64,000 nucleotides of DNA from Thermosynechococcus sp. CL-1 (GTDB taxonomy: Bacteria; Cyanobacteriota; Cyanobacteriia; Thermosynechococcales; Thermosynechococcaceae): the NCBI RefSeq assembly GCF_008386235.1, contig NZ_CP040671.1:620001-684000 (forward strand), read 5' to 3'. The notes under the pieces are model-generated. The model made no database searches and was not told the origin of the DNA. It saw only the letters and a list, made by a program, of their open reading frames with translations. A program made the translations under genes and the position numbers. Positions 1 through 64,000 of this stretch are shown here, piece by piece; positions within the stretch are counted from its first letter, which is position 1, and every line of letters begins with the position of its first letter.

Positions 1-1106
1 AGGGGGGACAGCCAAAAGAGCCAACGTCCTTGACCCACTTGCCAATCGTAGGCGGGGGCAATGGCCAGTGTCATGCCGCAGCGGATCAGCACCAGTAGGC
101 CATTGAGCAGTGTCGCCATTTCTAAAGGAAGGGTGGGAGTAGTCACTGCCAGTGCCATCAAGCCCAAAACCAACAGGGGCAACGGTAATCCCTGTACTGC
201 CCAGAGGAAATAGGCATCGCCCCAGAGCTGGGCGGCTGGGGTGGCATCCTTGAGATCCAGCGATCGCCCCCATTCTCGCCATGTTTCCGCCATACCCTCA
301 TACATCCGCACCTTAAGCACCTTGGAGCCATCGCGAAAGGCCACCCGTGCCCCCGTAGTCGCTATGGCTCGCACCAGTGTTACATCATCACAAAAGGAGG
401 AAGCGGCAACTTGGTAGCCGCCCATTGCCTCGAGGCGCGATCGCCGAATGAGTAGGCACTGACCATTGGCCAGAATCCGCTCCGGCTGAGTTTCCACAGC
501 GCGCGCTGCGCCAAAGCGGTAGATCAGCGTCAAGAGCAGCGCCGGTTGCAGCCACCATTCACCGCCGGTCTTGAGGATAAAGCGAGGCGAGAGAGAAATC
601 AGATCCAGTTGCTCCTGCTCTGCTGTCGCCAAAAGACTAGCCACAAGGCCGGGTTGCGGTTGGGTATCCGCATCAATGCCCAAAATCCACTCACTCTCAG
701 GATGGGCACGACAAAAGCCTGTATGTAAGGCCCAAGGCCGCCCCACCCACCCCGGCGGTAAGGGGGGATCAAACTCCAGTCGCAGACGCGGATCGCGGTG
801 TTGCGCTGCCTGCACAATCTCAGCCGTGCCATCTTGGGAATGACTATCAACAATCAGAATTTCCCGCACCTCGTAGCCTTGACGCATTAAGCCCTCTAAA
901 CAGGGTTGCAACCGCTGTGCCTCATTGAGGGTGGGGACAACAATTGAGACTTTGGCTAAGTTCTCTGGGCGGGAGGGCTGAGGGGTTAAGGGAGTCGGTC
1001 GTCGCCAACCCGATCCTAAACGGGCGATTAAAACAGCTATCCAAGGTGTCTGGGCCAGGATCGCGGCGCTGGCGATCGCTGCTATGCCAACTGCAACGGT
1101 ACTCAA
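1..1106 (-). CDS. Family-2 glycosyltransferase, C-terminus cut by window edge
   Basis: About 368 residues are visible; the C-terminus lies beyond base 1. A hydrophobic N-terminal segment of about 30 residues is followed by a GT-A nucleotide-sugar domain: [10 protein letters not shown] near residue 55, a DAD metal-binding motif in GIDAD near residue 125, and later hydrophobic segments, so it is a membrane-anchored inverting transferase. The likely start is TTG, with its CAA at 1104-1106 overlapping the minE stop, which suggests translational coupling at the end of the min operon. The layout resembles HpnB/CruG-type hopanoid or carotenoid glycosyltransferases, but the acceptor cannot be read from sequence. 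Family call firm, substrate unknown. Confidence 0.8.
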
Positions 1107-1423
1107 CTTTCTTCTGCCTCGTCCTCTGCTGGCGAATTTTCGGGGGGCGGAACGTCCTCTGGAGACAGTTTCAGCCGTTTAATCGGTAAATTGGCAATCA
1201 GGGCCGTTGTCCGCTGATCCGACTCTAGGGAAACCGCTAGCCCCTCCGTTTCTAGCTCCACATAGCGGGAGACCACTTCTAAAATATCGCGCCGCAGATT
1301 GTCCAAAATTTGCGGTGTCAGGGCCGTGCGATCGTGGGCAAGAACTAACTTCAAGCGCTCCTTGGCAGTGGTGCGACTGGGGGAAGTCCGCGTAAACAGC
1401 CGCTCTAACAGTTCACTGATCAT
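1103..1423 (-). CDS. minE: Cell division topological specificity factor MinE
   Basis: MinE activates the MinD ATPase and drives MinCD away from midcell so that FtsZ assembles there. The 106-residue protein has the amphipathic N-terminus (ISELLERLF), the anti-MinCD segment with [13 protein letters not shown], and the dimerisation domain ending near residue 85 ([10 protein letters not shown]). An acidic, proline-containing tail of about 20 residues follows; it is longer than in E. coli MinE (88 residues) and typical of cyanobacteria. Its start overlaps the minD stop by 4 bases, so the two are translationally coupled. Confidence 0.96.
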
Positions 1424-2223
1424 CCCTTTGCCCCAAACAAGCGTCGAATGCGACTAAATAGTCCCCCGCTTGCCGCCTCTAGATCTAGAAACTCAACGGT
1501 TTCACCCTCCAAGCGACGGGCAATGTTCATGAAGGCCTGCCCCGCTAGGGACGGCGACTCTGCCAAGACCAAGGGTTCCCCTTTGTTGGTGGAAACAATC
1601 ACCTTCTCATCCTCGGGGACAATGCCAATCAGGGGAATCGAAAGAATTTCTTGAACATCTTCCACAGACATCATGTCGTTGGCGGCCACCATTGCTGGGC
1701 GCAAGCGATTCAAAATCAAATGGCTGTTGCGAATACGGTAGGCTTCGAGCAAGCCAATCACGCGATCGGCATCCCGTACAGCGGCAATTTCTGGCGTTGT
1801 CACCACCAAGGCTTCCTGAGCGGGAGCAATGGCATTGCGAAATCCCGCCTCGATCCCCGCTGGACAATCAATGAGCACATAGTCATAGTGCTTGCTCAGG
1901 GCTGAGGCCAACTGTCGCATTTGCTCTGGGGTAATGGCATCCTTATTACGGCTTTGGGCGGCGGGCAGCAACACCAGTTTATTGAGGCGCTTATCACGCA
2001 CAAGGGCTTGATCCAAGCGACATTGCCCGGTCAGCACATCAATGGCGGTGTAAACCACGCGATTTTCCAAGCCGAGTAGTAGGTCGAGGTTGCGCAAGCC
2101 GAAGTCTGCATCAATGAGCACCACCGATCGCCCCAATTTGGCCAAAGCCACACCAATATTGGCACTGGCGGTTGTTTTCCCCACGCCCCCTTTGCCCGAG
2201 GTAATGACAATCGTGCGCCCCAT
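1420..2223 (-). CDS. minD: Septum-site determining ATPase MinD
   Basis: A ParA/MinD-type P-loop ATPase that binds membrane as an ATP dimer, recruits MinC and is released by MinE. The deviant Walker A motif GKGGVGKTT lies at residues 10-18, with switch motifs [13 protein letters not shown] and VLIDCPAG downstream. The C-terminus ([12 protein letters not shown]) is the expected amphipathic membrane-targeting helix. Length of 267 residues is normal. It lies between minC (38 bases upstream) and minE (4-base overlap). Confidence 0.97.
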
Positions 2224-2261
2224 TGAACTCCCTAGGAATTGGCTTACTAGAATAGATTATC

Positions 2262-3050
2262 TCAAGGCGCCTCGGATACAGCGAAGGATCGTCCCCAAGT
2301 ATCGGCGGAGGCAATCTGAATCCCTTGGTCAGTGGCGTAGGCCACCTCTGGATAGGGGGGATTTGGCGGATCTGGGGTACGTGCCAACAGATCAGCAATC
2401 CGTAACTGTGTGGCTGCCATTTCAAGGGTCATAATCCGTGCCCCCCGATTGCCCTTGGCACCGGCGTGGGCGATACCGCGTAATCGCCCCCAGACGATAA
2501 TATCGCCGGCAGCAATGATACTGGCTCCTGCATTGACATCGCCAACAATCACCACAGTGGCGTCATGGTGAATTTCCATGCCTGATCGCAGGGTTGTTTT
2601 CAAGTAAAGGGGGTTGGCCACGGGGTCTGAGTCCCCCTCAGTCTCTTTTGCAATTAAGGGTGGCAGTTCCCCCTGCTGGACACTGTAGCCAAGGGTAGCG
2701 GCAGCGATCGCCGTCTGGCGGCGTTCGGTAATAATTTTGTCCAGTCGCAACTGATGTTCACTCAGGGCTTCTGCTAACTGTTGCAGCTGTGACTGATCTA
2801 AGAGCCGCTGTCCGCAGGCACAATCTACGGGTAAGGTCTCTGACCAGAGGTGTTCTTGACCGACAAGGTAAAGTTGCAACTGCGGCCACAGGTCAATCCA
2901 GTCTAAATCGGCCGGCAACGTGAGTCGGTAGCGCCCTCCACAGTGTTCTAAAGCGAGGCCGCTGACAATGGGTGTGCTTTGCTCCACCTCAAGAGTTACC
3001 GCAGGGCTTTCAGCAGGTTCCTCTACGGGGGTTGACTCCGCCTCACTCAT
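2262..3050 (-). CDS. minC: Septum site-determining protein MinC
   Basis: Inhibitor of FtsZ polymerisation, delivered to the membrane by MinD. The C-terminal half (about residues 145-250) is the right-handed beta-helix domain, recognised by TTLRSGMEIHHDATVVIVGDV, AGGDIIVWGRLRGIAHAG-type turns and RGARIMTLEM. The N-terminal 30 residues are a low-complexity Glu/Pro/Thr extension common in cyanobacterial MinC. Its start overlaps the stop of the upstream NTF2-like gene by 4 bases (ATGA), so that gene belongs to the same operon. Confidence 0.94.
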   Translation of the reverse strand: MSEAESTPVEEPAESPAVTLEVEQSTPIVSGLALEHCGGRYRLTLPADLDWIDLWPQLQLYLVGQEHLWSETLPVDCACGQRLLDQSQLQQLAEALSEHQLRLDKIITERRQTAIAAATLGYSVQQGELPPLIAKETEGDSDPVANPLYLKTTLRSGMEIHHDATVVIVGDVNAGASIIAAGDIIVWGRLRGIAHAGAKGNRGARIMTLEMAATQLRIADLLARTPDPPNPPYPEVAYATDQGIQIASADTWGRSFAVSEAP

Positions 3051-3835
3051 GGTTTTTCCACTCGCAGTCGCTGTGTAATCAGAACCATGCCCGTATCGCG
3101 AATTAAGGCCACAGAGACCCAGCGATTACCGGCTTCTTGAGGCGCACGTCCCACCTTAAAAATCCCGCCCGCAGAGAGAAGTTCCAATTTGACGGGGCTA
3201 GGATTGGCGTAGGTTTGGGCGTTGATGGGCTGATCGCTGGCGGCGCCGAGGAGAATGGCATTGCCAATAGGTTCTTGCACAATCGCATCAAGGCTGAATT
3301 CTTCACCCGCACGCACGGCTTGGGGGAGGGAGAATTGCACCGTAGGCGGTGTCGCACCAATCGTGATCGTAGTTTTTTCGCTGGTAATGTCTTGGCGGAT
3401 GATTTTGCCGTTGCGGATGACTTGGGTGGCTTGCAGGTTGCCACGAATGTTTTGCGGGCGATCGCTCGTGCCGCCGGTTCCCTCAATGGTTGTACTAATC
3501 TCTAGAATCCACTCATTTCCCTGCTGTTGCCAACGGTTCACCGTCGTGCGGTAGCGGATGTCACGGTAGGGTTGCCAAAACGTCGGCAGTTGTTTGCGCA
3601 AGATTTCAAGGGTGAGGCCGTCCCCTGTTTTGAACTCAGGGTCATAAAAAGCTAGCACTGCCTCTAGATTCTTTTGACTGGCTGCTGTATCCAACCCGTT
3701 AACGAGGGATTGCAACGATTCTGGCAGAGCAGCCGGAGTGGCTTGCGCGAGGGGAGCCGCCCAAGTCTGCTCCTGTATCCCCCCACAGATCACTGCCAAG
3801 CCAAGAACTGAAACCAAAAAAGAGCGACGCATCAT
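3047..3835 (-). CDS. Exported NTF2/SnoaL-like protein heading the min operon
   Basis: 262 residues. The N-terminus MMRRSFLVSVLGLAVICGG followed by a polar AAPLAQA stretch is a signal peptide, so the product is predicted to be exported or anchored. Residues about 40-160 look like an NTF2/SnoaL-type cone fold (helix LVNGLDTAASQKNLEAVLAFYD, then strands with YRTTVNRWQQQ and WILEISTTIEG). The C-terminal 100 residues form a beta-rich domain of unknown type. No catalytic residues are recognisable. The 4-base overlap with minC argues for a linked role, perhaps at the cell envelope, but the function is unknown. Confidence 0.8.
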   Translation of the reverse strand: MMRRSFLVSVLGLAVICGGIQEQTWAAPLAQATPAALPESLQSLVNGLDTAASQKNLEAVLAFYDPEFKTGDGLTLEILRKQLPTFWQPYRDIRYRTTVNRWQQQGNEWILEISTTIEGTGGTSDRPQNIRGNLQATQVIRNGKIIRQDITSEKTTITIGATPPTVQFSLPQAVRAGEEFSLDAIVQEPIGNAILLGAASDQPINAQTYANPSPVKLELLSAGGIFKVGRAPQEAGNRWVSVALIRDTGMVLITQRLRVEKP

Positions 3836-3868
3836 TCACTGCCTTTGCGACTCGTTTGCCATTAAGGT

Positions 3869-4705
3869 CTATTCATCAAAATTGGCGGAGTTATCTTGCT
3901 CGTCAGTGGGGGGACGATCCAAGGGTTGATAGGGCACATATTCACTGCCATCCGTTGTTCCTTCCGGACGGGGGCGGGGGGGTCGCCGTCGCACAGGGCG
4001 ATCGCTCACTTCCGCAGTTTCCGTAATCGGCGGCGGTCGGCGGGTTGGCCGGCGGGTGGTCGGTGTTGGTGGGCGATAGGGTTCATCGACAATCTCATCT
4101 GCCGCTGGTGTTGTCGGTCGCGGACGTCTTGAAGGGGGACGCCGAACACTGGGGCGGCTAGGGGGTGGGCTACTGCGGCGCGAGGGTAAACGTCCTACAG
4201 GGGGGGTATCTTCCACATCTTCGTCTTCATAGCGCGATCGCGACACATCACGGCTACCACGAATTCGCCGCAGGGGTGGGTACTCCTCCTCTTCTTCCTC
4301 GTCGTCGTAGGGTTCGAGTTCCTCTATTTCCGCACGGTAGGTGTAGCTGCGGCTCACAGGTCGCTCTTCATCCACAATCGGGGTATTTCGCCGCGCCTGC
4401 TCTGTGGCTACCCGCCGCAAACGAATACTTTCGTAGGCAAAAAAGGCAGCGGTGCCCGTCAGCAGAAACTGGCCAAAGAGCAGAATTGGATCGAGGCGCC
4501 ATCCTTGGAAAAAGAGAATCCCACCGCACAGGAGAGCCACTGCGGCAAAGAAAATATCATGATCCCGCGCTAACTCTGGTTGAATCGAGCGCAGAAAATA
4601 GAGGAGGGCTCCAGCAACCGCTAGGCCAATTCCCAAAATGCCAGCAGGCCCAAGCCCGACATTAACAATTTGACCAAGGAGGGGGGAAAAGGAAAGATAC
4701 GTCAT
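3869..4705 (-). CDS. ycf66: Ycf66 family membrane protein with long Arg/Pro-rich tail
   Basis: 278 residues. The N-terminal 100 residues carry three hydrophobic segments and the Ycf66 signature (GPAGILGIGLAVAGALLYFLR, then FFAAVALLCGGILFFQGWR). The remaining 180 residues are low-complexity: an acidic stretch (DDEEEEEEYPP) and many Arg/Pro repeats (RRPPSRRPRP), presumably disordered in the cytosol. Ycf66 is conserved in cyanobacteria and some plastids; its function is not established. The gene stands alone, upstream of the min operon on the same strand. Confidence 0.88.
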   Translation of the reverse strand: MTYLSFSPLLGQIVNVGLGPAGILGIGLAVAGALLYFLRSIQPELARDHDIFFAAVALLCGGILFFQGWRLDPILLFGQFLLTGTAAFFAYESIRLRRVATEQARRNTPIVDEERPVSRSYTYRAEIEELEPYDDEEEEEEYPPLRRIRGSRDVSRSRYEDEDVEDTPPVGRLPSRRSSPPPSRPSVRRPPSRRPRPTTPAADEIVDEPYRPPTPTTRRPTRRPPPITETAEVSDRPVRRRPPRPRPEGTTDGSEYVPYQPLDRPPTDEQDNSANFDE

Positions 4706-4809
4706 TTAACCCATTGTATTGAAGGGGCAAAATAAAACACAGAGTCACAGCGCAATGGCCATGACTCTATTTTAGCGATGATTGCAAAGCCCACCAGCCG
4801 CTTGGCTGC

Positions 4810-4935
4810 CTATGAAGAACGCTGCACTTTATCAATTTGACTAATGGTGATCAAAGCAGCGAAGGTTAAACCCAGCACCACCGCGCCGGACAATAGCCCA
4901 ATAAAGAAACCTTTCAGAGAAGGGGTAATGGTCAA
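4810..4935 (-). CDS. psbX: Photosystem II protein PsbX
   Basis: A single-helix subunit of PSII near cytochrome b559 and the QB exit channel. The reading MTITPSLKGFFIGLLSG and the C-terminal ISQIDKVQRS match the T. elongatus PsbX I remember almost exactly, with substitutions near the end (AALITISQ and a final SS). To obtain the 41-residue protein the start must be TTG (its CAA at 4933-4935). An in-frame ATG at 4962 would add nine residues (MIHSAYPLL) and give 50. No strong ribosome-binding site precedes either. I chose TTG because the mature crystallographic N-terminus begins TITPS. Confidence 0.93.
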   Translation of the reverse strand: MTITPSLKGFFIGLLSGAVVLGLTFAALITISQIDKVQRSS

Positions 4936-5024
4936 CAGTAGAGGGTACGCAGAATGAATCATGGCTGTTGCTTGCAGGTCAAAGTGAACACTAGGATTTT
5001 AACAAAATCTGGCCTTGCTGCTCA

Positions 5025-6023
5025 TTAGCCCCAGTCTCGCCAAGCCCGCAATCGCGTCAGTAGCCGCTGCTGAATCCGCTCCCAAAACCCAAAGGAAAGG
5101 ACGCCTCGGGGTTGCTCTCGTGGGACTAAGCCGATATTTGCCCCGACCGGTCTGAGCGATCGCCCCATGGCCATCGCCGCTTCGCGAGCCTCTTCTCCAG
5201 GAGGAATAAACGTGAGGGTGGGAGCGGGTAGCCAACGCGCCAGTTCGCAATAGCGATCGCGGGGATGATTTTTTACTTGTCCCTGCACCACCAACGTCGC
5301 CGATTCGCCACCATCCACCGCCGTTGCATCAGTGACGCCCTGCTCCAGTAAAAACGCCTGAAGCTGTGGAAAGGAGACCCCCGGCGAACCACCATTGCCC
5401 CGCCCATCGCTGACGACGAAAATATATTCATTGCCCCGTCTGCCGAGAATCGCCTTTGGGGACGTGCGATCGCTCCCATCAACGGGTAGCTTCCTGCCCC
5501 CTTCTAAAATTTGCTGCGAGCCACTGACCACATTAAAGGGTTGCTCTGGCAACCTACCGCGATAAAACTCGATCCCTCCTTGGGCAGGAAAATTCACCAC
5601 CCCTGAATAGCCCCCCTCATAGGGACGCACCACCTGACCATTCACGATGTAGGCTCCGAGAACCCCCGCTGGAATCGTGCCTCGACCGCTCAAGCAGGTT
5701 TGCCGCAGTGCTCGGTAACTAATACCCTCAGGATGGGACTCGCCCATGATCCATTTTTGATAATCCTGAAAAGAGAGCAGGGATTGAGCATGCAGCCAGC
5801 GGAAAAAATTAGTATTCATCGCTGCCACAGCTCCCGTCCGCCGCGCAAAAGCCGCTGTCGTTTCTAAATAGGTATCTTGGCCATTGGGGGCAGGTTCTGT
5901 CATGACCACCCGATAGTCTGCCATCGGCGCAGCCACCATATATACCTGCGTTTGATCCACTCTATGGGTCGAGTACTGGAGAGTGGCTAACGAGAGGCCA
6001 ACCCAAGGCAACACACTCAGCAT
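5025..6023 (-). CDS. Phosphodiester glycosidase family protein (NAGPA/DUF2233-like)
   Basis: 332 residues with a short hydrophobic N-terminus (MLSVLPWVGLSLATLQ), possibly a signal sequence. The NAGPA-like fold is shown by AAMNTNFF (substrate loop), SPKAILGRRGNEYIFVVSDGR and the hallmark loop TDATAVDGGESATLVVQG near residue 240. Relatives cleave sugar phosphodiesters or act on exopolysaccharide; the bacterial substrates are mostly unknown. It faces ctaC divergently across about 190 bases. Family call is firm, substrate is not. Confidence 0.83.
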   Translation of the reverse strand: MLSVLPWVGLSLATLQYSTHRVDQTQVYMVAAPMADYRVVMTEPAPNGQDTYLETTAAFARRTGAVAAMNTNFFRWLHAQSLLSFQDYQKWIMGESHPEGISYRALRQTCLSGRGTIPAGVLGAYIVNGQVVRPYEGGYSGVVNFPAQGGIEFYRGRLPEQPFNVVSGSQQILEGGRKLPVDGSDRTSPKAILGRRGNEYIFVVSDGRGNGGSPGVSFPQLQAFLLEQGVTDATAVDGGESATLVVQGQVKNHPRDRYCELARWLPAPTLTFIPPGEEAREAAMAMGRSLRPVGANIGLVPREQPRGVLSFGFWERIQQRLLTRLRAWRDWG

Positions 6024-6214
6024 CTATTTTCCTCCGGCACAGCCTTCAGTTTCGGTGGGCTATCTCTAACCTAGGACGCAAAAACAGATGATTCTGTCCC
6101 CAAGCTGCTTTAAGGATAGTGAATAAATCAACATAAATCTTTAGGTTCTTTTAACCCACATCCTTGGGGAATCTGCCTAGGATCAGGGTGGGATTTTCTG
6201 GACGCTTTGGCACC

Positions 6215-7201
6215 ATGGAACAAATACCCGCTTCAATTTGGACACTCACCGCTGGCGTTGTTGTCACCCTGATTAGCTTTTGGGTTGGTCATCACCATGG
6301 CCTCCTGCCGGAACAGGCCTCTGAGCAGGCTCCCTTGGTGGATAACTTCTTTGACATTATGCTCACAATTGGTACCGCTCTCTTTTTGGTGGTACAGGGT
6401 GCGATCATCCTCTTTGTGATTCGCTATCGCCGCCGTGCCGGTGAGGAAGGGGATGGCCTACCCGTAGAGGGCAACTTACCCCTAGAGGCCTTCTGGACGG
6501 CCATTCCTGCCCTGATTGTGATTTTCCTTGGTATCTACAGCGTGGATATTTTCCAGCGCATGGGGGGACTGAATCCGGGGGATCATACTATGCACGCGAT
6601 GCATACGCCCAAGCCAGCAGTGGCGGTTGTTGCCGAAGCCCCCTCAAAAACCACCAGCGATGCAACTGCCCTTTTAGCAGCAGCGCCAACCCCTGAAATT
6701 GGCATTGGTGCCAGCCCCGATGTTCAAGGCAAAGCCCCAGATGTAGTGGTGGATGTGGCGGGTATGCAGTATGCATGGATTTTCACCTACCCCGACAGTG
6801 GCATTGTCTCCGGCGAATTGCATATCCCAGTGGGCAAGGATGTCCAATTGAACCTCTCCGCGCGGGATGTGATCCATTCCTTTTGGGTGCCCCAGTTTCG
6901 CTTGAAGCAGGATGCGATTCCGGGTGTGCCCACTGAACTGCGCTTTAAGGCTACCAAGGTCGGGACATACCCCGTCGTCTGTGCTGAACTCTGTGGTGGC
7001 TACCACGGTGCCATGCGCACGCAGGTGATCGTGCATACCCCAGAGGATTTTGAAGCGTGGCGCAGTCAAAACCAAGCGATCGCAACGACTCCCGTGATCC
7101 CCTCCCTGAGCGATCGCCATGTCGAGGAGATGGGCGTCACCCCCCAATTGGTGGCGCAAGTAGAAGCAATGACCCACCACCATTCTCCGGCAAAGCTTTA
7201 G
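6215..7201 (+). CDS. ctaC: Cytochrome c oxidase subunit II
   Basis: Carries the CuA centre that takes electrons from cytochrome c6 or plastocyanin to the oxidase. Two N-terminal membrane helices (about residues 8-30 and 50-75) precede the periplasmic cupredoxin domain. The CuA ligands appear in VIHSFWVPQF and CAELCGGYHGAM (Cys-x3-Cys-x3-His-x2-Met). An Ala/Pro-rich insert at about residues 125-170 separates membrane and copper domains. I chose the ATG at 6215 over an upstream TTG at 6164, giving 328 residues. First gene of ctaCDE. Confidence 0.95.
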   Translation: MEQIPASIWTLTAGVVVTLISFWVGHHHGLLPEQASEQAPLVDNFFDIMLTIGTALFLVVQGAIILFVIRYRRRAGEEGDGLPVEGNLPLEAFWTAIPALIVIFLGIYSVDIFQRMGGLNPGDHTMHAMHTPKPAVAVVAEAPSKTTSDATALLAAAPTPEIGIGASPDVQGKAPDVVVDVAGMQYAWIFTYPDSGIVSGELHIPVGKDVQLNLSARDVIHSFWVPQFRLKQDAIPGVPTELRFKATKVGTYPVVCAELCGGYHGAMRTQVIVHTPEDFEAWRSQNQAIATTPVIPSLSDRHVEEMGVTPQLVAQVEAMTHHHSPAKL

Positions 7202-7234
7202 TTTTCTTCCTACTGTTGCATTCTTGAGAGAGTT

Positions 7235-8893
7235 ATGGCGCAAGCACAACTGCCGCTAGATACCCCCTTGTCGCTCCCTGAGCATCCCAAGGCGTGGAAG
7301 TGGTACGACTATTTCACCTTTAATGTTGATCACAAGGTAATTGGCATTCAATATTTGGTCACCGCCTTTATCTTTTACTTGATTGGCGGACTGATGGCGG
7401 TGGCCATGCGCACGGAGCTGGCAACGGCAGATTCAGATTTTCTCAATCCCAATCTCTACAATGCTTTCATGACCAACCACGGCACCATTATGATTTTCTT
7501 TTGGGTGGTGCCAGCGGCCATTGGTGGCTTTGGCAATTACTTGGTGCCCCTGATGATTGGGGCACGGGACATGGCTTTTCCCCGCTTGAATGCCTTAGCC
7601 TTTTGGCTGAACCCGCCGGCGGGGGCATTACTCTTGGCCAGTTTCCTGTTTGGCGGTGCCCAAGCGGGTTGGACCTCCTATCCGCCCTTGAGTACGATCA
7701 CGGCCACTACTGCCCAGAGTATGTGGATTCTGGCGATCATCCTTGTGGGTACCTCCTCGATCCTGGGATCGGTGAATTTCATCGTCACCATCTGGAAGAT
7801 GAAAGTGCCTAGTATGCGCTGGGATCAATTGCCCCTCTTTTGCTGGGCCATGCTAGCCACCTCTCTGCTGGCTCTAGTGTCAACTCCCGTGCTGGCGGCG
7901 GGGCTGATTTTGCTGCTGTTTGATATTAACTTTGGCACCTCGTTTTACAAACCTGATGCCGGTGGGAACGTTGTCATTTACCAGCACCTTTTCTGGTTTT
8001 ACTCTCACCCGGCGGTGTACCTGATGATTTTGCCGATCTTTGGCATTATGTCTGAGGTGATTCCGGTTCATGCCCGTAAGCCCATCTTTGGCTATCAGGC
8101 GATCGCCTACTCCAGTTTGGCCATCTGCTGCGTGGGTCTCTTTGTCTGGGTACACCATATGTTCACCAGTGGTACGCCCCCTTGGATGCGGATGTTCTTC
8201 ACGATTTCGACACTGATTGTGGCGGTGCCGACAGGAGTAAAAATCTTTAGTTGGGTCGCCACCCTCTGGGGGGGCAAGATTCGCCTCAACAGTGCCATGC
8301 TCTTTGCCATTGGCCTACTGTCGATGTTTGTCCTTGGTGGCCTCAGTGGTGTGACCTTGGGGACTGCCCCCGTGGATATTCACGTCCACGACACCTACTA
8401 TGTGGTGGCACATTTCCACTATGTCCTCTTTGGGGGCTCCGTGTTTGGTCTCTATGCGGGGATTTACCACTGGTTCCCCAAAATGACAGGACGGCTCCTC
8501 GATGAGCGCTTAGGGATTCTCCACTTTGTGCTGACCTTTATTGGCACGAACTTGACCTTTTTGCCGATGCATGAGTTGGGTCTTAAAGGCATGCCACGGC
8601 GAGTGGCCATGTACGATCCCCAGTTTGAGCCAATTAATCTCATTTGTACGATTGGTGCCTTTGTCCTAGCTTTCTCAATTATTCCTTTCCTGATTAACAT
8701 CATTTGGAGCTGGAATAAGGGCAAAATTGCCGGCGATAACCCTTGGGGCGGTCTCAGCTTAGAGTGGACGACCAGTTCACCGCCGCTGATTGAAAACTGG
8801 GAAGTGCTGCCTGTGGTCACCAAAGGTCCCTACGACTACGGCATTGAGCAGCACAAGGGAAGCACCGATGAGGATGAGGACGAGGAAGAGTAG
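7235..8893 (+). CDS. ctaD: Cytochrome c oxidase subunit I
   Basis: The haem-copper catalytic subunit of an aa3-type terminal oxidase, 552 residues and 12 membrane helices. Visible markers: NHGTIMIFFWVVP near the low-spin haem ligand; HLFWFYSHPAVY, the CuB His with its cross-linked Tyr; VHHMFTSG (two CuB His); and HVHDTYYVVAHFHYVL (haem a3 and haem a ligands). Lys/Asp channel residues of the A-type are consistent. The acidic C-terminus (DEDEDEEE) is a local feature. It is 33 bases after ctaC and 19 before ctaE, so one operon. Confidence 0.97.
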   Translation: MAQAQLPLDTPLSLPEHPKAWKWYDYFTFNVDHKVIGIQYLVTAFIFYLIGGLMAVAMRTELATADSDFLNPNLYNAFMTNHGTIMIFFWVVPAAIGGFGNYLVPLMIGARDMAFPRLNALAFWLNPPAGALLLASFLFGGAQAGWTSYPPLSTITATTAQSMWILAIILVGTSSILGSVNFIVTIWKMKVPSMRWDQLPLFCWAMLATSLLALVSTPVLAAGLILLLFDINFGTSFYKPDAGGNVVIYQHLFWFYSHPAVYLMILPIFGIMSEVIPVHARKPIFGYQAIAYSSLAICCVGLFVWVHHMFTSGTPPWMRMFFTISTLIVAVPTGVKIFSWVATLWGGKIRLNSAMLFAIGLLSMFVLGGLSGVTLGTAPVDIHVHDTYYVVAHFHYVLFGGSVFGLYAGIYHWFPKMTGRLLDERLGILHFVLTFIGTNLTFLPMHELGLKGMPRRVAMYDPQFEPINLICTIGAFVLAFSIIPFLINIIWSWNKGKIAGDNPWGGLSLEWTTSSPPLIENWEVLPVVTKGPYDYGIEQHKGSTDEDEDEEE

Positions 8894-8912
8894 GACACTG
8901 TAGGAGCAAGCC

Positions 8913-9518
8913 ATGCAAGGTACTGTTGACTCTCAAGCGACGGCCATAGCCGTTGATCATGCCCATGAGCACCCTGATTTTCGGGTTTTAGGGTTGCTGG
9001 TCTTTTTGATTTCTGAATCCCTAATGTTTGGTGGCCTCTTTGCGGCCTATTTACTTCTGCGGGGCATGAATGAGCAATGGCCGCCCGAAGGCACTGAGGT
9101 GGAACTTCTTGTGCCCACCATCAACACCATCATCCTTATTTCCAGTAGCTTTGTCATCCACTACGGCGATGTTGCCATCAAAAAGGATGACGTTCGCGGC
9201 ATGCGCCAATGGTACTGGATCACGGCGGCCATGGGGGCAGTGTTCTTGGGCGGTCAAGTTTATGAGTACCTCACCCTCGGCTACGGCCTGCGCACAAATG
9301 TCTTTGCCAACTGCTTTTATGTGATGACGGGCTTCCATGGCCTCCATGTCTTTGTGGGGATTTTGCTGATTTTGGGGGTGATCTGGCGATCGCGCCGCCC
9401 CGGACATTACAATGCCCACAAGCATACGGGGGTGGCCATGGCAGAGATCTACTGGCACTTTGTGGATGTGATCTGGATTATCCTCTTCACCCTGCTGTAT
9501 ATCCTGACTCGCTTTTAG
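8913..9518 (+). CDS. ctaE: Cytochrome c oxidase subunit III
   Basis: 201 residues with five membrane helices, the short bacterial form lacking the first two helices of mitochondrial COX3. Family signatures are FLISESLMFGGLFAAYLLLR, GFHGLHVFVGI and the C-terminal YWHFVDVIWIILF. It stabilises subunit I and supplies protons to its channel. Closes the ctaCDE operon. Its last 4 bases overlap the end of the convergent DUF4079 gene, and I see no terminator hairpin between them. Confidence 0.96.
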   Translation: MQGTVDSQATAIAVDHAHEHPDFRVLGLLVFLISESLMFGGLFAAYLLLRGMNEQWPPEGTEVELLVPTINTIILISSSFVIHYGDVAIKKDDVRGMRQWYWITAAMGAVFLGGQVYEYLTLGYGLRTNVFANCFYVMTGFHGLHVFVGILLILGVIWRSRRPGHYNAHKHTGVAMAEIYWHFVDVIWIILFTLLYILTRF

Positions 9519-10228
9519 GGACAAGTCTTGAATTGGGGCGATCGCGGATCAAAGTTGCACTGATAGACCACAGGTGCTTGCCAACTCAAGGGAATTTCCA
9601 AGAGGTCACGGGTACCCGTAATTCCCTGCAAGAGAAAAAGAACAAGGGCAAGGGAATTCAAGCCAATGTGAATCCGCCGCCACCTGAGCGATCGATCTTG
9701 GTAAATCTCCCCCACAATGGCCACAGAAAAAATCATCAGCATCACCGCCGCCAAGCCAAAGTAAAAGTGGGAAACCCACCACTCGTCATCACGGCGAAAG
9801 ACCCCCGGTTGAAAAGCTAGAATGGTCACCCCCATCCCTGAGAGGGTGGCAAAAACAGCACGCCATAGCTTCGATTGAGCACGATACAGCAGCGCCGTTG
9901 CTGCAATGGTGACAACAAACATCAGTGCCACGAGGACAACAGGGAGCGGTTGCAGTGTCTGATTCTCCGCCTGCATCAAGAAGCCCTGAAATCCAAACAC
10001 CACTGAATAGGCCAAGGCCACCAATGTGATGCCAACCACGCCGGCTGCTAAAAGATTGCCCAATTTGACATGCAGGGTGCCCACTGTGGGTGGGATGGTG
10101 GTGTCTTTGAGACGACGCTGCCGCGTTTGCAGAGCAAAGAATGTGGTGATGCCAATGACCGGAAAGACAAATGTGCAGGCCAAGATGGGATGCAACAGCA
10201 AAATGATGTCTTTGAGGTTGAGAAACAT
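9515..10228 (-). CDS. DUF4079 family multi-span membrane protein
   Basis: About 237 residues with six or seven hydrophobic segments. The opening MFLNLKDIILLLHPILAC and the run LLYRAQSKLWRAVFA...FQPGVFRRDDEWWVSHFYFG are typical of the cyanobacterial/plastid DUF4079 family. Conserved His residues in the helices (LLHPILA, WVSHFYFG, RIHIGLN) suggest haem or metal binding as in cytochrome b561-like proteins; this is inference. I chose ATG at 10228, because an upstream start at 10288 would run into the coiled-coil gene. Convergent with ctaE. Confidence 0.82.
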   Translation of the reverse strand: MFLNLKDIILLLHPILACTFVFPVIGITTFFALQTRQRRLKDTTIPPTVGTLHVKLGNLLAAGVVGITLVALAYSVVFGFQGFLMQAENQTLQPLPVVLVALMFVVTIAATALLYRAQSKLWRAVFATLSGMGVTILAFQPGVFRRDDEWWVSHFYFGLAAVMLMIFSVAIVGEIYQDRSLRWRRIHIGLNSLALVLFLLQGITGTRDLLEIPLSWQAPVVYQCNFDPRSPQFKTCP

Positions 10229-10268
10229 ACTGGCTAAGAACGATAAGGCCAGTTTTAAGGTAACGAAT

Positions 10269-10778
10269 CTAGGGGCGGGGCAAATCAAAGAACAGCACTT
10301 TTGTCAGTAAGCCAACTGTGGCCACCAACAGGGTCACTAGGAATCCCCAAAGCCGGGCATCTGTGCCCGCTTGTCGCTTAGAAATATCCTGCAAGGTGGA
10401 CTCTACCGTATCAATCCGCTGCCCTAACTGTACTTCTATGGAATTGATACGCTGCTCCAGTTTGGCCTCCACAGCCTTCATCTGTTGTTCCAGCTTAGCT
10501 TCGACAGCATTGATGCGCTGCTCTAGTTTGGCTTCGACGGCGTTGATGCGCTGCTCTAGCTTAGCCTCCACAGCATTGATACGCTGTTCAAGTTTGGCCT
10601 CGACAGTATCAATTTTGTCCTCAAGCCTTTGGAATTTCTCGTTACTCGTGGCGATGTGAATATCCAGCTTTTTATCCATGGCTTGGATGGCAGCCTGCAT
10701 TGACTGCATATCGGCCTGCATCCCTTGGATAGCATCTAAAACTTGGCTCAATTCGGAACGGCTAACGGGTTCAGTCAT
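10269..10778 (-). CDS. Coiled-coil protein built of 11-residue repeats with C-terminal membrane helix
   Basis: 169 residues. After a helical N-terminus (residues 1-55), residues about 60-125 are a coiled coil of near-identical 11-residue units, consensus EAKLEQRINAV, five to six copies. The DNA repeat is 33 bases and nearly identical between units, so copy number could vary between strains. A hydrophobic segment (WGFLVTLLVATVGLLTKVLFF) near the C-terminus should anchor it with the coil on one side of the membrane. It resembles DUF1640/CCDC90-like or phage-type coiled-coil membrane proteins. Function unknown. Confidence 0.75.
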   Translation of the reverse strand: MTEPVSRSELSQVLDAIQGMQADMQSMQAAIQAMDKKLDIHIATSNEKFQRLEDKIDTVEAKLEQRINAVEAKLEQRINAVEAKLEQRINAVEAKLEQQMKAVEAKLEQRINSIEVQLGQRIDTVESTLQDISKRQAGTDARLWGFLVTLLVATVGLLTKVLFFDLPRP

Positions 10779-10797
10779 GATGCTGATACTTGATTAA

Positions 10798-10870
10798 CGG
10801 ACGTGGAGGGATTCGAACCCCCGACCCTCAGAACCGGAATCTGATGCTCTATCCACTGAGCCACACGTCC
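10798..10870 (-). tRNA. trnR-CCG: tRNA-Arg (anticodon CCG)
   Basis: A 73-nt cloverleaf read on the minus strand: acceptor GGACGTG pairs with CACGTCC, D-arm GCTCAGTGGATAGAGC, anticodon stem CAGA/TCTG enclosing loop TTCCGGT (anticodon CCG), and T-arm with GGTTCGAATCC. Discriminator is G; the CCA end is not encoded. A good -10 (TATGAT, 10880-10885) lies just upstream, close to the livF stop. Confidence 0.97.
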
Positions 10871-10888
10871 AGCCTTCTCATCATAGCA

Positions 10889-11605
10889 TTAACCAAGGTA
10901 GGCTTGCTGAACCCGTGGATCATTCAGGAGATCCGCTGCACGACCGCTGAGGGTCACTTGACCCGCTTCAAGCACATAACCGCGATCGCCCAATTGTAAG
11001 GCTAGGTGCGCATTTTGCTCGACCAGTAGCATTGTCATCCCCTGTTGCCGCAGTTGTGCCAAGATGGCAAAAATTTCCCGTACTAAATTGGGCGCTAAGC
11101 CTAAACTGGGTTCATCAAGGAGCAGTAAGCGAGGACGACTCATCAGGGCACGGGCGATCGCCAGCATTTGTTGCTCACCGCCACTGAGGGTTCCCGCCAG
11201 TTGGTATTGCCGCTCCCGTAGTCTAGGAAAGCGCTTGAGTTGTTCTTCGAGGTCTTGTGCAATCTGCGCCTCATCTCGACGACAGTAGGCACCGAGAAGA
11301 AGATTGTCGCGTACGGTTTGGCGGGCGAGAACCTGACGCCCCTCTGGACAATGGGCAATGCCCAGCCTCACTAATTCATGGGGCGATCGCCCTGCAATCG
11401 ATTGACCGGCAAAGCAAATGGTACCTTCACTGGGAACGAGTTTAGAGATGGCACGCAGCAGGGTGGTTTTGCCAGCACCATTGGCACCCACAAGGGTAAT
11501 GCACTCGCCGGCTGCAATGGCCAGACTCACCTCGCGCAGAGCGCAAATGCCACCGTAGTGGACACTCAGGGACTCAATTTCCAAGATGCGCGCTTGAGAA
11601 GTCAT
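10889..11605 (-). CDS. livF: Branched-chain/neutral amino acid ABC transporter ATPase (LivF/NatE type)
   Basis: 238-residue ABC ATPase: Walker A GANGAGKTT at about residues 39-47, Q-loop near residue 85, signature LSGGEQQ, Walker B LLLLDEPSLGLAP, and the H-loop region. The sequence YVLEAGQVTLSGRAADLL near the C-terminus and the overall length fit the LivF branch (NatE in cyanobacteria) rather than LivG. The matching permeases and binding protein are not in this window, so the subunits are scattered. UrtE, the urea transporter homologue, is the main alternative, but no urt neighbours are present. Confidence 0.82.
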   Translation of the reverse strand: MTSQARILEIESLSVHYGGICALREVSLAIAAGECITLVGANGAGKTTLLRAISKLVPSEGTICFAGQSIAGRSPHELVRLGIAHCPEGRQVLARQTVRDNLLLGAYCRRDEAQIAQDLEEQLKRFPRLRERQYQLAGTLSGGEQQMLAIARALMSRPRLLLLDEPSLGLAPNLVREIFAILAQLRQQGMTMLLVEQNAHLALQLGDRGYVLEAGQVTLSGRAADLLNDPRVQQAYLG

Positions 11606-11608
11606 CCC

Positions 11609-11848
11609 CTAGGCCGTGGTCTGTGATTCCTCCGGGTTGGGGGAGCCACCCCGCGCCTCTTCCCATTCAGCAATAGCGGCATTTTCGGTTTGGGCAGCAG
11701 CACTGGTGACGAGGGCGGAAATTTCCCGAGGAGAGAACCCTTCTTCCAGTAGCTCCATATAGATAGGATGGAGGTTGCGTTGCAGTTCTTTGAAGATGGC
11801 GCGGGCGCGATCGGTATAGCGAAAGTTTTGGTCAAATAAGCTGGCCAT
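11609..11848 (-). CDS. Small conserved acidic helical protein
   Basis: 79 residues (MASLFDQNFRYTDRARAIFK...). Predicted mostly helical with acidic residues towards the end (NAAIAEWEEARGG). It ends 4 bases before the livF start and runs in the same direction, so the two could be co-transcribed. No family recognised with certainty; proteins like it occur as short hypotheticals in cyanobacteria. The upstream nrtD stop is 112 bases away. Confidence 0.6.
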   Translation of the reverse strand: MASLFDQNFRYTDRARAIFKELQRNLHPIYMELLEEGFSPREISALVTSAAAQTENAAIAEWEEARGGSPNPEESQTTA

Positions 11849-11959
11849 CTGAGAAATCCAAGAGCACTGCCACTATCCTAAATCCTATCGGCACACCCAT
11901 TGCCAGTGGTGGCGCGGACTTTTGTTTTCTTTCCCTTGGGCAATGCAAGTAGAAAAAAC

Positions 11960-12781
11960 CTACTCTGCCTCTTCGTCGAGATGATAACGACGATAGAGAA
12001 AGTCAAGGGCATCGTTGCGCAGTTGATAGTAGGTGGGATCTTCGAGGATGCGCTCGCGATCGCGCGGCCGTGGGAAGGGAATTGTCATGATTTCACCAAT
12101 TTTGGCAGCAGGGCCATTGGTCATCATCACTAGGCGATCAGCCAAAAACAGCGCCTCATCAATGTCGTGGGTAATCATCAACACGGTGCAGCGGTGTTCT
12201 TGCCAAATGTTGAGCAGCTCCTCTTGCAGTTCCTCCTTGGTGATGGCATCGAGGGCACCAAAGGGTTCATCAAGAATGAGGATCTCTGGCCGAATCGCAA
12301 GAGCACGAGCGATCGCCACCCGCTGTTTCATCCCGCCTGACAACTGCGCCGGATATTTATTGGCCGCTTCCGCCAAGCCCACCATTGCCAAGTGTTCGCG
12401 GACAATCGCCATCTTTTGCGGACGGGATTTCTCTGGCCAGACAGCATCCACTGCCAGATAAACATTCTCAGCAGCAGTTAACCACGGTAAGAGGGCATAG
12501 TTCTGAAACACCACCATGCGATCAGGTCCCGGCTCCTTGATAGGTTGCCCCTTGAGGCGTACTTCCCCGGTGGTGGGACGCACAAAGCCCGAGACCATAT
12601 TGAGTAAGGTGGTTTTGCCACAGCCAGAGTGACCAATGACGCAGATAAACTCCCCCGCTCGAATATCGAGGGTAATATCCGTCAGCACAGTAAAAGGCCC
12701 CTTCTGGGTGGGATAGACTTTGCTCACCTGCTCTAGGCGCAAAAAGGATTCAGGGGAGACTACGGCAACGGGGGTAGTCAT
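11960..12781 (-). CDS. nrtD: Nitrate/nitrite ABC transporter ATPase NrtD
   Basis: One of two ATPases of the cyanobacterial nitrate/nitrite importer. Walker A GHSGCGKTT, signature LSGGMKQR, Walker B ILILDEPFGALDAITKEEL, plus the D- and H-loops (MITHDIDEAL). C-terminal HLDEEAE. I chose ATG at 12781 (MTTPVAVV), which has AAGGA at a suitable distance; an upstream start at 12817 would add 12 residues. It follows nrtC after about 55 bases. NrtD lacks the extra domain of NrtC, as expected. Confidence 0.95.
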   Translation of the reverse strand: MTTPVAVVSPESFLRLEQVSKVYPTQKGPFTVLTDITLDIRAGEFICVIGHSGCGKTTLLNMVSGFVRPTTGEVRLKGQPIKEPGPDRMVVFQNYALLPWLTAAENVYLAVDAVWPEKSRPQKMAIVREHLAMVGLAEAANKYPAQLSGGMKQRVAIARALAIRPEILILDEPFGALDAITKEELQEELLNIWQEHRCTVLMITHDIDEALFLADRLVMMTNGPAAKIGEIMTIPFPRPRDRERILEDPTYYQLRNDALDFLYRRYHLDEEAE

Positions 12782-12835
12782 GGCTCGGTTTCCTTGGCTA
12801 ATCATCAGCAACTCCAATCATCTGACATATTGGGC

Positions 12836-14812
12836 TTAGGCAGCGCGTGGCACGGGCAAATGCAAGGGAATTTCTGCCATATAGACCTCGTGCTTGATCT
12901 CTAGGCTATTGAGATAGCTAATGGGGTCATCGGCATTAAAGGTGGTGCCATCAAAGAGTTGGATCGGCCCAGTGCGATACTTAATATCCAAGAGTCCCAA
13001 CTCCCGCGCCGCTGTACTAAAGACACTCACCCGACACACCCGCTCGAGAATTTCCACCCAGTTGCGTGGGAAGGGAATCGTGCCCCAACGGGCAATCTGG
13101 GTCATCATCCACAGGTGCTCAGTTCGGCTAGGACGATTCACACCGTCGCCAAAGAACAGATGATGCACAGATCCACCATTTTGATCCACCCCCAGTTCTA
13201 GATACTCAGGGTTGGTAGCCACATAGGCCTTGCGGCTGAGGATTTGCTTAATCTCCTCACTGTGGGCCGGGTCGGCACAGTAACGACAGGCATCTAGTAG
13301 GGCTTTGACTAAAGCAATGTGGGTATTGGGATAAGCCATCGCCCAATCTTCGCGCACGCCTAGGACTTTCCCGGGATGTCCTGCCCAAATGTCAATGTCG
13401 CTGGCAATCGTAAAGCCCACTCCCTCTTTGGCCGCCCGCAGATTCCAAGGATCACCGACGCAATAGCCATCAATACTACCAGAGCGCAGATCCGCAACCA
13501 TTTGTGCCGGTGGAATCGTCTGGAGGTGGACATCATGATCGGGGTGAATGCCCCCTGCCGCTAGCCAGTAGCGCAATAGAAGATTATGCATGGAGGAGGG
13601 ATGCACCATTCCCAAACGGTGGGGGCGATCGCGCGTTTGCAGCAAGTAGCGGTGAAAGTCACTAAGGGTGCGAATCCCCTGCTCGGCAAATTCCTTTTTC
13701 AGCGTGATGCCATTACCATTACGGCTCAGGGTGAGGGCACTGACCACAGGCAGCGGTTGCTCTTCATGACCGCCACAGGTAAACCACACGGGCATCCCCG
13801 CCGGCATCTGAGCGGCATCGAGGTAGCCTGCGGCAATCCCATCCACAATGCCTCGCCAACTGCTCTCGCGTACAAGGGAGACTTCCTCTAGGCCATGGTG
13901 GGCAAAGAACTCCTTTTCGTAGGCAATGGCAATGGGAGCGCAGGCAGTCAAGGGCACAAAGCCAATTTCCAGATTCGTTTTTTCGAGACCATGGCGGGCA
14001 ATGGCCGGTTTGCGACGCGCCTGCAACTGTTTCACCCGTTTTTGCTGGTTGAGGAAATAGATGATTTCACTGCGCAGACTGTAGTAACTGGGGTGTTCGA
14101 CAACGGCCATCCGCTGCCGGGGACGGGGAATATCCACCTCAAGAATGCCGCCAATTTTCGAGCCGGGACCATTGGTGAGCATGACAATCCGATCCGAGAG
14201 CAGCACCGCCTCATCGACATCATGGGTGACCATCACCGCCGTCACCTGCTGGGCTTCGCAGATCTTCATCAATTGTTCCTGCAAATTACCCCGCGTCAGG
14301 GCATCCAAGGCACCAAAGGGTTCGTCCAGCAGCAGCAGCTTCGGCTGAATGGCGAGGGCACGGGCGATCGCCACCCGTTGTTTCTGACCGCCAGAGAGCA
14401 TAGTGGGTGGCTTGTGGGCATGGGGGCGCAACCCCACGAGGTCGATATGGGACTCGACAATTTGCCGCCGTTCAGCCGGAGTGAGGTGATCGAGCACTTC
14501 ATCCACCGCTAGGGCAATGTTCTCGCGTACCGAAAGCCACGGCAGCAGCGAATAGTTTTGAAAGACCACCATGCGATCGGGACCCGGCTGGCGCACCCGC
14601 TGTCCCTCCAACGTCACCACCCCTGAGGTGGGCAGGTCTAAGCCGGCAATCATATTCAGTAAGGTGGACTTGCCACAGCCGGAGTGACCAATCAGCGAGA
14701 TAAACTCCCCCTTTTGAATCGTCAGGTCAATCCCTTTGAGGGCGAGATACTGCCCGCCATTCGTGAGGTCAAAGACCTTCTCCACCTGATCCACAGCCAC
14801 AAAAACGCCCAT
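12836..14812 (-). CDS. nrtC: Nitrate/nitrite ABC transporter ATPase fused to NrtA-like domain, NrtC
   Basis: 658 residues. Residues 1-260 are an ABC ATPase (Walker A GHSGCGKST, signature LSGGQKQR, Walker B LLLLDEPFGALDALTRGNL). Residues about 275-658 form a substrate-binding-like domain homologous to NrtA (LEIGFVPLTACAPIAIAYEKEFF...), including GDPWNLRAA. In cyanobacteria this NrtC domain makes transport sensitive to ammonium. Length agrees with the family (about 660). It lies 9 bases after nrtB in the nrtABCD operon. Confidence 0.97.
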   Translation of the reverse strand: MGVFVAVDQVEKVFDLTNGGQYLALKGIDLTIQKGEFISLIGHSGCGKSTLLNMIAGLDLPTSGVVTLEGQRVRQPGPDRMVVFQNYSLLPWLSVRENIALAVDEVLDHLTPAERRQIVESHIDLVGLRPHAHKPPTMLSGGQKQRVAIARALAIQPKLLLLDEPFGALDALTRGNLQEQLMKICEAQQVTAVMVTHDVDEAVLLSDRIVMLTNGPGSKIGGILEVDIPRPRQRMAVVEHPSYYSLRSEIIYFLNQQKRVKQLQARRKPAIARHGLEKTNLEIGFVPLTACAPIAIAYEKEFFAHHGLEEVSLVRESSWRGIVDGIAAGYLDAAQMPAGMPVWFTCGGHEEQPLPVVSALTLSRNGNGITLKKEFAEQGIRTLSDFHRYLLQTRDRPHRLGMVHPSSMHNLLLRYWLAAGGIHPDHDVHLQTIPPAQMVADLRSGSIDGYCVGDPWNLRAAKEGVGFTIASDIDIWAGHPGKVLGVREDWAMAYPNTHIALVKALLDACRYCADPAHSEEIKQILSRKAYVATNPEYLELGVDQNGGSVHHLFFGDGVNRPSRTEHLWMMTQIARWGTIPFPRNWVEILERVCRVSVFSTAARELGLLDIKYRTGPIQLFDGTTFNADDPISYLNSLEIKHEVYMAEIPLHLPVPRAA

Positions 14813-14821
14813 GATTCCCTC

Positions 14822-15658
14822 CTAGCGATTTGCCGGTGCAATTTTGCTTTGCAGGAAGCCCACCAAGCGATCCAAAATCAGGCCAATGGCACCGATATAG
14901 ACCACCGCCACAATGATTTCCGTGACGTAGTTTTGCTGGTAGGCATCCCAAATAAAGAAGCCAATGCCCGCTACCCCCGACATGACAATTTCAGCGGCAA
15001 TAATCGCCAGCCATGCCAAGCCAATGGCAATCCGCAAGCCGGTGAAAATGTAGGGCAATGCCGAGGGCAAGAGAATTTTCAGAAAGAACGTTTTCTTGGA
15101 GAGCCGCAGTACTCGCGACACATTTTTGTAGTCTTGGGGAATTTCCCGTACGCCCACAGCAGTATTGATCAGAATCGGCCAGATGGAGGTAATGAAGATC
15201 ACAAAGATCGCGGCGGGTTCATTTTGGCGCAACGCCGCAAGGGAGATGGGTACCCACGCCAAGGGTGCCACCATGCGCAGAAATTGAAAGATGGGGTCGA
15301 GGGACTTATTCAGTGCTTTACTGGTGCCCACCAAAATCCCCAGCGTAATTCCGACAATGGCAGCCAAGCCATAGCCTTGGGCAACACGGGTCAAACTAAT
15401 GAGGGTCTGGCGTGCCAACCCCTGATCCAAGGGGCTGTTGTAATAAAAGGGGTGAAAGATCAGATAGCGACTGCGCTCATCGGCAAACACTTGAATCGGA
15501 CCCGGGAGCGAGAGAATTTTGGTTGAAGAGAGAATCTGCCAAACCACCAGAAACCCAATCACACCCATAATTGGTAGGTAAAAATCCGCCCCCTGCTGGC
15601 GCAGAAACTTCATGAGGGGATTGGTATTGCCATTACGGCGCACAGATGCAACAGCCAT
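14822..15658 (-). CDS. nrtB: Nitrate/nitrite ABC transporter permease NrtB
   Basis: Permease of the NrtABCD importer, 278 residues with about six membrane helices starting LPIMGVIGFLVVWQIL. The cytoplasmic coupling loop lies in YKNVSRVLRLSKKTFFLKILLP (the EAA-type region). It is placed between nrtA (31 bases upstream) and nrtC (9 bases downstream). Confidence 0.95.
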   Translation of the reverse strand: MAVASVRRNGNTNPLMKFLRQQGADFYLPIMGVIGFLVVWQILSSTKILSLPGPIQVFADERSRYLIFHPFYYNSPLDQGLARQTLISLTRVAQGYGLAAIVGITLGILVGTSKALNKSLDPIFQFLRMVAPLAWVPISLAALRQNEPAAIFVIFITSIWPILINTAVGVREIPQDYKNVSRVLRLSKKTFFLKILLPSALPYIFTGLRIAIGLAWLAIIAAEIVMSGVAGIGFFIWDAYQQNYVTEIIVAVVYIGAIGLILDRLVGFLQSKIAPANR

Positions 15659-15689
15659 GGAAGTCTCCTATTGAGTAGCAACGAAATGA

Positions 15690-17030
15690 CTAGGACTTGA
15701 CCTTGATTTTGAGGCTGTCCAGATAGGCTTGGGGGTTATCGGGATCAAACTTGATGCCATCAAAGAAGGTTTCCACGCCCCGCGAGTCGGTGGTGGGAAT
15801 TTCAGCCGCTGGCACCCCTAACTCTTTGGCGGCCTCTTGCCAGAGATCGCTGCGGTTGACACGCCCAATCATTTGCTTGATGTTGTCAAAGTCCTTGATT
15901 TTATCGGCGTTGAAGCCCCAGCGCAGGTTTTCAGTCAAGAACCAGAGGTCGTGACTCTTGTAGGGGTAGGAGATACTGTTGCCATTGGGGTCGCGCCAGT
16001 AGAGGGGCCCCATGTTAAAGTCGTTGAAATTCGGTTGACCATCTCCCATGGTGTAGGTGCCTTCATAGGGAGGAGTGAGGATATTGCCGGGAATGTTGAA
16101 ATACTCGCGGCGGCCACAAATTTGAATGAGTTCCGGGCGGTTGGCCTTGTCATCGCACCACTGCTGAGCTTCCATGACGGCTTTCAGGAGCGCTTTGGTG
16201 GCGTTGGGGTGTTTATCGACCCAGTCAGCCCGCACGGCTAGGTACTCTTCGGGGTGGTAGGGCCACATCTGTGCTGTTAGGGTGGCCATAAAGCCAATAT
16301 CATCACTGACAATGCGGAAGGGCCAAGGATCACCGGTACTGAAGGCGTCCATCGTACCATTGCGCATGCCAGCAACTGTTTCAGCAGAAGGAACGGCTAG
16401 GAGTTCGATGTCGCGATCGGGGTCAATGCCATTGGCGGCAAACCAGTAGCGGATCCACAGGTCTTGGTTGGCGTTGGGAAAGGTGTAGGCAGCTTTGAAC
16501 TTGCGGCCATTTTTGGCAGCAAAGCCTTTAATGTAGTCGGGATCGGCGATTTTGAGGTGCAAGCCTTTGCCCTTATTGGCGCCGGAAATGGCAATCCCGT
16601 TGCCCTGGGTATTTAACTGTGCCAAAACGTACATCGGCACTTTTTGATTGTTGAGGGTGATAATGCCTTCGCTGATCAGGTAGGGCATGGGCATCTGCCA
16701 CTGACCACCATCAATCCCGCCGGCAGCAGAGCCAATCACCACATTGTCCCGAGCACTGGCCCAGTTGGCCTGCTTGGAGATTTCAGCATTGGTGAGACCA
16801 TGCTTGGCAAAGAACCCTTTTTCTTTAGCAATAATCAGAGGTGCTGATTCCACAATGGGAATAAAACCTAACTTAATCGTGTCCGTTTCCACTGCCCCCG
16901 TAGTGGTAGTCCCTCCTCCCTGCTGTTGTCCTTGGGGAGTTTCTGCGGGGGCACATCCCTTGAGGGCGATCGCCCCCATGGCGGTAGCAGTGGCAGTCAT
17001 TAGAAAACGACGACGTGACAATTGAGACAT
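15690..17030 (-). CDS. nrtA: Nitrate/nitrite-binding lipoprotein NrtA
   Basis: The substrate-binding component, anchored in the plasma membrane. The N-terminus has a twin-arginine-like SRRRFLM followed by the lipobox ALKGC at about residues 22-26, so Cys26 should be lipidated. A Gly/Thr linker ([13 protein letters not shown]) leads into the mature domain with [23 protein letters not shown] and [13 protein letters not shown]. First gene of nrtABCD; a degenerate NtcA box lies about 145 bases upstream. Usual neighbours nirA and narB are not in this window. Confidence 0.96.
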
Positions 17031-17353
17031 AGCGTGACCTATATCGAGAACAGTAAATAGTTGACAAAAAAATCGATTCCCAGACCAACAGGTTGGGACA
17101 GGTTTTCCAATTAGCGGTGACGAAAGACCGAAATTTGGATTGGTAAAAATCTATCACCCCAGCTCGTCAAAAAGACATAGGCCTATACTATAAACTGAGA
17201 TGAACTTTTTTATAGAATTTATAACCTAAGCTAATGTGATTAAGCCCTGCTATTAGCGCCATTTCCCCCCTTGATTAAAGGAGGTGAGGAATGATGACAA
17301 GTCAATTTGTTATTCATTTTTCGATTGAACTTGACTTGAAGGTGCTGGTGTTG
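17031..17353. other. nrtA upstream region, 323 bases without a gene
   Basis: Lies between the sesB stop and the nrtA start, both on the minus strand. It holds the candidate NtcA box and -10 listed separately, an AT-rich stretch at 17190-17345, and no open reading frame I can support. I see no clear sesB terminator, so read-through into nrt is possible. Confidence 0.6.
17148..17188 (-). promoter_or_regulatory. Candidate NtcA-activated promoter of nrtABCD
   Basis: On the minus strand GTA-TAGGCCTA-TGT (17175-17188) approximates the NtcA consensus GTA-N8-TAC with a degenerate second half, embedded in a TAGGCCTA palindrome. TAGATT (17148-17153), matching the TAN3T -10, follows 21 bases downstream, the normal spacing for class II NtcA promoters. 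Two mismatches in the right half-site limit confidence. Confidence 0.5.
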
Positions 17354-19726
17354 TTAAAGGATGTGTTCCTGTAGATACACCTCAGCCTTGTCCGTAGTCA
17401 GCGGTGGGGCAAAAAGATAGCCTTGACCAAAGGGACAGCGCAGCGATCGCAACAGTTGCAGTTGAGTTGTGTTTTCAATGCCCTCGGCAATGCAATCGAG
17501 GTGGAGGTTGCGCGCCAGCACCAAAATCGTGTGAACCACCTCTAGATCTTCTTGGCTGCGATCCATTTGGGAAATGAAGGAGCGGTCAATTTTAATGCCA
17601 TCGAGAGGCAGATTGCGTAAATAGCTCAGGGAGGAATACCCAGTGCCAAAGTCGTCAATGTTAATGCGTACCCCCATCGCCTTCAACTCGGCAAGAATTT
17701 CGCGGGCAGAGTCCAAGTGTTGCATCAAGGTACTTTCAGTAATTTCTATCTTTAGAAAGTGCCCTGCTAAATGGTAATGCTCAAGGGTTTGTTGAATCTC
17801 AGCTACAAGGGTGGGCAACGAAAATTGGTTGGCGGACAGATTGATACTCATCGTAAAGCCCACGGACTGAAGCTTGGGATAACGCTGTTGCCACTGCTGC
17901 AACTGTTCACAGGCATTGTGCAAGACCCAGCGGGAGAGTTCAAAAATCAGCCCCGTTTCTTCAGCGACGGGAATAAAAACTTTGGGGGAAATCAGCGTAT
18001 CCCCCTTTTGCCAGCGCAGGAGTGCTTCAAAACCTTTGAGAGATTGGCTCCGGAGCTTGACGATGGGCTGATAGTGGAGGACAAAGTCCCCCCGTTCAAT
18101 CGCTTGCCGCAGTTCCACTTCTAAGTACAGGCGATCGCGCACCTGTTGCAGCATCACAGGATCAAAGACATCAATGCGATTGTGTCCCTTAGTTTTAGCG
18201 TGGTACATGGCCATGTCAGCATCCCGCAGCAGTTCCTCACTACTGGTGTAATGGGGGTTACCCATCACAAGACCGATACTCACCGTGCTGTACAGGGTGT
18301 AGTGATCGATTTCAAAGGGATGGTTGAGGCGATCCTGCAGTTGGTGGGCAATGGCTTGGGCATGTTCTATCCCCTCAATATCATTGAGCAAGACCGCAAA
18401 TTCATCTCCCCCTAGGCGTGCCACTACGTCCTGAGGACTCACACAACGCGTCAGCCGCTGAGCAAAGGCTTGGAGGAATAAATCCCCTGTGCCATGTCCC
18501 AGACTGTCATTGAGGGTCTTGAAGCGATCGATATCCAAACAGAGCACAGCATAGTGGTAGTGGGGGTGCTCGGCTGCATAGCTGAGGGTAAGGCGCAACT
18601 GCTCCTCAAAGAACCAGCGGTTGGGTAAATGGGTGAGGCGGTCATGGCGGGCTTGGTAGAGGAGTTGGGCTTCGATTGCTTTGCGCTCTTGAATTTCCGC
18701 TTGCGCCTTTTGATAGAGTTCTGCTTGCAGGATGGCGATCGCCAACTGGGTTGAAATCTGCTTAATCAGTTCAATTTCACTGTCTTGCCAGTCGCGGGGA
18801 TGGGCGCATTGATGACAGATGAGCAACCCCCACAGCCGCCCTTCGACAACGATCGGTACCACCAGATTGGCCTTGACCTGATAATGAGCCAGCAGATCCC
18901 GATAGCAGGGAACTAGAGGGGCGGTGTCTAAATCATTTACCACATGGATGCGACCGCGCTTGTAGGCTTCAATGTATCGCTCTGTAAAGCAGGAATCCCC
19001 CACCACGTCCCCAAGAGCCGAGAACCAAGGGGGAACGACGGCTTCAACATCCATAATGCCGCGCCAATCCTCGAGGAAACGATAAACGAGCACGCGATCG
19101 CAGCCCAAGAGTTCTCGCACATCCTTGACGGCAGCTTCGAGAATCGTGGCCAGATCAAGGGATTGGTGAATGTGCTGGGTAATTTGTACCAGCAGGCGAT
19201 CGTACTGGGCTTGGCGCAGCAGTTGTTGTTCCACCTGATGGCGATCGATGGCATGGCGAAAACTGCGCGCCAGCAAGTTGGGACTGAGTTCCTGAAAGCT
19301 CAAGTAGTCCTGAGCACCACTGTGGAGGATCTGAGTGGCCAGATCAGGGCGATCGCTGGGATCAATCACAACTAAGGGTAAGTGTGGATAGCGTTGCTGG
19401 AGTGTTTGCACTGCTTTAAGAACGTGATCCCCTTGAGCAATGAGGACAAGGAGATTGGGCTTGGCCTGAGCAACCACCCCGGGGGTTAAATGAGAATACG
19501 GACAGGTGTGAACTTGATAGCAAATGTAATCAATCTCGGCGAGATGGGGATATAAAATTTCACCCGATTGGGGGATGTTTTCGATCAGTAATATGTTGAT
19601 GGATGGCAATAAGCATTTTTTTTGAGGATATTTTTGCGCAGAGTCTTCTGCGACGACTTCAACGGTCGCTAGTGGTTCTAAAGGGCAGTCATCAACAGCG
19701 GACAAAACAAGGAGTTTCTCAATCAT
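17354..19726 (-). CDS. sesB: Cyanobacteriochrome GAF-GGDEF-EAL protein, SesB orthologue
   Basis: 790 residues from ATG 19726. Residues about 45-175 look like a receiver-type domain (NILLIENIPQSG...LQILHSGAQDYLSF) with an atypical acidic pocket. The GAF domain (about 190-345) has the DXCF motif (Cys246 in GDSCF) and a second Cys274 in VPCYRDLL, 28 residues later, followed by VKANLVVPI: a dual-cysteine blue/green-type cyanobacteriochrome. GGDEF (439-443) and EAL (567-569, in FEALLRW) are intact by motif. From memory, T. elongatus SesB (Tlr1999) is a teal-light-enhanced c-di-GMP phosphodiesterase acting with SesA and SesC in aggregation; gene order supports this being its orthologue. Confidence 0.87.
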   Translation of the reverse strand: MIEKLLVLSAVDDCPLEPLATVEVVAEDSAQKYPQKKCLLPSINILLIENIPQSGEILYPHLAEIDYICYQVHTCPYSHLTPGVVAQAKPNLLVLIAQGDHVLKAVQTLQQRYPHLPLVVIDPSDRPDLATQILHSGAQDYLSFQELSPNLLARSFRHAIDRHQVEQQLLRQAQYDRLLVQITQHIHQSLDLATILEAAVKDVRELLGCDRVLVYRFLEDWRGIMDVEAVVPPWFSALGDVVGDSCFTERYIEAYKRGRIHVVNDLDTAPLVPCYRDLLAHYQVKANLVVPIVVEGRLWGLLICHQCAHPRDWQDSEIELIKQISTQLAIAILQAELYQKAQAEIQERKAIEAQLLYQARHDRLTHLPNRWFFEEQLRLTLSYAAEHPHYHYAVLCLDIDRFKTLNDSLGHGTGDLFLQAFAQRLTRCVSPQDVVARLGGDEFAVLLNDIEGIEHAQAIAHQLQDRLNHPFEIDHYTLYSTVSIGLVMGNPHYTSSEELLRDADMAMYHAKTKGHNRIDVFDPVMLQQVRDRLYLEVELRQAIERGDFVLHYQPIVKLRSQSLKGFEALLRWQKGDTLISPKVFIPVAEETGLIFELSRWVLHNACEQLQQWQQRYPKLQSVGFTMSINLSANQFSLPTLVAEIQQTLEHYHLAGHFLKIEITESTLMQHLDSAREILAELKAMGVRINIDDFGTGYSSLSYLRNLPLDGIKIDRSFISQMDRSQEDLEVVHTILVLARNLHLDCIAEGIENTTQLQLLRSLRCPFGQGYLFAPPLTTDKAEVYLQEHIL

Positions 19727-20016
19727 TGCTAAGTCATCATTCAACACATTAAAATCACAAACTATACAAAAATTTATCAAGGAATATTATTTGTTGCTTC
19801 TTCCTAAGTCCATCATACAGCCCTTTTCTAAACTATTGGGGCAGCGATGGCACTTCATCCCCTCAAAGAGCGGTTTTGAGGCTTTTCTGACCGTGATCCC
19901 GTCACTGTGAAAAGGGGTGGGGATCGCTGTGAGATCGTGATAGAGAACACGTTTAGACTGCTATCAAAATTGCTAGGTTAGAAGCAGCATTCCCCAAAGG
20001 CAGGGGGTTGATCATT

Positions 20017-20634
20017 GTGCTGCAAAAACAACTTCAAAGCTGGCTGCGGGTTTCTTTACCGACATTGACGCTGGCGATCGCCCTTGTAGTTTCCCCATCC
20101 TCGGGTCTCGCCCAGCGGGATTTGATCCCCATTGACGGTTCCGATGAGGATATGCAGCTTCTCTTTGATCTGGTTTATTATCCGCGCCGCGATCCTGCCC
20201 GTTTTCGGCTGCAAAACAGTGCTGAGGTGGAAGCTTATCAGTTGATTCGCACCATTTTGCGTACGGGCACGACCCTCTACATCCGGCAGCGCCAAGATGA
20301 TAATTACGGCTCCTATAGTTTTAGTCGCGATCGCTTGATCTTGCGTCCTCGCGCCCTTGCTCATTGGCCGATTTTTATCGAAACGCTGCGCCATGAGGGC
20401 TGGCATGTCGTTCAAGCCTGCTTTGCGGCGAAACGAGATTTGGATTCCTTGGTACCCGTGGGCATTCGCGTCAGCCCCGGTATCGTCGCAGATCTCTACC
20501 GCAAGAGTGGCTATAACCCCGCAGACATTCCAATTGAGGCCGAGGCCTTTGCTGCTGAGCGGGTACCCAATATGACATTGCAGGGGCTACAGCGCGAGTG
20601 TGCCGACTGGCTCAACCGCCCCAGCAAGGACTAG
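20017..20634 (+). CDS. Secreted HExxH protein, putative metallopeptidase-like
   Basis: About 205 residues. A signal peptide (WLRVSLPTLTLAIALVVSPSSGLAQ) predicts export to periplasm or thylakoid lumen. The core holds HEGWH at residues 126-130 in ETLRHEGWHVVQAC, a textbook HExxH zinc motif, and acidic residues in PIEAEAFAAERV about 45 residues later could supply the third ligand of a gluzincin. GTG at 20017 is chosen because AGGGGG lies 7 bases upstream; a TTG at 20008 would place that purine run against the start. No named family recognised. Its last bases overlap the convergent zinc-ribbon gene. Confidence 0.75.
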   Translation: MLQKQLQSWLRVSLPTLTLAIALVVSPSSGLAQRDLIPIDGSDEDMQLLFDLVYYPRRDPARFRLQNSAEVEAYQLIRTILRTGTTLYIRQRQDDNYGSYSFSRDRLILRPRALAHWPIFIETLRHEGWHVVQACFAAKRDLDSLVPVGIRVSPGIVADLYRKSGYNPADIPIEAEAFAAERVPNMTLQGLQRECADWLNRPSKD

Positions 20635-21872
20635 CCAGAAGAACGGGTCGATGCACCGCAATGACGACAATAGGGTAAGTGGCGATAGGTGGGCTGCTGA
20701 CAATTGGGACAGGGCATCCACTGCAAATAACCACAGTGGGGACAGTGCTGATCGAGATCCCGCAGTCGTTTGCCACAACGGACACAGCGGAGTTTTTGGA
20801 CCCGCCCTGCCGTCTGTCGCTGTGGATTGAGGAAAAAAGCTTGCGCCACTTTAATCATGCCAAACCCGACCGCTGGAATCAGCAAGATATAGAGGTAGCT
20901 GACCAAAAAAAGCAGACCGCCAAAAAGAGCAAGAATGACATTAGCCAGCCACTCAAAGAGTGCTCCCACCTGCAATAGTTCAAAAATCTTCAGCACCAAA
21001 GGAATCAAGAAGATCACCAGCAGGTGCCAACTCATGAGGGCAAGCAGGCCATGGCGGTGGCGATCGGCAAAACGATGCACCACTAGGGCGATCGCAATCA
21101 GCGGTAATAGAAAGAGGGCTTGTAAAACAAATTGGAGACTGGGATACCAAAACTGAGAGCGCTGATATTGGTTCTCAAGCTGGGCAAAGGTGGCGTCCTC
21201 GGCTAAAAATTTCAAGAAGGCTTGGCTATCGGCTTCTTGGAGAATCGCCTGTTCAAGGGCCGCCATCTCATTTTTGAGAGCGGCAATTTGGCGGTTGTTG
21301 GCCTCAAGGGTGGCTTTGGCCTTGGCGGCTTCCACCAAGTTGATCGATTGATCCGCGGGTTGCCCCGCAAGCTGCTCTAATAGTGTCGAGTCATACTCTT
21401 GACGAATGCGGGCATTGGTGGCCTCGAGGGTTTGAATTTGTGCCTGTTTCTGCTGTCGTTGCTTAAGTCGGGCTTGATTGGTGGGGTGGTTGACGGCATC
21501 TTGATACTCTGCATAGGTGAAGCAAATGGCGGAGATGGTTCCCAGTTTGCCCTTGCTGCTTTCCTGTAGGCGCTCCACAGCCGTCTGGGGCGGGGGGTCA
21601 AGGCTAATCTGCTGCTCTAGAAAACGAATGTCGCGCTCCCTAGCGGTGTCTTGGCGATAGGCTTGCCAAGGAGCATAACAGGGCTGGGCTTGACTGGGAC
21701 TCAAAGGCCAATTGCTAATTTCGCTGAGGCCACTAAAGACATTAATGAGGATAAAAATATCCACCAAGATAATGACAATGAGACTGACCCAATTCAGGGG
21801 TTCGTCATTGACAAGGCGCGATCGCCGCCAAAATCCCCGCCAGAGTCGCCTCAACCCGCTTGTGATATTCAT
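20631..21872 (-). CDS. Membrane protein with coiled coil and C-terminal zinc ribbons
   Basis: 413 residues. One membrane helix near residues 28-50, an extracytoplasmic or cytoplasmic domain with a long coiled coil (about residues 130-215), three hydrophobic segments (about 238-345), then a Cys-rich tail with paired CxxC motifs: CVRCGKR, CPHCGYL, CPNCQQP, CRHCGAS. These form two double zinc ribbons. The start overlaps the trpS stop by 4 bases, so it is probably translated from a trpS transcript. No function known; the ribbon tail suggests binding to protein or nucleic acid on the cytoplasmic side. Confidence 0.75.
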   Translation of the reverse strand: MNITSGLRRLWRGFWRRSRLVNDEPLNWVSLIVIILVDIFILINVFSGLSEISNWPLSPSQAQPCYAPWQAYRQDTARERDIRFLEQQISLDPPPQTAVERLQESSKGKLGTISAICFTYAEYQDAVNHPTNQARLKQRQQKQAQIQTLEATNARIRQEYDSTLLEQLAGQPADQSINLVEAAKAKATLEANNRQIAALKNEMAALEQAILQEADSQAFLKFLAEDATFAQLENQYQRSQFWYPSLQFVLQALFLLPLIAIALVVHRFADRHRHGLLALMSWHLLVIFLIPLVLKIFELLQVGALFEWLANVILALFGGLLFLVSYLYILLIPAVGFGMIKVAQAFFLNPQRQTAGRVQKLRCVRCGKRLRDLDQHCPHCGYLQWMPCPNCQQPTYRHLPYCRHCGASTRSSG

Positions 21873-22876
21873 GGCAGCGTAAACCCAAAGGCAAGTTTTA
21901 CCCGCTCTAGGGTTGCATTGGCCACACGGGCGGCCTGTTCTTGGCCTTTTTTGAGCAAATCCTTGAGATAGCTGGGGTCTGCCATAATCTCTTGGTATCG
22001 CTGCTGAATCGGTTCTAGGGTAGCAATCACCGCATCGGTGAGTAGGGGCTTAAACTGTCCCCAGCCCATATCGGCACATTCTGCTGCCACTGCCTCTTTC
22101 GTTTTTCCCGTGAGTACTTGATAGAGACTCAGCAGGTTATTGGCTTCAGGACGGTTAGGATCATCAAAGGTCAAGCCGCGGATTGAGTCGGTCTTGCAAC
22201 GCTTGATTTTCTTGCGAATCTCATCGGGGGAGTCCAAAAGGTTAATGCGACTCAGTTCCGAGGGATCCGACTTCGACATCTTCTTGGTGCCATCGGTAAG
22301 GCTCATCACCCGTGCCCCCTCTTGGGCAATCAAGGGTTGCGGCAGCTTGAGAATTGGCGGCTGATTGTGGGCAAAGAGGTAGTTGACACGGGCAGCAATA
22401 TCGCGGGTCAGTTCCAAGTGTTGCTTTTGATCTTCCCCCACAGGGACCAGATCGGCATCGTAGAGCAAAATATCTGCTGCCATCAACACAGGATAGTCCA
22501 AGAGTCCTGCCGCGACATTTTCTCCCTGCTTGACGGCTTTTTCCTTGAATTGAATCATGTCCTCCAGCCAGTTGAGGGGGGTGATGCAGTTCAGTAACCA
22601 AGTGAGTTCGGCATGGGCGCTGACGTGGGATTGGACAAAGATGGTGGCGTGGGCTGGGTCAATGCCACAGGCCAAGTACAGAGCAGCAACAGTATAGGTA
22701 TTAGCCGCCAGTTCTGCGGGATTGTGGGGGACGGTAATGGCATGTAAATCCACCACACAAAAGTAGTTTTCATACTCGGCTTGCCCCGCCACCCAGTTGC
22801 GAATGGCTCCGAGATAATTCCCCAAGTGCAAGCTACCTGTGGGCTGGACTCCCGAAAGCACCCGTTTTTTGGTCAC
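21869..22876 (-). CDS. trpS: Tryptophanyl-tRNA synthetase
   Basis: Class I synthetase charging tRNA-Trp. The HIGH-type motif is HLGNYLG near residue 16 and the KMSKS motif is KKMSKSD near residue 197. GTG at 22876 gives MTKKRVLSGVQPTG, which aligns with the family N-terminus, and it has GAGGAGG 5 bases upstream; an ATG at 22897 would overlap that Shine-Dalgarno sequence. 335 residues is normal. Upstream lies a 120-base gap after the M1 peptidase. Confidence 0.96.
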   Translation of the reverse strand: MTKKRVLSGVQPTGSLHLGNYLGAIRNWVAGQAEYENYFCVVDLHAITVPHNPAELAANTYTVAALYLACGIDPAHATIFVQSHVSAHAELTWLLNCITPLNWLEDMIQFKEKAVKQGENVAAGLLDYPVLMAADILLYDADLVPVGEDQKQHLELTRDIAARVNYLFAHNQPPILKLPQPLIAQEGARVMSLTDGTKKMSKSDPSELSRINLLDSPDEIRKKIKRCKTDSIRGLTFDDPNRPEANNLLSLYQVLTGKTKEAVAAECADMGWGQFKPLLTDAVIATLEPIQQRYQEIMADPSYLKDLLKKGQEQAARVANATLERVKLAFGFTLP

Positions 22877-23019
22877 CCCAACCTCCTCTAATTGCATTCC
22901 TACTATGCTACAGCCCTTTTCCTATGGATGGAACACGGCTTAAAGGATGAAAGCCCCTATCCCATGGCAGGGTCATCTAGGCTTGCCCAATGCCCGCAGG
23001 GGTCTGGGTGTCGCTATCC

Positions 23020-25617
23020 CTAACTTAGCGCTGAGTCCTGCTGGGTCGCTTTAGTGCGTGCTTCTAACTCTTCAAGGCGGCTTTTTAGGGTTTGATTTTC
23101 CTTTTGTAACTCGTTGAGGGTGGTCTCAAGGGTCTTGAGGCGGTCATCGCTGCCAAGGGCTTTCTGAACTTTGGCGATTCCTTCATCAACTGATCGTTTG
23201 ATACGGCCGTCGGTGGTGCGATCGCCCAGCTGCTGCAGCAGGCCTAAAACTTGGGGATGGTCAATTTGACTCAGGGCTTGAACAACGGCCATCTGGGTAA
23301 AGAAAAAGGTCTCGTGGCTGAGTTGCTCTAGCCGTTCCAGAATTTGTTGCAGTTGGGGATGGTGGCGATCGCCAATGGTGCCAAGGGTACGAATGGCGGC
23401 CAAGCGTAGGGGTTGCGGGACATCAATAGCGGTGTAGTCAAGAACCAAATTCACCGCCTCTGGAGACGCCTTGAGTTGCCCCAAGCCAGCGATCGCCCCA
23501 CAGCGTACCACCTCATTCCAGCCTTGTCGTTTTTCCAAAGCCTTCCGCAGTCGTTTCAGCACTTTTTCGAGCTTGGGTTTCGGTTGCGGTTTGGCAGCGG
23601 CAATCACACCAATTCCCTTCAGGGCGGCAGCTTCAACGCTATAGCTGGGGTCGCCGTGCTTGGCAATGGGCTTGAGAAGTTCGTAGGCTTTGGCGGACTT
23701 AAACCCAGCAATGGCCTCCACGGCTGCTGCACGGACATGGGGATGGCTATCGGTAAGGGCGAGCCTTAGAGCCTCTAAGCTTTGATCCAGTTGAATCGTG
23801 CCCAGCACTTTGGCAATTTCACGCCGCACTCCCCAAAAGGGTTCCCGTTGCAGCGCCGCCGCCAAGGTTTGCACAACTTCTAGGTTTCCTTTTTTGCCTA
23901 GGGCAATGGCAGCTTGAACCCGCCCCAAAACATCGGGGTCGTACTGCAGTTGGGCTTTGAGTTCAGGGAGGGGGTACTCTAGGGTAACGGTTTTGAGGGT
24001 ATGGTTGCCAGCATCAAAACTCACAAAGGTGGGCTGCTGTGGCAGCGGCAAATAGAAGGTGTGCTCTGGTTCATGAATGCGCAGGGGAATGGTTTTGACC
24101 GTCACCTGCCCCTGATCATCCACCGTACCGATGCCAACAGGGATGCGCAGATCAAAGAGGTTGCGCTCTAGGGGCGTGACCCCATCGGTCACCTGCTGCT
24201 GCTTGACGGTAAGAACGGCTAATTGATCGGCTACCTCCCAGCGATAGCTCACATGGAAGTCGGGATGTCCCCCACGAAAAACGTATTGGTCAAAGAGGGG
24301 AAGTAGGTTGCGGCCGGTGGCCATTTCAATCGCCCGCAGCAGATCCACCGTTTCGACAGTTTGATGGGCGTAGGTTTGGACAAAGGTTTGAATGGCTTTC
24401 CAGAATTGTTCTTCGCCGAGTTCCTGGCGGATCATGTGATAGACGCAGGCGCCTTTTTCGTAGAGGTGGCGATCGTAGAGTTCAATGGCTTCGCGATAGA
24501 CATGGGTGACAATGGGGCGGCGGTAGCGATCGCTATCCTCACTGAGGTAGTTGCGCAATTCCCCTAGGCGATAATAGGCGGCAAAATCAGCGCCATATTC
24601 CTCCTCAAACCAGAGCACCTCGGCATAGGAGGCCATGCCCTCCTTGATCCAAGCGTGAGACCAGTGCTTGATCACCACCAGATCGCCAAACCACTGGTGT
24701 GCCAACTCATGGGCCACTAAACTTTCACTGCGAAAATCTTCAGCGGCGGCTCGCTCATCCAACAGGCAGCGGTCGGTTAGTAGGGTTGTCGAGGTATTTT
24801 CCATGCCGCCAAAGATAAAATCGGCCACACAGACTTGGGCATATTTCGGGTAGGGATAGGGATAGCCATAGATACGGCTGAAAAAGTCCATCATCTTTGG
24901 CGTCTTGCCCAAGGTGCGGCGGGCATCAGCAGCGCGATCTTTAGCAGCGTAGTAGGTGACGGGCTTGCCCTGCCACTGGTCATCAACAACCGCAAAATCC
25001 CCCACCGCTAGGGTCATCAGATAAGTGGGATGGACTTGGGGTTGATACCAGTGAAAGATTTGCCACTCTCCCTCGCTATAGCAGGCACGCAATTCCCCAT
25101 TGGAAATAGCCTGTAAGGGTTGGCGCACCCGCGCTCGCACCTCTGACGTCGCCAGCTGCCCAGGAGAATCAAAGCAGGGAAACCAATAGCGCGAATCCTC
25201 ATCTTCCCCTTGGGTCCAAGCTTGGGGGGGATCAGTGGCAACAAAGTACAATCCCCGCTGGGGTTTCTGCAGACGGTAGTCAATGGTGATCACCAGCACC
25301 TGATCTGGGTGAATCCCCAAGCTCGCATCAAGGGAAATATCCAGAAACTCACCATCGTAGTGGAAGGCTTGGGGTTGGTGCTGCACAGTCACACTCTGGA
25401 TCTGTTGCCCCACGGCATTGAGGCGCAGCTGGCGCACTTGGGAGTGCAATGGTCGTAGGTGGATATGACACTGTCCCCAGCATGCCTGGGTCTCTAAATC
25501 TAGGGTCAAGTCCAAGCAGATATGTTCCACCTGCCCCACTCGATCGGGACTGTAGTGGGGACGTGCACCGCTGAGGACAAAGGATTTGGCTGGAGTGACA
25601 TCAAGAGTCATAGTCAT
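23020..25617 (-). CDS. M1-family aminopeptidase with C-terminal HEAT repeats
   Basis: About 865 residues. The N-terminal beta domain is followed by the gluzincin catalytic domain with the exopeptidase motif FGGMENTSTT and the zinc site HELAHQWFGDLV followed by a Glu about 19 residues on (KEGMASYAE). It should remove N-terminal residues from peptides in the cytosol. From about residue 570 the protein changes to HEAT-type helical repeats (VQAAIALGKKGN, VRAAAVEAIAGF) and ends in a coiled coil. ATG at 25617 is preferred to an upstream GTG. It resembles the cold-active ColAP/TAF2-like M1 branch rather than E. coli PepN. Confidence 0.9.
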   Translation of the reverse strand: MTMTLDVTPAKSFVLSGARPHYSPDRVGQVEHICLDLTLDLETQACWGQCHIHLRPLHSQVRQLRLNAVGQQIQSVTVQHQPQAFHYDGEFLDISLDASLGIHPDQVLVITIDYRLQKPQRGLYFVATDPPQAWTQGEDEDSRYWFPCFDSPGQLATSEVRARVRQPLQAISNGELRACYSEGEWQIFHWYQPQVHPTYLMTLAVGDFAVVDDQWQGKPVTYYAAKDRAADARRTLGKTPKMMDFFSRIYGYPYPYPKYAQVCVADFIFGGMENTSTTLLTDRCLLDERAAAEDFRSESLVAHELAHQWFGDLVVIKHWSHAWIKEGMASYAEVLWFEEEYGADFAAYYRLGELRNYLSEDSDRYRRPIVTHVYREAIELYDRHLYEKGACVYHMIRQELGEEQFWKAIQTFVQTYAHQTVETVDLLRAIEMATGRNLLPLFDQYVFRGGHPDFHVSYRWEVADQLAVLTVKQQQVTDGVTPLERNLFDLRIPVGIGTVDDQGQVTVKTIPLRIHEPEHTFYLPLPQQPTFVSFDAGNHTLKTVTLEYPLPELKAQLQYDPDVLGRVQAAIALGKKGNLEVVQTLAAALQREPFWGVRREIAKVLGTIQLDQSLEALRLALTDSHPHVRAAAVEAIAGFKSAKAYELLKPIAKHGDPSYSVEAAALKGIGVIAAAKPQPKPKLEKVLKRLRKALEKRQGWNEVVRCGAIAGLGQLKASPEAVNLVLDYTAIDVPQPLRLAAIRTLGTIGDRHHPQLQQILERLEQLSHETFFFTQMAVVQALSQIDHPQVLGLLQQLGDRTTDGRIKRSVDEGIAKVQKALGSDDRLKTLETTLNELQKENQTLKSRLEELEARTKATQQDSALS

Positions 25618-25650
25618 GTTGAGCCGCACTTGCTCTTAGTCTAGGGGGTA

Positions 25651-25875
25651 TCAATCGAGGAGTTCAACCACCTTATAGCGACTGGTATGACCCTTGATTA
25701 ACCGAACACGGGACTTAGGCACCTGAAAATAGGCTGCCAAGACCGCAATCAGTTCTTGATTGGCCTTGCCATCAGTGGCAGGGGCACGCACCGCCACCAC
25801 TAGCTGACCGGCAGAATCAACAGCAACAGAGGACGCTCTTGCATTCGGTTTGACCACCAGATGGTATTTCTTCAT
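25651..25875 (-). CDS. DUF167 (YggU) family protein
   Basis: 74 residues. Hallmarks are the N-terminal basic strand MKKYHLVVKPNARASSV, the central VVAVRAPATDGKANQELIAVLA and the RLIKGHTSRYK segment, together the whole DUF167 domain. Function not established. It is separated from the hemerythrin gene by 6 bases and probably shares its transcript. Confidence 0.9.
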   Translation of the reverse strand: MKKYHLVVKPNARASSVAVDSAGQLVVAVRAPATDGKANQELIAVLAAYFQVPKSRVRLIKGHTSRYKVVELLD

Positions 25876-25881
25876 GCCCTC

Positions 25882-26295
25882 CTAGCCTGAAGCATGGGCA
25901 CAGATGTGCTGCCCAATTTGCTTGTCAATTTTCATAATGTGATTCACTAACCAGTCTGCTAACTTACCATGGATCTGGGTGGCGATCGCCGCATCCGCTT
26001 GGCTGTCGCGGTACTGCTGCTGCAGCTCTTCAATCATCTCGATGAACTGTTTATGGGCGCAGCGGTTAACTTCTGCTAGGGGGCACTGGTATTTTTCAGC
26101 ACAGCTTTCTTCATTCCCGAAGTGCCACTCTGCATAATACTTCATGAAAGCAATTAGCTGTTTAATCGCAGCACTTCCCCGACCCTGTTCAATGGCATCC
26201 GCCAGATCATTGACAGCACAGACGAGTTCCTTGTGCTGTATATCAATCATGGGCACGCCGGTCTGCAGCTGCTCTGTCCACGCGAAGCGTTGCAT
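25882..26295 (-). CDS. Bacteriohemerythrin with one iron ligand substituted
   Basis: 137-residue single-domain hemerythrin, a four-helix bundle for a di-iron oxygen site. Ligands visible: His21 in DIQHKE, His58 and Glu62 (HFGNE), His81, His119 and Asp124 (HIMKID). The first His of the usual HxxxH pair is Asn77 (NRCAH), so one of the five His ligands is missing. The bundle also has unusually many Cys (26, 65, 71, 79). It may bind iron differently or act as a redox or NO sensor; this is inference. It follows the DUF4388 gene by 14 bases. Confidence 0.88.
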   Translation of the reverse strand: MQRFAWTEQLQTGVPMIDIQHKELVCAVNDLADAIEQGRGSAAIKQLIAFMKYYAEWHFGNEESCAEKYQCPLAEVNRCAHKQFIEMIEELQQQYRDSQADAAIATQIHGKLADWLVNHIMKIDKQIGQHICAHASG

Positions 26296-26309
26296 TGTTT
26301 TTTATCCCC

Positions 26310-27164
26310 CTAGACCGATTGCGGGTGGGTTTTTGTTTTCAGAAACGCAAAGATTCCCTCTAGAAAGGAGGAGCTAATTTCTGTTGTTTCAATGAGTTCT
26401 GGTTCCCTAGGGCTGGCGGCGGCAGCAGCAATGCCAGCAATTTCCTCGGCAATCCCCACCACTATTAGGCGAAAACAAATTTTTTGCACCTCTAGAATGG
26501 GTAAGTTCAACGCTTCACTGATTTCTTGGAGGGTTTTGGTACCGTTAGCGTACTCCCACACTTGCCACTCATGATGATTGAGGTGGTAGGGGGGCTGTCC
26601 TTCAATCGTGCTGGCAATGGTTGAACTCGGCAGGGGCAGCTTGTCCATTAGGGCTGTCCAATCCCGCAGCAGTCGTAGACCCGCCAAGGAAATTTCCATG
26701 GGTGAGGCACTCAGTCCCGTCATTTCCTCAAAGGGCAGTGGATGGTTGGCATCGAACTTAAACCAGCCCTCATTGAGGCTAAAGAGGTGAGGAATCGGTG
26801 TCAGTACCTGTTGCTTGAACAATAGCCGCAGCTGTTCTGGCTCAAGGGCACCTTGGGTTTTCAAACACAGCCCAAGGGATCCGGTTCGGGAACAAAAGGG
26901 TAAAAGGCGTTGAATGGTAGTTGGGCGCAGCCAGCCCCGCTGCTCAATGAGCCGTTGCAATCCTTGGTGATCCAAGGTCGTTGTTGCGGCTACAATCTGA
27001 CCCAAGTGAAAGAAAATATAGTACTCCTGCGCCTGCGGCATCAGCGGCATCATCCCCGCCATTTCCACGGGCTTAATGGAAAGGCAACCCGTTTTTTGCC
27101 CCTGCTCCAGAAAATGAAAAATTTCCCCCAACGAAAACTCTGATAGATAGCCGGTGATTTTCAT
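26310..27164 (-). CDS. PATAN/DUF4388 domain protein
   Basis: 284 residues. The N-terminal 110 residues are the DUF4388/PATAN domain (MKITGYLSEFSLGEIFHFLE then GCLSIKP and YYIFFHLGQIVAATT). PATAN domains are known in response regulators and in proteins partnering small GTPases, and they mediate protein contacts in phototaxis and gliding. The C-terminal half (about 180-250) looks like a winged-helix segment (HHEWQVWEYANGTKTLQEI). It lies 27 bases after the GTPase gene, a pairing recurrent in cyanobacteria. Confidence 0.8.
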   Translation of the reverse strand: MKITGYLSEFSLGEIFHFLEQGQKTGCLSIKPVEMAGMMPLMPQAQEYYIFFHLGQIVAATTTLDHQGLQRLIEQRGWLRPTTIQRLLPFCSRTGSLGLCLKTQGALEPEQLRLLFKQQVLTPIPHLFSLNEGWFKFDANHPLPFEEMTGLSASPMEISLAGLRLLRDWTALMDKLPLPSSTIASTIEGQPPYHLNHHEWQVWEYANGTKTLQEISEALNLPILEVQKICFRLIVVGIAEEIAGIAAAAASPREPELIETTEISSSFLEGIFAFLKTKTHPQSV

Positions 27165-27191
27165 AGATTCCCCCTAGTGAGTGATGTTGTT

Positions 27192-27758
27192 CTAAGTGGT
27201 GAGTGCACTGCGGTTTAATTGCGAGGATTGGGCACTGGCATAGGCTTGAATGAGTGCCATCATGGCAGCGGCAACGGAAGACTGATCCAAAGCATTCACA
27301 GGCACCATGGGTGGGCGGCGGTGGGGACTCAAGTAGCCGAGGGCGATCGCGATCTCTTCAGCAGGCCACGCATTGGGATTATCGGCATGGCTCAGACCCA
27401 CTAGCATTGGAATCTTTGTGCGATGGCGCATGAAGGCCAAAATCCGCCGTGCGGCTCGAAAATCTTGGGGACGGTGAGAACTGACCAGTAGGATAAACGC
27501 ATGGGCTTTGCGAATAAGAATATCCCACATAAAGTCAAAGCGTTCTTGACCAGGCGTGCCATACAGATGCAGGGCAACATTAGGACCAAACTGCAGCCGC
27601 CCAAAATCCATCGCTACCGTTGTCTTTTCCTTGAAAGCAGCAATTTCATCCGTTGCCTTGCGATCGGTATCCACCACCTCAATTTCGCTGATGGTACGGA
27701 TGAAGGTGGATTTGCCTGCGCCCACTGGTCCTGTGATGACAATGCGCATAATTTCCAT
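27192..27758 (-). CDS. Small Ras-like GTPase of the MglA/Arf-like type
   Basis: 188 residues. P-loop GPVGAGKST at about residues 10-18, switch II GTPGQERF near residue 70. The G4 motif, normally NKxD, appears only as the degenerate SHAD in VGLSHADNP, so base specificity for guanine is uncertain. ATG at 27758 has GAGGTG 7 bases upstream. With a roadblock protein directly upstream (the MglB-like partner) it forms the minimal pair that controls polarity or motility in other bacteria. Confidence 0.85.
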   Translation of the reverse strand: MEIMRIVITGPVGAGKSTFIRTISEIEVVDTDRKATDEIAAFKEKTTVAMDFGRLQFGPNVALHLYGTPGQERFDFMWDILIRKAHAFILLVSSHRPQDFRAARRILAFMRHRTKIPMLVGLSHADNPNAWPAEEIAIALGYLSPHRRPPMVPVNALDQSSVAAAMMALIQAYASAQSSQLNRSALTT

Positions 27759-27804
27759 GGGTTGGCACCTCAATTACGGCAAAACACAGAGGAATCAGGC
27801 TGGT

Positions 27805-28200
27805 CTAAACATTCACGGCTTGCCCCATACCCATGAGTTGGGTTTGCAATTCAGCCAGAACATTTTTAATTTCAAGGTTGATAATGCCCAATTTGGCAGA
27901 GGCATCCGCCAGCACAAGGAAAACCGCATCTTCGGTGCAGCTGGTGAGAATGCCATACCCACTGGCACCCTCTACAAGGATGCGCTCGATTTTGCCCCGG
28001 CTTAGCTCTCGTCCAATACGTTCCCCCAACGACAACATGGCCGCTGACATCGCTGCCACCCGTTCATCATCCATTCCCCCCGGCAAGGTTGCCGCCAGCG
28101 TCAGACCATCGGGAGACACAAGCGCTGCCCCTTGGACATTACTGGCATTGGCAACAAAGTGTTGCAATGTAGCTTCAAGTTTTGCGGCATTAATTGGCAT
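27805..28200 (-). CDS. Roadblock/LC7 domain protein, MglB-like
   Basis: 131 residues forming one roadblock/LC7 domain: N-terminal helix LEATLQHFVANASNVQGAALVSPDGL, then LAATLPGGMDDERVAAMSAAML and the C-terminal strand-helix AVFLVLADASAKLGIINLEIK. MglB proteins are GTPase-activating or exchange partners of MglA. The gene directly precedes the GTPase gene (46 bases), which supports a functional pair. Confidence 0.9.
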   Translation of the reverse strand: MPINAAKLEATLQHFVANASNVQGAALVSPDGLTLAATLPGGMDDERVAAMSAAMLSLGERIGRELSRGKIERILVEGASGYGILTSCTEDAVFLVLADASAKLGIINLEIKNVLAELQTQLMGMGQAVNV

Positions 28201-28254
28201 AGTCTAATCCTCGTAAAGATATGGGAACTTTTTCAACAATGACTGCTAGGTGAC

Positions 28255-28809
28255 CTACATGGCAGCAGCCCCTGTGGCAATTAGCCGTTGAAATAGTGCT
28301 TGGGTCCAACCGGTTTCCTTAAGAACCGCTTGGGAAGACACCTCGAAGTAGGCCTGTTCAATAAAGGCAAGATCAATCATGCAAATTTTGCCTAGGGCAT
28401 CACTGAGGGCCTCGGATTTGTTGGCTTCCCTTAACTTTTGCCGCACGGCGTTGACAACAATTGCCATCGCGGGTACCACATGCTGGGGCCCAATGCCAAT
28501 GCGCACGTGAACCAGACCAATTTTCCAGCGGCGCTCAGCGTAGGCCTTGCCCCAACCATCCATCCCTGTGAACATTTCATGGAACCAGTCGATGAAGGTT
28601 TGATGGAGGCGATGAATGCGTCCTTCTGTGGCGTTGAGGATGGCATTCATCTCTTCATCCCGCCCCAAGTAGTCATAAAAAATATCAGCCATCTGTGGAG
28701 CAATTTCTTTTCCCCAAGGGGCAGCCTCAGCTAACAGGGATTTGTCTTCATCAGTCAACTGGACTCGTCGCACCATTATTGCCATAAAATTGATTGGCTC
28801 AATTGTCAT
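28255..28809 (-). CDS. Protoglobin / globin-sensor domain protein
   Basis: 184 residues, a single globin domain of the globin-coupled-sensor type with no attached output domain. The proximal His is His101 in IGLVHVRIGIGP, the family signature, preceded by the aromatic helix FIDWFHEMFTG. It should bind haem and O2, NO or CO. It heads the minus-strand run of roadblock, GTPase, DUF4388 and hemerythrin genes, so it may feed a gas signal into that GTPase module. Start chosen at the first ATG; later ATGs at residues 9 and 12 are possible. Confidence 0.87.
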   Translation of the reverse strand: MTIEPINFMAIMVRRVQLTDEDKSLLAEAAPWGKEIAPQMADIFYDYLGRDEEMNAILNATEGRIHRLHQTFIDWFHEMFTGMDGWGKAYAERRWKIGLVHVRIGIGPQHVVPAMAIVVNAVRQKLREANKSEALSDALGKICMIDLAFIEQAYFEVSSQAVLKETGWTQALFQRLIATGAAAM

Positions 28810-29453
28810 CTCTTTCGCCTCGAAACACTGAATAACTTTAATTACTAGATCAGGTGAATTGACTGGGCGTCCGTGATTCAGTGATTAGAATCAAGTCAGG
28901 CACTTGCTCCTGCAAGCTAACAAACAATATTCGGAAAAGCTGAAAATTTCAGAAACAATTAAAGATTCCCCCTTAAAAATCCAAGCACCGCTGGTACAGA
29001 CCCCTGCATTAGATGCTTGAAAAGCGCTTTCTCACTCCACGACATGCAACCTCAACTCAGATTTAGCCGATTTCACAGGGACTCAACACAGAAATAAAAG
29101 TTGCTCCTCATTCTAAAAAGTATGAAGTTAGCTTACTTATCACTCTGCGTTGCAGAAACAGGCTGCGGTTAATGCAGAGAGTATCCCCCTGACTTTCTAA
29201 TGAAAAGTATAGATTTCTCTGTAGTTCTCTGATTGTATTTCTCGACACACTACACAAAATAAAATGATTAGACACATTTTTTAATTATTCTTTAGTTTTT
29301 TAATTCGCTTTGTGTGGAAATGAAAGTAACTTTTACAAAATATCCCCAATGCCTTGATCCCATGGCACGGAGTATGCCACCCTTGCATTGTTATCCATCT
29401 AGGATGCTTTGAGTCATCGTAGGTATTTATCTTGAGCAAGGGAGGATAGTTAT
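28810..29453. other. AT-rich divergent intergenic region, 644 bases
   Basis: The longest gene-free stretch in the window, between the protoglobin gene (minus) and a small coiled-coil gene (plus). It is clearly richer in A and T than its surroundings, especially 29200-29340. I find no open reading frame above 30 codons with a credible start, no intrinsic terminator, and no NtcA box. It must hold the promoters of both divergent genes and is long enough for a long leader or a non-coding RNA, but nothing specific can be supported. Confidence 0.6.
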
Positions 29454-29747
29454 ATGTCCGATCGCTTGACCTACCAAGGCGAAATGGAAACGAAGCTGCA
29501 ACAACTCGGTGCCCAGCTTGACCAACTCAAGGCAAAGGCGGATCAAGCGGGTGAAGATGTCAAGGCAGATATTGAAGCTAAAATTGAAGCCCTCAAGACC
29601 AAACGCGATGAGATTACTCAGCAATTGGCTGCCCTCAAAGAAGCGGGCGATGATGCTTGGGAGTCCCTCAAAGCAGGGTTCCAGAGTGCGTGGGATGAGT
29701 TGAGCAAGGCCTTTGAGGAAGCAGCCAGTAAGTTTAAGGGTGAATAA
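29454..29747 (+). CDS. Small amphipathic coiled-coil protein
   Basis: 97 residues, almost entirely charged helix (QQLGAQLDQLKAKADQAG, then KAKIEALKTKRDEITQQL-like heptads) ending with AFEEAASKFKGE. No membrane segment, no Cys. A good GGGAGGA site precedes the ATG. It resembles LEA-like or stress-induced small helical proteins of cyanobacteria (for example the Synechocystis salt-induced sll1863 type, from memory). Function not established. Its end is 8 bases from the convergent cupin gene. Confidence 0.75.
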   Translation: MSDRLTYQGEMETKLQQLGAQLDQLKAKADQAGEDVKADIEAKIEALKTKRDEITQQLAALKEAGDDAWESLKAGFQSAWDELSKAFEEAASKFKGE

Positions 29748-29755
29748 CTGTTTTC

Positions 29756-30175
29756 TTAGCTCCAGCCCTCAATGGTGACATCGACGCGATCACTCTCGTG
29801 GGAAAGGGGCGCAATGTTCAAGTAGTACAGGGGCTGATCCGGCGATAAATTCCGCAGCCAATGGAGACATTGGGCATCCACATGGACATAGGAGCCGGTT
29901 TCCACGGGGGTACGGATCAAGGCGGTTGCCGCCACAGAACTCGCAGGGGGCGTCATCGGGTAGGTAATCAGTTCACCAACTCCCGATACAATCAGGAAAA
30001 TATCGTCACCGCGATGGTGGTAATGGGGATAGTTGGCTTGTCTTGGCTCAATGCGATAGAGACTAGAGGCTAGCTCAGGGTTGTGGTGATCCAAGGGACA
30101 GACGGCATAGCCCGGCCGCTTTGGTGTCCAAGTTTGACAGCGCTCAACCAACTCAGGAAAAGAAAAAACTAACAT
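29756..30175 (-). CDS. Cupin-domain protein
   Basis: 139 residues with one cupin beta-barrel. Metal-binding motif 1 is represented by [19 protein letters not shown] near residues 52-70 and motif 2 by [14 protein letters not shown] near residue 100-113. Such single-domain cupins bind a divalent metal and may be isomerases, dioxygenases or sugar-binding proteins; substrate is unknown. Convergent with the coiled-coil gene, and divergent from dapB across about 90 bases. Confidence 0.8.
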
Positions 30176-30265
30176 CGTGCCTTTAGGACAAAATACTCAG
30201 CATTGGCTTATTGTATCGCCAAGCGATCGCGCTATCCTAGCCTGTGGTCTGTGTCGGAGTTTGGC

Positions 30266-31081
30266 ATGAGTACATCCATCCCAGTGATTGTTGTTGGCGC
30301 CCTCGGTAAAATGGGACGCGAAGTTGTGAAAACAGTGCAGCAGGCTCCTGACACGACCCTTTATGCGGCTGTTGATCGCAAGCAGGTGGGAGAAGATATT
30401 GGTGAAGCCTTGGGGCTAGGAGCCTTAGAGATTCCCATTAGCGGCAGCTTGCAAGAGGTGTGTGTGGCGGCTGCCCAAGAAAAACAACCCGTGGTCATGG
30501 TGGATTTTACCCATCCCCAAGCAGTGTATGAGAATGTGCGCATGGCGATCGCCTACGGGGTGTATCCGGTGGTGGGGACGACAGGCTTGAGTCCAGAACA
30601 AATTGAAGATCTGGCCGAGTTTGCCGACAAGGCCGATATGGGGGTGGTCATTGCGCCGAATTTCTCAATTGGCATGGTGCTGCTCCAAGAGGCTGCCATC
30701 CGCGCAAGCCAGTACTTTGATCACGTGGAGATCATTGAACTGCACCACAACCAAAAGGCTGATGCTCCTAGTGGTACCGCCATTCAAACCGCGCAGCGTT
30801 TAGCAGAATTGGGCAAAACCTTTAACCCCCCCCAAGTGCAGGAGTCCGAACATCTCACGGGGGCGCGAGGGGCGTGCGCTGACGCTGAAATTCGCATTCA
30901 CAGTGTTCGCCTCCCCGGACTGATTGCCCATCAGGAGGTGATTTTTGGGGCACCGGGACAAATTTATACGCTGCGCCATGACACCAGCGATCGCCAGTGC
31001 TATATGCCGGGGGTACTGCTTGCCATTCGCAAAGTCACGCACCTCAAACGCTTGATCTATGGCCTTGAAAAGCTGCTTTAG
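30266..31081 (+). CDS. dapB: 4-hydroxy-tetrahydrodipicolinate reductase
   Basis: Reduces the DapA product in the diaminopimelate/lysine pathway with NAD(P)H. N-terminal dinucleotide fold [12 protein letters not shown], then VVGTTGLSP, catalytic [15 protein letters not shown] (His-His and Lys), and C-terminal [16 protein letters not shown] at 30266 (with GGAG upstream) gives 271 residues, the usual length; the frame stays open to 30203 but lacks a better start. It ends 1 base before the convergent tab2 gene. Confidence 0.96.
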
Positions 31082-31082
31082 T

Positions 31083-31946
31083 CTAAACTTCAGGGGTTTG
31101 CTGCAACAACCAAAAGCCTTGCAATGCATCTTGTTCCGGTCGTTCCTTCACTGCGATAAAGTGTAGCCCCTGGCTTTGAGTACAGGCGTCCCTAAAGGCA
31201 GCCAGTTCCTTCTGAATCTGGGGATTGCGGCCACTAATGAGAACCCAGCGATCGCTCGCTCCTGTTTCTAATACCAATAACGGTTGGGGGTTCTCCTCAA
31301 AACTCAAATAGGCCGGCTCTAATCCCGATAGCCAACCCGCTAAGGGCAGTGCGCGCTGCGAATAGATAATTAACCCCGGCAGTAGCGTATCGCCCCTGAG
31401 GGTCAAAAAGGGCAGTGGGGGTACCTCACCAAAGGGCAGTTCCCATTCACCAGCCGTTTTAATTTCCCCCAGAGGAAGACCACTGAATTGCCAGCGATCG
31501 CCCCGCAGGGCTGGTGGTAAAGGTTGAGGTGCAGGGGGGATCAACTGGGGTGGCGTTGCCAGATCGGCTTGGTAGTTGGGTAGGGTTGGATAGAGGTTTG
31601 TGGCGCGATCGCGCAGCCAATCATAGAGGGCAAACGTGCGCCGACTGGGCACCATCACTAATCCTGCCGCTTCTCCCCCCCGCGTAATAATGCTGGTCAT
31701 GGCTCGGCGGAAAAAACGTACCCGATCGGGTTGAGCACTGTTTGCCAGTCCCAGTTGCTGCCGCCATTGATCCATGGCTTCTTTGAGGGCAGCTTCTAAC
31801 CAGCGGGCATTGGCTTCAGCGCCGGCACAAGTTTTGCTGAACTGAAATTGTTGCTGGCGATCGCAAATCAGCAATTCCCAGATTTTTTTGTTGTTTTCAT
31901 CCACAAGGGGACGGGAATAAAAATCCAACTCCCAGATCGTATCCAT
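31083..31946 (-). CDS. Tab2/Atab2 family RNA-binding protein
   Basis: 287 residues opening MDTIWELDFYSRPLVDENNKK, the family signature, with FFRRAMTSIITRG in the middle and the C-terminal FRDACTQSQGLHFIAVKERPEQDALQGFW. In Chlamydomonas Tab2 activates translation of psaB and in Arabidopsis Atab2 acts on PSI and PSII; the cyanobacterial protein is presumed to have a related role in photosystem synthesis. It is divergent from amt. Confidence 0.9.
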   Translation of the reverse strand: MDTIWELDFYSRPLVDENNKKIWELLICDRQQQFQFSKTCAGAEANARWLEAALKEAMDQWRQQLGLANSAQPDRVRFFRRAMTSIITRGGEAAGLVMVPSRRTFALYDWLRDRATNLYPTLPNYQADLATPPQLIPPAPQPLPPALRGDRWQFSGLPLGEIKTAGEWELPFGEVPPLPFLTLRGDTLLPGLIIYSQRALPLAGWLSGLEPAYLSFEENPQPLLVLETGASDRWVLISGRNPQIQKELAAFRDACTQSQGLHFIAVKERPEQDALQGFWLLQQTPEV

Positions 31947-32027
31947 TCACACCTAGAGGAACGTTACCCGCAAACTTGAAGCTATTTGCCTTTCCTAGGA
32001 TAGGCGGTTTTGGCCGTCAAGGTAAAT

Positions 32028-32070
32028 GTATAACCCGATACAGATTTTCCACTGTGAGAACTGGTGCAAT
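32028..32070 (+). promoter_or_regulatory. NtcA box upstream of amt
   Basis: GTA-TAACCCGA-TAC (32028-32041) matches the NtcA consensus GTA-N8-TAC exactly. A weak -10, TGCAAT (32065-32070), follows 23 bases on, the spacing of class II NtcA promoters. The inferred transcript would have a leader of about 130 bases before the amt start. Confidence 0.75.
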
Positions 32071-32207
32071 CAAAGGTTAATTGCGGGTCAATGCTTTGCT
32101 CAGCTCAAGCCAAACAACAGCCAGATCACTTTCTGGCGCGATGGTGCCGCAACTGCGATTTCTCCTCCGCTGAACTCATGTGCAACTCTACTCCATAATC
32201 GTTGAGA

Positions 32208-33653
32208 ATGAAAGCGATGTCCAAGTTAAAACTGAAACGTGCGAGACGGCAAAAGCGCCCGTTACGCAACCTCGACCGGCAGCCCAATTTCCGCTGGCGA
32301 TCGCCAGCCCTTGTCGCCTGCATTCCCCTAGCTTTAATCATTGTGGCTGTTTGGGGAGTGGCTGCTCAGGCACAGGATAAACCCCTCACCCCTGAAACAG
32401 TTCAAGGAGTACTCAACACCATTTGGGTACTCATTGCAGCCATTCTGGTGATTTTCATGAATGCTGGCTTCGGCATGTTGGAAACTGGCTTCTGCCGCCA
32501 GAAAAATGCTGTCAACATTCTTTCTAAAAACCTCATTGTTTTTGCCTTGGCCACCCTTGCCTACTGGGCGATCGGATTCTCTTTCATGTTTGGTACCGAG
32601 GGCAATGCTTTTATTGGCCTAGGGGGCTTTTTCCTCAGTAGTGAAAACCCCGAAACCTACGGTCTTGATCCCTTTCCGGAGGGCTTACCCATCGCTGTGG
32701 CCTTTCTGTTCCAAGCTGCCTTTGCAGGAACCGCAGCCACCATTGTTTCTGGAGCAGTGGCCGAGCGGATCAAGTTTGTTGACTTTTTGATTTTCAGCCT
32801 CCTGCTCACTGGTATCTCTTACCCCATTACGGGTCACTGGGTTTGGGGGGGTGGCCTTCTCAGCAACATTGGTTTCCTTGGCCCAGATATTGCCTTTAAG
32901 GATTTTGCCGGTTCAACGGTGGTTCATGCCGTAGGCGGTTGGTCGGCACTGATGGGCGCTGCGTTTCTAGGACCACGGCTTGGCAAGTATGCCGCAGATG
33001 GTACGCCTCGGGCGTTGCCCGGCCACAACATGGGCTTTGCCATGCTGGGGTGTTTGATCCTCTGGATCGGCTGGTTTGGTTTTAACCCTGGTTCTGAACT
33101 GGCCGCGAATGAAGCTGTACCCTACATCGCAGTCACAACAAACTTGGCGGCGGCAGCCGGCGGGGTTGCGGCAACAATTACCGCTTGGCTAGCCATTGGT
33201 AAACCTGACCTCTCCATGATTATCAACGGTATTCTGGCGGGATTAGTGTCCATTACAGCACCCTGTGCAGGTGTGTCTTACTGGAGTGCCGTGATCATTG
33301 GTGCCATTGGCGGTGTGATTGTGGTCTATTCTGTCCTTTTCTTTGACCGCATCAAAATTGATGACCCCGTCGGCGCCACCTCTGTCCACTTGGTCTGCGG
33401 CACTTGGGGTACCTTAGCTGTTGGCTTGTTTGACAAAGAGTTAGGCTTGCTCACCGGCCACGGAGTGACTCAGTTGATTGCTCAGATTATCGGTATTTTG
33501 ACAGTCGGTGGCTTTACTGTACTGCTGACCAGTATCTTTTGGCTGGCTCTGAAACAAACGCTTGGCATTCGTGTTTCCGAAGAAGAGGAACTCAAAGGCT
33601 TGGACATCGGCGAGCATGGCATGGAAGCCTACAGCGGTTTCTTGAAGGAGTAA
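32208..33653 (+). CDS. amt: Ammonium transporter
   Basis: About 481 residues with roughly 11 membrane helices. Signatures are [41 protein letters not shown] and [20 protein letters not shown]. The basic N-terminus ([13 protein letters not shown]) followed by a hydrophobic segment and AAQAQD resembles a signal peptide, as in cyanobacterial Amt1. Starts at 32208 and 32217 are both possible. The perfect NtcA site upstream indicates induction by nitrogen limitation. An intrinsic terminator follows the stop. Confidence 0.95.
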
Positions 33654-33720
33654 CTCGCCTGCCAATAAGTTTGGGGTCGTACCACGCCGCTGGACGATCC
33701 CATTGCCCTAGGTGGTTTTT

Positions 33721-33751
33721 GCTGTCCTCAGCGTTTGAGGGCAGTTTTTTC
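33721..33751 (+). terminator. Intrinsic terminator after amt
   Basis: CTGTCCTCA and TGAGGGCAG pair across a 5-base loop (one G-U pair), followed directly by TTTTTT. Located about 70 bases after the amt stop and before trmB. Confidence 0.85.
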
Positions 33752-33806
33752 TAACTTTGCAGTGATATACGCTACGCTATAGCGGCAGTACATTAGGGAG
33801 TTTTGG

Positions 33807-34448
33807 ATGAGCGATCGCGCCATGGCGGTACGGGTGCGACAACACGTTAACCCTCTCAGTCAAAAGTTCCAGCAGGACATTGCTGTTCCCGATTGGGCAA
33901 CGATTTACGAGAAACCCTCGCAGCCTTTACATCTCGATATTGGCTGTGCCAAGGGGACGTTCTTGCTAGAAATGGCAGCACTGTATCCAGAGCAAAATTT
34001 TCTGGGTCTGGAAATTCGCTACCCGCTGGTGGTGACGGCCAATGAACGGCGCGATCGCCAGCAACTTCGGAACCTCCACTACCTTTGGGGCAATGCCAAT
34101 GTCCACTTGGGCAAAATCCTCGGCGGACTCCCCCTGCACACCGTCACGATTCAGTTTCCAGATCCGTGGTTCAAGCGCCGTCACCATAAACGCCGCGTCG
34201 TCACCCCTGAACTGGTGGCCACCCTTGCCGAACTCCTGCCCGCTGGTGGGCGTGTTGTCCTTCAGTCAGATGTCTTTGAGGTGGCTGAATCAATGGTGCA
34301 ACAGTTTCGTGCCCATGCCGCCTTTAGCTCAACCTGTACCGATTGGTTACCCCAGAGTCCTTGGCCCGTCGCGACAGAACGGGAAAAATGTGTCCTCAGT
34401 AAAGGATTACCCGTTTACCGCTGGCAATTTGAGCGGTGTGCCCTCTAA
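33807..34448 (+). CDS. trmB: tRNA (guanine-N7)-methyltransferase
   Basis: 213 residues. Rossmann methyltransferase motif LDIGCAKGTFLLEMA near residue 50, the catalytic/RNA-binding segment IQFPDPWFKRRHHKRR, and C-terminal TEREKCVLSKGLPVYRWQF. It makes m7G46 in the tRNA variable loop with SAM. Its last 4 bases overlap the end of the convergent lipase gene. Confidence 0.95.
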   Translation: MSDRAMAVRVRQHVNPLSQKFQQDIAVPDWATIYEKPSQPLHLDIGCAKGTFLLEMAALYPEQNFLGLEIRYPLVVTANERRDRQQLRNLHYLWGNANVHLGKILGGLPLHTVTIQFPDPWFKRRHHKRRVVTPELVATLAELLPAGGRVVLQSDVFEVAESMVQQFRAHAAFSSTCTDWLPQSPWPVATEREKCVLSKGLPVYRWQFERCAL

Positions 34449-35149
34449 CTGGCTTTCAAATACTGCTGCCAAGTAGCGACAATAGCTGGGGAACCGTACC
34501 AAGGGGCATCGGGGCGATCGCGCAAGCGGCTGCGAGGCGCATGGAGCACATCTTCATAGACCAGATTCTCTGCCCCCTCAAGGTGGGCTGCTGCCACCGG
34601 TGTCACCCCATCTCCCCAACAGGCACCCTCGCCACAGGTGAGTTTATAGCTTTGATACGTAAACCAATTGGCAAACGAACCGCGTGGTGTGCCATAGATG
34701 GCCTTGCCCGCCAGACACACATAGCGAACTTGCGGGTAATAGGCACCGGGGTACGTGGTGTTCACAAAGTCAAGATTGCGGCGCGTCCAACGCTCCTGAC
34801 TCCGATGGGGAGTACCCAACGTGATTAGCGTGTGCACCCATTTGTGACCCGCCCAAACTTGGCCATCATAGGGTTGATCCCCTAGGTAAATGCGGCTAAT
34901 CCAGCCCCCCGCTGAGTGGCCAATGAGATGCACGGCGGACGCCCCTGTTGTATTCAGAACATGCTGAATGGTGGTATCCAAGGCCTGTAAAATTGGCGCC
35001 ACCGATCGCCCCCCCAACGTGGGAAACCACGAGCGTACCCTGAGGGGCACCACCTCCGCCACAAACCCCAATTGCCGCAGATAATCCCGCAGTGGGTAAT
35101 AGTCAGGGGCAGCCGCTAAATATCCCGGTAAAAGAACGACAGGCAACAC
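34445..35149 (-). CDS. Alpha/beta hydrolase, lipase-like
   Basis: 234 residues with strand-loop VVLLPGYLAAAPDYYPL (oxyanion loop) and the nucleophile elbow HLIGHSAGGWISR near residue 85. Asp and His of the triad probably lie in GDGVTPVAAAHL and YEDVLHAPRS. Related to triacylglycerol lipase/PGAP1-like esterases; substrate unknown. The start is GTG (35149), 4 bases after the upstream MBL gene stop, so they form a two-gene unit. Confidence 0.8.
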   Translation of the reverse strand: MLPVVLLPGYLAAAPDYYPLRDYLRQLGFVAEVVPLRVRSWFPTLGGRSVAPILQALDTTIQHVLNTTGASAVHLIGHSAGGWISRIYLGDQPYDGQVWAGHKWVHTLITLGTPHRSQERWTRRNLDFVNTTYPGAYYPQVRYVCLAGKAIYGTPRGSFANWFTYQSYKLTCGEGACWGDGVTPVAAAHLEGAENLVYEDVLHAPRSRLRDRPDAPWYGSPAIVATWQQYLKAS

Positions 35150-35153
35150 AGGA

Positions 35154-36041
35154 CTAACTTGCTTGAGGCGTCGCCGGGAAGTGTATCACATTTGGATAGA
35201 CGGAAATCATTAGCCCCTCGCGAGCCAGCAGCGTCTGCGGAAATCGTGCCCGTGCCAACTCACCAATGCGATCTAGACAGTCATCATCATGGCTAGGGTC
35301 ATGGTGAAACAAAATCAGTTGCTTCACTTGGGCGGCTTGGGCTAGCTTGACTCCCTCCTGCCATGTGGAGTGGCCCCAGCCGACCTTACTCTGCTGCGGG
35401 TGATAGTACTCTTCATCGGTATAGGTGGCATCGTAGATCATCACATCGGCGCGATCGGCCAAGGCAAACGCCCCCGGATGCAACTGATCGGGCAAATGCT
35501 CCGTGTCTGTGATATAGGCCACATGGATACCCTGCCAACTCACACGGTAGCCCACCCCCCCACCCGGATGATTCAGGGCTTCATTACTCACCACCACACC
35601 ACCGCCTAGGTGTACCTGTTCGCCCGCCTCCAAGTCATAAAAACGCAAATCTCCCCCCATAATCTGCAACGGGACAGGAAAGTTGGGGTGCAGCATTTGA
35701 TCATTCAGTCGTCGTTCAATGCCTTGGCCATTTTTCCCCGGCACGGCGTAGATATGGAACTGATTCCCCGGTACAAAGGCGGGCTGAAAGAAGGGAAAAC
35801 CCTGAATATGATCCCAGTGGGTATGGGTAAAGAATAAATGTGCCGCCACCGGCTGTTGACTCATTAGGTGCTCCCCCAGAACCCGTAAACCCGTACCACC
35901 GTCAAAAATGATGCGTTGACCATTAGCTTGAATTTCCACGCAGGGAGTGTTACCGCCATAGCGGACAGTGTGGGAACCGGGACAGGGAATACTGCCGCGC
36001 ACGCCCCAAAACCGAATGGTGAGTGGGTTAAACATGGGCAT
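35154..36041 (-). CDS. MBL-fold metallohydrolase
   Basis: About 295 residues. The metallo-beta-lactamase signature HTHWDHIQGFPFF is clear, preceded by TIRFWGVRGSIPCPG and RIIFDGGTGLRVLG, and followed by TDTEHL and FHHDPSHDDD. This set matches the PhnP/CpdA-like MBL branch (phosphodiesterase-type). The first ATG of the frame at 36101 has a purine-rich site; I favour 36041 (MPMFNPLT), because the conserved domain begins there. Divergent from the sigma factor gene. Confidence 0.83.
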   Translation of the reverse strand: MPMFNPLTIRFWGVRGSIPCPGSHTVRYGGNTPCVEIQANGQRIIFDGGTGLRVLGEHLMSQQPVAAHLFFTHTHWDHIQGFPFFQPAFVPGNQFHIYAVPGKNGQGIERRLNDQMLHPNFPVPLQIMGGDLRFYDLEAGEQVHLGGGVVVSNEALNHPGGGVGYRVSWQGIHVAYITDTEHLPDQLHPGAFALADRADVMIYDATYTDEEYYHPQQSKVGWGHSTWQEGVKLAQAAQVKQLILFHHDPSHDDDCLDRIGELARARFPQTLLAREGLMISVYPNVIHFPATPQAS

Positions 36042-36330
36042 ATCGCAAATCTTGATCGTAGTGTGCCACAGAAAACACTCTTGACTTGTGATATGGATCA
36101 TCTTCCCCCTGTGACGCTAGGAGTTGATAGAGTGGGGGCTAGCCGCCACGAAGGTTGGTAAAAAATTTTTTCTAAAATCTGCAAGGCGAGTGCATATTTG
36201 TAAAAACGCCATTGGATAAATGAATGGAGGGTTGTAACAGGAGGATGGATGAAAATGCCCAGTGAATAAAGCAGGCGGTCACGTTTCTCCGTACGGTTGT
36301 CCTTTGATTGATATCTAGTGAGAGCGATTG

Positions 36331-37488
36331 ATGACACGCCAACCCTGCGATAAACTCATTGCTTTGCTCCGATTTGACGGTTCCGATCGCCCGCGCTGGT
36401 ATTGCGATCGCCAACTACAGGCCTACTTCACAGCAGCGGGGTACAACCTCGAGGAGCCGGAGCCGACGGCTGTCTTCCTCCTCCAAAAATTACAGCGTCA
36501 GCCGAACCATGATGATGCCCAGTACTGGCGGCGGGGTCTATTTTGCTATCTCCAAGAAACTAGTTGGTCTGTAGCCATGACCCTGCGGGAGAAACTGGGC
36601 GGGATGCATCAGGTCAGTGACTGTTTTCAGCAGGCTTGCTGTCTCACTAATGATCCCCTCAAGTTATTGAGCAAATTTAAGCCCGAGCGGGGTACGCGGC
36701 TATCCACCTATGCCTATCGCCGTATCTATGACGGTGTGTATGCTGCGCTGGTGGGGGTTCGGAAATCAGATTGGGGCCTACTCAAACACAGTAGTTCCCG
36801 TTCTCTTGCCTCAGCTTTGAGGAACCAAGGATACAGCGAAGGTGACATCAACCGAATCGAAAAGGTTGTCCAGCTCTGGAAAGAGTTGGTGGATCAGCCC
36901 ACTGCTACCGATCAGGCACTGCTGGCTGAGGTGGCTAAAACCTATCGTCAATGTTATTCTCATCTCCCTGCTGTGACTCCTAGCGAAGTTGAAACCCTGC
37001 TTGGTAAAGCGATCGCTGCCTTGCGAGCTTATCACCAACCACAGGTGGTGAATCCTGCTGAGCAAAGGTTTTGGGACACCCTAGAAGGAGGAAATACGCC
37101 TTGGGAAGCAACCCTGAAACAGGAAGAACAGGAAACCCTTAAACGGGTCTTTGAAATGATGAAAAATGCGATTGCAGCACTGGATGACACTAGTCGTCAG
37201 GTGTTTTGTCTGTACTATTGCGAGCAGGTCAGCCAACAAGCAATTGCCCAGCACTTAGGCTTTGCAAAACAATATCAAGTGTCTCGCGTCCTAGAGCGGA
37301 TTCGTGGTCATTTGGCGAAAGTGCTACTCGCAGCCCTTAACCAACCCACGCATCCTCAACGCCTTAAGGAGGTAACAGTGGCTATCAATCTGTGGTTAAA
37401 GGGGGGCTATAAAGTGTTAAGAGCGTCTTGTCAACGGTGTGGTCGGGTGGGTATGGCAGAACACTGTCGTTATGAGGGTGCATCTTGA
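36331..37488 (+). CDS. Alternative sigma-70-like factor
   Basis: 385 residues. A region-2-like segment LLSKFKPERGTRLSTYAYRRIYDGVYAAL lies near residues 112-140 and a region-4 helix-turn-helix near 290-325 (ALDDTSRQVFCLYYCEQVSQQAIAQHL). Between them is a long insert with a helical linker, and the C-terminus holds a CxxC-like Cys cluster (SCQRCGRVGMAEHC), unusual for sigma factors. It fits the divergent group-3/4 sigma genes of cyanobacteria that lie next to DUF1822 and CHAT genes. It begins the operon with those two genes, with gaps of 54 and 30 bases. Confidence 0.78.
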   Translation: MTRQPCDKLIALLRFDGSDRPRWYCDRQLQAYFTAAGYNLEEPEPTAVFLLQKLQRQPNHDDAQYWRRGLFCYLQETSWSVAMTLREKLGGMHQVSDCFQQACCLTNDPLKLLSKFKPERGTRLSTYAYRRIYDGVYAALVGVRKSDWGLLKHSSSRSLASALRNQGYSEGDINRIEKVVQLWKELVDQPTATDQALLAEVAKTYRQCYSHLPAVTPSEVETLLGKAIAALRAYHQPQVVNPAEQRFWDTLEGGNTPWEATLKQEEQETLKRVFEMMKNAIAALDDTSRQVFCLYYCEQVSQQAIAQHLGFAKQYQVSRVLERIRGHLAKVLLAALNQPTHPQRLKEVTVAINLWLKGGYKVLRASCQRCGRVGMAEHCRYEGAS

Positions 37489-37542
37489 CTGTTTTGTAAA
37501 CGGTATGAACTTTTGGGAGTTGTTGTACTTAGGTAAGAAACC

Positions 37543-38925
37543 ATGACATCGCTATCACTGTCGTTTCTCACTGCCATAGATGCGCCACCGATGGCGCACA
37601 CAGAACACGTTCACATTGACTTAACAAATTGTGGCGATCGCCAGTGGATTGAGCAGATCACAGCGGCTGCCCGCGCTTACCGTCGTGGCAGTGTCCGAAT
37701 AAATGCGATGGCCTATGTAGCTGTGCGTGACTGGTTCGCAGCAATGGGCATCAGTGCCGACCCCTTCCTCTCCACCGTCGAACTGCCCATCTTCTGGGAG
37801 TTTGTCAACGGCACCCTGCTGAAGACCGCCATTGGTCAAGTGTTGATTGTGCCTGATACTTCCATAGAGCTTGACGAGTGCCGCATTCCTCAGGAATGGT
37901 TGCACATTGCCGCTTGGAAACCCGATTACATCTTGGGTGTCCAAGTCTTTGCCGAAGAAGCGCAAGTCAGACTCTGGGGCTATGCACCGACTAGCAGCGT
38001 GAATCGTTCTGCCATTGATGCCTTGAGCCGTACCTACACCCTCGATCGCGAGGACATGATCGAAGATGTGCCCCTCCTCGCTGCCTTGCCGGCCTGCCAT
38101 CACATCCCTGTTCCATCACCTGCCGCAACTGCGATTCCCACAGCCACGCTTCAGCAAATTGCCAGTGGTGAGATTCTCTTGCCCCGCTTGGTGTTACCCC
38201 TAGAGGAATGGCTGCACATCATTGGGCAACCTCGCCATCGCCTTGATCTCTTTTTGGCCTGTCATCCGCAGCGGCTGAGTCTATGGCTTTATGCCAAGAC
38301 CAAGGGCGTGAGCAACCTGTTGGGTCAAGTGTGGCAAGACGTGCAGGAACTGCTTGAGGAGGGCGCTATGATCAATCCCTATCTCAGTTGGAAGCTGGGC
38401 TGGACATCGCCAGAGTGGGCATTGCGCTCCAATGACACCTTAGAAGCCATGCAAGCTCAAGCTCAATTACGCCAAGCCTTGGCAACGGAGGATTGTCGCC
38501 AAGCGGTTGCCCTCCTCAAAGACCTGATTGCCACCACTGCCGATGAAGGATTGCGCTGGCTGGCGGCAGAATATCTCCACGCTAAAGATGCCACTGCCCC
38601 AGAAGCAGGGGTGTGGAAAACTCGTACCGTGGACTTGGGTCTTGCCCTCGGCGGACAGTCCTTCGGCTTGGTCATGGCCGTACTGCCGCGAGATACGATG
38701 TCTGCCAATATTCTTGTGCGCGTCACTGCCCTCAAGGTAGGTGAAACGTTGCCCCCAGACTTGGTTTTGATGATTACTGAGGCCAATGGCAATACCTTTG
38801 CCCAAGTCACTAGTCGGCAGCAGGATCAAGCGGTGCAGTACAAGTTTTGGGGACAAATTGGCGAAACTTTTGGCATCACATTGGCCTATGGAGATGCTAA
38901 GATCACGGAAACTTTTGTTGTCTAG
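37543..38925 (+). CDS. DUF1822 family protein
   Basis: 460 residues, soluble. The C-terminal 110 residues are the conserved part (VDLGLALGGQSFGLVMAVLP ... VTALKVGETLPPDLVLMI ... FWGQIGETFGITLAYGD), a beta-rich domain. N-terminal 200 residues have alternating helices and strands. No catalytic motif is visible. DUF1822 genes typically sit between a sigma factor and a CHAT protein, as here, so a regulatory or substrate role is likely. Inferred from context: it could hold the sigma factor or be cut by the CHAT protease. Confidence 0.8.
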   Translation: MTSLSLSFLTAIDAPPMAHTEHVHIDLTNCGDRQWIEQITAAARAYRRGSVRINAMAYVAVRDWFAAMGISADPFLSTVELPIFWEFVNGTLLKTAIGQVLIVPDTSIELDECRIPQEWLHIAAWKPDYILGVQVFAEEAQVRLWGYAPTSSVNRSAIDALSRTYTLDREDMIEDVPLLAALPACHHIPVPSPAATAIPTATLQQIASGEILLPRLVLPLEEWLHIIGQPRHRLDLFLACHPQRLSLWLYAKTKGVSNLLGQVWQDVQELLEEGAMINPYLSWKLGWTSPEWALRSNDTLEAMQAQAQLRQALATEDCRQAVALLKDLIATTADEGLRWLAAEYLHAKDATAPEAGVWKTRTVDLGLALGGQSFGLVMAVLPRDTMSANILVRVTALKVGETLPPDLVLMITEANGNTFAQVTSRQQDQAVQYKFWGQIGETFGITLAYGDAKITETFVV

Positions 38926-38955
38926 CTGCATTGGCTCTTTTTGATTGCCGCTGCG

Positions 38956-41376
38956 ATGAAACACGTCTGTCTCGAAATCTACGGGGGTTGCCTTGAGCAG
39001 CATTCCCTCAAGGGTCGCCTATTACTGGGGACAGAAAGCCAAGTGGATGCCTATGGGGTGTATCCTGTAGAGTTTCCAGCAATGCCTCACCTTCCGCACC
39101 GCTATCGGCAGTGGCGTGACGCCTATCACGGCTATGCGAAGAATACTCGTCTGGGGGCTAGCGGTAACCAGATTACGAACATTGGTACTCAGCAACCCAC
39201 CCTCCTTAAAGAGGTACGGCAAAACTACACTGACCTTGTGACCACCCTTGGCACGTGGTTGCACAATACGCGCATCTGTTATCTCTGCGAGGAACAGATC
39301 AATGAGCAAACTTCACTTTCTAAGGAGCAGACTTCATTTTTTGGCCTAGGCAACTTTATCTTGCCGCCGCCGATGAACGAGATTCACCGCATTTCTGTGC
39401 AGACAGATTTTGTTGAACTGTGGCGCTATCCATGGCACGACTGGACACCGATTCGCCAACACAGCAATCTGGATGTGGTGTTTTCACCAATGGTGTATCA
39501 GTCCCTGAAGTCTTCGACAGCGCACCATGAGGGAGTACGGATTCTGGCAATTTTTGGCGCGAGTGGCGACCTTGATCTCAAGGGGGATCTTGAGGCTCTC
39601 AGGGCGTTGCCCAATGTCGAACTCCACTGCCTGCGATCGCCCCAATTAAGTGAACTCTATTCCCTGTGGTGTCAGCCTTGGGACATTCTCTTTTTTGCTG
39701 GGCATAGTCAGGGTAACGGCATTATTATCAACAATGAAGAGGAACCATTAGAGATTCGCGAACTTTATCGCACGCTTGAACGTGCAGTGGCGCAGGGGCT
39801 AAAACTGGCAATCTTTAATTCCTGCAACAGTATTCCCCTAGGACAGTTTTTGATTCAATTGGGCTTGCCCCACGCGATCGTGATGCGCGAAGCGGTTCCG
39901 AATATTGCCGCTGAGTTGTTTTTGAAGTACTTTTTACAGAACTTTCACGGCGGTGCAGATCTCTATGCCGCTGTAGCTCAAGCGCGATCGCAATTACGCG
40001 AACTGAGTCGCTGCGATGATCATCTGCCGGGCACATCAGCGCTTCCCTTAATTTGCCGCCATCCCCAAGCGCGCTGCCTACACTGGCACCATTTACGCCG
40101 ATCAGAAGCCCCTGCTGTTACAGTTGGTGTGTCTGGGGGCGATCGCTCCTCCCCAAGGGTTTCTAAATTTCCCGCATTCCTCTACTGGTGTCGCTGGCAA
40201 CTGGAACTGGCGCAACTGCTGCCCCACGCCCAAGATCCTAGTCGCTGGGTGACAGCAATTCCTGGGGGTTGCAGTCCCCAAAGGCCACAGCAAAACTACC
40301 AAGAGGCCTTTGCGAATGTTGCCCACTGGGTCTGCGGCCTCGAGCGCACTATCGGTGGCTTTTCCCCTCAAGCGGAGTTGGCCTTTTTCTTTCCTGCCCT
40401 AGAGGCTGAGGCTCGGCAACTTCTAGCGCGGATCTCTAGCCAACAGCTGCTGCCTTACTTGGAATCCTTGGTGGTGGAGCAGCGGGGTCTCCCCCGTGTC
40501 CGTGCCGCTTTTTTAATTGCGCAGCAATATCCCAATGTCAGCCACCTCAGTACAGCGTTTCAAGTTTTAGAGGATACCTTACGCCAAGACACCAAGCCCC
40601 AAGTGCGCGAAGAACTATTAGCGGAGTGTCAGCAATTTCTCAAGGAGCTAGATGCCAAGCTTGTCAGGAGCGTTTGGGACAGCACCACGGGAGAGCGCCT
40701 ACAGCAGTTTTTACAGCGGCTGCTCCATTATCCCCAACAGTCTAACCGCCTGAAACTGGCGATCGCCTCTGTTCTGATTACGGCAAAAGGCCGTTGGGCG
40801 GTTGAAGCTAGCAATGTTGCCCTAGAAATTTTTCGTAACTCCTCATACCTAGAGGATGTGATCCTTGCCAGTCGCTGTTTACACCAAGCGGGGGTGCAGC
40901 AGTGGGAGGTTGTTGGCCGACTAGAGCGCTATTTGGGCTTGGCCACGGTGCAGTCCCACCAGATTGCCCTTGCCGGCGCCCTTGGCCTTGTTAGTCCGAA
41001 TCATCCCCAAGCCATTGACACCCTTGAGTTAATCATTGAGCAGCAGGCCTACGATCTGGAAACATTGATGGCGGCGGTGCGTGCCCTTCACCGCATTTCC
41101 CCTGAGCATCCCCTTGTGTTGGCGACCCTGCGATCGCTCTTGGTCAAGGCACAGGAAACCCAAGATATTCTCGGCTTTTACTATGGGCTAGCAGCTCTCG
41201 ATGACTTGCAGCAGCCCCTAACCCCCTACATCTCAACTACAGTCATCCCATGGGTTTGCCAGAAAATTGCGGTTTTTAAGGCGCAAGAAGAACCTTACCT
41301 GATGGCTCCCTATACCGTGCTGTGGTACTGTAGCCGCCATATTTCCTACCAAGAATTTGCAAATTTTTGGCAATAG
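38956..41376 (+). CDS. CHAT-domain cysteine peptidase with helical repeat C-terminus
   Basis: 806 residues from ATG 38956. Residues about 195-365 form the CHAT caspase-like domain: RILAIFGASGDLDLKGD, the His loop FFAGHSQGNGI (His250) and the Cys loop AIFNSCNSIPL (Cys290), the expected catalytic dyad 40 residues apart. From about 430 onward the protein is helical, with HEAT/TPR-like pairs (VVEQRGLPRVRAAFLIAQQ) that may sense or dock partners. N-terminal 190 residues are unassigned. Third gene of the sigma-DUF1822-CHAT operon. An upstream in-frame TTG at 38941 is less likely. Confidence 0.86.
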   Translation: MKHVCLEIYGGCLEQHSLKGRLLLGTESQVDAYGVYPVEFPAMPHLPHRYRQWRDAYHGYAKNTRLGASGNQITNIGTQQPTLLKEVRQNYTDLVTTLGTWLHNTRICYLCEEQINEQTSLSKEQTSFFGLGNFILPPPMNEIHRISVQTDFVELWRYPWHDWTPIRQHSNLDVVFSPMVYQSLKSSTAHHEGVRILAIFGASGDLDLKGDLEALRALPNVELHCLRSPQLSELYSLWCQPWDILFFAGHSQGNGIIINNEEEPLEIRELYRTLERAVAQGLKLAIFNSCNSIPLGQFLIQLGLPHAIVMREAVPNIAAELFLKYFLQNFHGGADLYAAVAQARSQLRELSRCDDHLPGTSALPLICRHPQARCLHWHHLRRSEAPAVTVGVSGGDRSSPRVSKFPAFLYWCRWQLELAQLLPHAQDPSRWVTAIPGGCSPQRPQQNYQEAFANVAHWVCGLERTIGGFSPQAELAFFFPALEAEARQLLARISSQQLLPYLESLVVEQRGLPRVRAAFLIAQQYPNVSHLSTAFQVLEDTLRQDTKPQVREELLAECQQFLKELDAKLVRSVWDSTTGERLQQFLQRLLHYPQQSNRLKLAIASVLITAKGRWAVEASNVALEIFRNSSYLEDVILASRCLHQAGVQQWEVVGRLERYLGLATVQSHQIALAGALGLVSPNHPQAIDTLELIIEQQAYDLETLMAAVRALHRISPEHPLVLATLRSLLVKAQETQDILGFYYGLAALDDLQQPLTPYISTTVIPWVCQKIAVFKAQEEPYLMAPYTVLWYCSRHISYQEFANFWQ

Positions 41377-41437
41377 TTAACTTCCCCGCAGGGGCGTGAG
41401 ATCGAGCGCTTTCTGGGGATCAACTGTAGGACTAAAG

Positions 41438-41500
41438 AAAAAATGGGGTCGTCGCAATGACTGACCCCGCCTGCCGATTCCTCAGAGAGGAGAACACTAA
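41438..41500 (-). ncRNA. Candidate small RNA with intrinsic terminator
   Basis: A predicted RNA of about 63 nt on the minus strand. It begins near 41499, about 7 bases below a strong -10, has a short hairpin (TCCTC-TCT-GAGGA), an unpaired stretch, and ends in a stem-loop (GGGGTC...GACCCC, 41445-41468, with inner GTC/GAC pairs and one bulged base) followed by TTTTTT (41438-41443). No reading frame fits. It lacks the Yfr1 motif ACUCCUCACAC and the GGAAACA motif of Yfr2. The gene lies convergent to the CHAT operon and downstream of sbcD. Confidence 0.72.
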
Positions 41501-41534
41501 GACTTAGCCTAAGTCAGATGAGAAAAAATGTCAA
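41501..41534 (-). promoter_or_regulatory. Promoter and palindromic operator of the small RNA
   Basis: On the minus strand: consensus -35 TTGACA (41529-41534), a 17-base spacer and -10 TAGGCT (41506-41511). The perfect inverted repeat GACTTA-GCC-TAAGTC occupies 41501-41515 and covers the -10, where a repressor would block RNA polymerase. Confidence 0.72.
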
Positions 41535-41864
41535 CAAGCTCGAAGAAAAAATTTGCCCAAGATGCCGCACACTCCCTTGCCCCCTCTCCCTCAGATTCCA
41601 AGCCATGGGCTTTCGCCCTAACCTCTGAGAAAAGTTACCACTGCTTAGGGGGGTGCTCAAGGTTGAAGAGTTGCTCAGCCCTCAACACCAATTGCGGGAG
41701 TAGCGTTGATCGAATTAGGGATTGTCCTGATGCATCAGTCTGGTTCCCGTGATGTTCGCAGGCCAGTGCGCACGCCAATGCCACCGGGGAAAATTTCGAA
41801 GGGTAAATGATTCGCCTTAATTTCGTTTTCAAGTGTGGTGAATAAAAATCAAATAATTGCGATA
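41535..41864. other. Unassigned intergenic sequence between small RNA and sbcD
   Basis: About 330 bases. It carries the perfect hairpin GGGC-TTTC-GCCC (41607-41618; GAAA tetraloop when read on the minus strand) and short open frames on both strands with no family resemblance and low-complexity composition. I do not support a gene here. A degenerate mobile-element end is possible but unproven. Confidence 0.5.
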
Positions 41865-43178
41865 TTAGGAGAGCAATTTCAGTTGCTGAATCACAGGTTC
41901 GGGCGATCGCGCAGCGCGCCCTTCAGGCGATCGCGGCATCTCTGGAGTGTCTTGACCCTCTTCTTCAGAGTGGTCATCAAGGGTTTGGAGTGCCGCTAGC
42001 AGATCTTGGTGCAGCGGTTCAAGGTCAGGGTGATGATCCAGATAGAGTTGCAGAGCATGGCTGGGGTCAAGGCACTGTTCGAGGGCAACTTCTGGCAGGC
42101 GGGCAATGGGCTGGCTATTCACCAGTTGAGGCAGAAGGCTGACGCTGTGGGCACTTTCAAGCGCTTTTTGCAGTTCATGGAGGTTGATCAGGGGAATTTG
42201 ATCGGGGCGCAGTTGATACATGACCCGCACCACAGCCCCGCTGATCTCCCCGCGGGCGATTGCTCCCAAGAGGGCGGCTTGGGGATCCAGTTCCACCTCG
42301 GTTAAGTCCACACGAATAGTGCGGAAGGGGCGGGTGGGTAGGGGACAAAACTGAAATTCTGTTTTGCCCTTAGCAAGGTTCACTAAGACATAGCCCTTTT
42401 CTTCCCCCTCTTCACCAAAATCCACCCGCTCAATGCTGCCGGGATAGACCACGGGTGGATCGTGACACAGGACTTGATGGCGATGCACATGGCCAAGGGC
42501 AACGTAGTCAAAACAGGGGCGCGCCAAAAAACTCAGGGGAATCGTAAAACCTTTGCCGGCACTCAAATAGCGTTCAGAGCCGTACTGGGCGGTGTCCACC
42601 ATGGCATGGGCAAGTAAGACAGTGGGCAAGGCCGGATCAAGTTGGCGAATTTCCCCCTCAAGGGCAAGGCGCAGCCGCTCTAGGAGCAGTTGATGCACAT
42701 CCGCAAGGGAAAGGCCACTGGTTTCTGGCCGAGTGAGGAGCGTAGATCGCGTTAACCAAGGGAGGGTAATGACTTGAACACTGCCGCGGCGAGTCTCAAT
42801 GCGATGGGTAGCCAAGCGATCGCCCACGATAAAACCGGGCACCCCAAGGGTGCGATAAAGACTGAGGCTCGCGCCCCCCTGTCCTTGGGCGTGCTGATCG
42901 TGGTTGCCCACCAGCAAAACCGTAGGAATGCGGGCATCGGCCAAGCGGCGAAATTGGCTGGCAAAGGCTTCATGGACGAGAGGGGGTGGCGTGGCATCGG
43001 GAAAGGCATCACCGCCAAAGAGCACCAGATCAACGGGTTCACTGAGGGCACGGTCAATACAGGTGGCCAGAGCAGCAATAAAATCCTCAAGGCGCGTATT
43101 CAAGCCGGTGGCCGGGTTAATGTGGCCATGACTGAGGCCACTGCCTAGGTGAATATCGGACACATGGAGAATTTTCAT
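41865..43178 (-). CDS. sbcD: Metallophosphoesterase of the SbcD/Mre11 family
   Basis: 437 residues. Mre11-type nuclease motifs in order: KILHVSDIHLGSG (I), LVLFGGDAFPD (II), VLLVGNHDQHAQG (III), VLLAHAMVD (IV) and FDYVALGHVHRHQ (V). It should act as exonuclease/endonuclease with the SbcC ATPase on hairpins and breaks. No sbcC is adjacent. The C-terminus is extended and acidic (about residues 395-425). It is 5 bases after pgm and in the same direction. Confidence 0.9.
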   Translation of the reverse strand: MKILHVSDIHLGSGLSHGHINPATGLNTRLEDFIAALATCIDRALSEPVDLVLFGGDAFPDATPPPLVHEAFASQFRRLADARIPTVLLVGNHDQHAQGQGGASLSLYRTLGVPGFIVGDRLATHRIETRRGSVQVITLPWLTRSTLLTRPETSGLSLADVHQLLLERLRLALEGEIRQLDPALPTVLLAHAMVDTAQYGSERYLSAGKGFTIPLSFLARPCFDYVALGHVHRHQVLCHDPPVVYPGSIERVDFGEEGEEKGYVLVNLAKGKTEFQFCPLPTRPFRTIRVDLTEVELDPQAALLGAIARGEISGAVVRVMYQLRPDQIPLINLHELQKALESAHSVSLLPQLVNSQPIARLPEVALEQCLDPSHALQLYLDHHPDLEPLHQDLLAALQTLDDHSEEEGQDTPEMPRSPEGRAARSPEPVIQQLKLLS

Positions 43179-43183
43179 AGCGA

Positions 43184-44857
<1,674 letters not shown>

Positions 44858-44941
44858 TTAGTCGGCTCCAGAATCGTGGTCAAGACCTTTCCATATAGTA
44901 TGCGATAGTATGCCTTTGCCCTAATTGATTTTCTGAGAGAC

Positions 44942-44971
44942 TTGTCATCGCACCTAGACGCTTGCTAAAAT
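44942..44971 (+). promoter_or_regulatory. Promoter of tRNA-Phe
   Basis: -35 TTGTCA (44942-44947), an 18-base spacer and -10 TAAAAT (44966-44971), placing the transcript start near 44978, about 10 bases before the tRNA. Confidence 0.75.
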
Positions 44972-44987
44972 CATAAAGCACTTTCAA

Positions 44988-45060
<73 letters not shown>

Positions 45061-45071
45061 TCGCCGACAAG

Positions 45072-46010
45072 ATGCGCCTCGTTTCGCTCCTACCGAGTGC
45101 CACAGAAATTGTTGCTGCCCTAGAATTGACACCGTTTCTTGTGGGGCGTAGCCATGAATGTGACTATCCGCCAGAGGTGAAGACATTGCCTGTTTGTACA
45201 CGGGCAAGGTTAGATACACAGCAGTCAAGTTTAGCAATTGATCGGGCGGTTCAAGACCTCCTGCGATCGGCTCTGGGCATTTATGACTTGGAACTGGCGA
45301 CCCTGCAAGCGCTAAAACCGACCCACATCATTACCCAAGATCAATGCGATGTTTGTGCTGTAACCTTTGCAGAGGTGCAGGGGGCAATCGCCAGACTCTT
45401 TGAGCCACCACCGCAGTTAATTTCCCTCCAACCCCATTGCCTTGAGGATGTCTGGCAGGATATTCGGCGGGTGGGTCTTGCCCTCGGTATCTCTCCCGAC
45501 CCCCTACTGAATTCGCTACACACCAGAATTCATGCCTGTCAAGCATGGGTGAGCGATCGCCCGCGGCGGCAAGTCGCGACCATTGAATGGATTGACCCCC
45601 TCATGGCCAGTGGCAATTGGGTACCGGAATTGATTGCCCTCGCGGGGGGTGAAAATGTCCTCGGTACAGCAGGAAAACATTCCCCCTACATTGAGTGGTC
45701 AACACTTCTGGCGATCGACCCGGAGGTGATCATTGTCATGCCCTGTGGCTTTGACCTCGAACGCAGCCGTCAAGAACTTGACCAAGCCTTGCACACTTAT
45801 CCCCAGTGGCAGCAATTGCGTGCCCTGCAAACAGGTCAACTGTACATTGTTGATGGCAACGCCTATTTCAACCGCCCCGGCCCCCGCTTAGTGGATTCCC
45901 TTGAAATTCTTGTCGAGATTCTCCACCCACCCCAAGAACCAAAATTTCAAGGCATGGGTTGGCAACCCTACAGCCCTTTTCCCAAGGATGGCACACCCTC
46001 ACAGCTGTGA
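45072..46010 (+). CDS. BtuF/TroA-like cobalamin or siderophore binding-domain protein
   Basis: 312 residues. MRLVSLLPSATEIVAALE starts directly with the class III solute-binding fold, so no signal peptide is present and the protein should stay in the cytosol. Further family features are VGRSHECDYP, THIITQDQCDVCAV and SPYIEWSTLLAIDPEVIIVMP. Such signal-less paralogues are widespread and often annotated as cobalamin-binding; ligand unproven. ATG at 45072 is the only sensible start, because the open frame above it runs into the tRNA. Confidence 0.8.
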   Translation: MRLVSLLPSATEIVAALELTPFLVGRSHECDYPPEVKTLPVCTRARLDTQQSSLAIDRAVQDLLRSALGIYDLELATLQALKPTHIITQDQCDVCAVTFAEVQGAIARLFEPPPQLISLQPHCLEDVWQDIRRVGLALGISPDPLLNSLHTRIHACQAWVSDRPRRQVATIEWIDPLMASGNWVPELIALAGGENVLGTAGKHSPYIEWSTLLAIDPEVIIVMPCGFDLERSRQELDQALHTYPQWQQLRALQTGQLYIVDGNAYFNRPGPRLVDSLEILVEILHPPQEPKFQGMGWQPYSPFPKDGTPSQL

Positions 46011-46229
46011 AAGCCAGTGCCGGCAAGGATTTGATTTCCTATCCCCTATTTCAGCAAAGGGCAGCTGTACGCGCCATCAATCGCAGGAGGATGGCACCAA
46101 CGATAAATCTGAAGAAAAGATAAAAATTACCCGTTGCAGATTTGGCTATTTCGCCTAAGATGAGGGAAACTCAACTGATCTCATTGATCCCCTGCCGTTG
46201 TCCCAAATACATAAATAGGCAAGCTTCCT

Positions 46230-47819
46230 ATGGCAATTGGTTATTTAGCGCTGGTTTTGCATGCTCACCTCCCCTTTGTCCGCCACCCCGAGAGTGACTA
46301 CGTTTTAGAAGAAGAGTGGCTCTTTGAGGCAATTACCGAAACCTATGTGCCCCTGATCTGGATGTTTGAGGGGCTAAAGCGTGACGGCGTGGACTTCAAA
46401 ATCACCATGAGTATGACGCCGCCATTAATTTCAATGCTGCGGGATCCGCTACTTCAGGAACGCTACGATCAGCACTTGGCAAAACTAGAGGAACTGGCAG
46501 AACTAGAGGTAGAGCGCAATACCTACAATGGCCACATCCGCTACCTTGCCGAGCACTATGCCCAAGAATTCAACCGCGTACGGCAGACATGGGAAAACTA
46601 CGATCGCGACCTCGTCAAGGCCTTTAAGCAGTTTCAAGACACCAATAACCTTGAAATCATTACCTGTGGTGCCACCCACGGCTACCTGCCCCTCATGAAA
46701 ATGTATCCCCAAGCGGTGTGGGCACAACTGCAAGTGGCCTGTGAGCACTATGAACAAACCTTTGGCCGCCCGCCCAAGGGCATTTGGCTGCCAGAATGCG
46801 CCTATTACGAAGGCCTAGAGCGAATGCTGGCCGATGCGGGTTTGCGCTATTTCATTACTGATGGCCATGGTATTCTCTATGCCCGTCCGCGGCCTCGCTT
46901 TGGCACCTATGCGCCTATTTTCACCGAAACTGGGGTGGCTGCCTTTGGCCGTGATCATGAATCCTCCCAGCAGGTGTGGTCGTCAGAGGTGGGCTATCCG
47001 GGGGCGCCTGAATACCGTGAGTTCTACAAGGACTTGGGGTGGGAAGCGGAGTACGAATACATCAAGCCCTACATCATGCCCAATGGCCAACGCAAAAATA
47101 CGGGGATTAAGTACCACAAAATTACCGGGCGCGGTCTTGGTTTAGGGGACAAGCAACTCTACGACCCCTATTGGGCACGGGAAAAGGCGGCTGAGCACGC
47201 TGCCAATTTCATGTTTAACCGCGAAAATCAAATTCGCTACTTGCACCACCTAATGCAGCGTCCGCCAATTGTGGTCTCTCCCTACGATGCTGAACTCTAT
47301 GGCCACTGGTGGTATGAAGGGCCTTGGTTCCTTGACTTTCTCTTCCGCAAGGTCTGGTTTGACCAAGACACCTTTGCCATGACCCACTTGGCAGACTATC
47401 TGCGCGCCCATCCCACCCAGCAGGTGTGCCGTCCGTCCCAGTCCAGTTGGGGCTACAAGGGCTTCCATGAATACTGGCTGAATGACACCAATGCTTGGAT
47501 TTACCCCCACCTCCATAAGGCTGCTGAACGGATGATTGAACTGGCCAAGGGGGAGCCGTGGGATGAATTGAGTTGGCGTGCCCTCAACCAAGCGGCACGG
47601 GAATTACTCCTTGCCCAATCCTCAGACTGGGCTTTTATTATGCGGACGGGAACGATGGTACCCTATGCGGTTCGCCGCACCCGTAGCCACTTGATGCGCT
47701 TCCACAAGCTCTATGATGACATCAAGGCACAAAAAATTGATGCGGGTTGGCTGGAAAAAGTGGAAGCTATTGACAATATCTTTCCCCACATTAACTATCG
47801 GGTCTATCGCCCCTTGTAA
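46230..47819 (+). CDS. GH57 glucan-branching enzyme (DUF1957-type)
   Basis: 529 residues. Starts MAIGYLALVLHAHLPFVRHPE, the catalytic GH57 barrel's first strand. The nucleophile lies in GIWLPECAYYEG (Glu near residue 190), the acid/base Asp in SPYDAELYGHWWYEGP (near 355). C-terminal helical domain (from about 415) includes QSSWGYKGFHEYWLND. It introduces alpha-1,6 branches into glucans and so serves glycogen. No clear operon partner; the 219 bases upstream hold no gene. Confidence 0.92.
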   Translation: MAIGYLALVLHAHLPFVRHPESDYVLEEEWLFEAITETYVPLIWMFEGLKRDGVDFKITMSMTPPLISMLRDPLLQERYDQHLAKLEELAELEVERNTYNGHIRYLAEHYAQEFNRVRQTWENYDRDLVKAFKQFQDTNNLEIITCGATHGYLPLMKMYPQAVWAQLQVACEHYEQTFGRPPKGIWLPECAYYEGLERMLADAGLRYFITDGHGILYARPRPRFGTYAPIFTETGVAAFGRDHESSQQVWSSEVGYPGAPEYREFYKDLGWEAEYEYIKPYIMPNGQRKNTGIKYHKITGRGLGLGDKQLYDPYWAREKAAEHAANFMFNRENQIRYLHHLMQRPPIVVSPYDAELYGHWWYEGPWFLDFLFRKVWFDQDTFAMTHLADYLRAHPTQQVCRPSQSSWGYKGFHEYWLNDTNAWIYPHLHKAAERMIELAKGEPWDELSWRALNQAARELLLAQSSDWAFIMRTGTMVPYAVRRTRSHLMRFHKLYDDIKAQKIDAGWLEKVEAIDNIFPHINYRVYRPL

Positions 47820-47831
47820 TTGGGGCAGTGG

Positions 47832-49241
47832 TTAAAGAACGCCAAAGCCTTTGCGTTTCTTTTGCTTCTTGGGCTTTTTGGGAGCCTGAGCACGACCCCC
47901 TCGACCCATTGGGTTCATACCCGGCATCCCCATTCCCGGAAAGCCCCCTTGACCCATCTGCTGCATCAGCGATCGCATCCGCTGGAAATCGCTGACCAAC
48001 TTTGTCACATCGGCCACTTGATAACCAGAACCTTTGGCAACCCGTTCACGGCGACTGGGGGAGCTAGCGAGAAGTTCAGGATTGCGGCGCTCTTCGCGGG
48101 TCATGGAGTTAATCATTGCTTCCGCCCGTTTGAGTTGTACTTCGCCCTGCTGGAGTTGCTCCGTTGAAATTTTATTCATGCCGGGGATGAGCTTCATAAT
48201 TCCCGCAAGGGAACCCATATTTTTTAGGAGGCGCAGTTGCTTGAGGAAGTCATCAAAGTCAAACTGGGCTTCGAGGATTTTGCGGGACATTTTTTCGGCA
48301 TCGGCCAAGTCCACTTCCTCTTGGGCTTTTTCGACAAGGGTGAGGACATCCCCCATCCCCAAGATGCGAGAGGCCAAGCGATCGGGATAGAAAGGTTGGA
48401 GAGCCTCGACTTTTTCACCAACACCAATAAACTTAATTGGCTGTCCTGACACCTGTCGCACTGAAAGAGCTGCACCGCCGCGTGTATCCCCATCCAGTTT
48501 GGTGAGAATGGCACCCGTAATCCCCACCTGCTCATGGAAGGCACGGGTGAGGTTGGCTGCCTCTTGTCCCGTCATTGCATCCACCACGAGGAGAGTTTCG
48601 TGGGGTTGGACCGCTTCCTTGATGGCCGCTAGTTCTGCCATCATCTCGGCATCAATTTGTAAGCGCCCGGCTGTGTCAATAATCACGGTATCTACACCGA
48701 GTTCCTTGGCTTTGGCCACCCCTTGGCGAGCAATTTCCACGGGGCTAACTTCTGTACCCATCTCAAACACGGGCACGTCAATTTGTTTGCCAAGAGTAAT
48801 CAACTGATCAATCGCAGCGGGACGATAGACATCAGTGGCCACCAAGAGGGTGCTGCGGCGTTCTTTGCGCAGGTGCAGGGCGAGCTTTGCTGTGGCGGTG
48901 GTTTTCCCCGTTCCCTGTAAACCGGCCATGAGAATAATCGTGGGGGGTGGCTCCACGTGAGCAAGGGGACTGTGGGATTCCCCCATGACCTCAACAAGGG
49001 CATCGTAAACAATTTTGATAAATTGCTGATCGGGACGAACCCCGGCAATGACCTCAGCACCGATCGCCCGCTGACGCACATTTTCAATAAAGTCTTTAGC
49101 GACCTGGAGGTTGACATCGGCCTCTAACAGGGCACGGCGCACTTCCCTAAGAGCTTCTTGGATGTTGTTTTCGGTAATTTTGTCTTGACCCCGTAGGGTT
49201 TTCCAAGCAGATTCAAGGCGTTCGGCAAGGGCGTCAAACAT
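47832..49241 (-). CDS. ffh: Signal recognition particle protein Ffh
   Basis: 469-residue SRP54 GTPase that binds 4.5S RNA and signal peptides and docks on FtsY. N-domain 1-90, G-domain with P-loop GLQGTGKTTATAKLALHL (near 106), DTAGR, TKLDGDTRGGA, and the Met-rich M domain (MRSLMQQMGQGGFPGMGMPG near 420). A short basic tail KKPKKQKKRKGFGVL ends the protein. It converges on the GH57 gene 12 bases away. Confidence 0.97.
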   Translation of the reverse strand: MFDALAERLESAWKTLRGQDKITENNIQEALREVRRALLEADVNLQVAKDFIENVRQRAIGAEVIAGVRPDQQFIKIVYDALVEVMGESHSPLAHVEPPPTIILMAGLQGTGKTTATAKLALHLRKERRSTLLVATDVYRPAAIDQLITLGKQIDVPVFEMGTEVSPVEIARQGVAKAKELGVDTVIIDTAGRLQIDAEMMAELAAIKEAVQPHETLLVVDAMTGQEAANLTRAFHEQVGITGAILTKLDGDTRGGAALSVRQVSGQPIKFIGVGEKVEALQPFYPDRLASRILGMGDVLTLVEKAQEEVDLADAEKMSRKILEAQFDFDDFLKQLRLLKNMGSLAGIMKLIPGMNKISTEQLQQGEVQLKRAEAMINSMTREERRNPELLASSPSRRERVAKGSGYQVADVTKLVSDFQRMRSLMQQMGQGGFPGMGMPGMNPMGRGGRAQAPKKPKKQKKRKGFGVL

Positions 49242-49499
49242 GGATTACAGCTCAAGGGGCAACAAGAATTTCATTGATCTTAGAGTATCTATCGTAGCAA
49301 ACCGTCTTCCCCATACCGTCTTGGCTGCCGATTTAAGCAAGGGGCTGCGAGTTGCAATTTGTAGCAAAGTTAGCAGTGGTCGTCAACCGTATCCCCTAGG
49401 CTTTCACGGTAAGATAAAAACATTAGGGTTAGAGTCTTTATTTTTATCAGGTTCTATAAAGACGGCCCATTAAAGGCTCTGATCGGCGGGAGGTGTCCA

Positions 49500-49727
49500 A
49501 TGCTTGTGATCCTCACCCAAAATCAGATTTTACCGTCACAGTCTGTGTGTCAATCCTGCTTGTTTGCTGATCGCCAAGGCCAACCCCGCTGGCAGGAGGG
49601 TCAGCTCCGTTGTGGGGCGCCTCTAGGGAGTACTGCCGAAGCGGGATGTCAACACTTTCGCTGTCAAATGGGGTTTCATTTAGTGGCGGTGTCAGATTTG
49701 CCGACTCCTCTCGAGCAAGACCATTGA
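49500..49727 (+). CDS. Small Cys-rich cyanobacterial protein
   Basis: 75 residues with cysteines in CQSC, RCGAP, GCQHFRC: pairs suited to a zinc or iron-sulphur site. GGGAGG precedes the ATG by 7 bases. It is 25 bases upstream of the circularly permuted ATP-grasp gene in the same direction, so co-transcription is likely. Short conserved proteins of this kind are known in cyanobacteria but have no function assigned. Confidence 0.75.
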
Positions 49728-49752
49728 GGGAAATCGCCACCAAGGAATATCA

Positions 49753-51189
49753 ATGCTGGAATTTGAGAACTACGATCCGGAAGACTTTTACGACGAGTGG
49801 TTTCTAGCCAAAGGCCAACCACGATCTTTTATTGAACCGCTGTTACAAGGGGTGCGATCGCTGCCAGCGGGAGAACTGCAACAGCGCCAAAAAACCGCAC
49901 AACAGGTGATGTTTAACATTGGCGCCACATTCACGGTCTATGGTGCTGCCGAGGGCACCGAGCGGATCATGCCCTTTGATATTCTGCCGCGGGTCATTCC
50001 CGCCCAAGAGTGGCAAGCCCTTGAACGGGGTCTCAAGCAACGGATTGCGGCGCTCAATACATTTATTGCGGATGTCTATGGTGAGCAAAAAATTATTAAG
50101 GATGGTGTCATCCCACGGCAACTCATTGAGTCGGCCAAGGGCTATCTGCGTCCCTGCCATGACCTGAAGCCGCCGGGGGGCATTTGGTGCCATATTACGG
50201 GTACCGACTTAGTGCGCGATCGCGATGGCACCTTCTATGTCCTAGAAGATAACCTGCGCTGCCCTTCGGGGGTCTCCTATGTGCTGGAAAACCGCCGCGT
50301 GATGAAAAGCACGTTTCCCCTCGTCTTCAAAGAACTGCACATTCAACCTGTGGACGAGTACCCCAGCCATCTCCTAGAAACGCTGCTGAACCTTGCGCCC
50401 CCCGGCCTACCGGATGCGACCGTGGTGGTACTGACGCCGGGGATGTACAATTCCGCCTATTTTGAGCATTCCTTCCTTGCTCAGCAAATGGGGGTAACGC
50501 TTGTGGAAGGGCGGGATCTGGTGGTGGCCGATGGTTACCTACAAATGCGCACAACCAAGGGTCTGAAGCGCGTGGATGTGGTCTATCGCCGCATTGATGA
50601 TGACTTCATTGATCCAGCGGTATTTCGTCCTGATTCGATGCTGGGGGTCAGGGGTCTGATGGAGGTTTATCGCCAAGGGCGGGTGGCGATCGCCAATGCC
50701 CTCGGAACTGGCGTGGCCGATGACAAGGTAATTTATGCCTATGTGCCGCAAATGATTCGCTATTATCTCGGTGAGGAACCCCTACTGCCCAATGTGCCCA
50801 CCTACCTGTGTTGGGAGCCAGAACAGTTAGATCATGTGCTCAAGAACCTCGATTCCCTCGTGGTGAAATCTGCCAACGAGTCCGGCGGCTATGGCATGCT
50901 CATTGGTTGTCAAGCCACGGCTGAGCAGCGGGCAGAATTTGCAGAGCGCATCAAAGCCAATCCCCGCAACTACATTGCCCAGCCCACCCTTTCGCTGTCG
51001 CGCGTGCCCACCCTGCTGGGGGATGAAATTGTCGGCTGCCATGTGGACTTACGCCCCTATATCCTGTACGGCAAGGAAATTTATGTCCATCCCGGTGGTC
51101 TGACGCGGGTGGCGATGAAGCGTGGCTCATTGGTGGTGAATTCTTCCCAAGGGGGCGGGAGCAAGGATACTTGGGTGCTTAATGATTAG
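49753..51189 (+). CDS. Circularly permuted ATP-grasp protein (CP_ATPgrasp type)
   Basis: 478 residues matching the DUF404/DUF407 pair: opening [12 protein letters not shown], then [50 protein letters not shown] and C-terminal [11 protein letters not shown]-like and LRPYILYG segments, ending [17 protein letters not shown]. The permuted ATP-grasp fold suggests peptide-bond formation. In other bacteria this protein is coupled with an alpha-E (DUF403) protein and a transglutaminase-like protein; neither follows here. Confidence 0.9.
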
Positions 51190-51318
51190 AGCCGTCTTTT
51201 GGGGACAGGGGATGCTAGCGGTAAGGCACCACCTATGTTAAACAATTATTAGCTATTAGCCAGCGCTGATCGGTGAACTTAGCCTAAACTTGCTGAGGTA
51301 CTGAAGGAACTTAAGCAC

Positions 51319-51789
51319 ATGAATGAATTTGAGACATCCCCAACCACAGAAACTACCCATACGGAAAAGCCTATTTTTGAACCAACGCCGGCACCAGCAC
51401 CCTTAGCGGAAGTAGAGTCTCAGCCAGCGCCGCCGAAGGTGGGCGGTCTCACGGATGAACAGTGGCAACAGGCTCGTGAAAAACTCTATTGGCTCCTCAC
51501 GGTCTTCCCCGATCAGGTTAGTGCATTTCTGGGCGAATACAAGCAGCCCCTGCGCACCCTCCTCATCATTCTCGCCACTGTTCCTTTTGTGGCACTCGCG
51601 GTTGCCATTTTGGAAGTAGTGAATGCCATTCCCCTCCTAGGCCCGACCTGTGAACTCGTAGGCTTTGGCTACACTTGTTGGTTTCTCTATCGCTATGTCC
51701 TCTTTGAGTCCGGTCGCCGTGAGTTTGGCCAAAAGGTGAACGAGTACAAATCCCGTATCCTTGGCAACGAAGGCGGCAGTTCTTCCTAA
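51319..51789 (+). CDS. CURT1/CAAD-domain thylakoid protein
   Basis: 156 residues. A Pro/Glu/Thr-rich N-terminal tail of about 60 residues precedes the CAAD/CURT1 domain with two close membrane helices (residues about 90-110 and 117-137) and an amphipathic C-terminal helix (SGRREFGQKVNEYKSRIL). CURT1 proteins bend thylakoid membranes, and related CAAD domains tether tRNA synthetases to membranes. Here there is no attached synthetase, so a CURT1-like role is favoured. Confidence 0.85.
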   Translation: MNEFETSPTTETTHTEKPIFEPTPAPAPLAEVESQPAPPKVGGLTDEQWQQAREKLYWLLTVFPDQVSAFLGEYKQPLRTLLIILATVPFVALAVAILEVVNAIPLLGPTCELVGFGYTCWFLYRYVLFESGRREFGQKVNEYKSRILGNEGGSSS

Positions 51790-51799
51790 GGGGGGATTC

Positions 51800-52492
51800 A
51801 TGCGGCTGCACTACCTCCAGCACGTGCCCTTTGAGACCCCCGCCCACATTGCGCAGTGGGCGATCGCCCGTGGTTTTGATTGGCAAGGCAGTCATCTCTA
51901 TGCGGGCGAGCCGCTACCCGCATTGACGGAGGTGGATGCGCTGATTGTGATGGGCGGCCCTATGGGGGTACACGATGAGGCTGTTTATCCGTGGTTAGGG
52001 GCTGAAAAGGCCTTTTTGCGCCAAGCGATCGCCAACGGGTTACCCATTTTCGGGATTTGTCTTGGTGCTCAGCTCTTGGCACAAGTCCTAGGGGCAGAGG
52101 TCACCCCAGCACCCACGAAGGAAATCGGCTGGTTTCCCATTGAACTGACAGCAGCCGCCCAAGCGCATCCTTGGTTTCAGGATTGGCCACCCCAACTGAC
52201 GGTGCTGCATTGGCATGGGGAGATGTTTAGCCTCCCTCCGGATGCGATGCCCCTCGCCAAAAGTGCCGCCTGTCCGCAGCAAGGATTCTTGTGGGGCGAT
52301 CGCATTGTTAGTCTTCAGTTTCACTTAGAAGTGACCCCCGCTAGCCTTGGGGAGTTGATTCAGCACTGTCAGCACGAGCTAGTCCCCGGCCCTTACATTC
52401 AATCCGCCACAGAGATTCAAGCTCAAGCCGCGCAAACCGCACTCTTGACTCCCTATCTGGAACGTTTACTTGAGCGCTGGATTCAGTCGTGA
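51800..52492 (+). CDS. Class I glutamine amidotransferase-like protein
   Basis: 230 residues. Nucleophile elbow IFGICLGAQLLA (Cys near residue 85), preceded by LIVMGGPMGVHDEAVYPWL, followed by LHWHGEMFSLPPDA and VSLQFHLEVTP with the catalytic His. It is a free-standing amidotransferase of the GMP-synthase-like type (GATase1, YfeJ/YwhB-like) with no synthetase domain; acceptor unknown. ATG at 51800 follows AAGGGGGG. Its last 4 bases overlap the GTG of the RNA methyltransferase gene. Confidence 0.85.
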   Translation: MRLHYLQHVPFETPAHIAQWAIARGFDWQGSHLYAGEPLPALTEVDALIVMGGPMGVHDEAVYPWLGAEKAFLRQAIANGLPIFGICLGAQLLAQVLGAEVTPAPTKEIGWFPIELTAAAQAHPWFQDWPPQLTVLHWHGEMFSLPPDAMPLAKSAACPQQGFLWGDRIVSLQFHLEVTPASLGELIQHCQHELVPGPYIQSATEIQAQAAQTALLTPYLERLLERWIQS

Positions 52493-53268
52493 TCATTACC
52501 AGTCGGCAGAATCCCTTGGTGCGCTCGATCCGTAGGCTGCACCACCGTAAATATCGCCAAGGGCACTTGCTTTTAGAGGGGACTCATTTGCTCCAAGAGG
52601 CACTGGCAGCCGGCTATCGCTTATCAGTGGTTTGCTATACCAGCGCTTGGCAAGCAAAGCAATCGCCAACATTTTGGCAGCAGGTTGTCCATAGGAGCGA
52701 TCGCGCCGTTGAAGTCAGTGAAGAGGTACTGACTGCCCTCTGTACGACAACCACTCCCGATGGCGTCGTTGCTGTTGCCGACTATACACCCCTTCCTACC
52801 TTGCCACTCCAGCGTTTAGGTCTGTGCTTAGTCACGCTTCAGGATCCGGGCAACTTGGGAACGATTATTCGTACCGCTGCCGCCGTAGGTGTTGAGGGGC
52901 TATTGTTGACCCCCGATTGTGTGGACATGACCCATCCAAAAGTGTTGCGTGCCAGTGCCGGCCAGTGGTTTCGCCTACCGATGCAAACTGTTAGCGATGG
53001 TTTGGCAACTCTCAAAGCCTACCAAGCCCAAGGATGGCAAATAGTCGTCACATTACCAACCGCGCCACTGATCTATTGGCAAGCGGATTTTCGTCAACCG
53101 ACCTTACTGGTCATGGGAAATGAAGGCCAAGGGTTACCCCCGGCCTACCAAGATCTCACGTTTACGGCACTGCGGATTCCTCAGGAGCCAAATGTTGAAT
53201 CCCTCAATGTGGCGATCGCCACAGCAGTGCTCTTGTACGAAGTCTATCGCCAACGCTGGCTGAACTAA
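52489..53268 (+). CDS. TrmH/SpoU-type RNA 2'-O-methyltransferase
   Basis: 259 residues. The knotted SPOUT domain is shown by [23 protein letters not shown], the motif [13 protein letters not shown], and [11 protein letters not shown] with [25 protein letters not shown]-terminal 85 residues form the substrate-binding L30e-like domain. It should methylate a ribose in rRNA or tRNA. Starts with GTG overlapping the previous stop and ends overlapping the psbZ end by 4 bases. Confidence 0.92.
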
Positions 53269-53453
53269 ACCACAAAAAAGTTGAGAACGCCTACCACCAG
53301 CACTAGGGCAATCCATAGCCCAGAGCCAAGGAAAATTAACTGCTTTGAGCGATCCCAGTCTTGGGGCGAGGCGTAGGCCACTGGCACAGCCACCACCATC
53401 ACAAAGGAGAGGACGACAAGGGCAGCAAGAGCCAGTTGAAAGAGAATCGTCAT
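53265..53453 (-). CDS. psbZ: Photosystem II protein PsbZ
   Basis: 62 residues with two membrane helices, matching the T. elongatus protein from memory: [17 protein letters not shown], then the lumenal [14 protein letters not shown] and C-terminal [19 protein letters not shown]. PsbZ sits at the PSII periphery and stabilises PsbK and light-harvesting contacts. It lies downstream of the M23 gene on the same strand and has its own 116-base upstream region. Confidence 0.97.
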
Positions 53454-53569
53454 TGTTGCTAACTCCCAAATCTTATCAGCGGCAATGGTAGCGAAGCGGC
53501 TACCTCTGAACTAGCATTATCCCCCATTTCTTGACCCTAAACTAGGCTCAGCAGCGAGTTATATCGCAA

Positions 53570-54424
53570 CTATTGCCAGCCCTGAGCCAGCCACGATCGC
53601 GGATCAACGCACTCGCCATTAACGTAGAGTCCCCAATGTAAATGGGGTCCTGTGGAGGCACCCGTATTGCCAACCGTACCAATGACTTGTCCTGCCTCAA
53701 CCATTTGTCCCTCTTGAACGCGGATTTGATCGAGGTGCAGGTAAATCGTCAGCACCCCCTGCCCATGATCAATACCGATTGTGTTGCCATGGATGAGAAA
53801 TCCTTGGGATTCTCGCCCCACTAAGGCCACTCGCCCCCGCTGCGCCGCTACTACGGGTGATCCCTTGGGGCCTGCATAGTCCAAACCACGATGGAAGTAG
53901 TCCTTGGCAAAAACCCCGTTGTAGTACCGCCGCACGCCGTAGGGTGTGGTCACAGGGCCACTGTTGGGGCGGCGAAAGGCACCTTGCCAGAGTCTTTCGG
54001 GGGTGACCAGTGCCTTAAAAGCATCCACGCGATCAAATTCCAAATCCGTTCCTGAGGCGTCTTTGCCCGGTGGGAGCCAAATACTTTGCACAGGAAAGGA
54101 GCGATCGCCCACCCAGAGCAACAGATTGCGGGTTTCATTTCCTGAGCGAACCACCAATGAACGGCGGCCGGGGGTCTGTAGTGGTGTTGTGGCCACAAAC
54201 GCACGCCATTGCTGTGGCCCAATGGAGAAGACCGGCAGGGCTTTGCCCGCCACCTCGACTGTGGGTTGTTCTGCAGCGTTGACCACAATGGCCAGCGTAT
54301 CTCCCAAAACAGCGCGACCGGGACTGACGGTGACCGTAATTGGAATCGTAACTTGACTACTGGCGGGCAGAATGGTGGTAGTGATAATGGCAGGTACTAG
54401 CCACGGGAGAAGGCGATCGCGCAT
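53570..54424 (-). CDS. M23-family LytM-type murein endopeptidase, exported
   Basis: 284 residues with an N-terminal signal peptide (MRDRLLPWLVPAIITTT). The C-terminal LytM domain shows HRGLDYAGPKGSPV, HGNTIGIDHGQG and STGPHLHWGLYVNGECVDP with HxH zinc ligands, so it should cleave peptidoglycan cross-bridges; the first part (50-150) is beta-rich. ATG at 54424 is preferred over TTG at 54463. Located just downstream of the cpc terminator; it must use its own promoter. Confidence 0.88.
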   Translation of the reverse strand: MRDRLLPWLVPAIITTTILPASSQVTIPITVTVSPGRAVLGDTLAIVVNAAEQPTVEVAGKALPVFSIGPQQWRAFVATTPLQTPGRRSLVVRSGNETRNLLLWVGDRSFPVQSIWLPPGKDASGTDLEFDRVDAFKALVTPERLWQGAFRRPNSGPVTTPYGVRRYYNGVFAKDYFHRGLDYAGPKGSPVVAAQRGRVALVGRESQGFLIHGNTIGIDHGQGVLTIYLHLDQIRVQEGQMVEAGQVIGTVGNTGASTGPHLHWGLYVNGECVDPRSWLAQGWQ

Positions 54425-54496
54425 AGCGGCAAGAAACAATGAGCCTCTAGATTGGACACGCAAAAATGCACTGGGGTTCCAAGCAGGAACGAATGA

Positions 54497-54527
54497 GAAA
54501 AAGCCGCCAGTAAATTTACCGACGGCC
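54497..54527 (-). terminator. Intrinsic terminator of the cpc operon
   Basis: On the minus strand, GCCGTCGGTAAA pairs with TTTACTGGCGGC (two G-U pairs), followed by TTTTT. Lies about 30 bases after the cpcG4 stop. Confidence 0.85.
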
Positions 54528-54555
54528 AGATGATTAAAGCATCGTTGAGCGTAAT

Positions 54556-55344
<789 letters not shown>

Positions 55345-56085
55345 CTAGCGCAGCGGAAAGGTCGCCGTCGGGTTGATCGACGCCGGTACAGTCGGGCGAT
55401 CGCGCCGCGTGGTATCGGGGATTTGCACATTGGCCGTGGACACTGGCTTGAACTGCACAGGCGTCACCTTGACCGATCGTGCCATCTCCAAGAAGTTGCG
55501 AATGTCGCCCCACTTGTAGCGACTGTTCTCTAACTTATCGCGCCAGTAGTCACCATAGCGAGGGGTCACCAGATTAAAGGGGCGATCTTTATAGCGACGA
55601 CGCTGGTAGGGCACGGTGTTATCGCCAAAGTTTTGCGTATATTCGTCACTGTCTACAAGGGTATCGACAAATTTCTGCCAACCGTCGGTGGCAATGCGAA
55701 TGGACCACGCCAGTTCTTCATCTTTGTTGTAAGGGGCACGCCCAAGGAGCCGCTTCAGGGCAATTTCCACCAAGCGATAGTTGGAGTTCGTCTCCACCAC
55801 CAAGCGACGGAATGTCTCCGATTTGGCCAAGCCGCGAATAAAATCCCGTACCGAAATGGCACGATTGGCTAGTTGGGACTCCAAATGGGGCTGGCGGGTA
55901 CTCTTGAGGACAACGTGTTCACTAAACACTTGGCGATAGGCTGCCCAAATCAGTTCATCAATATCCGACTGATCCACTGCATCCTCAAGGGAATAGCGCC
56001 AAGGGGTGTCTTCATTGGGCACTTCATAGCCCGGTACCCGCTGATTTTGGGAACTAGGGGCATAGCTCAGCAAGGGAATCGTCAT
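55345..56085 (-). CDS. cpcG2: Phycobilisome rod-core linker CpcG2
   Basis: 246 residues, domain features as for its neighbours ([57 protein letters not shown]). Residues 190-246 form a linker tail with SVKVTPVQFKPVSTANVQIP. It joins phycocyanin rods to the allophycocyanin core. Starts 3 bases after the cpcG1 stop region and precedes cpcG4 by 33 bases. Confidence 0.88.
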   Translation of the reverse strand: MTIPLLSYAPSSQNQRVPGYEVPNEDTPWRYSLEDAVDQSDIDELIWAAYRQVFSEHVVLKSTRQPHLESQLANRAISVRDFIRGLAKSETFRRLVVETNSNYRLVEIALKRLLGRAPYNKDEELAWSIRIATDGWQKFVDTLVDSDEYTQNFGDNTVPYQRRRYKDRPFNLVTPRYGDYWRDKLENSRYKWGDIRNFLEMARSVKVTPVQFKPVSTANVQIPDTTRRDRPTVPASINPTATFPLR

Positions 56086-56088
56086 GGC

Positions 56089-56922
56089 TTACACCTTTGG
56101 TTGAGAGGGCAAATAACGATAGGGCAACGCAACGGGCACAGGTTTGACCGGTGTCGGCGGCAAATCCCGCTCTTGGGCGGTGTTGGGAACCGTCACCAAA
56201 CTGGAGGTGGCCCGTGCCACATGGCGTTGAGTATCGAGGGTAGGCACCACAATTGAACGCGCCATAGAGAGGAAGTTGGCTGGAATCGCGCCGCGGATAA
56301 TTTGCTTGTCCAGTGGCCCTGCGGTGTAGTAGCGCACTTGATAGTAAGAACGACCACTCAGGGACATTTCCTTGTTGCGCCAGTAGTCGCTGTAGCGGGG
56401 ATTAACGAGGTTAAAAGGACGCGCCATGCGCCGCCGCCGTTGGTAGGGGACAATATCGGCACCAAAGTTTTGCTGGTACTCGTCGCTGTCCACCAAGGCA
56501 TCAATAAATCCTTCTAGGCCACGGGTGGCTAAAATAATTGACCAAGCAATCTGCTCCTGCTGGCCATAGGTGGGGCGGCCAAGGAATCGCTTGAAGGAGA
56601 CATCCACGAGGCGGTAATTGGAATTGACGGCTGCCACTTGCTCGCGATAGACCTCGGACTTACCCAAGCCACGGATAAAATCCTGTACGGAAATGGCACG
56701 ATTGCGCAGTTGGGATTCTAGGAAGGGCTGACGGTAGGAGGCCAAAATCAGGTGCTCGCTGAAAATTTGGCGATAGGCTGCCCAAATCAGGGCATCCACG
56801 TCTGCGGCATCGGTGGCATCGGTGAGGCGGTAGATGACGGGATCATCCTCGGCGGGGACTTCATAACTGACCACCCGCTGGTCAAGGGTTCTGGGCTTCA
56901 CAGCCAGCAAGGGTAACGACAT
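56089..56922 (-). CDS. cpcG1: Phycobilisome rod-core linker CpcG1
   Basis: 277 residues, the longest of the three paralogues. MSLPLLAVKPRTLDQRVVSYE, DAADVDALIWAAYRQIFSEH, FIRGLGKSEVY and FLGRPTYGQQE mark the linker domain, with an extended C-terminal half (SYYQVRYYTAGPLDKQII, then VPVALPYRYLPSQPKV) that would bind the core. No hydrophobic C-terminal segment of the photosystem-I type (CpcL) is present. It follows cpcF by 15 bases. Confidence 0.9.
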   Translation of the reverse strand: MSLPLLAVKPRTLDQRVVSYEVPAEDDPVIYRLTDATDAADVDALIWAAYRQIFSEHLILASYRQPFLESQLRNRAISVQDFIRGLGKSEVYREQVAAVNSNYRLVDVSFKRFLGRPTYGQQEQIAWSIILATRGLEGFIDALVDSDEYQQNFGADIVPYQRRRRMARPFNLVNPRYSDYWRNKEMSLSGRSYYQVRYYTAGPLDKQIIRGAIPANFLSMARSIVVPTLDTQRHVARATSSLVTVPNTAQERDLPPTPVKPVPVALPYRYLPSQPKV

Positions 56923-56937
56923 AACTTTCCAATCCTT

Positions 56938-57579
56938 TTAGGTGTGCATGGACAGAGAGTCCCTCTGGAGGGCAAGTTGACAACGGGAACGCACAACAAT
57001 GTCGGGGTCGCGATCGCTCAAATGATTGAGGAGGAAACGCACCGCTTCCCGAAGGACACGAGCAGCCGCCTGCTGATGCAGATGATCGAGGGCAACACCC
57101 ACGGCATAGCGAACCGCCCAATCCGCTGCTTCACTGTTGCGTTGAAGAACTGTGAGTGCTTCCCTTAATTGAGCCTCTCTTGCCGTCTCTTCAGGGATTA
57201 ACTGCCAGCGGAGCGTTCCTAAGGCCTTTGTGGCGGCGCGACGAACACTGGGGGCAAAATCCGACTGCGCGGCAGCCAATAAGACCCGTAGGGCGGCAGG
57301 ATGACCAATGCTTCCCAAAACTCGCACCCCATAGGCACGGGCACCGTAGTTGTATCCATCCAACTGTGCCAACAGCGGCTCCACGACAGCATCCCCAAGG
57401 GCAATGAGGCCTGCCACAGCGGCTTGGGCAGCAGCGGGGTTGTTGTACCCCAAAACCGCAATCAGCGTGGGAATGGCAGCGGTGTCTTTTTGCTGGGCAA
57501 GCTGAACCACCGCCTCGCATAGGGCAGGAGCAGAGGTGGCGGTCTCAACGGCATGGATATAGGGATGGAGATCACTCAC
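56938..57579 (-). CDS. cpcF: Phycocyanobilin lyase subunit CpcF
   Basis: 213 residues of HEAT-like repeats (YNNPAAAQAAVAGLIALGD, IGHPAALRVLLAAAQ, VRRAATKALGTLR). With CpcE it attaches phycocyanobilin to Cys84 of CpcA. Starts with GTG overlapping the cpcE stop (GTGA), so the two are coupled. Confidence 0.95.
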   Translation of the reverse strand: MSDLHPYIHAVETATSAPALCEAVVQLAQQKDTAAIPTLIAVLGYNNPAAAQAAVAGLIALGDAVVEPLLAQLDGYNYGARAYGVRVLGSIGHPAALRVLLAAAQSDFAPSVRRAATKALGTLRWQLIPEETAREAQLREALTVLQRNSEAADWAVRYAVGVALDHLHQQAAARVLREAVRFLLNHLSDRDPDIVVRSRCQLALQRDSLSMHT

Positions 57580-58391
57580 AGCAGTTGATCCAATCCTTGA
57601 AAGAGGGAGAGGGTCTGTTCGGCTGGGGCGGCCTGCCGCAGTTGCTGGCTGAGGATGCCGTGGAGGGCAATGAGCTTGAAGCTCGCTTCAACACCCGCCT
57701 GCAAAATAGCCTCTGCTGCGGGTAGATAGCCCATCGCTCCCAAATCCAGAAGCGCTGTCCGCCGCAGTTGCACATCCTCACTGTTGAGAGCCGCCAGCAG
57801 GCGATCGCCATACTCGGCCGCTCCCGTGAGCTGAAAAAGTGCCCGCGCGGCGGCAAATTGGACTCGCGGCATCTCATGGGCCAAGAATGGCTCAATCAGG
57901 GCAATGGCTTCAGTGGCACCGAGCTGACCCAAGCTTTCAATCACAGCTTCCACCGGCTGCACTAAATGCGGGCGCCCGGGGACGAGCCGCGCCATTGCCA
58001 CACCCCCTTCTAGGAGCGCTTGTAGGGGCGCGATCGCTTGGGGATCTCCCAACTGACCAAGGGCAATGGCCGCCGCCTCACGGACATAAAAATCCTCGCA
58101 GCGCAAGCACTCAATTAACGCCGGTACGGCTTGGCGATCGCCTAACTTGCCCAAGGCACGGGCGGCATTTCGTCGCAGAGGGTAGCCCCCCAATTCTGTG
58201 CGATCGGCCTCATCGGCTAAAGCCATCATCAAAGCGCTGACAATGGCCTGCCGCTCCGCTGCTGTTGCTGTTTCTAAGCCAAACTTCCCCAGCCACCACG
58301 CCGCATAGTAGCGGAGACTGGTATCCGTCCCCTGAAGCTGCGCCAGCATTTGGGGAACCGTCAGTTGTACCGGTTCAGAGACCGCCGTCAT
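57576..58391 (-). CDS. cpcE: Phycocyanobilin lyase subunit CpcE
   Basis: 271 residues. HEAT-like repeats throughout (YYAAWWLGKFGLETA, LRRNAARALGKLGDRQAV, VREAAAIALGQLGDPQA), the expected fold of the CpcE/F bilin lyase. I chose ATG at 58391 with GGAGAGGGA just upstream; starts at 58406 or 58484 would add residues outside the family. The cpcD stop lies 22 bases upstream. Confidence 0.94.
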   Translation of the reverse strand: MTAVSEPVQLTVPQMLAQLQGTDTSLRYYAAWWLGKFGLETATAAERQAIVSALMMALADEADRTELGGYPLRRNAARALGKLGDRQAVPALIECLRCEDFYVREAAAIALGQLGDPQAIAPLQALLEGGVAMARLVPGRPHLVQPVEAVIESLGQLGATEAIALIEPFLAHEMPRVQFAAARALFQLTGAAEYGDRLLAALNSEDVQLRRTALLDLGAMGYLPAAEAILQAGVEASFKLIALHGILSQQLRQAAPAEQTLSLFQGLDQLL

Positions 58392-58413
58392 TCCCTCTCC
58401 AGACATCAGCCAA

Positions 58414-58650
58414 TTAGGAGGCGACCACGGGGGTAATGGAAACGATTTTGCCCCCCATGCGGGTAATGCGCTGCATCTCTTCATTCATGCGGTTGTAGGG
58501 CACCGTAATAAAGGTGCTACCGCTGCGCCGAATCGGAAACCCCATTTTGTCAGTTTCTTCGTTTTGACGCAGACCCACAACCTCGTAGCGGAAAACGCGA
58601 GCGCCGGAGGGGCTAAGGGCAGCACTTCCAGACGCAGTTTGACCAAACAT
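58414..58650 (-). CDS. cpcD: Rod-capping linker CpcD
   Basis: 78 residues consisting of a single CpcD domain (RVFRYEVVGLRQNEE ... FITVPYNRMNEEMQRITRMGGKIVSI). It caps the outer end of the phycocyanin rod and limits rod length. The same domain recurs at the C-terminus of CpcC. Confidence 0.95.
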   Translation of the reverse strand: MFGQTASGSAALSPSGARVFRYEVVGLRQNEETDKMGFPIRRSGSTFITVPYNRMNEEMQRITRMGGKIVSITPVVAS

Positions 58651-58693
58651 GACACCTGACTCCCAATCTCAAAAGGACGCTAAACAAACATTC

Positions 58694-59557
58694 CTAGGCA
58701 GGATTGACACTGACAATGCGAGCACCCGTGCGCTGAAGCTGCTGCATTTTGCTCGACAGTTGCTCATAGGGCACCAAGAAGGCGGTACTGCTGCGGCGCA
58801 CCCCTGGATAGCCCGGTTGGCGAATGCCCGCCACTTCAATGCGATAGACGCGGCCACTTTCACCAAAGGAACCACCCAAGCAAGCCCGTGGGGGAACATC
58901 GGCACTGGGGGTGTAGTAGGCAAAGGCTGTATCGCTACTCGAAGGCGGCACCACCGTATTGGGACTGTTGGTGGCCAGATCCCGCGCTAAACGGGACATG
59001 CTGCCTTCTGCTTGGGCGCGATCGCTATTGGCATAGCCACGATAGAGACGGAACATGCGGTTAAAGCCCACTGTTTTCTGACCCGGCTGGCTATTAAAGC
59101 CACGGTAATAGGGCACGACCCAATCCCCAAAGCTATCGGTGTATTCGGGGGAATCAATGTAGGAGTCAATGTCGGCATCAAAGCCCTCATTTTCGTAGAG
59201 ATCCAAATGGAAGATTACTTCCGACTCGTCGTAGGGTGCCCGCCCCAACAAATGCTTATAGTTCAGTTCAATGACACGGGTTTGAAAATTGCCGTAGAGA
59301 AACTTCTCTTTGTATAGTTCCGACTTGGCCACTGCGCGCACAAACTCCCGCACGGTAATTTTGCCATTGCGCAACAGTGACTCCGCACTCACCAAACGCT
59401 CCGATGCCATGACATAGTCATTGCCCAAGACCTGACGGTAAACGGCACGGATGACAGTCTCTAGATCTTCCTCGCTCCAGTTGGCACGCAGCTCCACCCG
59501 CGGAGCATCACTGAAGGCGGAGGTACCCAAGCGCGAAGCAGCAGCAGTAATAGCCAC
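58694..59557 (-). CDS. cpcC: Phycocyanin rod linker CpcC
   Basis: 287 residues. N-terminal linker domain ([48 protein letters not shown]) joins two phycocyanin hexamers; the C-terminal 60 residues are a CpcD-like domain ([32 protein letters not shown]). GTG at 59557 with TAGGAG upstream is the start; it gives the family N-terminus [13 protein letters not shown]. It is separated from cpcA by a hairpin-bearing spacer. Confidence 0.95.
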
Positions 59558-59591
59558 GGTACAAACTCCTAAATATCGAGGGTACAAACAA

Positions 59592-59652
59592 GCCCGGTGC
59601 TGTAAACAAAGGGTCAGCCCAACGCCGACAACATCTGCTTACCTCACCGGGC
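59592..59652 (-). promoter_or_regulatory. cpcA-cpcC intergenic stem-loop
   Basis: GCCCGGTG (59645-59652 read on minus) and CACCGGGC (59592-59599) form a perfect 8-bp stem around a 45-base loop. There is no U-run after it. Such structures between cpcBA and the linker genes are where transcripts are terminated partly or processed, giving an excess of cpcBA message. Confidence 0.6.
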
Positions 59653-59670
59653 AACGAAGGGAAACGCCTA

Positions 59671-60159
59671 TTAGCTGAGGGCGTTAATGGCGTAGTCGAT
59701 GTAGGCGTTGGCTTCCACCGCAGCTTGGCCCGTCAAGCCATGATTGGCTTTGATGTATTTCAGAGCTTCCACATACCAGCTTGGGGAGAGATCAAACGTG
59801 CTGTTGATTTCAGACAAGCCAGCGATGAGGTACTCATCCATCGGACCAGTGCCACCGGCAACGAGGCAGTAGGTCACCATCCGCAGGTAGTAGCCGATGT
59901 CACGGGCGCACTTGGCTTTGCCTTCGGGGGTCGAGGCATATTGAGAGCCTTGCATGGTGGTGGTGTAGGGGAATTTTTGGTACACCGCTTGGGCTGCGCC
60001 GTCAATCAGGCTCTGAGCATTGTTGGTCAGGGCGCGAGCAGCTTCCATGCTGGCCACAGCGCGCTTGAAGCGACCGTCAACCGCTTGCAGCTCGGTGTTG
60101 CTAAGGAAACGACCTTGGGTATCAGCGGCGGCAATAGCTTCAGTAATCGGCGTTTTCAT
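59671..60159 (-). CDS. cpcA: C-phycocyanin alpha subunit
   Basis: 162 residues with a globin-like fold. The bilin attachment Cys84 lies in [15 protein letters not shown], and N-terminus [25 protein letters not shown] is typical. One phycocyanobilin is attached by CpcE/CpcF encoded downstream. 68 bases after cpcB. Confidence 0.98.
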
Positions 60160-60227
60160 GGATAAAATATCTCCCTAAAAAATGTGCGTGTTCAGAACGG
60201 TCAAAGTTACAAGACGGTAGCTGTGTC

Positions 60228-60746
60228 TTAGGCAACAGCGGCAGCGGCACGATCAAAGTAGCCAGCAATCTCAGACATCAGGGCACTGCAATCGCCAGGG
60301 GTGATGCCATTGGGATCATTGGCGATCGCGATCGCGGCATCTTTCATTTTTTGGATAGCCACAGCCACGGAGGAGCCGGGGGTACCAAGGGCTTGGTAGG
60401 TTTCCCGCAGACCGTTCAAGCAGCGATCATCGAGCACGCTGGAGTCACCGGCCAAAATGGCGTAGGTCACATAGCGCAAGATGATTTCCATGTCGCGCAG
60501 GCAAGCAGCCATACGACGGTTGGTGTAAGCATTCCCACCGGGTTGGATCAGTTGGGGTTGCTCTGCAAAGAGGGCACGAGCAGCGTTAGCAACGATCGTG
60601 GAGGCATTGCTGGTGATGCGGTTGACGGCATCCAGACGCTTGTTGCCTTCTTTCACCAAGTTGGACAGGGCATCGAACTGGGCGTTGGTGAGGAATTCAC
60701 CGCGGGCATCGGCCTGAGCGACAACTTTGGCAAATGCATCTAGCAT
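60228..60746 (-). CDS. cpcB: C-phycocyanin beta subunit
   Basis: 172 residues. Attachment cysteines are Cys82 in [16 protein letters not shown] and Cys153 in [12 protein letters not shown]. Asn72 in the [10 protein letters not shown] segment is the usual methylation site. The first gene of the cpc operon; GGAGAATT precedes its ATG. Confidence 0.98.
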
Positions 60747-61179
60747 GGATCAATTCTCCTTAAAGGTTGTTAAAGAAGTTAGAACTTCTTGACATTCCTG
60801 CCCCTAGCGGGATTGCAAGATTTTTATGGTGTTTTTGTGTCAACCCATAAAGGCTGTGTCAAGCAACCTTAGAGCGACCAAGCTGATCCTTGGTGTGGAT
60901 ATGTCAGGTCACGAACACCACAGTGGTGGGTGCCGGAAAGGTCGAATAACAGCCTGTGTTTCCCTAGGTGAGGTCAACAACCGTGCTGTTAAACCCTTCA
61001 GGTATTTCTTATACAATGCAGTGGGAAACCTGTTTCGCCGTAGTTATTAATTTGTAAAATACTTTTGTGAGATAAATTAAGCTTCCCGCGATCGCCATAA
61101 AATTGGTGCGATTTGTCCTAAGTTTTTCCTAAGTTTTGTGAAGTTTCTTTAACATTATTCTCAGGAAGTTACGATCCAC
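60747..61179. promoter_or_regulatory. cpc / uracil-DNA glycosylase divergent control region
   Basis: 433 bases without a supportable gene. The strong cpc promoter must lie here; a possible minus-strand -10 is TATAAG at about 61007-61012, implying a leader of about 250 bases. CCTAAGTTTT occurs twice at 61117-61126 and 61128-61137, an 11-base-spaced direct repeat. A 74-codon plus-strand frame at 60826-61050 is rejected. Confidence 0.55.
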
Positions 61180-61887
61180 ATGAGTGAACCGTTGCAATTT
61201 AGCTTATTTGACACCCCCACCGAGGCCGAACCTGCACCAGCGACGCCCCTTGATGCTGCCACCTACGATCAAATTCCACTGCGGGCTGAGGTGCCCATTC
61301 CCGCCGGTACCTACCGCGACTTGGAGGCGCTTGCGGCGCATTGTCAGCAGTGTCAACGCTGTGGCTTAGCGGCCACCCGTACCCATGTGGTGGTCAGCCG
61401 GGGTAATCCCGCCGCCAAGCTGATGATTATTGGGGAAGGACCGGGTCAAGCGGAGGATGAAACGGGTCGCCCCTTTGTTGGCAAGGCAGGGCAGCTCCTC
61501 GATAAAATCCTTGCTTCGGTCAATCTCGACAGTGAGCGGGATGCCTATATTTGCAACATTGTTAAATGCCGTCCCCCTGGTAACCGTGTCCCAACACCCG
61601 TGGAAGCAGCGGCCTGTTTGCCCTACCTCCTAGAGCAGATTCGCTTAGTCAATCCCCGCATTATTCTGCTGGCGGGGGCAACGGCTGTCTCTGGATTGCT
61701 GAAAGATAATCGCGGCATTACCAAAATTCGTGGCCAGTGGATTGAATGGCAGGGACGCTGGTGTATGCCGATTTTTCATCCTGCTTATCTGTTGCGAAAT
61801 AACTCGCGGGAGCCGGGCAGTCCCAAGTGGCTAACGTGGCAGGATATGCAAGCCGTGCGCGATCGCCTGCGCCAACTCGATGCTTAG
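61180..61887 (+). CDS. Family 4 uracil-DNA glycosylase
   Basis: 235 residues. Fe-S cluster Cys in CQQCQRCGLAATR and in later CRPPG and AACLPYL; active-site motifs MIIGEGPGQAEDETGRPFVGKAG and FHPAYLLRN. This thermostable UDG family removes uracil from DNA arising by cytosine deamination, fitting a thermophile. The first 50 residues are a variable acidic tail. It ends 1 base before the convergent PadR gene. Confidence 0.94.
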   Translation: MSEPLQFSLFDTPTEAEPAPATPLDAATYDQIPLRAEVPIPAGTYRDLEALAAHCQQCQRCGLAATRTHVVVSRGNPAAKLMIIGEGPGQAEDETGRPFVGKAGQLLDKILASVNLDSERDAYICNIVKCRPPGNRVPTPVEAAACLPYLLEQIRLVNPRIILLAGATAVSGLLKDNRGITKIRGQWIEWQGRWCMPIFHPAYLLRNNSREPGSPKWLTWQDMQAVRDRLRQLDA

Positions 61888-61888
61888 A

Positions 61889-62248
61889 TTACTCCTGACG
61901 GTGGGGATGTTCCTGCAAATAGCGTAGCCAAAGCTCCGAAAGTTCCCGCGCCTGTTGCTCCTTTTCGCCAACAATGTGGTACATTCGCCGCGGCCGACCG
62001 CGACCTTCCACCTTCTTCCAATAACCATCAATAATTCCCTCATCCTCGAGGAATTTGAGGGCGCTGTAAAGAACCGTATCAGAAAGGCGGTAAAGAGGAT
62101 ATTCGTTTTCAATGGCTTGAATCAGCGCCGTGCCATAGGAGTCCCCCTTTTCCACAAGGGTATAGAGCACATAGCACACCGCAACTTCCTTGCTCAGGTA
62201 AACAGGCGGTGGCTGGCGGAAAAAGGTGTAGATATCTTCCAGTTTCAT
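61889..62248 (-). CDS. pex: PadR-family protein, Pex-like
   Basis: 119 residues. Winged-helix PadR domain: VAVCYVLYTLVEKGDSYGTALIQ, YRLSDTVLYSALKFLEDEGII, KKVEGRGRPRRMYHIV. PadR regulators respond to small effectors; in Synechococcus, Pex is a PadR-type protein that binds the kaiA promoter and lengthens the circadian period. Length and opening (DIYTFFRQPPPVYLSKE) fit Pex, from memory, but a general PadR repressor is not excluded. Confidence 0.7.
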   Translation of the reverse strand: MKLEDIYTFFRQPPPVYLSKEVAVCYVLYTLVEKGDSYGTALIQAIENEYPLYRLSDTVLYSALKFLEDEGIIDGYWKKVEGRGRPRRMYHIVGEKEQQARELSELWLRYLQEHPHRQE

Positions 62249-62639
62249 AACCTTATCCTCAGCAATGGGCTACTGCTGATCCATTGACTCCCCAAAATTC
62301 CTCAGATCATGGAAGCGTCTGAATTCAACTCTGTTGCTCCAAATGATAGAAAACACAAATACTCCCCCCTTAATGTCAGCACTTGCCTCTAGCCTCATAT
62401 AGCGCATGAAAGTCACTAAGTATTTATCACTACCAAGACTACAATATTGTTTTACAACCCTTTCCTGAAATATAGGAGAAACAGTCTTCTCCCGTATCGG
62501 CTTTCACGATTTTAAGCGTGGGCCATCCTTGTGCAAAGGGCTATACTTCTGATTTTAGGAAGTCTGAGAGAAAAGTGTTCCTTGCATCATAATTCCGCAG
62601 TTGGCAAAAATCAAGTCATTGGCTTGTTGCAAATTGATT
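62249..62639. other. pex upstream region, 391 bases without a gene
   Basis: Located between the LigT-like gene stop and the pex start, both minus strand. It contains the perfect 10-base palindrome ACAATATTGT (62441-62450) as a candidate PadR operator, AT-rich sequence, and no coding frame I accept. No clear terminator after the LigT-like gene. Confidence 0.5.
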
Positions 62640-63200
62640 TCAAGGGGCATCAGGGGCAAGATTTCTTAACAAAAATTCACGATAAATCTGCCAGCGGCGG
62701 CCATTGTGCACCAGCAGTGTGAGGTGGGATACCCAACAGCGAGCCGCAAAGGATTGTGCTTGAAAGTCTGCCCAAGCGTGGCGAAAGTTGTCCTTGGTTA
62801 AATCACGAAAGGCGATCGTCATGTGGGGGGTAAAAGGGTGCCGCTGGGTGGAGGGAAGGTTCAAGGGTTGAGCTACGCTCTTAACTAAGTTGGCTTGGAG
62901 CATTTTCAGATCTGGGGTGGCGGCAACATGAATGTAAATGACCCGCGGCGGAAAGGCAGCAAAGCCATTGAGAATCAATTCCACTGGAGCAGCTTGGCGG
63001 GAAAAGGTTTCTAGGGCTTGCTCTAGATCTGCTACTGCTACATGTGGCCACCAAAAGGGGGGATAGAGGGTGACGTGGGGTGGGGAGCGTAGTGCTGCTT
63101 GGGTTTGGTAGCGATCGCAACAATACTGCTTGAGGCGGGTGACTTCAGCCTGAATGTCAGCATTGGGCAACAAAGCAATAAAGTAATGCCGCCGGTTCAT
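62640..63200 (-). CDS. LigT-like 2'-5' RNA ligase/phosphodiesterase family protein
   Basis: 186 residues. Two HxT motifs of the 2H phosphoesterase family are present: HVTLYPP near residue 42 and HMTIAF near residue 127. It should act on 2',3'-cyclic phosphate or 2'-5' bonds in RNA; in vivo role uncertain. ATG (63198-63200) overlaps the upstream methyltransferase stop by one base (TAATG), so the genes are coupled. Confidence 0.85.
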   Translation of the reverse strand: MNRRHYFIALLPNADIQAEVTRLKQYCCDRYQTQAALRSPPHVTLYPPFWWPHVAVADLEQALETFSRQAAPVELILNGFAAFPPRVIYIHVAATPDLKMLQANLVKSVAQPLNLPSTQRHPFTPHMTIAFRDLTKDNFRHAWADFQAQSFAARCWVSHLTLLVHNGRRWQIYREFLLRNLAPDAP

Positions 63201-63856
63201 TAGCGCTGTGCCACAACGGTCCAATGGCGATCGGAGGTGAGGGTGGCTTGCCACTGCTGCGGCGGCTGCGGCAAGGTTTTGAACAGATCCCTCATTTCCG
63301 TTAAGGTCAGTGCCGCATGGAGCGAATCGGCAAACAGTTGCCGTTGTTGGGGCGTGTCTTGACCCGCATATTGGTCAACCAAGGCTTGCAGTTCTGCCCG
63401 CGTTTGCGGACGACAGAGATCGCGGATAAACAGGGTGCCTTGGGGACGGAGCACCCGCAGCATTTCCCCTAGGGCAGGCTGGGGATCGGCTAAGTGATGG
63501 ACAAGGCTATTGCTGATAACGACATCAAAACTCGCTGCGGCAAAGGGCAAGGCTTTGGCATCCCCTTGCATAAAGTTTAATTGGGGACTGTGGTGCCGGG
63601 CGATCGCCAGCATGGCTGGACTGAGGTCAATCCCTGTTAGTTGCCAATGGGGATAGCGTTGATGCAGCATTTGCAGAATCCGCCCGTTCCCTGTACCCAC
63701 ATCTAAAACTTTTAGAGGTTGCTCAACACTGGCTAAGACTGCGGCTAAATCTTCACAGAAGACGGCATTAACGGCAGTAAAATCCATGGCGTCATAGGCG
63801 GCAGCCGTTTCTGGCGTTTCCATGACCTCAGGTTCAAGAATGCGTTGCAGCGGCAT
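63200..63856 (-). CDS. Class I SAM-dependent methyltransferase
   Basis: 218 residues. SAM-binding VLDVGTGNGRILQML near residue 50, GDAKALPFAAASFDVVISNSLVHHL (motifs II-III) and LRPQGTLFIRDLCRP. Resembles UbiE/methyltransf_11 proteins, though with no substrate marker. It precedes the LigT-like gene. Confidence 0.85.
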   Translation of the reverse strand: MPLQRILEPEVMETPETAAAYDAMDFTAVNAVFCEDLAAVLASVEQPLKVLDVGTGNGRILQMLHQRYPHWQLTGIDLSPAMLAIARHHSPQLNFMQGDAKALPFAAASFDVVISNSLVHHLADPQPALGEMLRVLRPQGTLFIRDLCRPQTRAELQALVDQYAGQDTPQQRQLFADSLHAALTLTEMRDLFKTLPQPPQQWQATLTSDRHWTVVAQR

Positions 63857-63859
63857 AGG

Positions 63860-64000
63860 CTATAGACCCGTCGCCGATCGCCCCTGCTTGGGTAAGCGCA
63901 CAAACACAAAGTAGCTCAGGTAGAGCAGATAAATCACCAGTGCAACCGCCGCAAAGAAGCCAAGGGTGCCAGCGCGGGCTTGGGCATGGAAAATATCTTT
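63860..64000 (-). CDS. C-terminal fragment of a membrane protein (window edge)
   Basis: 46 residues visible, ending with a stop at 63860-63862. The reading KDIFHAQARAGTLGFFAA then VALVIYLLYLSYFVFV contains one membrane helix and a basic tail (RLPKQGRSATGL). The N-terminus lies beyond base 64000. Family not recognised; it is 3 bases upstream of the methyltransferase gene and therefore probably in its operon. Confidence 0.6.
   Translation of the reverse strand, partial: KDIFHAQARAGTLGFFAAVALVIYLLYLSYFVFVRLPKQGRSATGL

What the first reader, a model, noticed from the sequence alone, without database searches (positions are those of the whole stretch)
36331..41376. Sigma factor - DUF1822 - CHAT protease operon as a possible proteolytic transcription switch
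A divergent sigma factor, a DUF1822 protein and a CHAT cysteine peptidase with an intact His250/Cys290 dyad and helical-repeat sensor are packed in one operon (54- and 30-base gaps). In type III-E CRISPR systems a TPR-CHAT protease cleaves an inhibitor to free a sigma factor. The same logic without CRISPR would make the DUF1822 protein the sigma-holding substrate and the CHAT C-terminus the trigger sensor. The motifs and order are seen; the mechanism is inference. The C-terminal Cys cluster of the sigma factor is also unusual.
Basis: partly seen in the sequence, partly recalled or inferred. Interest (0 to 1): 0.78.

Follow-up and report, generated by a model that had tools for sequence, protein, structure and literature searches.

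The report
Cyanobacterial sigma–DUF1822–CHAT protease signalling operon
Three neighbouring genes of a cyanobacterium look like a signalling chain in which a caspase-like protease with a built-in sensor acts, probably through a partner protein, on a gene-switching sigma factor; related chains are spread through the cyanobacteria, but I found no experimental test of one.

Summary
In detail: a divergent sigma-70 factor, a DUF1822 protein and a CHAT peptidase with intact His250/Cys290 and a HEAT-repeat C-terminus lie head to tail. Strong matches to this CHAT subtype occur in 20 of 20 DUF1822-bearing genomes tested and 0 of 24 lacking it. The dyad is kept in 85 of 88 aligned rows while the attached sensor module is exchanged. 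The modelled CHAT region folds like separase and Csx29. A sigma–DUF1822 fusion model has pTM 0.69, a DUF1822–CHAT one 0.56. I infer sensor-CHAT to DUF1822 to sigma, most likely by cleavage of DUF1822 as anti-sigma; binding and cleavage are not shown. No CRISPR array lies nearby. A closely similar gene set was described in 2021 (PMC8195603): a new member of a described kind. Exported-looking DUF928 accompanies only CHASE2 forms (36 of 50 against 0 of 35).

The parts
36331..37488 (+). Sigma-70 family factor, 385 aa, divergent
   Evidence: TIGR02937 64.2 bits (cut-off 42.9); the 50 rows shown are sigma-type chains, Z 8.5-10.2, 177-247 residues aligned, rmsd 23.9-28.6, over model residues 15-344 (domains placed differently from those in the solved chains)
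37543..38925 (+). DUF1822 protein, 460 aa; proposed holder of the sigma factor and proposed protease target (inference)
   Evidence: PF08852 E 2.1e-84; dN/dS 0.16 against two congeners
38365..38430 (+). DUF1822 residues 275-296: flexible segment between the N-terminal part and the C-terminal helices plus beta domain; the cleavage region I would test first (inference)
   Evidence: pLDDT under 50 at 275-296 and at 288-295 in the other model
38956..41376 (+). CHAT peptidase with HEAT-repeat C-terminus, 806 aa, no transmembrane-like stretch by a simple hydrophobicity scan
38956..40110 (+). CHAT region (residues 1-385), modelled as a two-lobed separase/Csx29-like peptidase fold
   Evidence: separase Z 24.6 (rmsd 3.8, 317 aligned), Csx29 Z 22.4 (rmsd 3.6, 288 aligned)
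39703..39705 (+). His250 codon of the catalytic dyad
39823..39825 (+). Cys290 codon of the catalytic dyad
40111..41373 (+). HEAT-repeat sensor region (residues 386-806), with an NCC-H-like tail below that family's cut-off
   Evidence: HEAT_2 28.6 bits (cut-off 27.7); NCC-H E 9e-4, 19.3 bits (cut-off 27)

Best explanation
A self-contained, CRISPR-free signalling chain. The DUF1822 protein binds the sigma factor and keeps it off RNA polymerase. The CHAT protein is a separase/Csx29-like cysteine peptidase whose C-terminal module senses the signal: in the window a soluble HEAT-repeat array, in most relatives examined a membrane-spanning CHASE2 domain. When the sensor is engaged, the peptidase cuts DUF1822, most likely in its flexible segment around residues 275-296, and the freed sigma factor switches on its regulon. 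Shown here: recurrent order, sigma and DUF1822 as usual neighbours, co-occurrence of this CHAT subtype with DUF1822, intact dyad, predicted fold of the peptidase, exchange of the sensor, dN/dS below 1. Inferred: the sigma-DUF1822 contact (a model score only), the direction of control, the cleavage and its place, and the signal.
For: CHAT within 600 bases downstream in 47 of 76 named loci not cut at a contig edge and in 86 of 137, three of the latter being TPR-CHAT proteins of another architecture. CHAT-N matches with E under 1e-35 in 20 of 20 DUF1822-bearing genomes, 0 of 24 without DUF1822 over the family cut-off; strong long-sigma matches in 9 of 9 against 0 of 21. Dyad kept in 85 of 88 aligned rows. 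Csx29, which cleaves the sigma inhibitor Csx30, is among the best fold matches (biology from abstract and passages of PMC10028731). Sensor type changes at least 11 times on a quick CHAT tree. Sigma-DUF1822 fusion pTM 0.69 against 0.56 for DUF1822-CHAT at near-equal length, depth and pLDDT. dN/dS 0.16-0.53 for the three genes. Precedent in cyanobacteria: HetF can cleave PatU3, which limits HetZ (passages of the review PMC12288457).
Against: No cleavage, binding or expression data. 42 of 137 loci have sigma-DUF1822 without a CHAT match within 600 bases (a few at contig edges), and in 20 genomes 18 of 42 long DUF1822 matches have no CHAT-N next. 13 of 137 loci have CHAT behind DUF1822 with no sigma match within 600 bases upstream (in one of them, L070, the sigma match lies in the same broken ORF). 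pTM 0.69 is only moderate, from single-chain fusions, with no complex prediction and no inter-domain error. The DUF1822-CHAT model gives no sign of a fixed contact (0.56). The flexible segment lies in blocks filled by a mean of 29-33 rows, against 47-56 for most other blocks, so it is not universal. A conserved block upstream of the operon has no second copy in the genome, so no regulon was found. Two of 16 strong long-sigma matches have no DUF1822 beside them (my reading).
Confidence: 0.48

Rival explanations
1. Same chain, other target: DUF1822 is an adaptor or co-activator and the CHAT peptidase cuts the sigma factor itself (a pro-sigma) or cuts itself (autoproteolysis), which then signals through DUF1822 to sigma. 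Autopeptidase activation is what Kaur et al. 2021 proposed for their caspase/sigma/DUF1822 neighbourhoods.
For: Section 9 of PMC8195603. DUF1822 also occurs before CHAT without a sigma match upstream (13 of 137 loci), as an adaptor of CHAT might. The C-terminal end of sigma is poorly conserved and could be trimmed.
Against: The fold models favour a sigma-DUF1822 contact over a DUF1822-CHAT one. Sigma-DUF1822 pairs occur without a neighbouring CHAT (42 of 137), as a sigma/anti-sigma pair would.
Confidence: 0.24
2. Death effector under its own switch: sigma and DUF1822 only control transcription of the operon, and the CHAT peptidase acts on many cell proteins as a stress- or phage-triggered effector.
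For: Caspase-like and STAND architectures are known from conflict systems (recalled; see also PMC8195603, passages); one relative has a caspase C14-nSTAND1 protein behind DUF1822 (L145). Patchy presence with repeated loss in the genus.
Against: No PADLOC model matched the three window proteins at E up to 0.01. Most sensors are CHASE2 (42 of 53), a receptor domain, which suits signalling better than suicide.
Confidence: 0.17
3. Chance or loose neighbourhood: three unrelated genes that share a promoter.
For: Three genomes (G213, G146, G136) keep their CHAT-N genes away from DUF1822.
Against: Recurrent order across the phylum and the co-occurrence.
Confidence: 0.03

Closest known systems
EACC2-caspase / ECF sigma / DUF1822 neighbourhoods (Kaur et al. 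2021, eLife, PMC8195603; section 9 read)
   Same: Constant N-terminal module plus caspase-like domain, highly variable C-terminus, neighbours an ECF sigma factor and DUF1822
   Different: Their text proposes autopeptidase activation, calls DUF1822 a TPR protein and gives it no role in that section; DUF928 does not occur in the paper.
Type III-E CRISPR CASP/Craspase: Csx29-Csx30-CASP-sigma (PMC10028731; abstract and passages seen)
   Same: A CHAT peptidase, a sigma-holding protein (here only proposed) and a sigma factor encoded together; CHAT fold match Z 22.4, rmsd 3.6, 288 aligned
   Different: No CRISPR-like repeats in window 30000-50000, no sequence match of DUF1822 to a solved chain, CHAT in front of its sensor rather than behind a TPR part
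HetF-PatU3-HetZ of Anabaena (passages of the review PMC12288457, and of PMC8406250; the 2022 PNAS paper is not held)
   Same: A cyanobacterial CHAT peptidase that can cleave a protein limiting a transcription regulator
   Different: HetZ is not called a sigma factor in those passages; hetF lies away from the hetZ-patU3 cluster (recalled); HetF has a transmembrane and a TPR part. Weaker CHAT matches, which might include HetF, occur in genomes without DUF1822.
DdvA, transmembrane anti-sigma factor (PDB 8rw5, 8rot; entry titles only)
   Same: Its chain contains a region with the CHAT/separase fold: Z 16.9, rmsd 3.4, 257 aligned
   Different: There the fold is part of the anti-sigma factor itself; the two papers listed by a search for it are by title on other subjects

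Membership tests
sigma-70 family factor | Match to a curated sigma model over its cut-off | tested here: met
   TIGR02937 64.2 bits, cut-off 42.9; Pfam regions 2 and 4 below cut-off
DUF1822 (PF08852) | Full-length profile match over gathering score | tested here: met
   284 bits, cut-off 25, positions 1-370 of 370
CHAT peptidase (clan CD) | Profile match over cut-off | tested here: met
   PF12770 89 bits, cut-off 24
CHAT peptidase (clan CD) | His/Cys dyad | tested here: met
   H250, C290; kept in 85 of 88 aligned rows, the other three without CHAT context there
CHAT peptidase (clan CD) | Separase/Csx29-like fold | tested here: met
   Predicted model, Z 24.6 and 22.4
CHAT peptidase (clan CD) | Proteolytic activity | not testable with these tools
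   Needs an assay
Caspase/ECF sigma/DUF1822 neighbourhoods (Kaur 2021) | Sigma and DUF1822 genes beside a caspase-like gene with a variable C-terminus | tested here: met
   description read
Caspase/ECF sigma/DUF1822 neighbourhoods (Kaur 2021) | The EACC2 domain as they define it | not testable with these tools
   No model or alignment of EACC2 was available
Type III-E CRISPR CASP | CRISPR array beside the genes | tested here: not met
   No direct repeats of 22 bases or more, seed 14, spacing up to 200 bases, in window 30000-50000; Cas7-11 was not searched for
Type III-E CRISPR CASP | Csx30 homologue | tested here: inconclusive
   No sequence match of DUF1822 to any solved chain at E up to 1; DUF1822 was not folded alone
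HetF | CHAT with one transmembrane segment and a TPR part (as in PMC8406250) | tested here: not met
   No transmembrane-like segment by a simple scan; HEAT_2, no TPR match
Anti-sigma factor (for DUF1822) | Binds and inhibits its sigma factor | not testable with these tools
   Only neighbourhood and a fusion model

The most novel reading that the evidence does not exclude
Cyanobacteria carry a phylum-wide, CRISPR-independent class of one-step proteolytic sigma switches: an exchangeable receptor fused to a separase-like CHAT peptidase, DUF1822 as a new class of cytoplasmic anti-sigma factor destroyed by that peptidase, and, for the CHASE2 forms, an exported DUF928 protein as a dedicated periplasmic partner of the receptor. 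The Csx29-Csx30-CASP-sigma arrangement would then be one CRISPR-fed instance of a wider logic.
Probability: 0.38. Interest if true: 0.82.

Novelty: new member of a known kind. Interest (0 to 1): 0.58.

Why it matters
Among the papers I saw, control of a sigma factor by a CHAT peptidase is shown only for CRISPR III-E (PMC10028731). If DUF1822 is a cleaved anti-sigma factor, cyanobacteria would have a modular set of such switches (seven DUF1822 matches in G001), and a protein family named in only two papers of the library searched would get a function. The window version, apparently fully soluble and with three genes, would be the easiest to rebuild in vitro.

Tried and rejected
CRISPR III-E membership: no array in window 30000-50000, no solved-chain match of DUF1822. 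Anti-phage island: no PADLOC hit for the three window proteins. Cys cluster as a zinc or redox switch: only a CxxC in close relatives. Autoregulatory promoter: a conserved block upstream of sigma (36274-36296, picked by eye) has no second copy in the genome at up to 3 mismatches, and the scan of 36033-36340 found no sigma-70-type promoter. Known RNA in 35900-42000: none at E up to 1. Known structure for DUF1822: no sequence match; in the fold searches the sigma and CHAT parts fill the lists, so the DUF1822 fold remains open, and the weak beta-sandwich rows are not used. NCC-H tail: below cut-off in the window and two congeners, not seen in a third. A profile of the third genes with their sensors matched no solved chain; the CHAT part alone matched one, a SAVED-CHAT protein, E 4e-4.

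Limits of the counts. A4 was too large to scan, so 53 third genes (A5) were scanned instead. A1 holds 40 of 59 fourth genes, A2 49 of 61 upstream genes not caught by the long-sigma profile, A3 21 of 30 third genes not caught by the CHAT profile. The 20 DUF1822-bearing and 24 lacking genomes were picked by me from those already listed, the former partly for good assemblies; two of the 24 (G021, G025) have a weak DUF1822 match below cut-off. The E 1e-35 line between this CHAT subtype and other CHATs was drawn after seeing the scores; weaker CHAT matches (E 6e-32 to 2e-11) occur in 6 of the 24. For one search, 21 of the 24 and 9 of the 20 were used. The Fisher p ignores relatedness. The tree is a quick one (29 of 81 inner branches open); one of 85 rows was dropped as short and 8 of the 84 rows, with unlabelled sensors, were left out of the count of changes. 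Sensor labels come from my own profiles. Gene tables rest on my own ORF tiling; an earlier, stricter tabulation gave sigma as direct upstream neighbour in 111 of 137 and sigma-DUF1822 without CHAT in 36. The TPR-CHAT profile was built from five seeds, one of which (L003) was translated in a wrong frame; it served only for the TPR-CHAT counts. Of the 42 'sigma, no CHAT' loci some are edge or decay cases (L071, L072, L110, L150), L190 has CHAT further on, and L145 and L194 have a caspase and a trypsin-like protein there. G022 and G023 of the genus were not examined at the trio's site.
Full report
What is there. Three + strand genes lie head to tail: a sigma-70 family factor (36331-37488), a DUF1822 protein (37543-38925) and a CHAT peptidase (38956-41376), with 54 and 30 bases between them. 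The sigma factor is divergent: it passes the general NCBIfam sigma model but no Pfam sigma cut-off. DUF1822 matches its profile end to end. The third protein has a CHAT domain over residues 69-377 with HEAT repeats behind it at the edge of the HEAT_2 cut-off; its dyad is H250/C290. The genome holds six CHAT matches but only one strong DUF1822 match.

Conservation. DUF1822 is absent from the 14 control genomes and present, over the family cut-off, in 176 of 291 genomes sampled from the phylum; many of these, in one family (f31), are single weak matches. A pattern scan of the species-genome collection gave 425 relatives, and the best 80 that were returned are all cyanobacteria by title. In 137 loci taken around DUF1822 matches, a sigma-type match lies within 600 bases upstream in 115 and a CHAT match within 600 bases downstream in 86; 73 have both, 42 only sigma, 13 only CHAT, 9 neither. 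Two sigma types occur: long ones of about 390-630 aa, and short ones of about 220 aa, recognised mainly by position, by a weak general sigma-model match in 9 of 49 upstream proteins scanned and by a weak profile match to a solved RpoE (E 0.006). Both sets were drawn by DUF1822, so the reverse was tested: in 20 genomes 46 strong CHAT-N matches were found, 27 directly behind DUF1822 and 7 more within 12 kb; of 42 long DUF1822 matches 24 have CHAT next. In 24 genomes without DUF1822 over cut-off there was no strong CHAT-N match, and in 21 of these no strong long-sigma match. Against this, in G213, G146 and G136 the CHAT-N genes lie away from DUF1822, and two of 16 strong long-sigma matches have no DUF1822 beside them.

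The third gene is a peptidase with an exchangeable sensor. H250 and C290 are both kept in 85 of 88 aligned rows; the other three show no CHAT context at these columns. Of 53 third genes scanned, all match CHAT and 42 CHASE2; others, scanned one by one, carry periplasmic-binding, nSTAND1-WD40, nSTAND1-GUN4 or TPR modules behind CHAT, and one has pentapeptide repeats in front of it. One locus has a caspase C14-nSTAND1 protein behind DUF1822 and one a trypsin-like protein. On a quick tree of 84 CHAT regions the sensor type changes at least 11 times. The window, three congeners with whole genes and one broken copy form the HEAT group, without transmembrane-like segments, so probably cytoplasmic.

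A fourth gene. Of 40 fourth genes scanned 31 match DUF928. With a local profile, DUF928 lies within 600 bases behind the third gene in 36 of 50 CHASE2 forms and in 0 of 35 of all other forms, window included; 39 of 46 DUF928-like ORFs have a hydrophobic stretch within the first 75 residues, as exported proteins do. DUF928 is therefore likely a partner of the CHASE2 receptor and not of the core (inference). A CHASE2 and a DUF928 gene within one cluster of closely arrayed genes were noted in print for one Nostoc (passages of PMC5587647).

Fold models. AlphaFold2 on a sigma-DUF1822 read-through fusion (864 aa, 88 rows) gave pLDDT 84.5 and pTM 0.69; on DUF1822-CHAT(1-390) (861 aa, 86 rows) 83.7 and 0.56. 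The sigma half matches sigma chains with its domains placed differently. The CHAT half matches separase (Z 24.6), Csx29 (Z 22.4), gingipains (Z 17.9-19.2) and a region of the anti-sigma factor DdvA (Z 16.9). DUF1822 has a flexible segment at 275-296 between its N-terminal part and the C-terminal helices and beta domain.

Evolution in the genus. At the site between the metallo-hydrolase-like gene (35154-36101) and the SbcD-like gene (41865-43178; both names from recall), the trio is whole in the window genome, G020 and G028, decayed in G024, and deleted in G021, G025 and G027 with remnants of the CHAT 3' end left behind; G026 has it whole and G019 broken at another place. G022 and G023 were not examined there. 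It is thus repeatedly lost, i.e. dispensable in some settings. dN/dS between G000 and G020 or G028 is 0.16 for DUF1822, 0.21-0.24 for CHAT and 0.40-0.53 for sigma, so the intact copies are under constraint, sigma least.

How it most likely works. Sigma-DUF1822 is the more constant pair, and this CHAT subtype was not found in the 24 genomes without DUF1822. The simplest chain is sensor to CHAT to DUF1822 to sigma, with DUF1822 as anti-sigma factor and substrate. Two precedents exist: Csx29 cleaving the sigma inhibitor Csx30 (PMC10028731, abstract and passages) and HetF cleaving PatU3, which limits HetZ (review PMC12288457, passages). The chain and its order are well supported by neighbourhood and co-occurrence; cleavage, its place, the sign of control and the signal are inference. 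Autoproteolysis or sigma processing, and a death-effector role, remain open.

What is known. The library of 5.39 million open papers holds two papers with DUF1822. One of them describes neighbourhoods of a constant N-terminal domain plus caspase with variable C-termini, an ECF sigma factor and DUF1822, and proposes autopeptidase activation (section 9 read). The window trio fits that description and is best filed as a member with a soluble HEAT sensor. I found no statement in the papers seen that DUF1822 is an anti-sigma factor or that DUF928 belongs with CHASE2 forms of this system; closed-access papers were not searched.

Noticed in passing
window 41425-41540, minus strand (fold tested on 41438-41505): A single-copy stretch of about 100 bases just downstream of the CHAT gene; matches in 21 of 29 family genomes, near full-length in the genus and a core of about 37 bases in others, including genomes without the trio. 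On the minus strand it folds to -23.8 kcal/mol (z -2.1) with a G+C-rich hairpin followed by U's. No Rfam match at E up to 1; the promoter/terminator scan found nothing. Possible small RNA.
   Followed up: partly
G000:C1:29774-30103 (L008): A 268-aa ORF with a weak, below-cut-off DUF1822 match; similar single weak matches occur in several congeners and in many genomes of another family. Perhaps a distant relative of DUF1822.
   Followed up: no
L081:8257-9105 and other fourth genes in related loci: Exported-looking DUF928 gene only behind CHASE2-type CHAT genes (36 of 50 against 0 of 35).
   Followed up: yes
L145:2165-5965, L194:5112-6878: Caspase C14-nSTAND1 protein and trypsin-like protein behind DUF1822: other peptidase folds where CHAT usually is.
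   Followed up: partly
L099, L100, L101 (G021, G025, G027): Deletion scars of the trio with leftover CHAT 3' ends at the syntenic site.
   Followed up: yes
window 36331-37488: The sigma gene evolves faster (dN/dS 0.40-0.53) than its DUF1822 and CHAT neighbours (0.16-0.24) within the genus.
   Followed up: no
L129, L134, L137: TPR-CHAT proteins (CHAT at the C-terminus) directly behind sigma-DUF1822, a second CHAT architecture in the same slot.
   Followed up: partly
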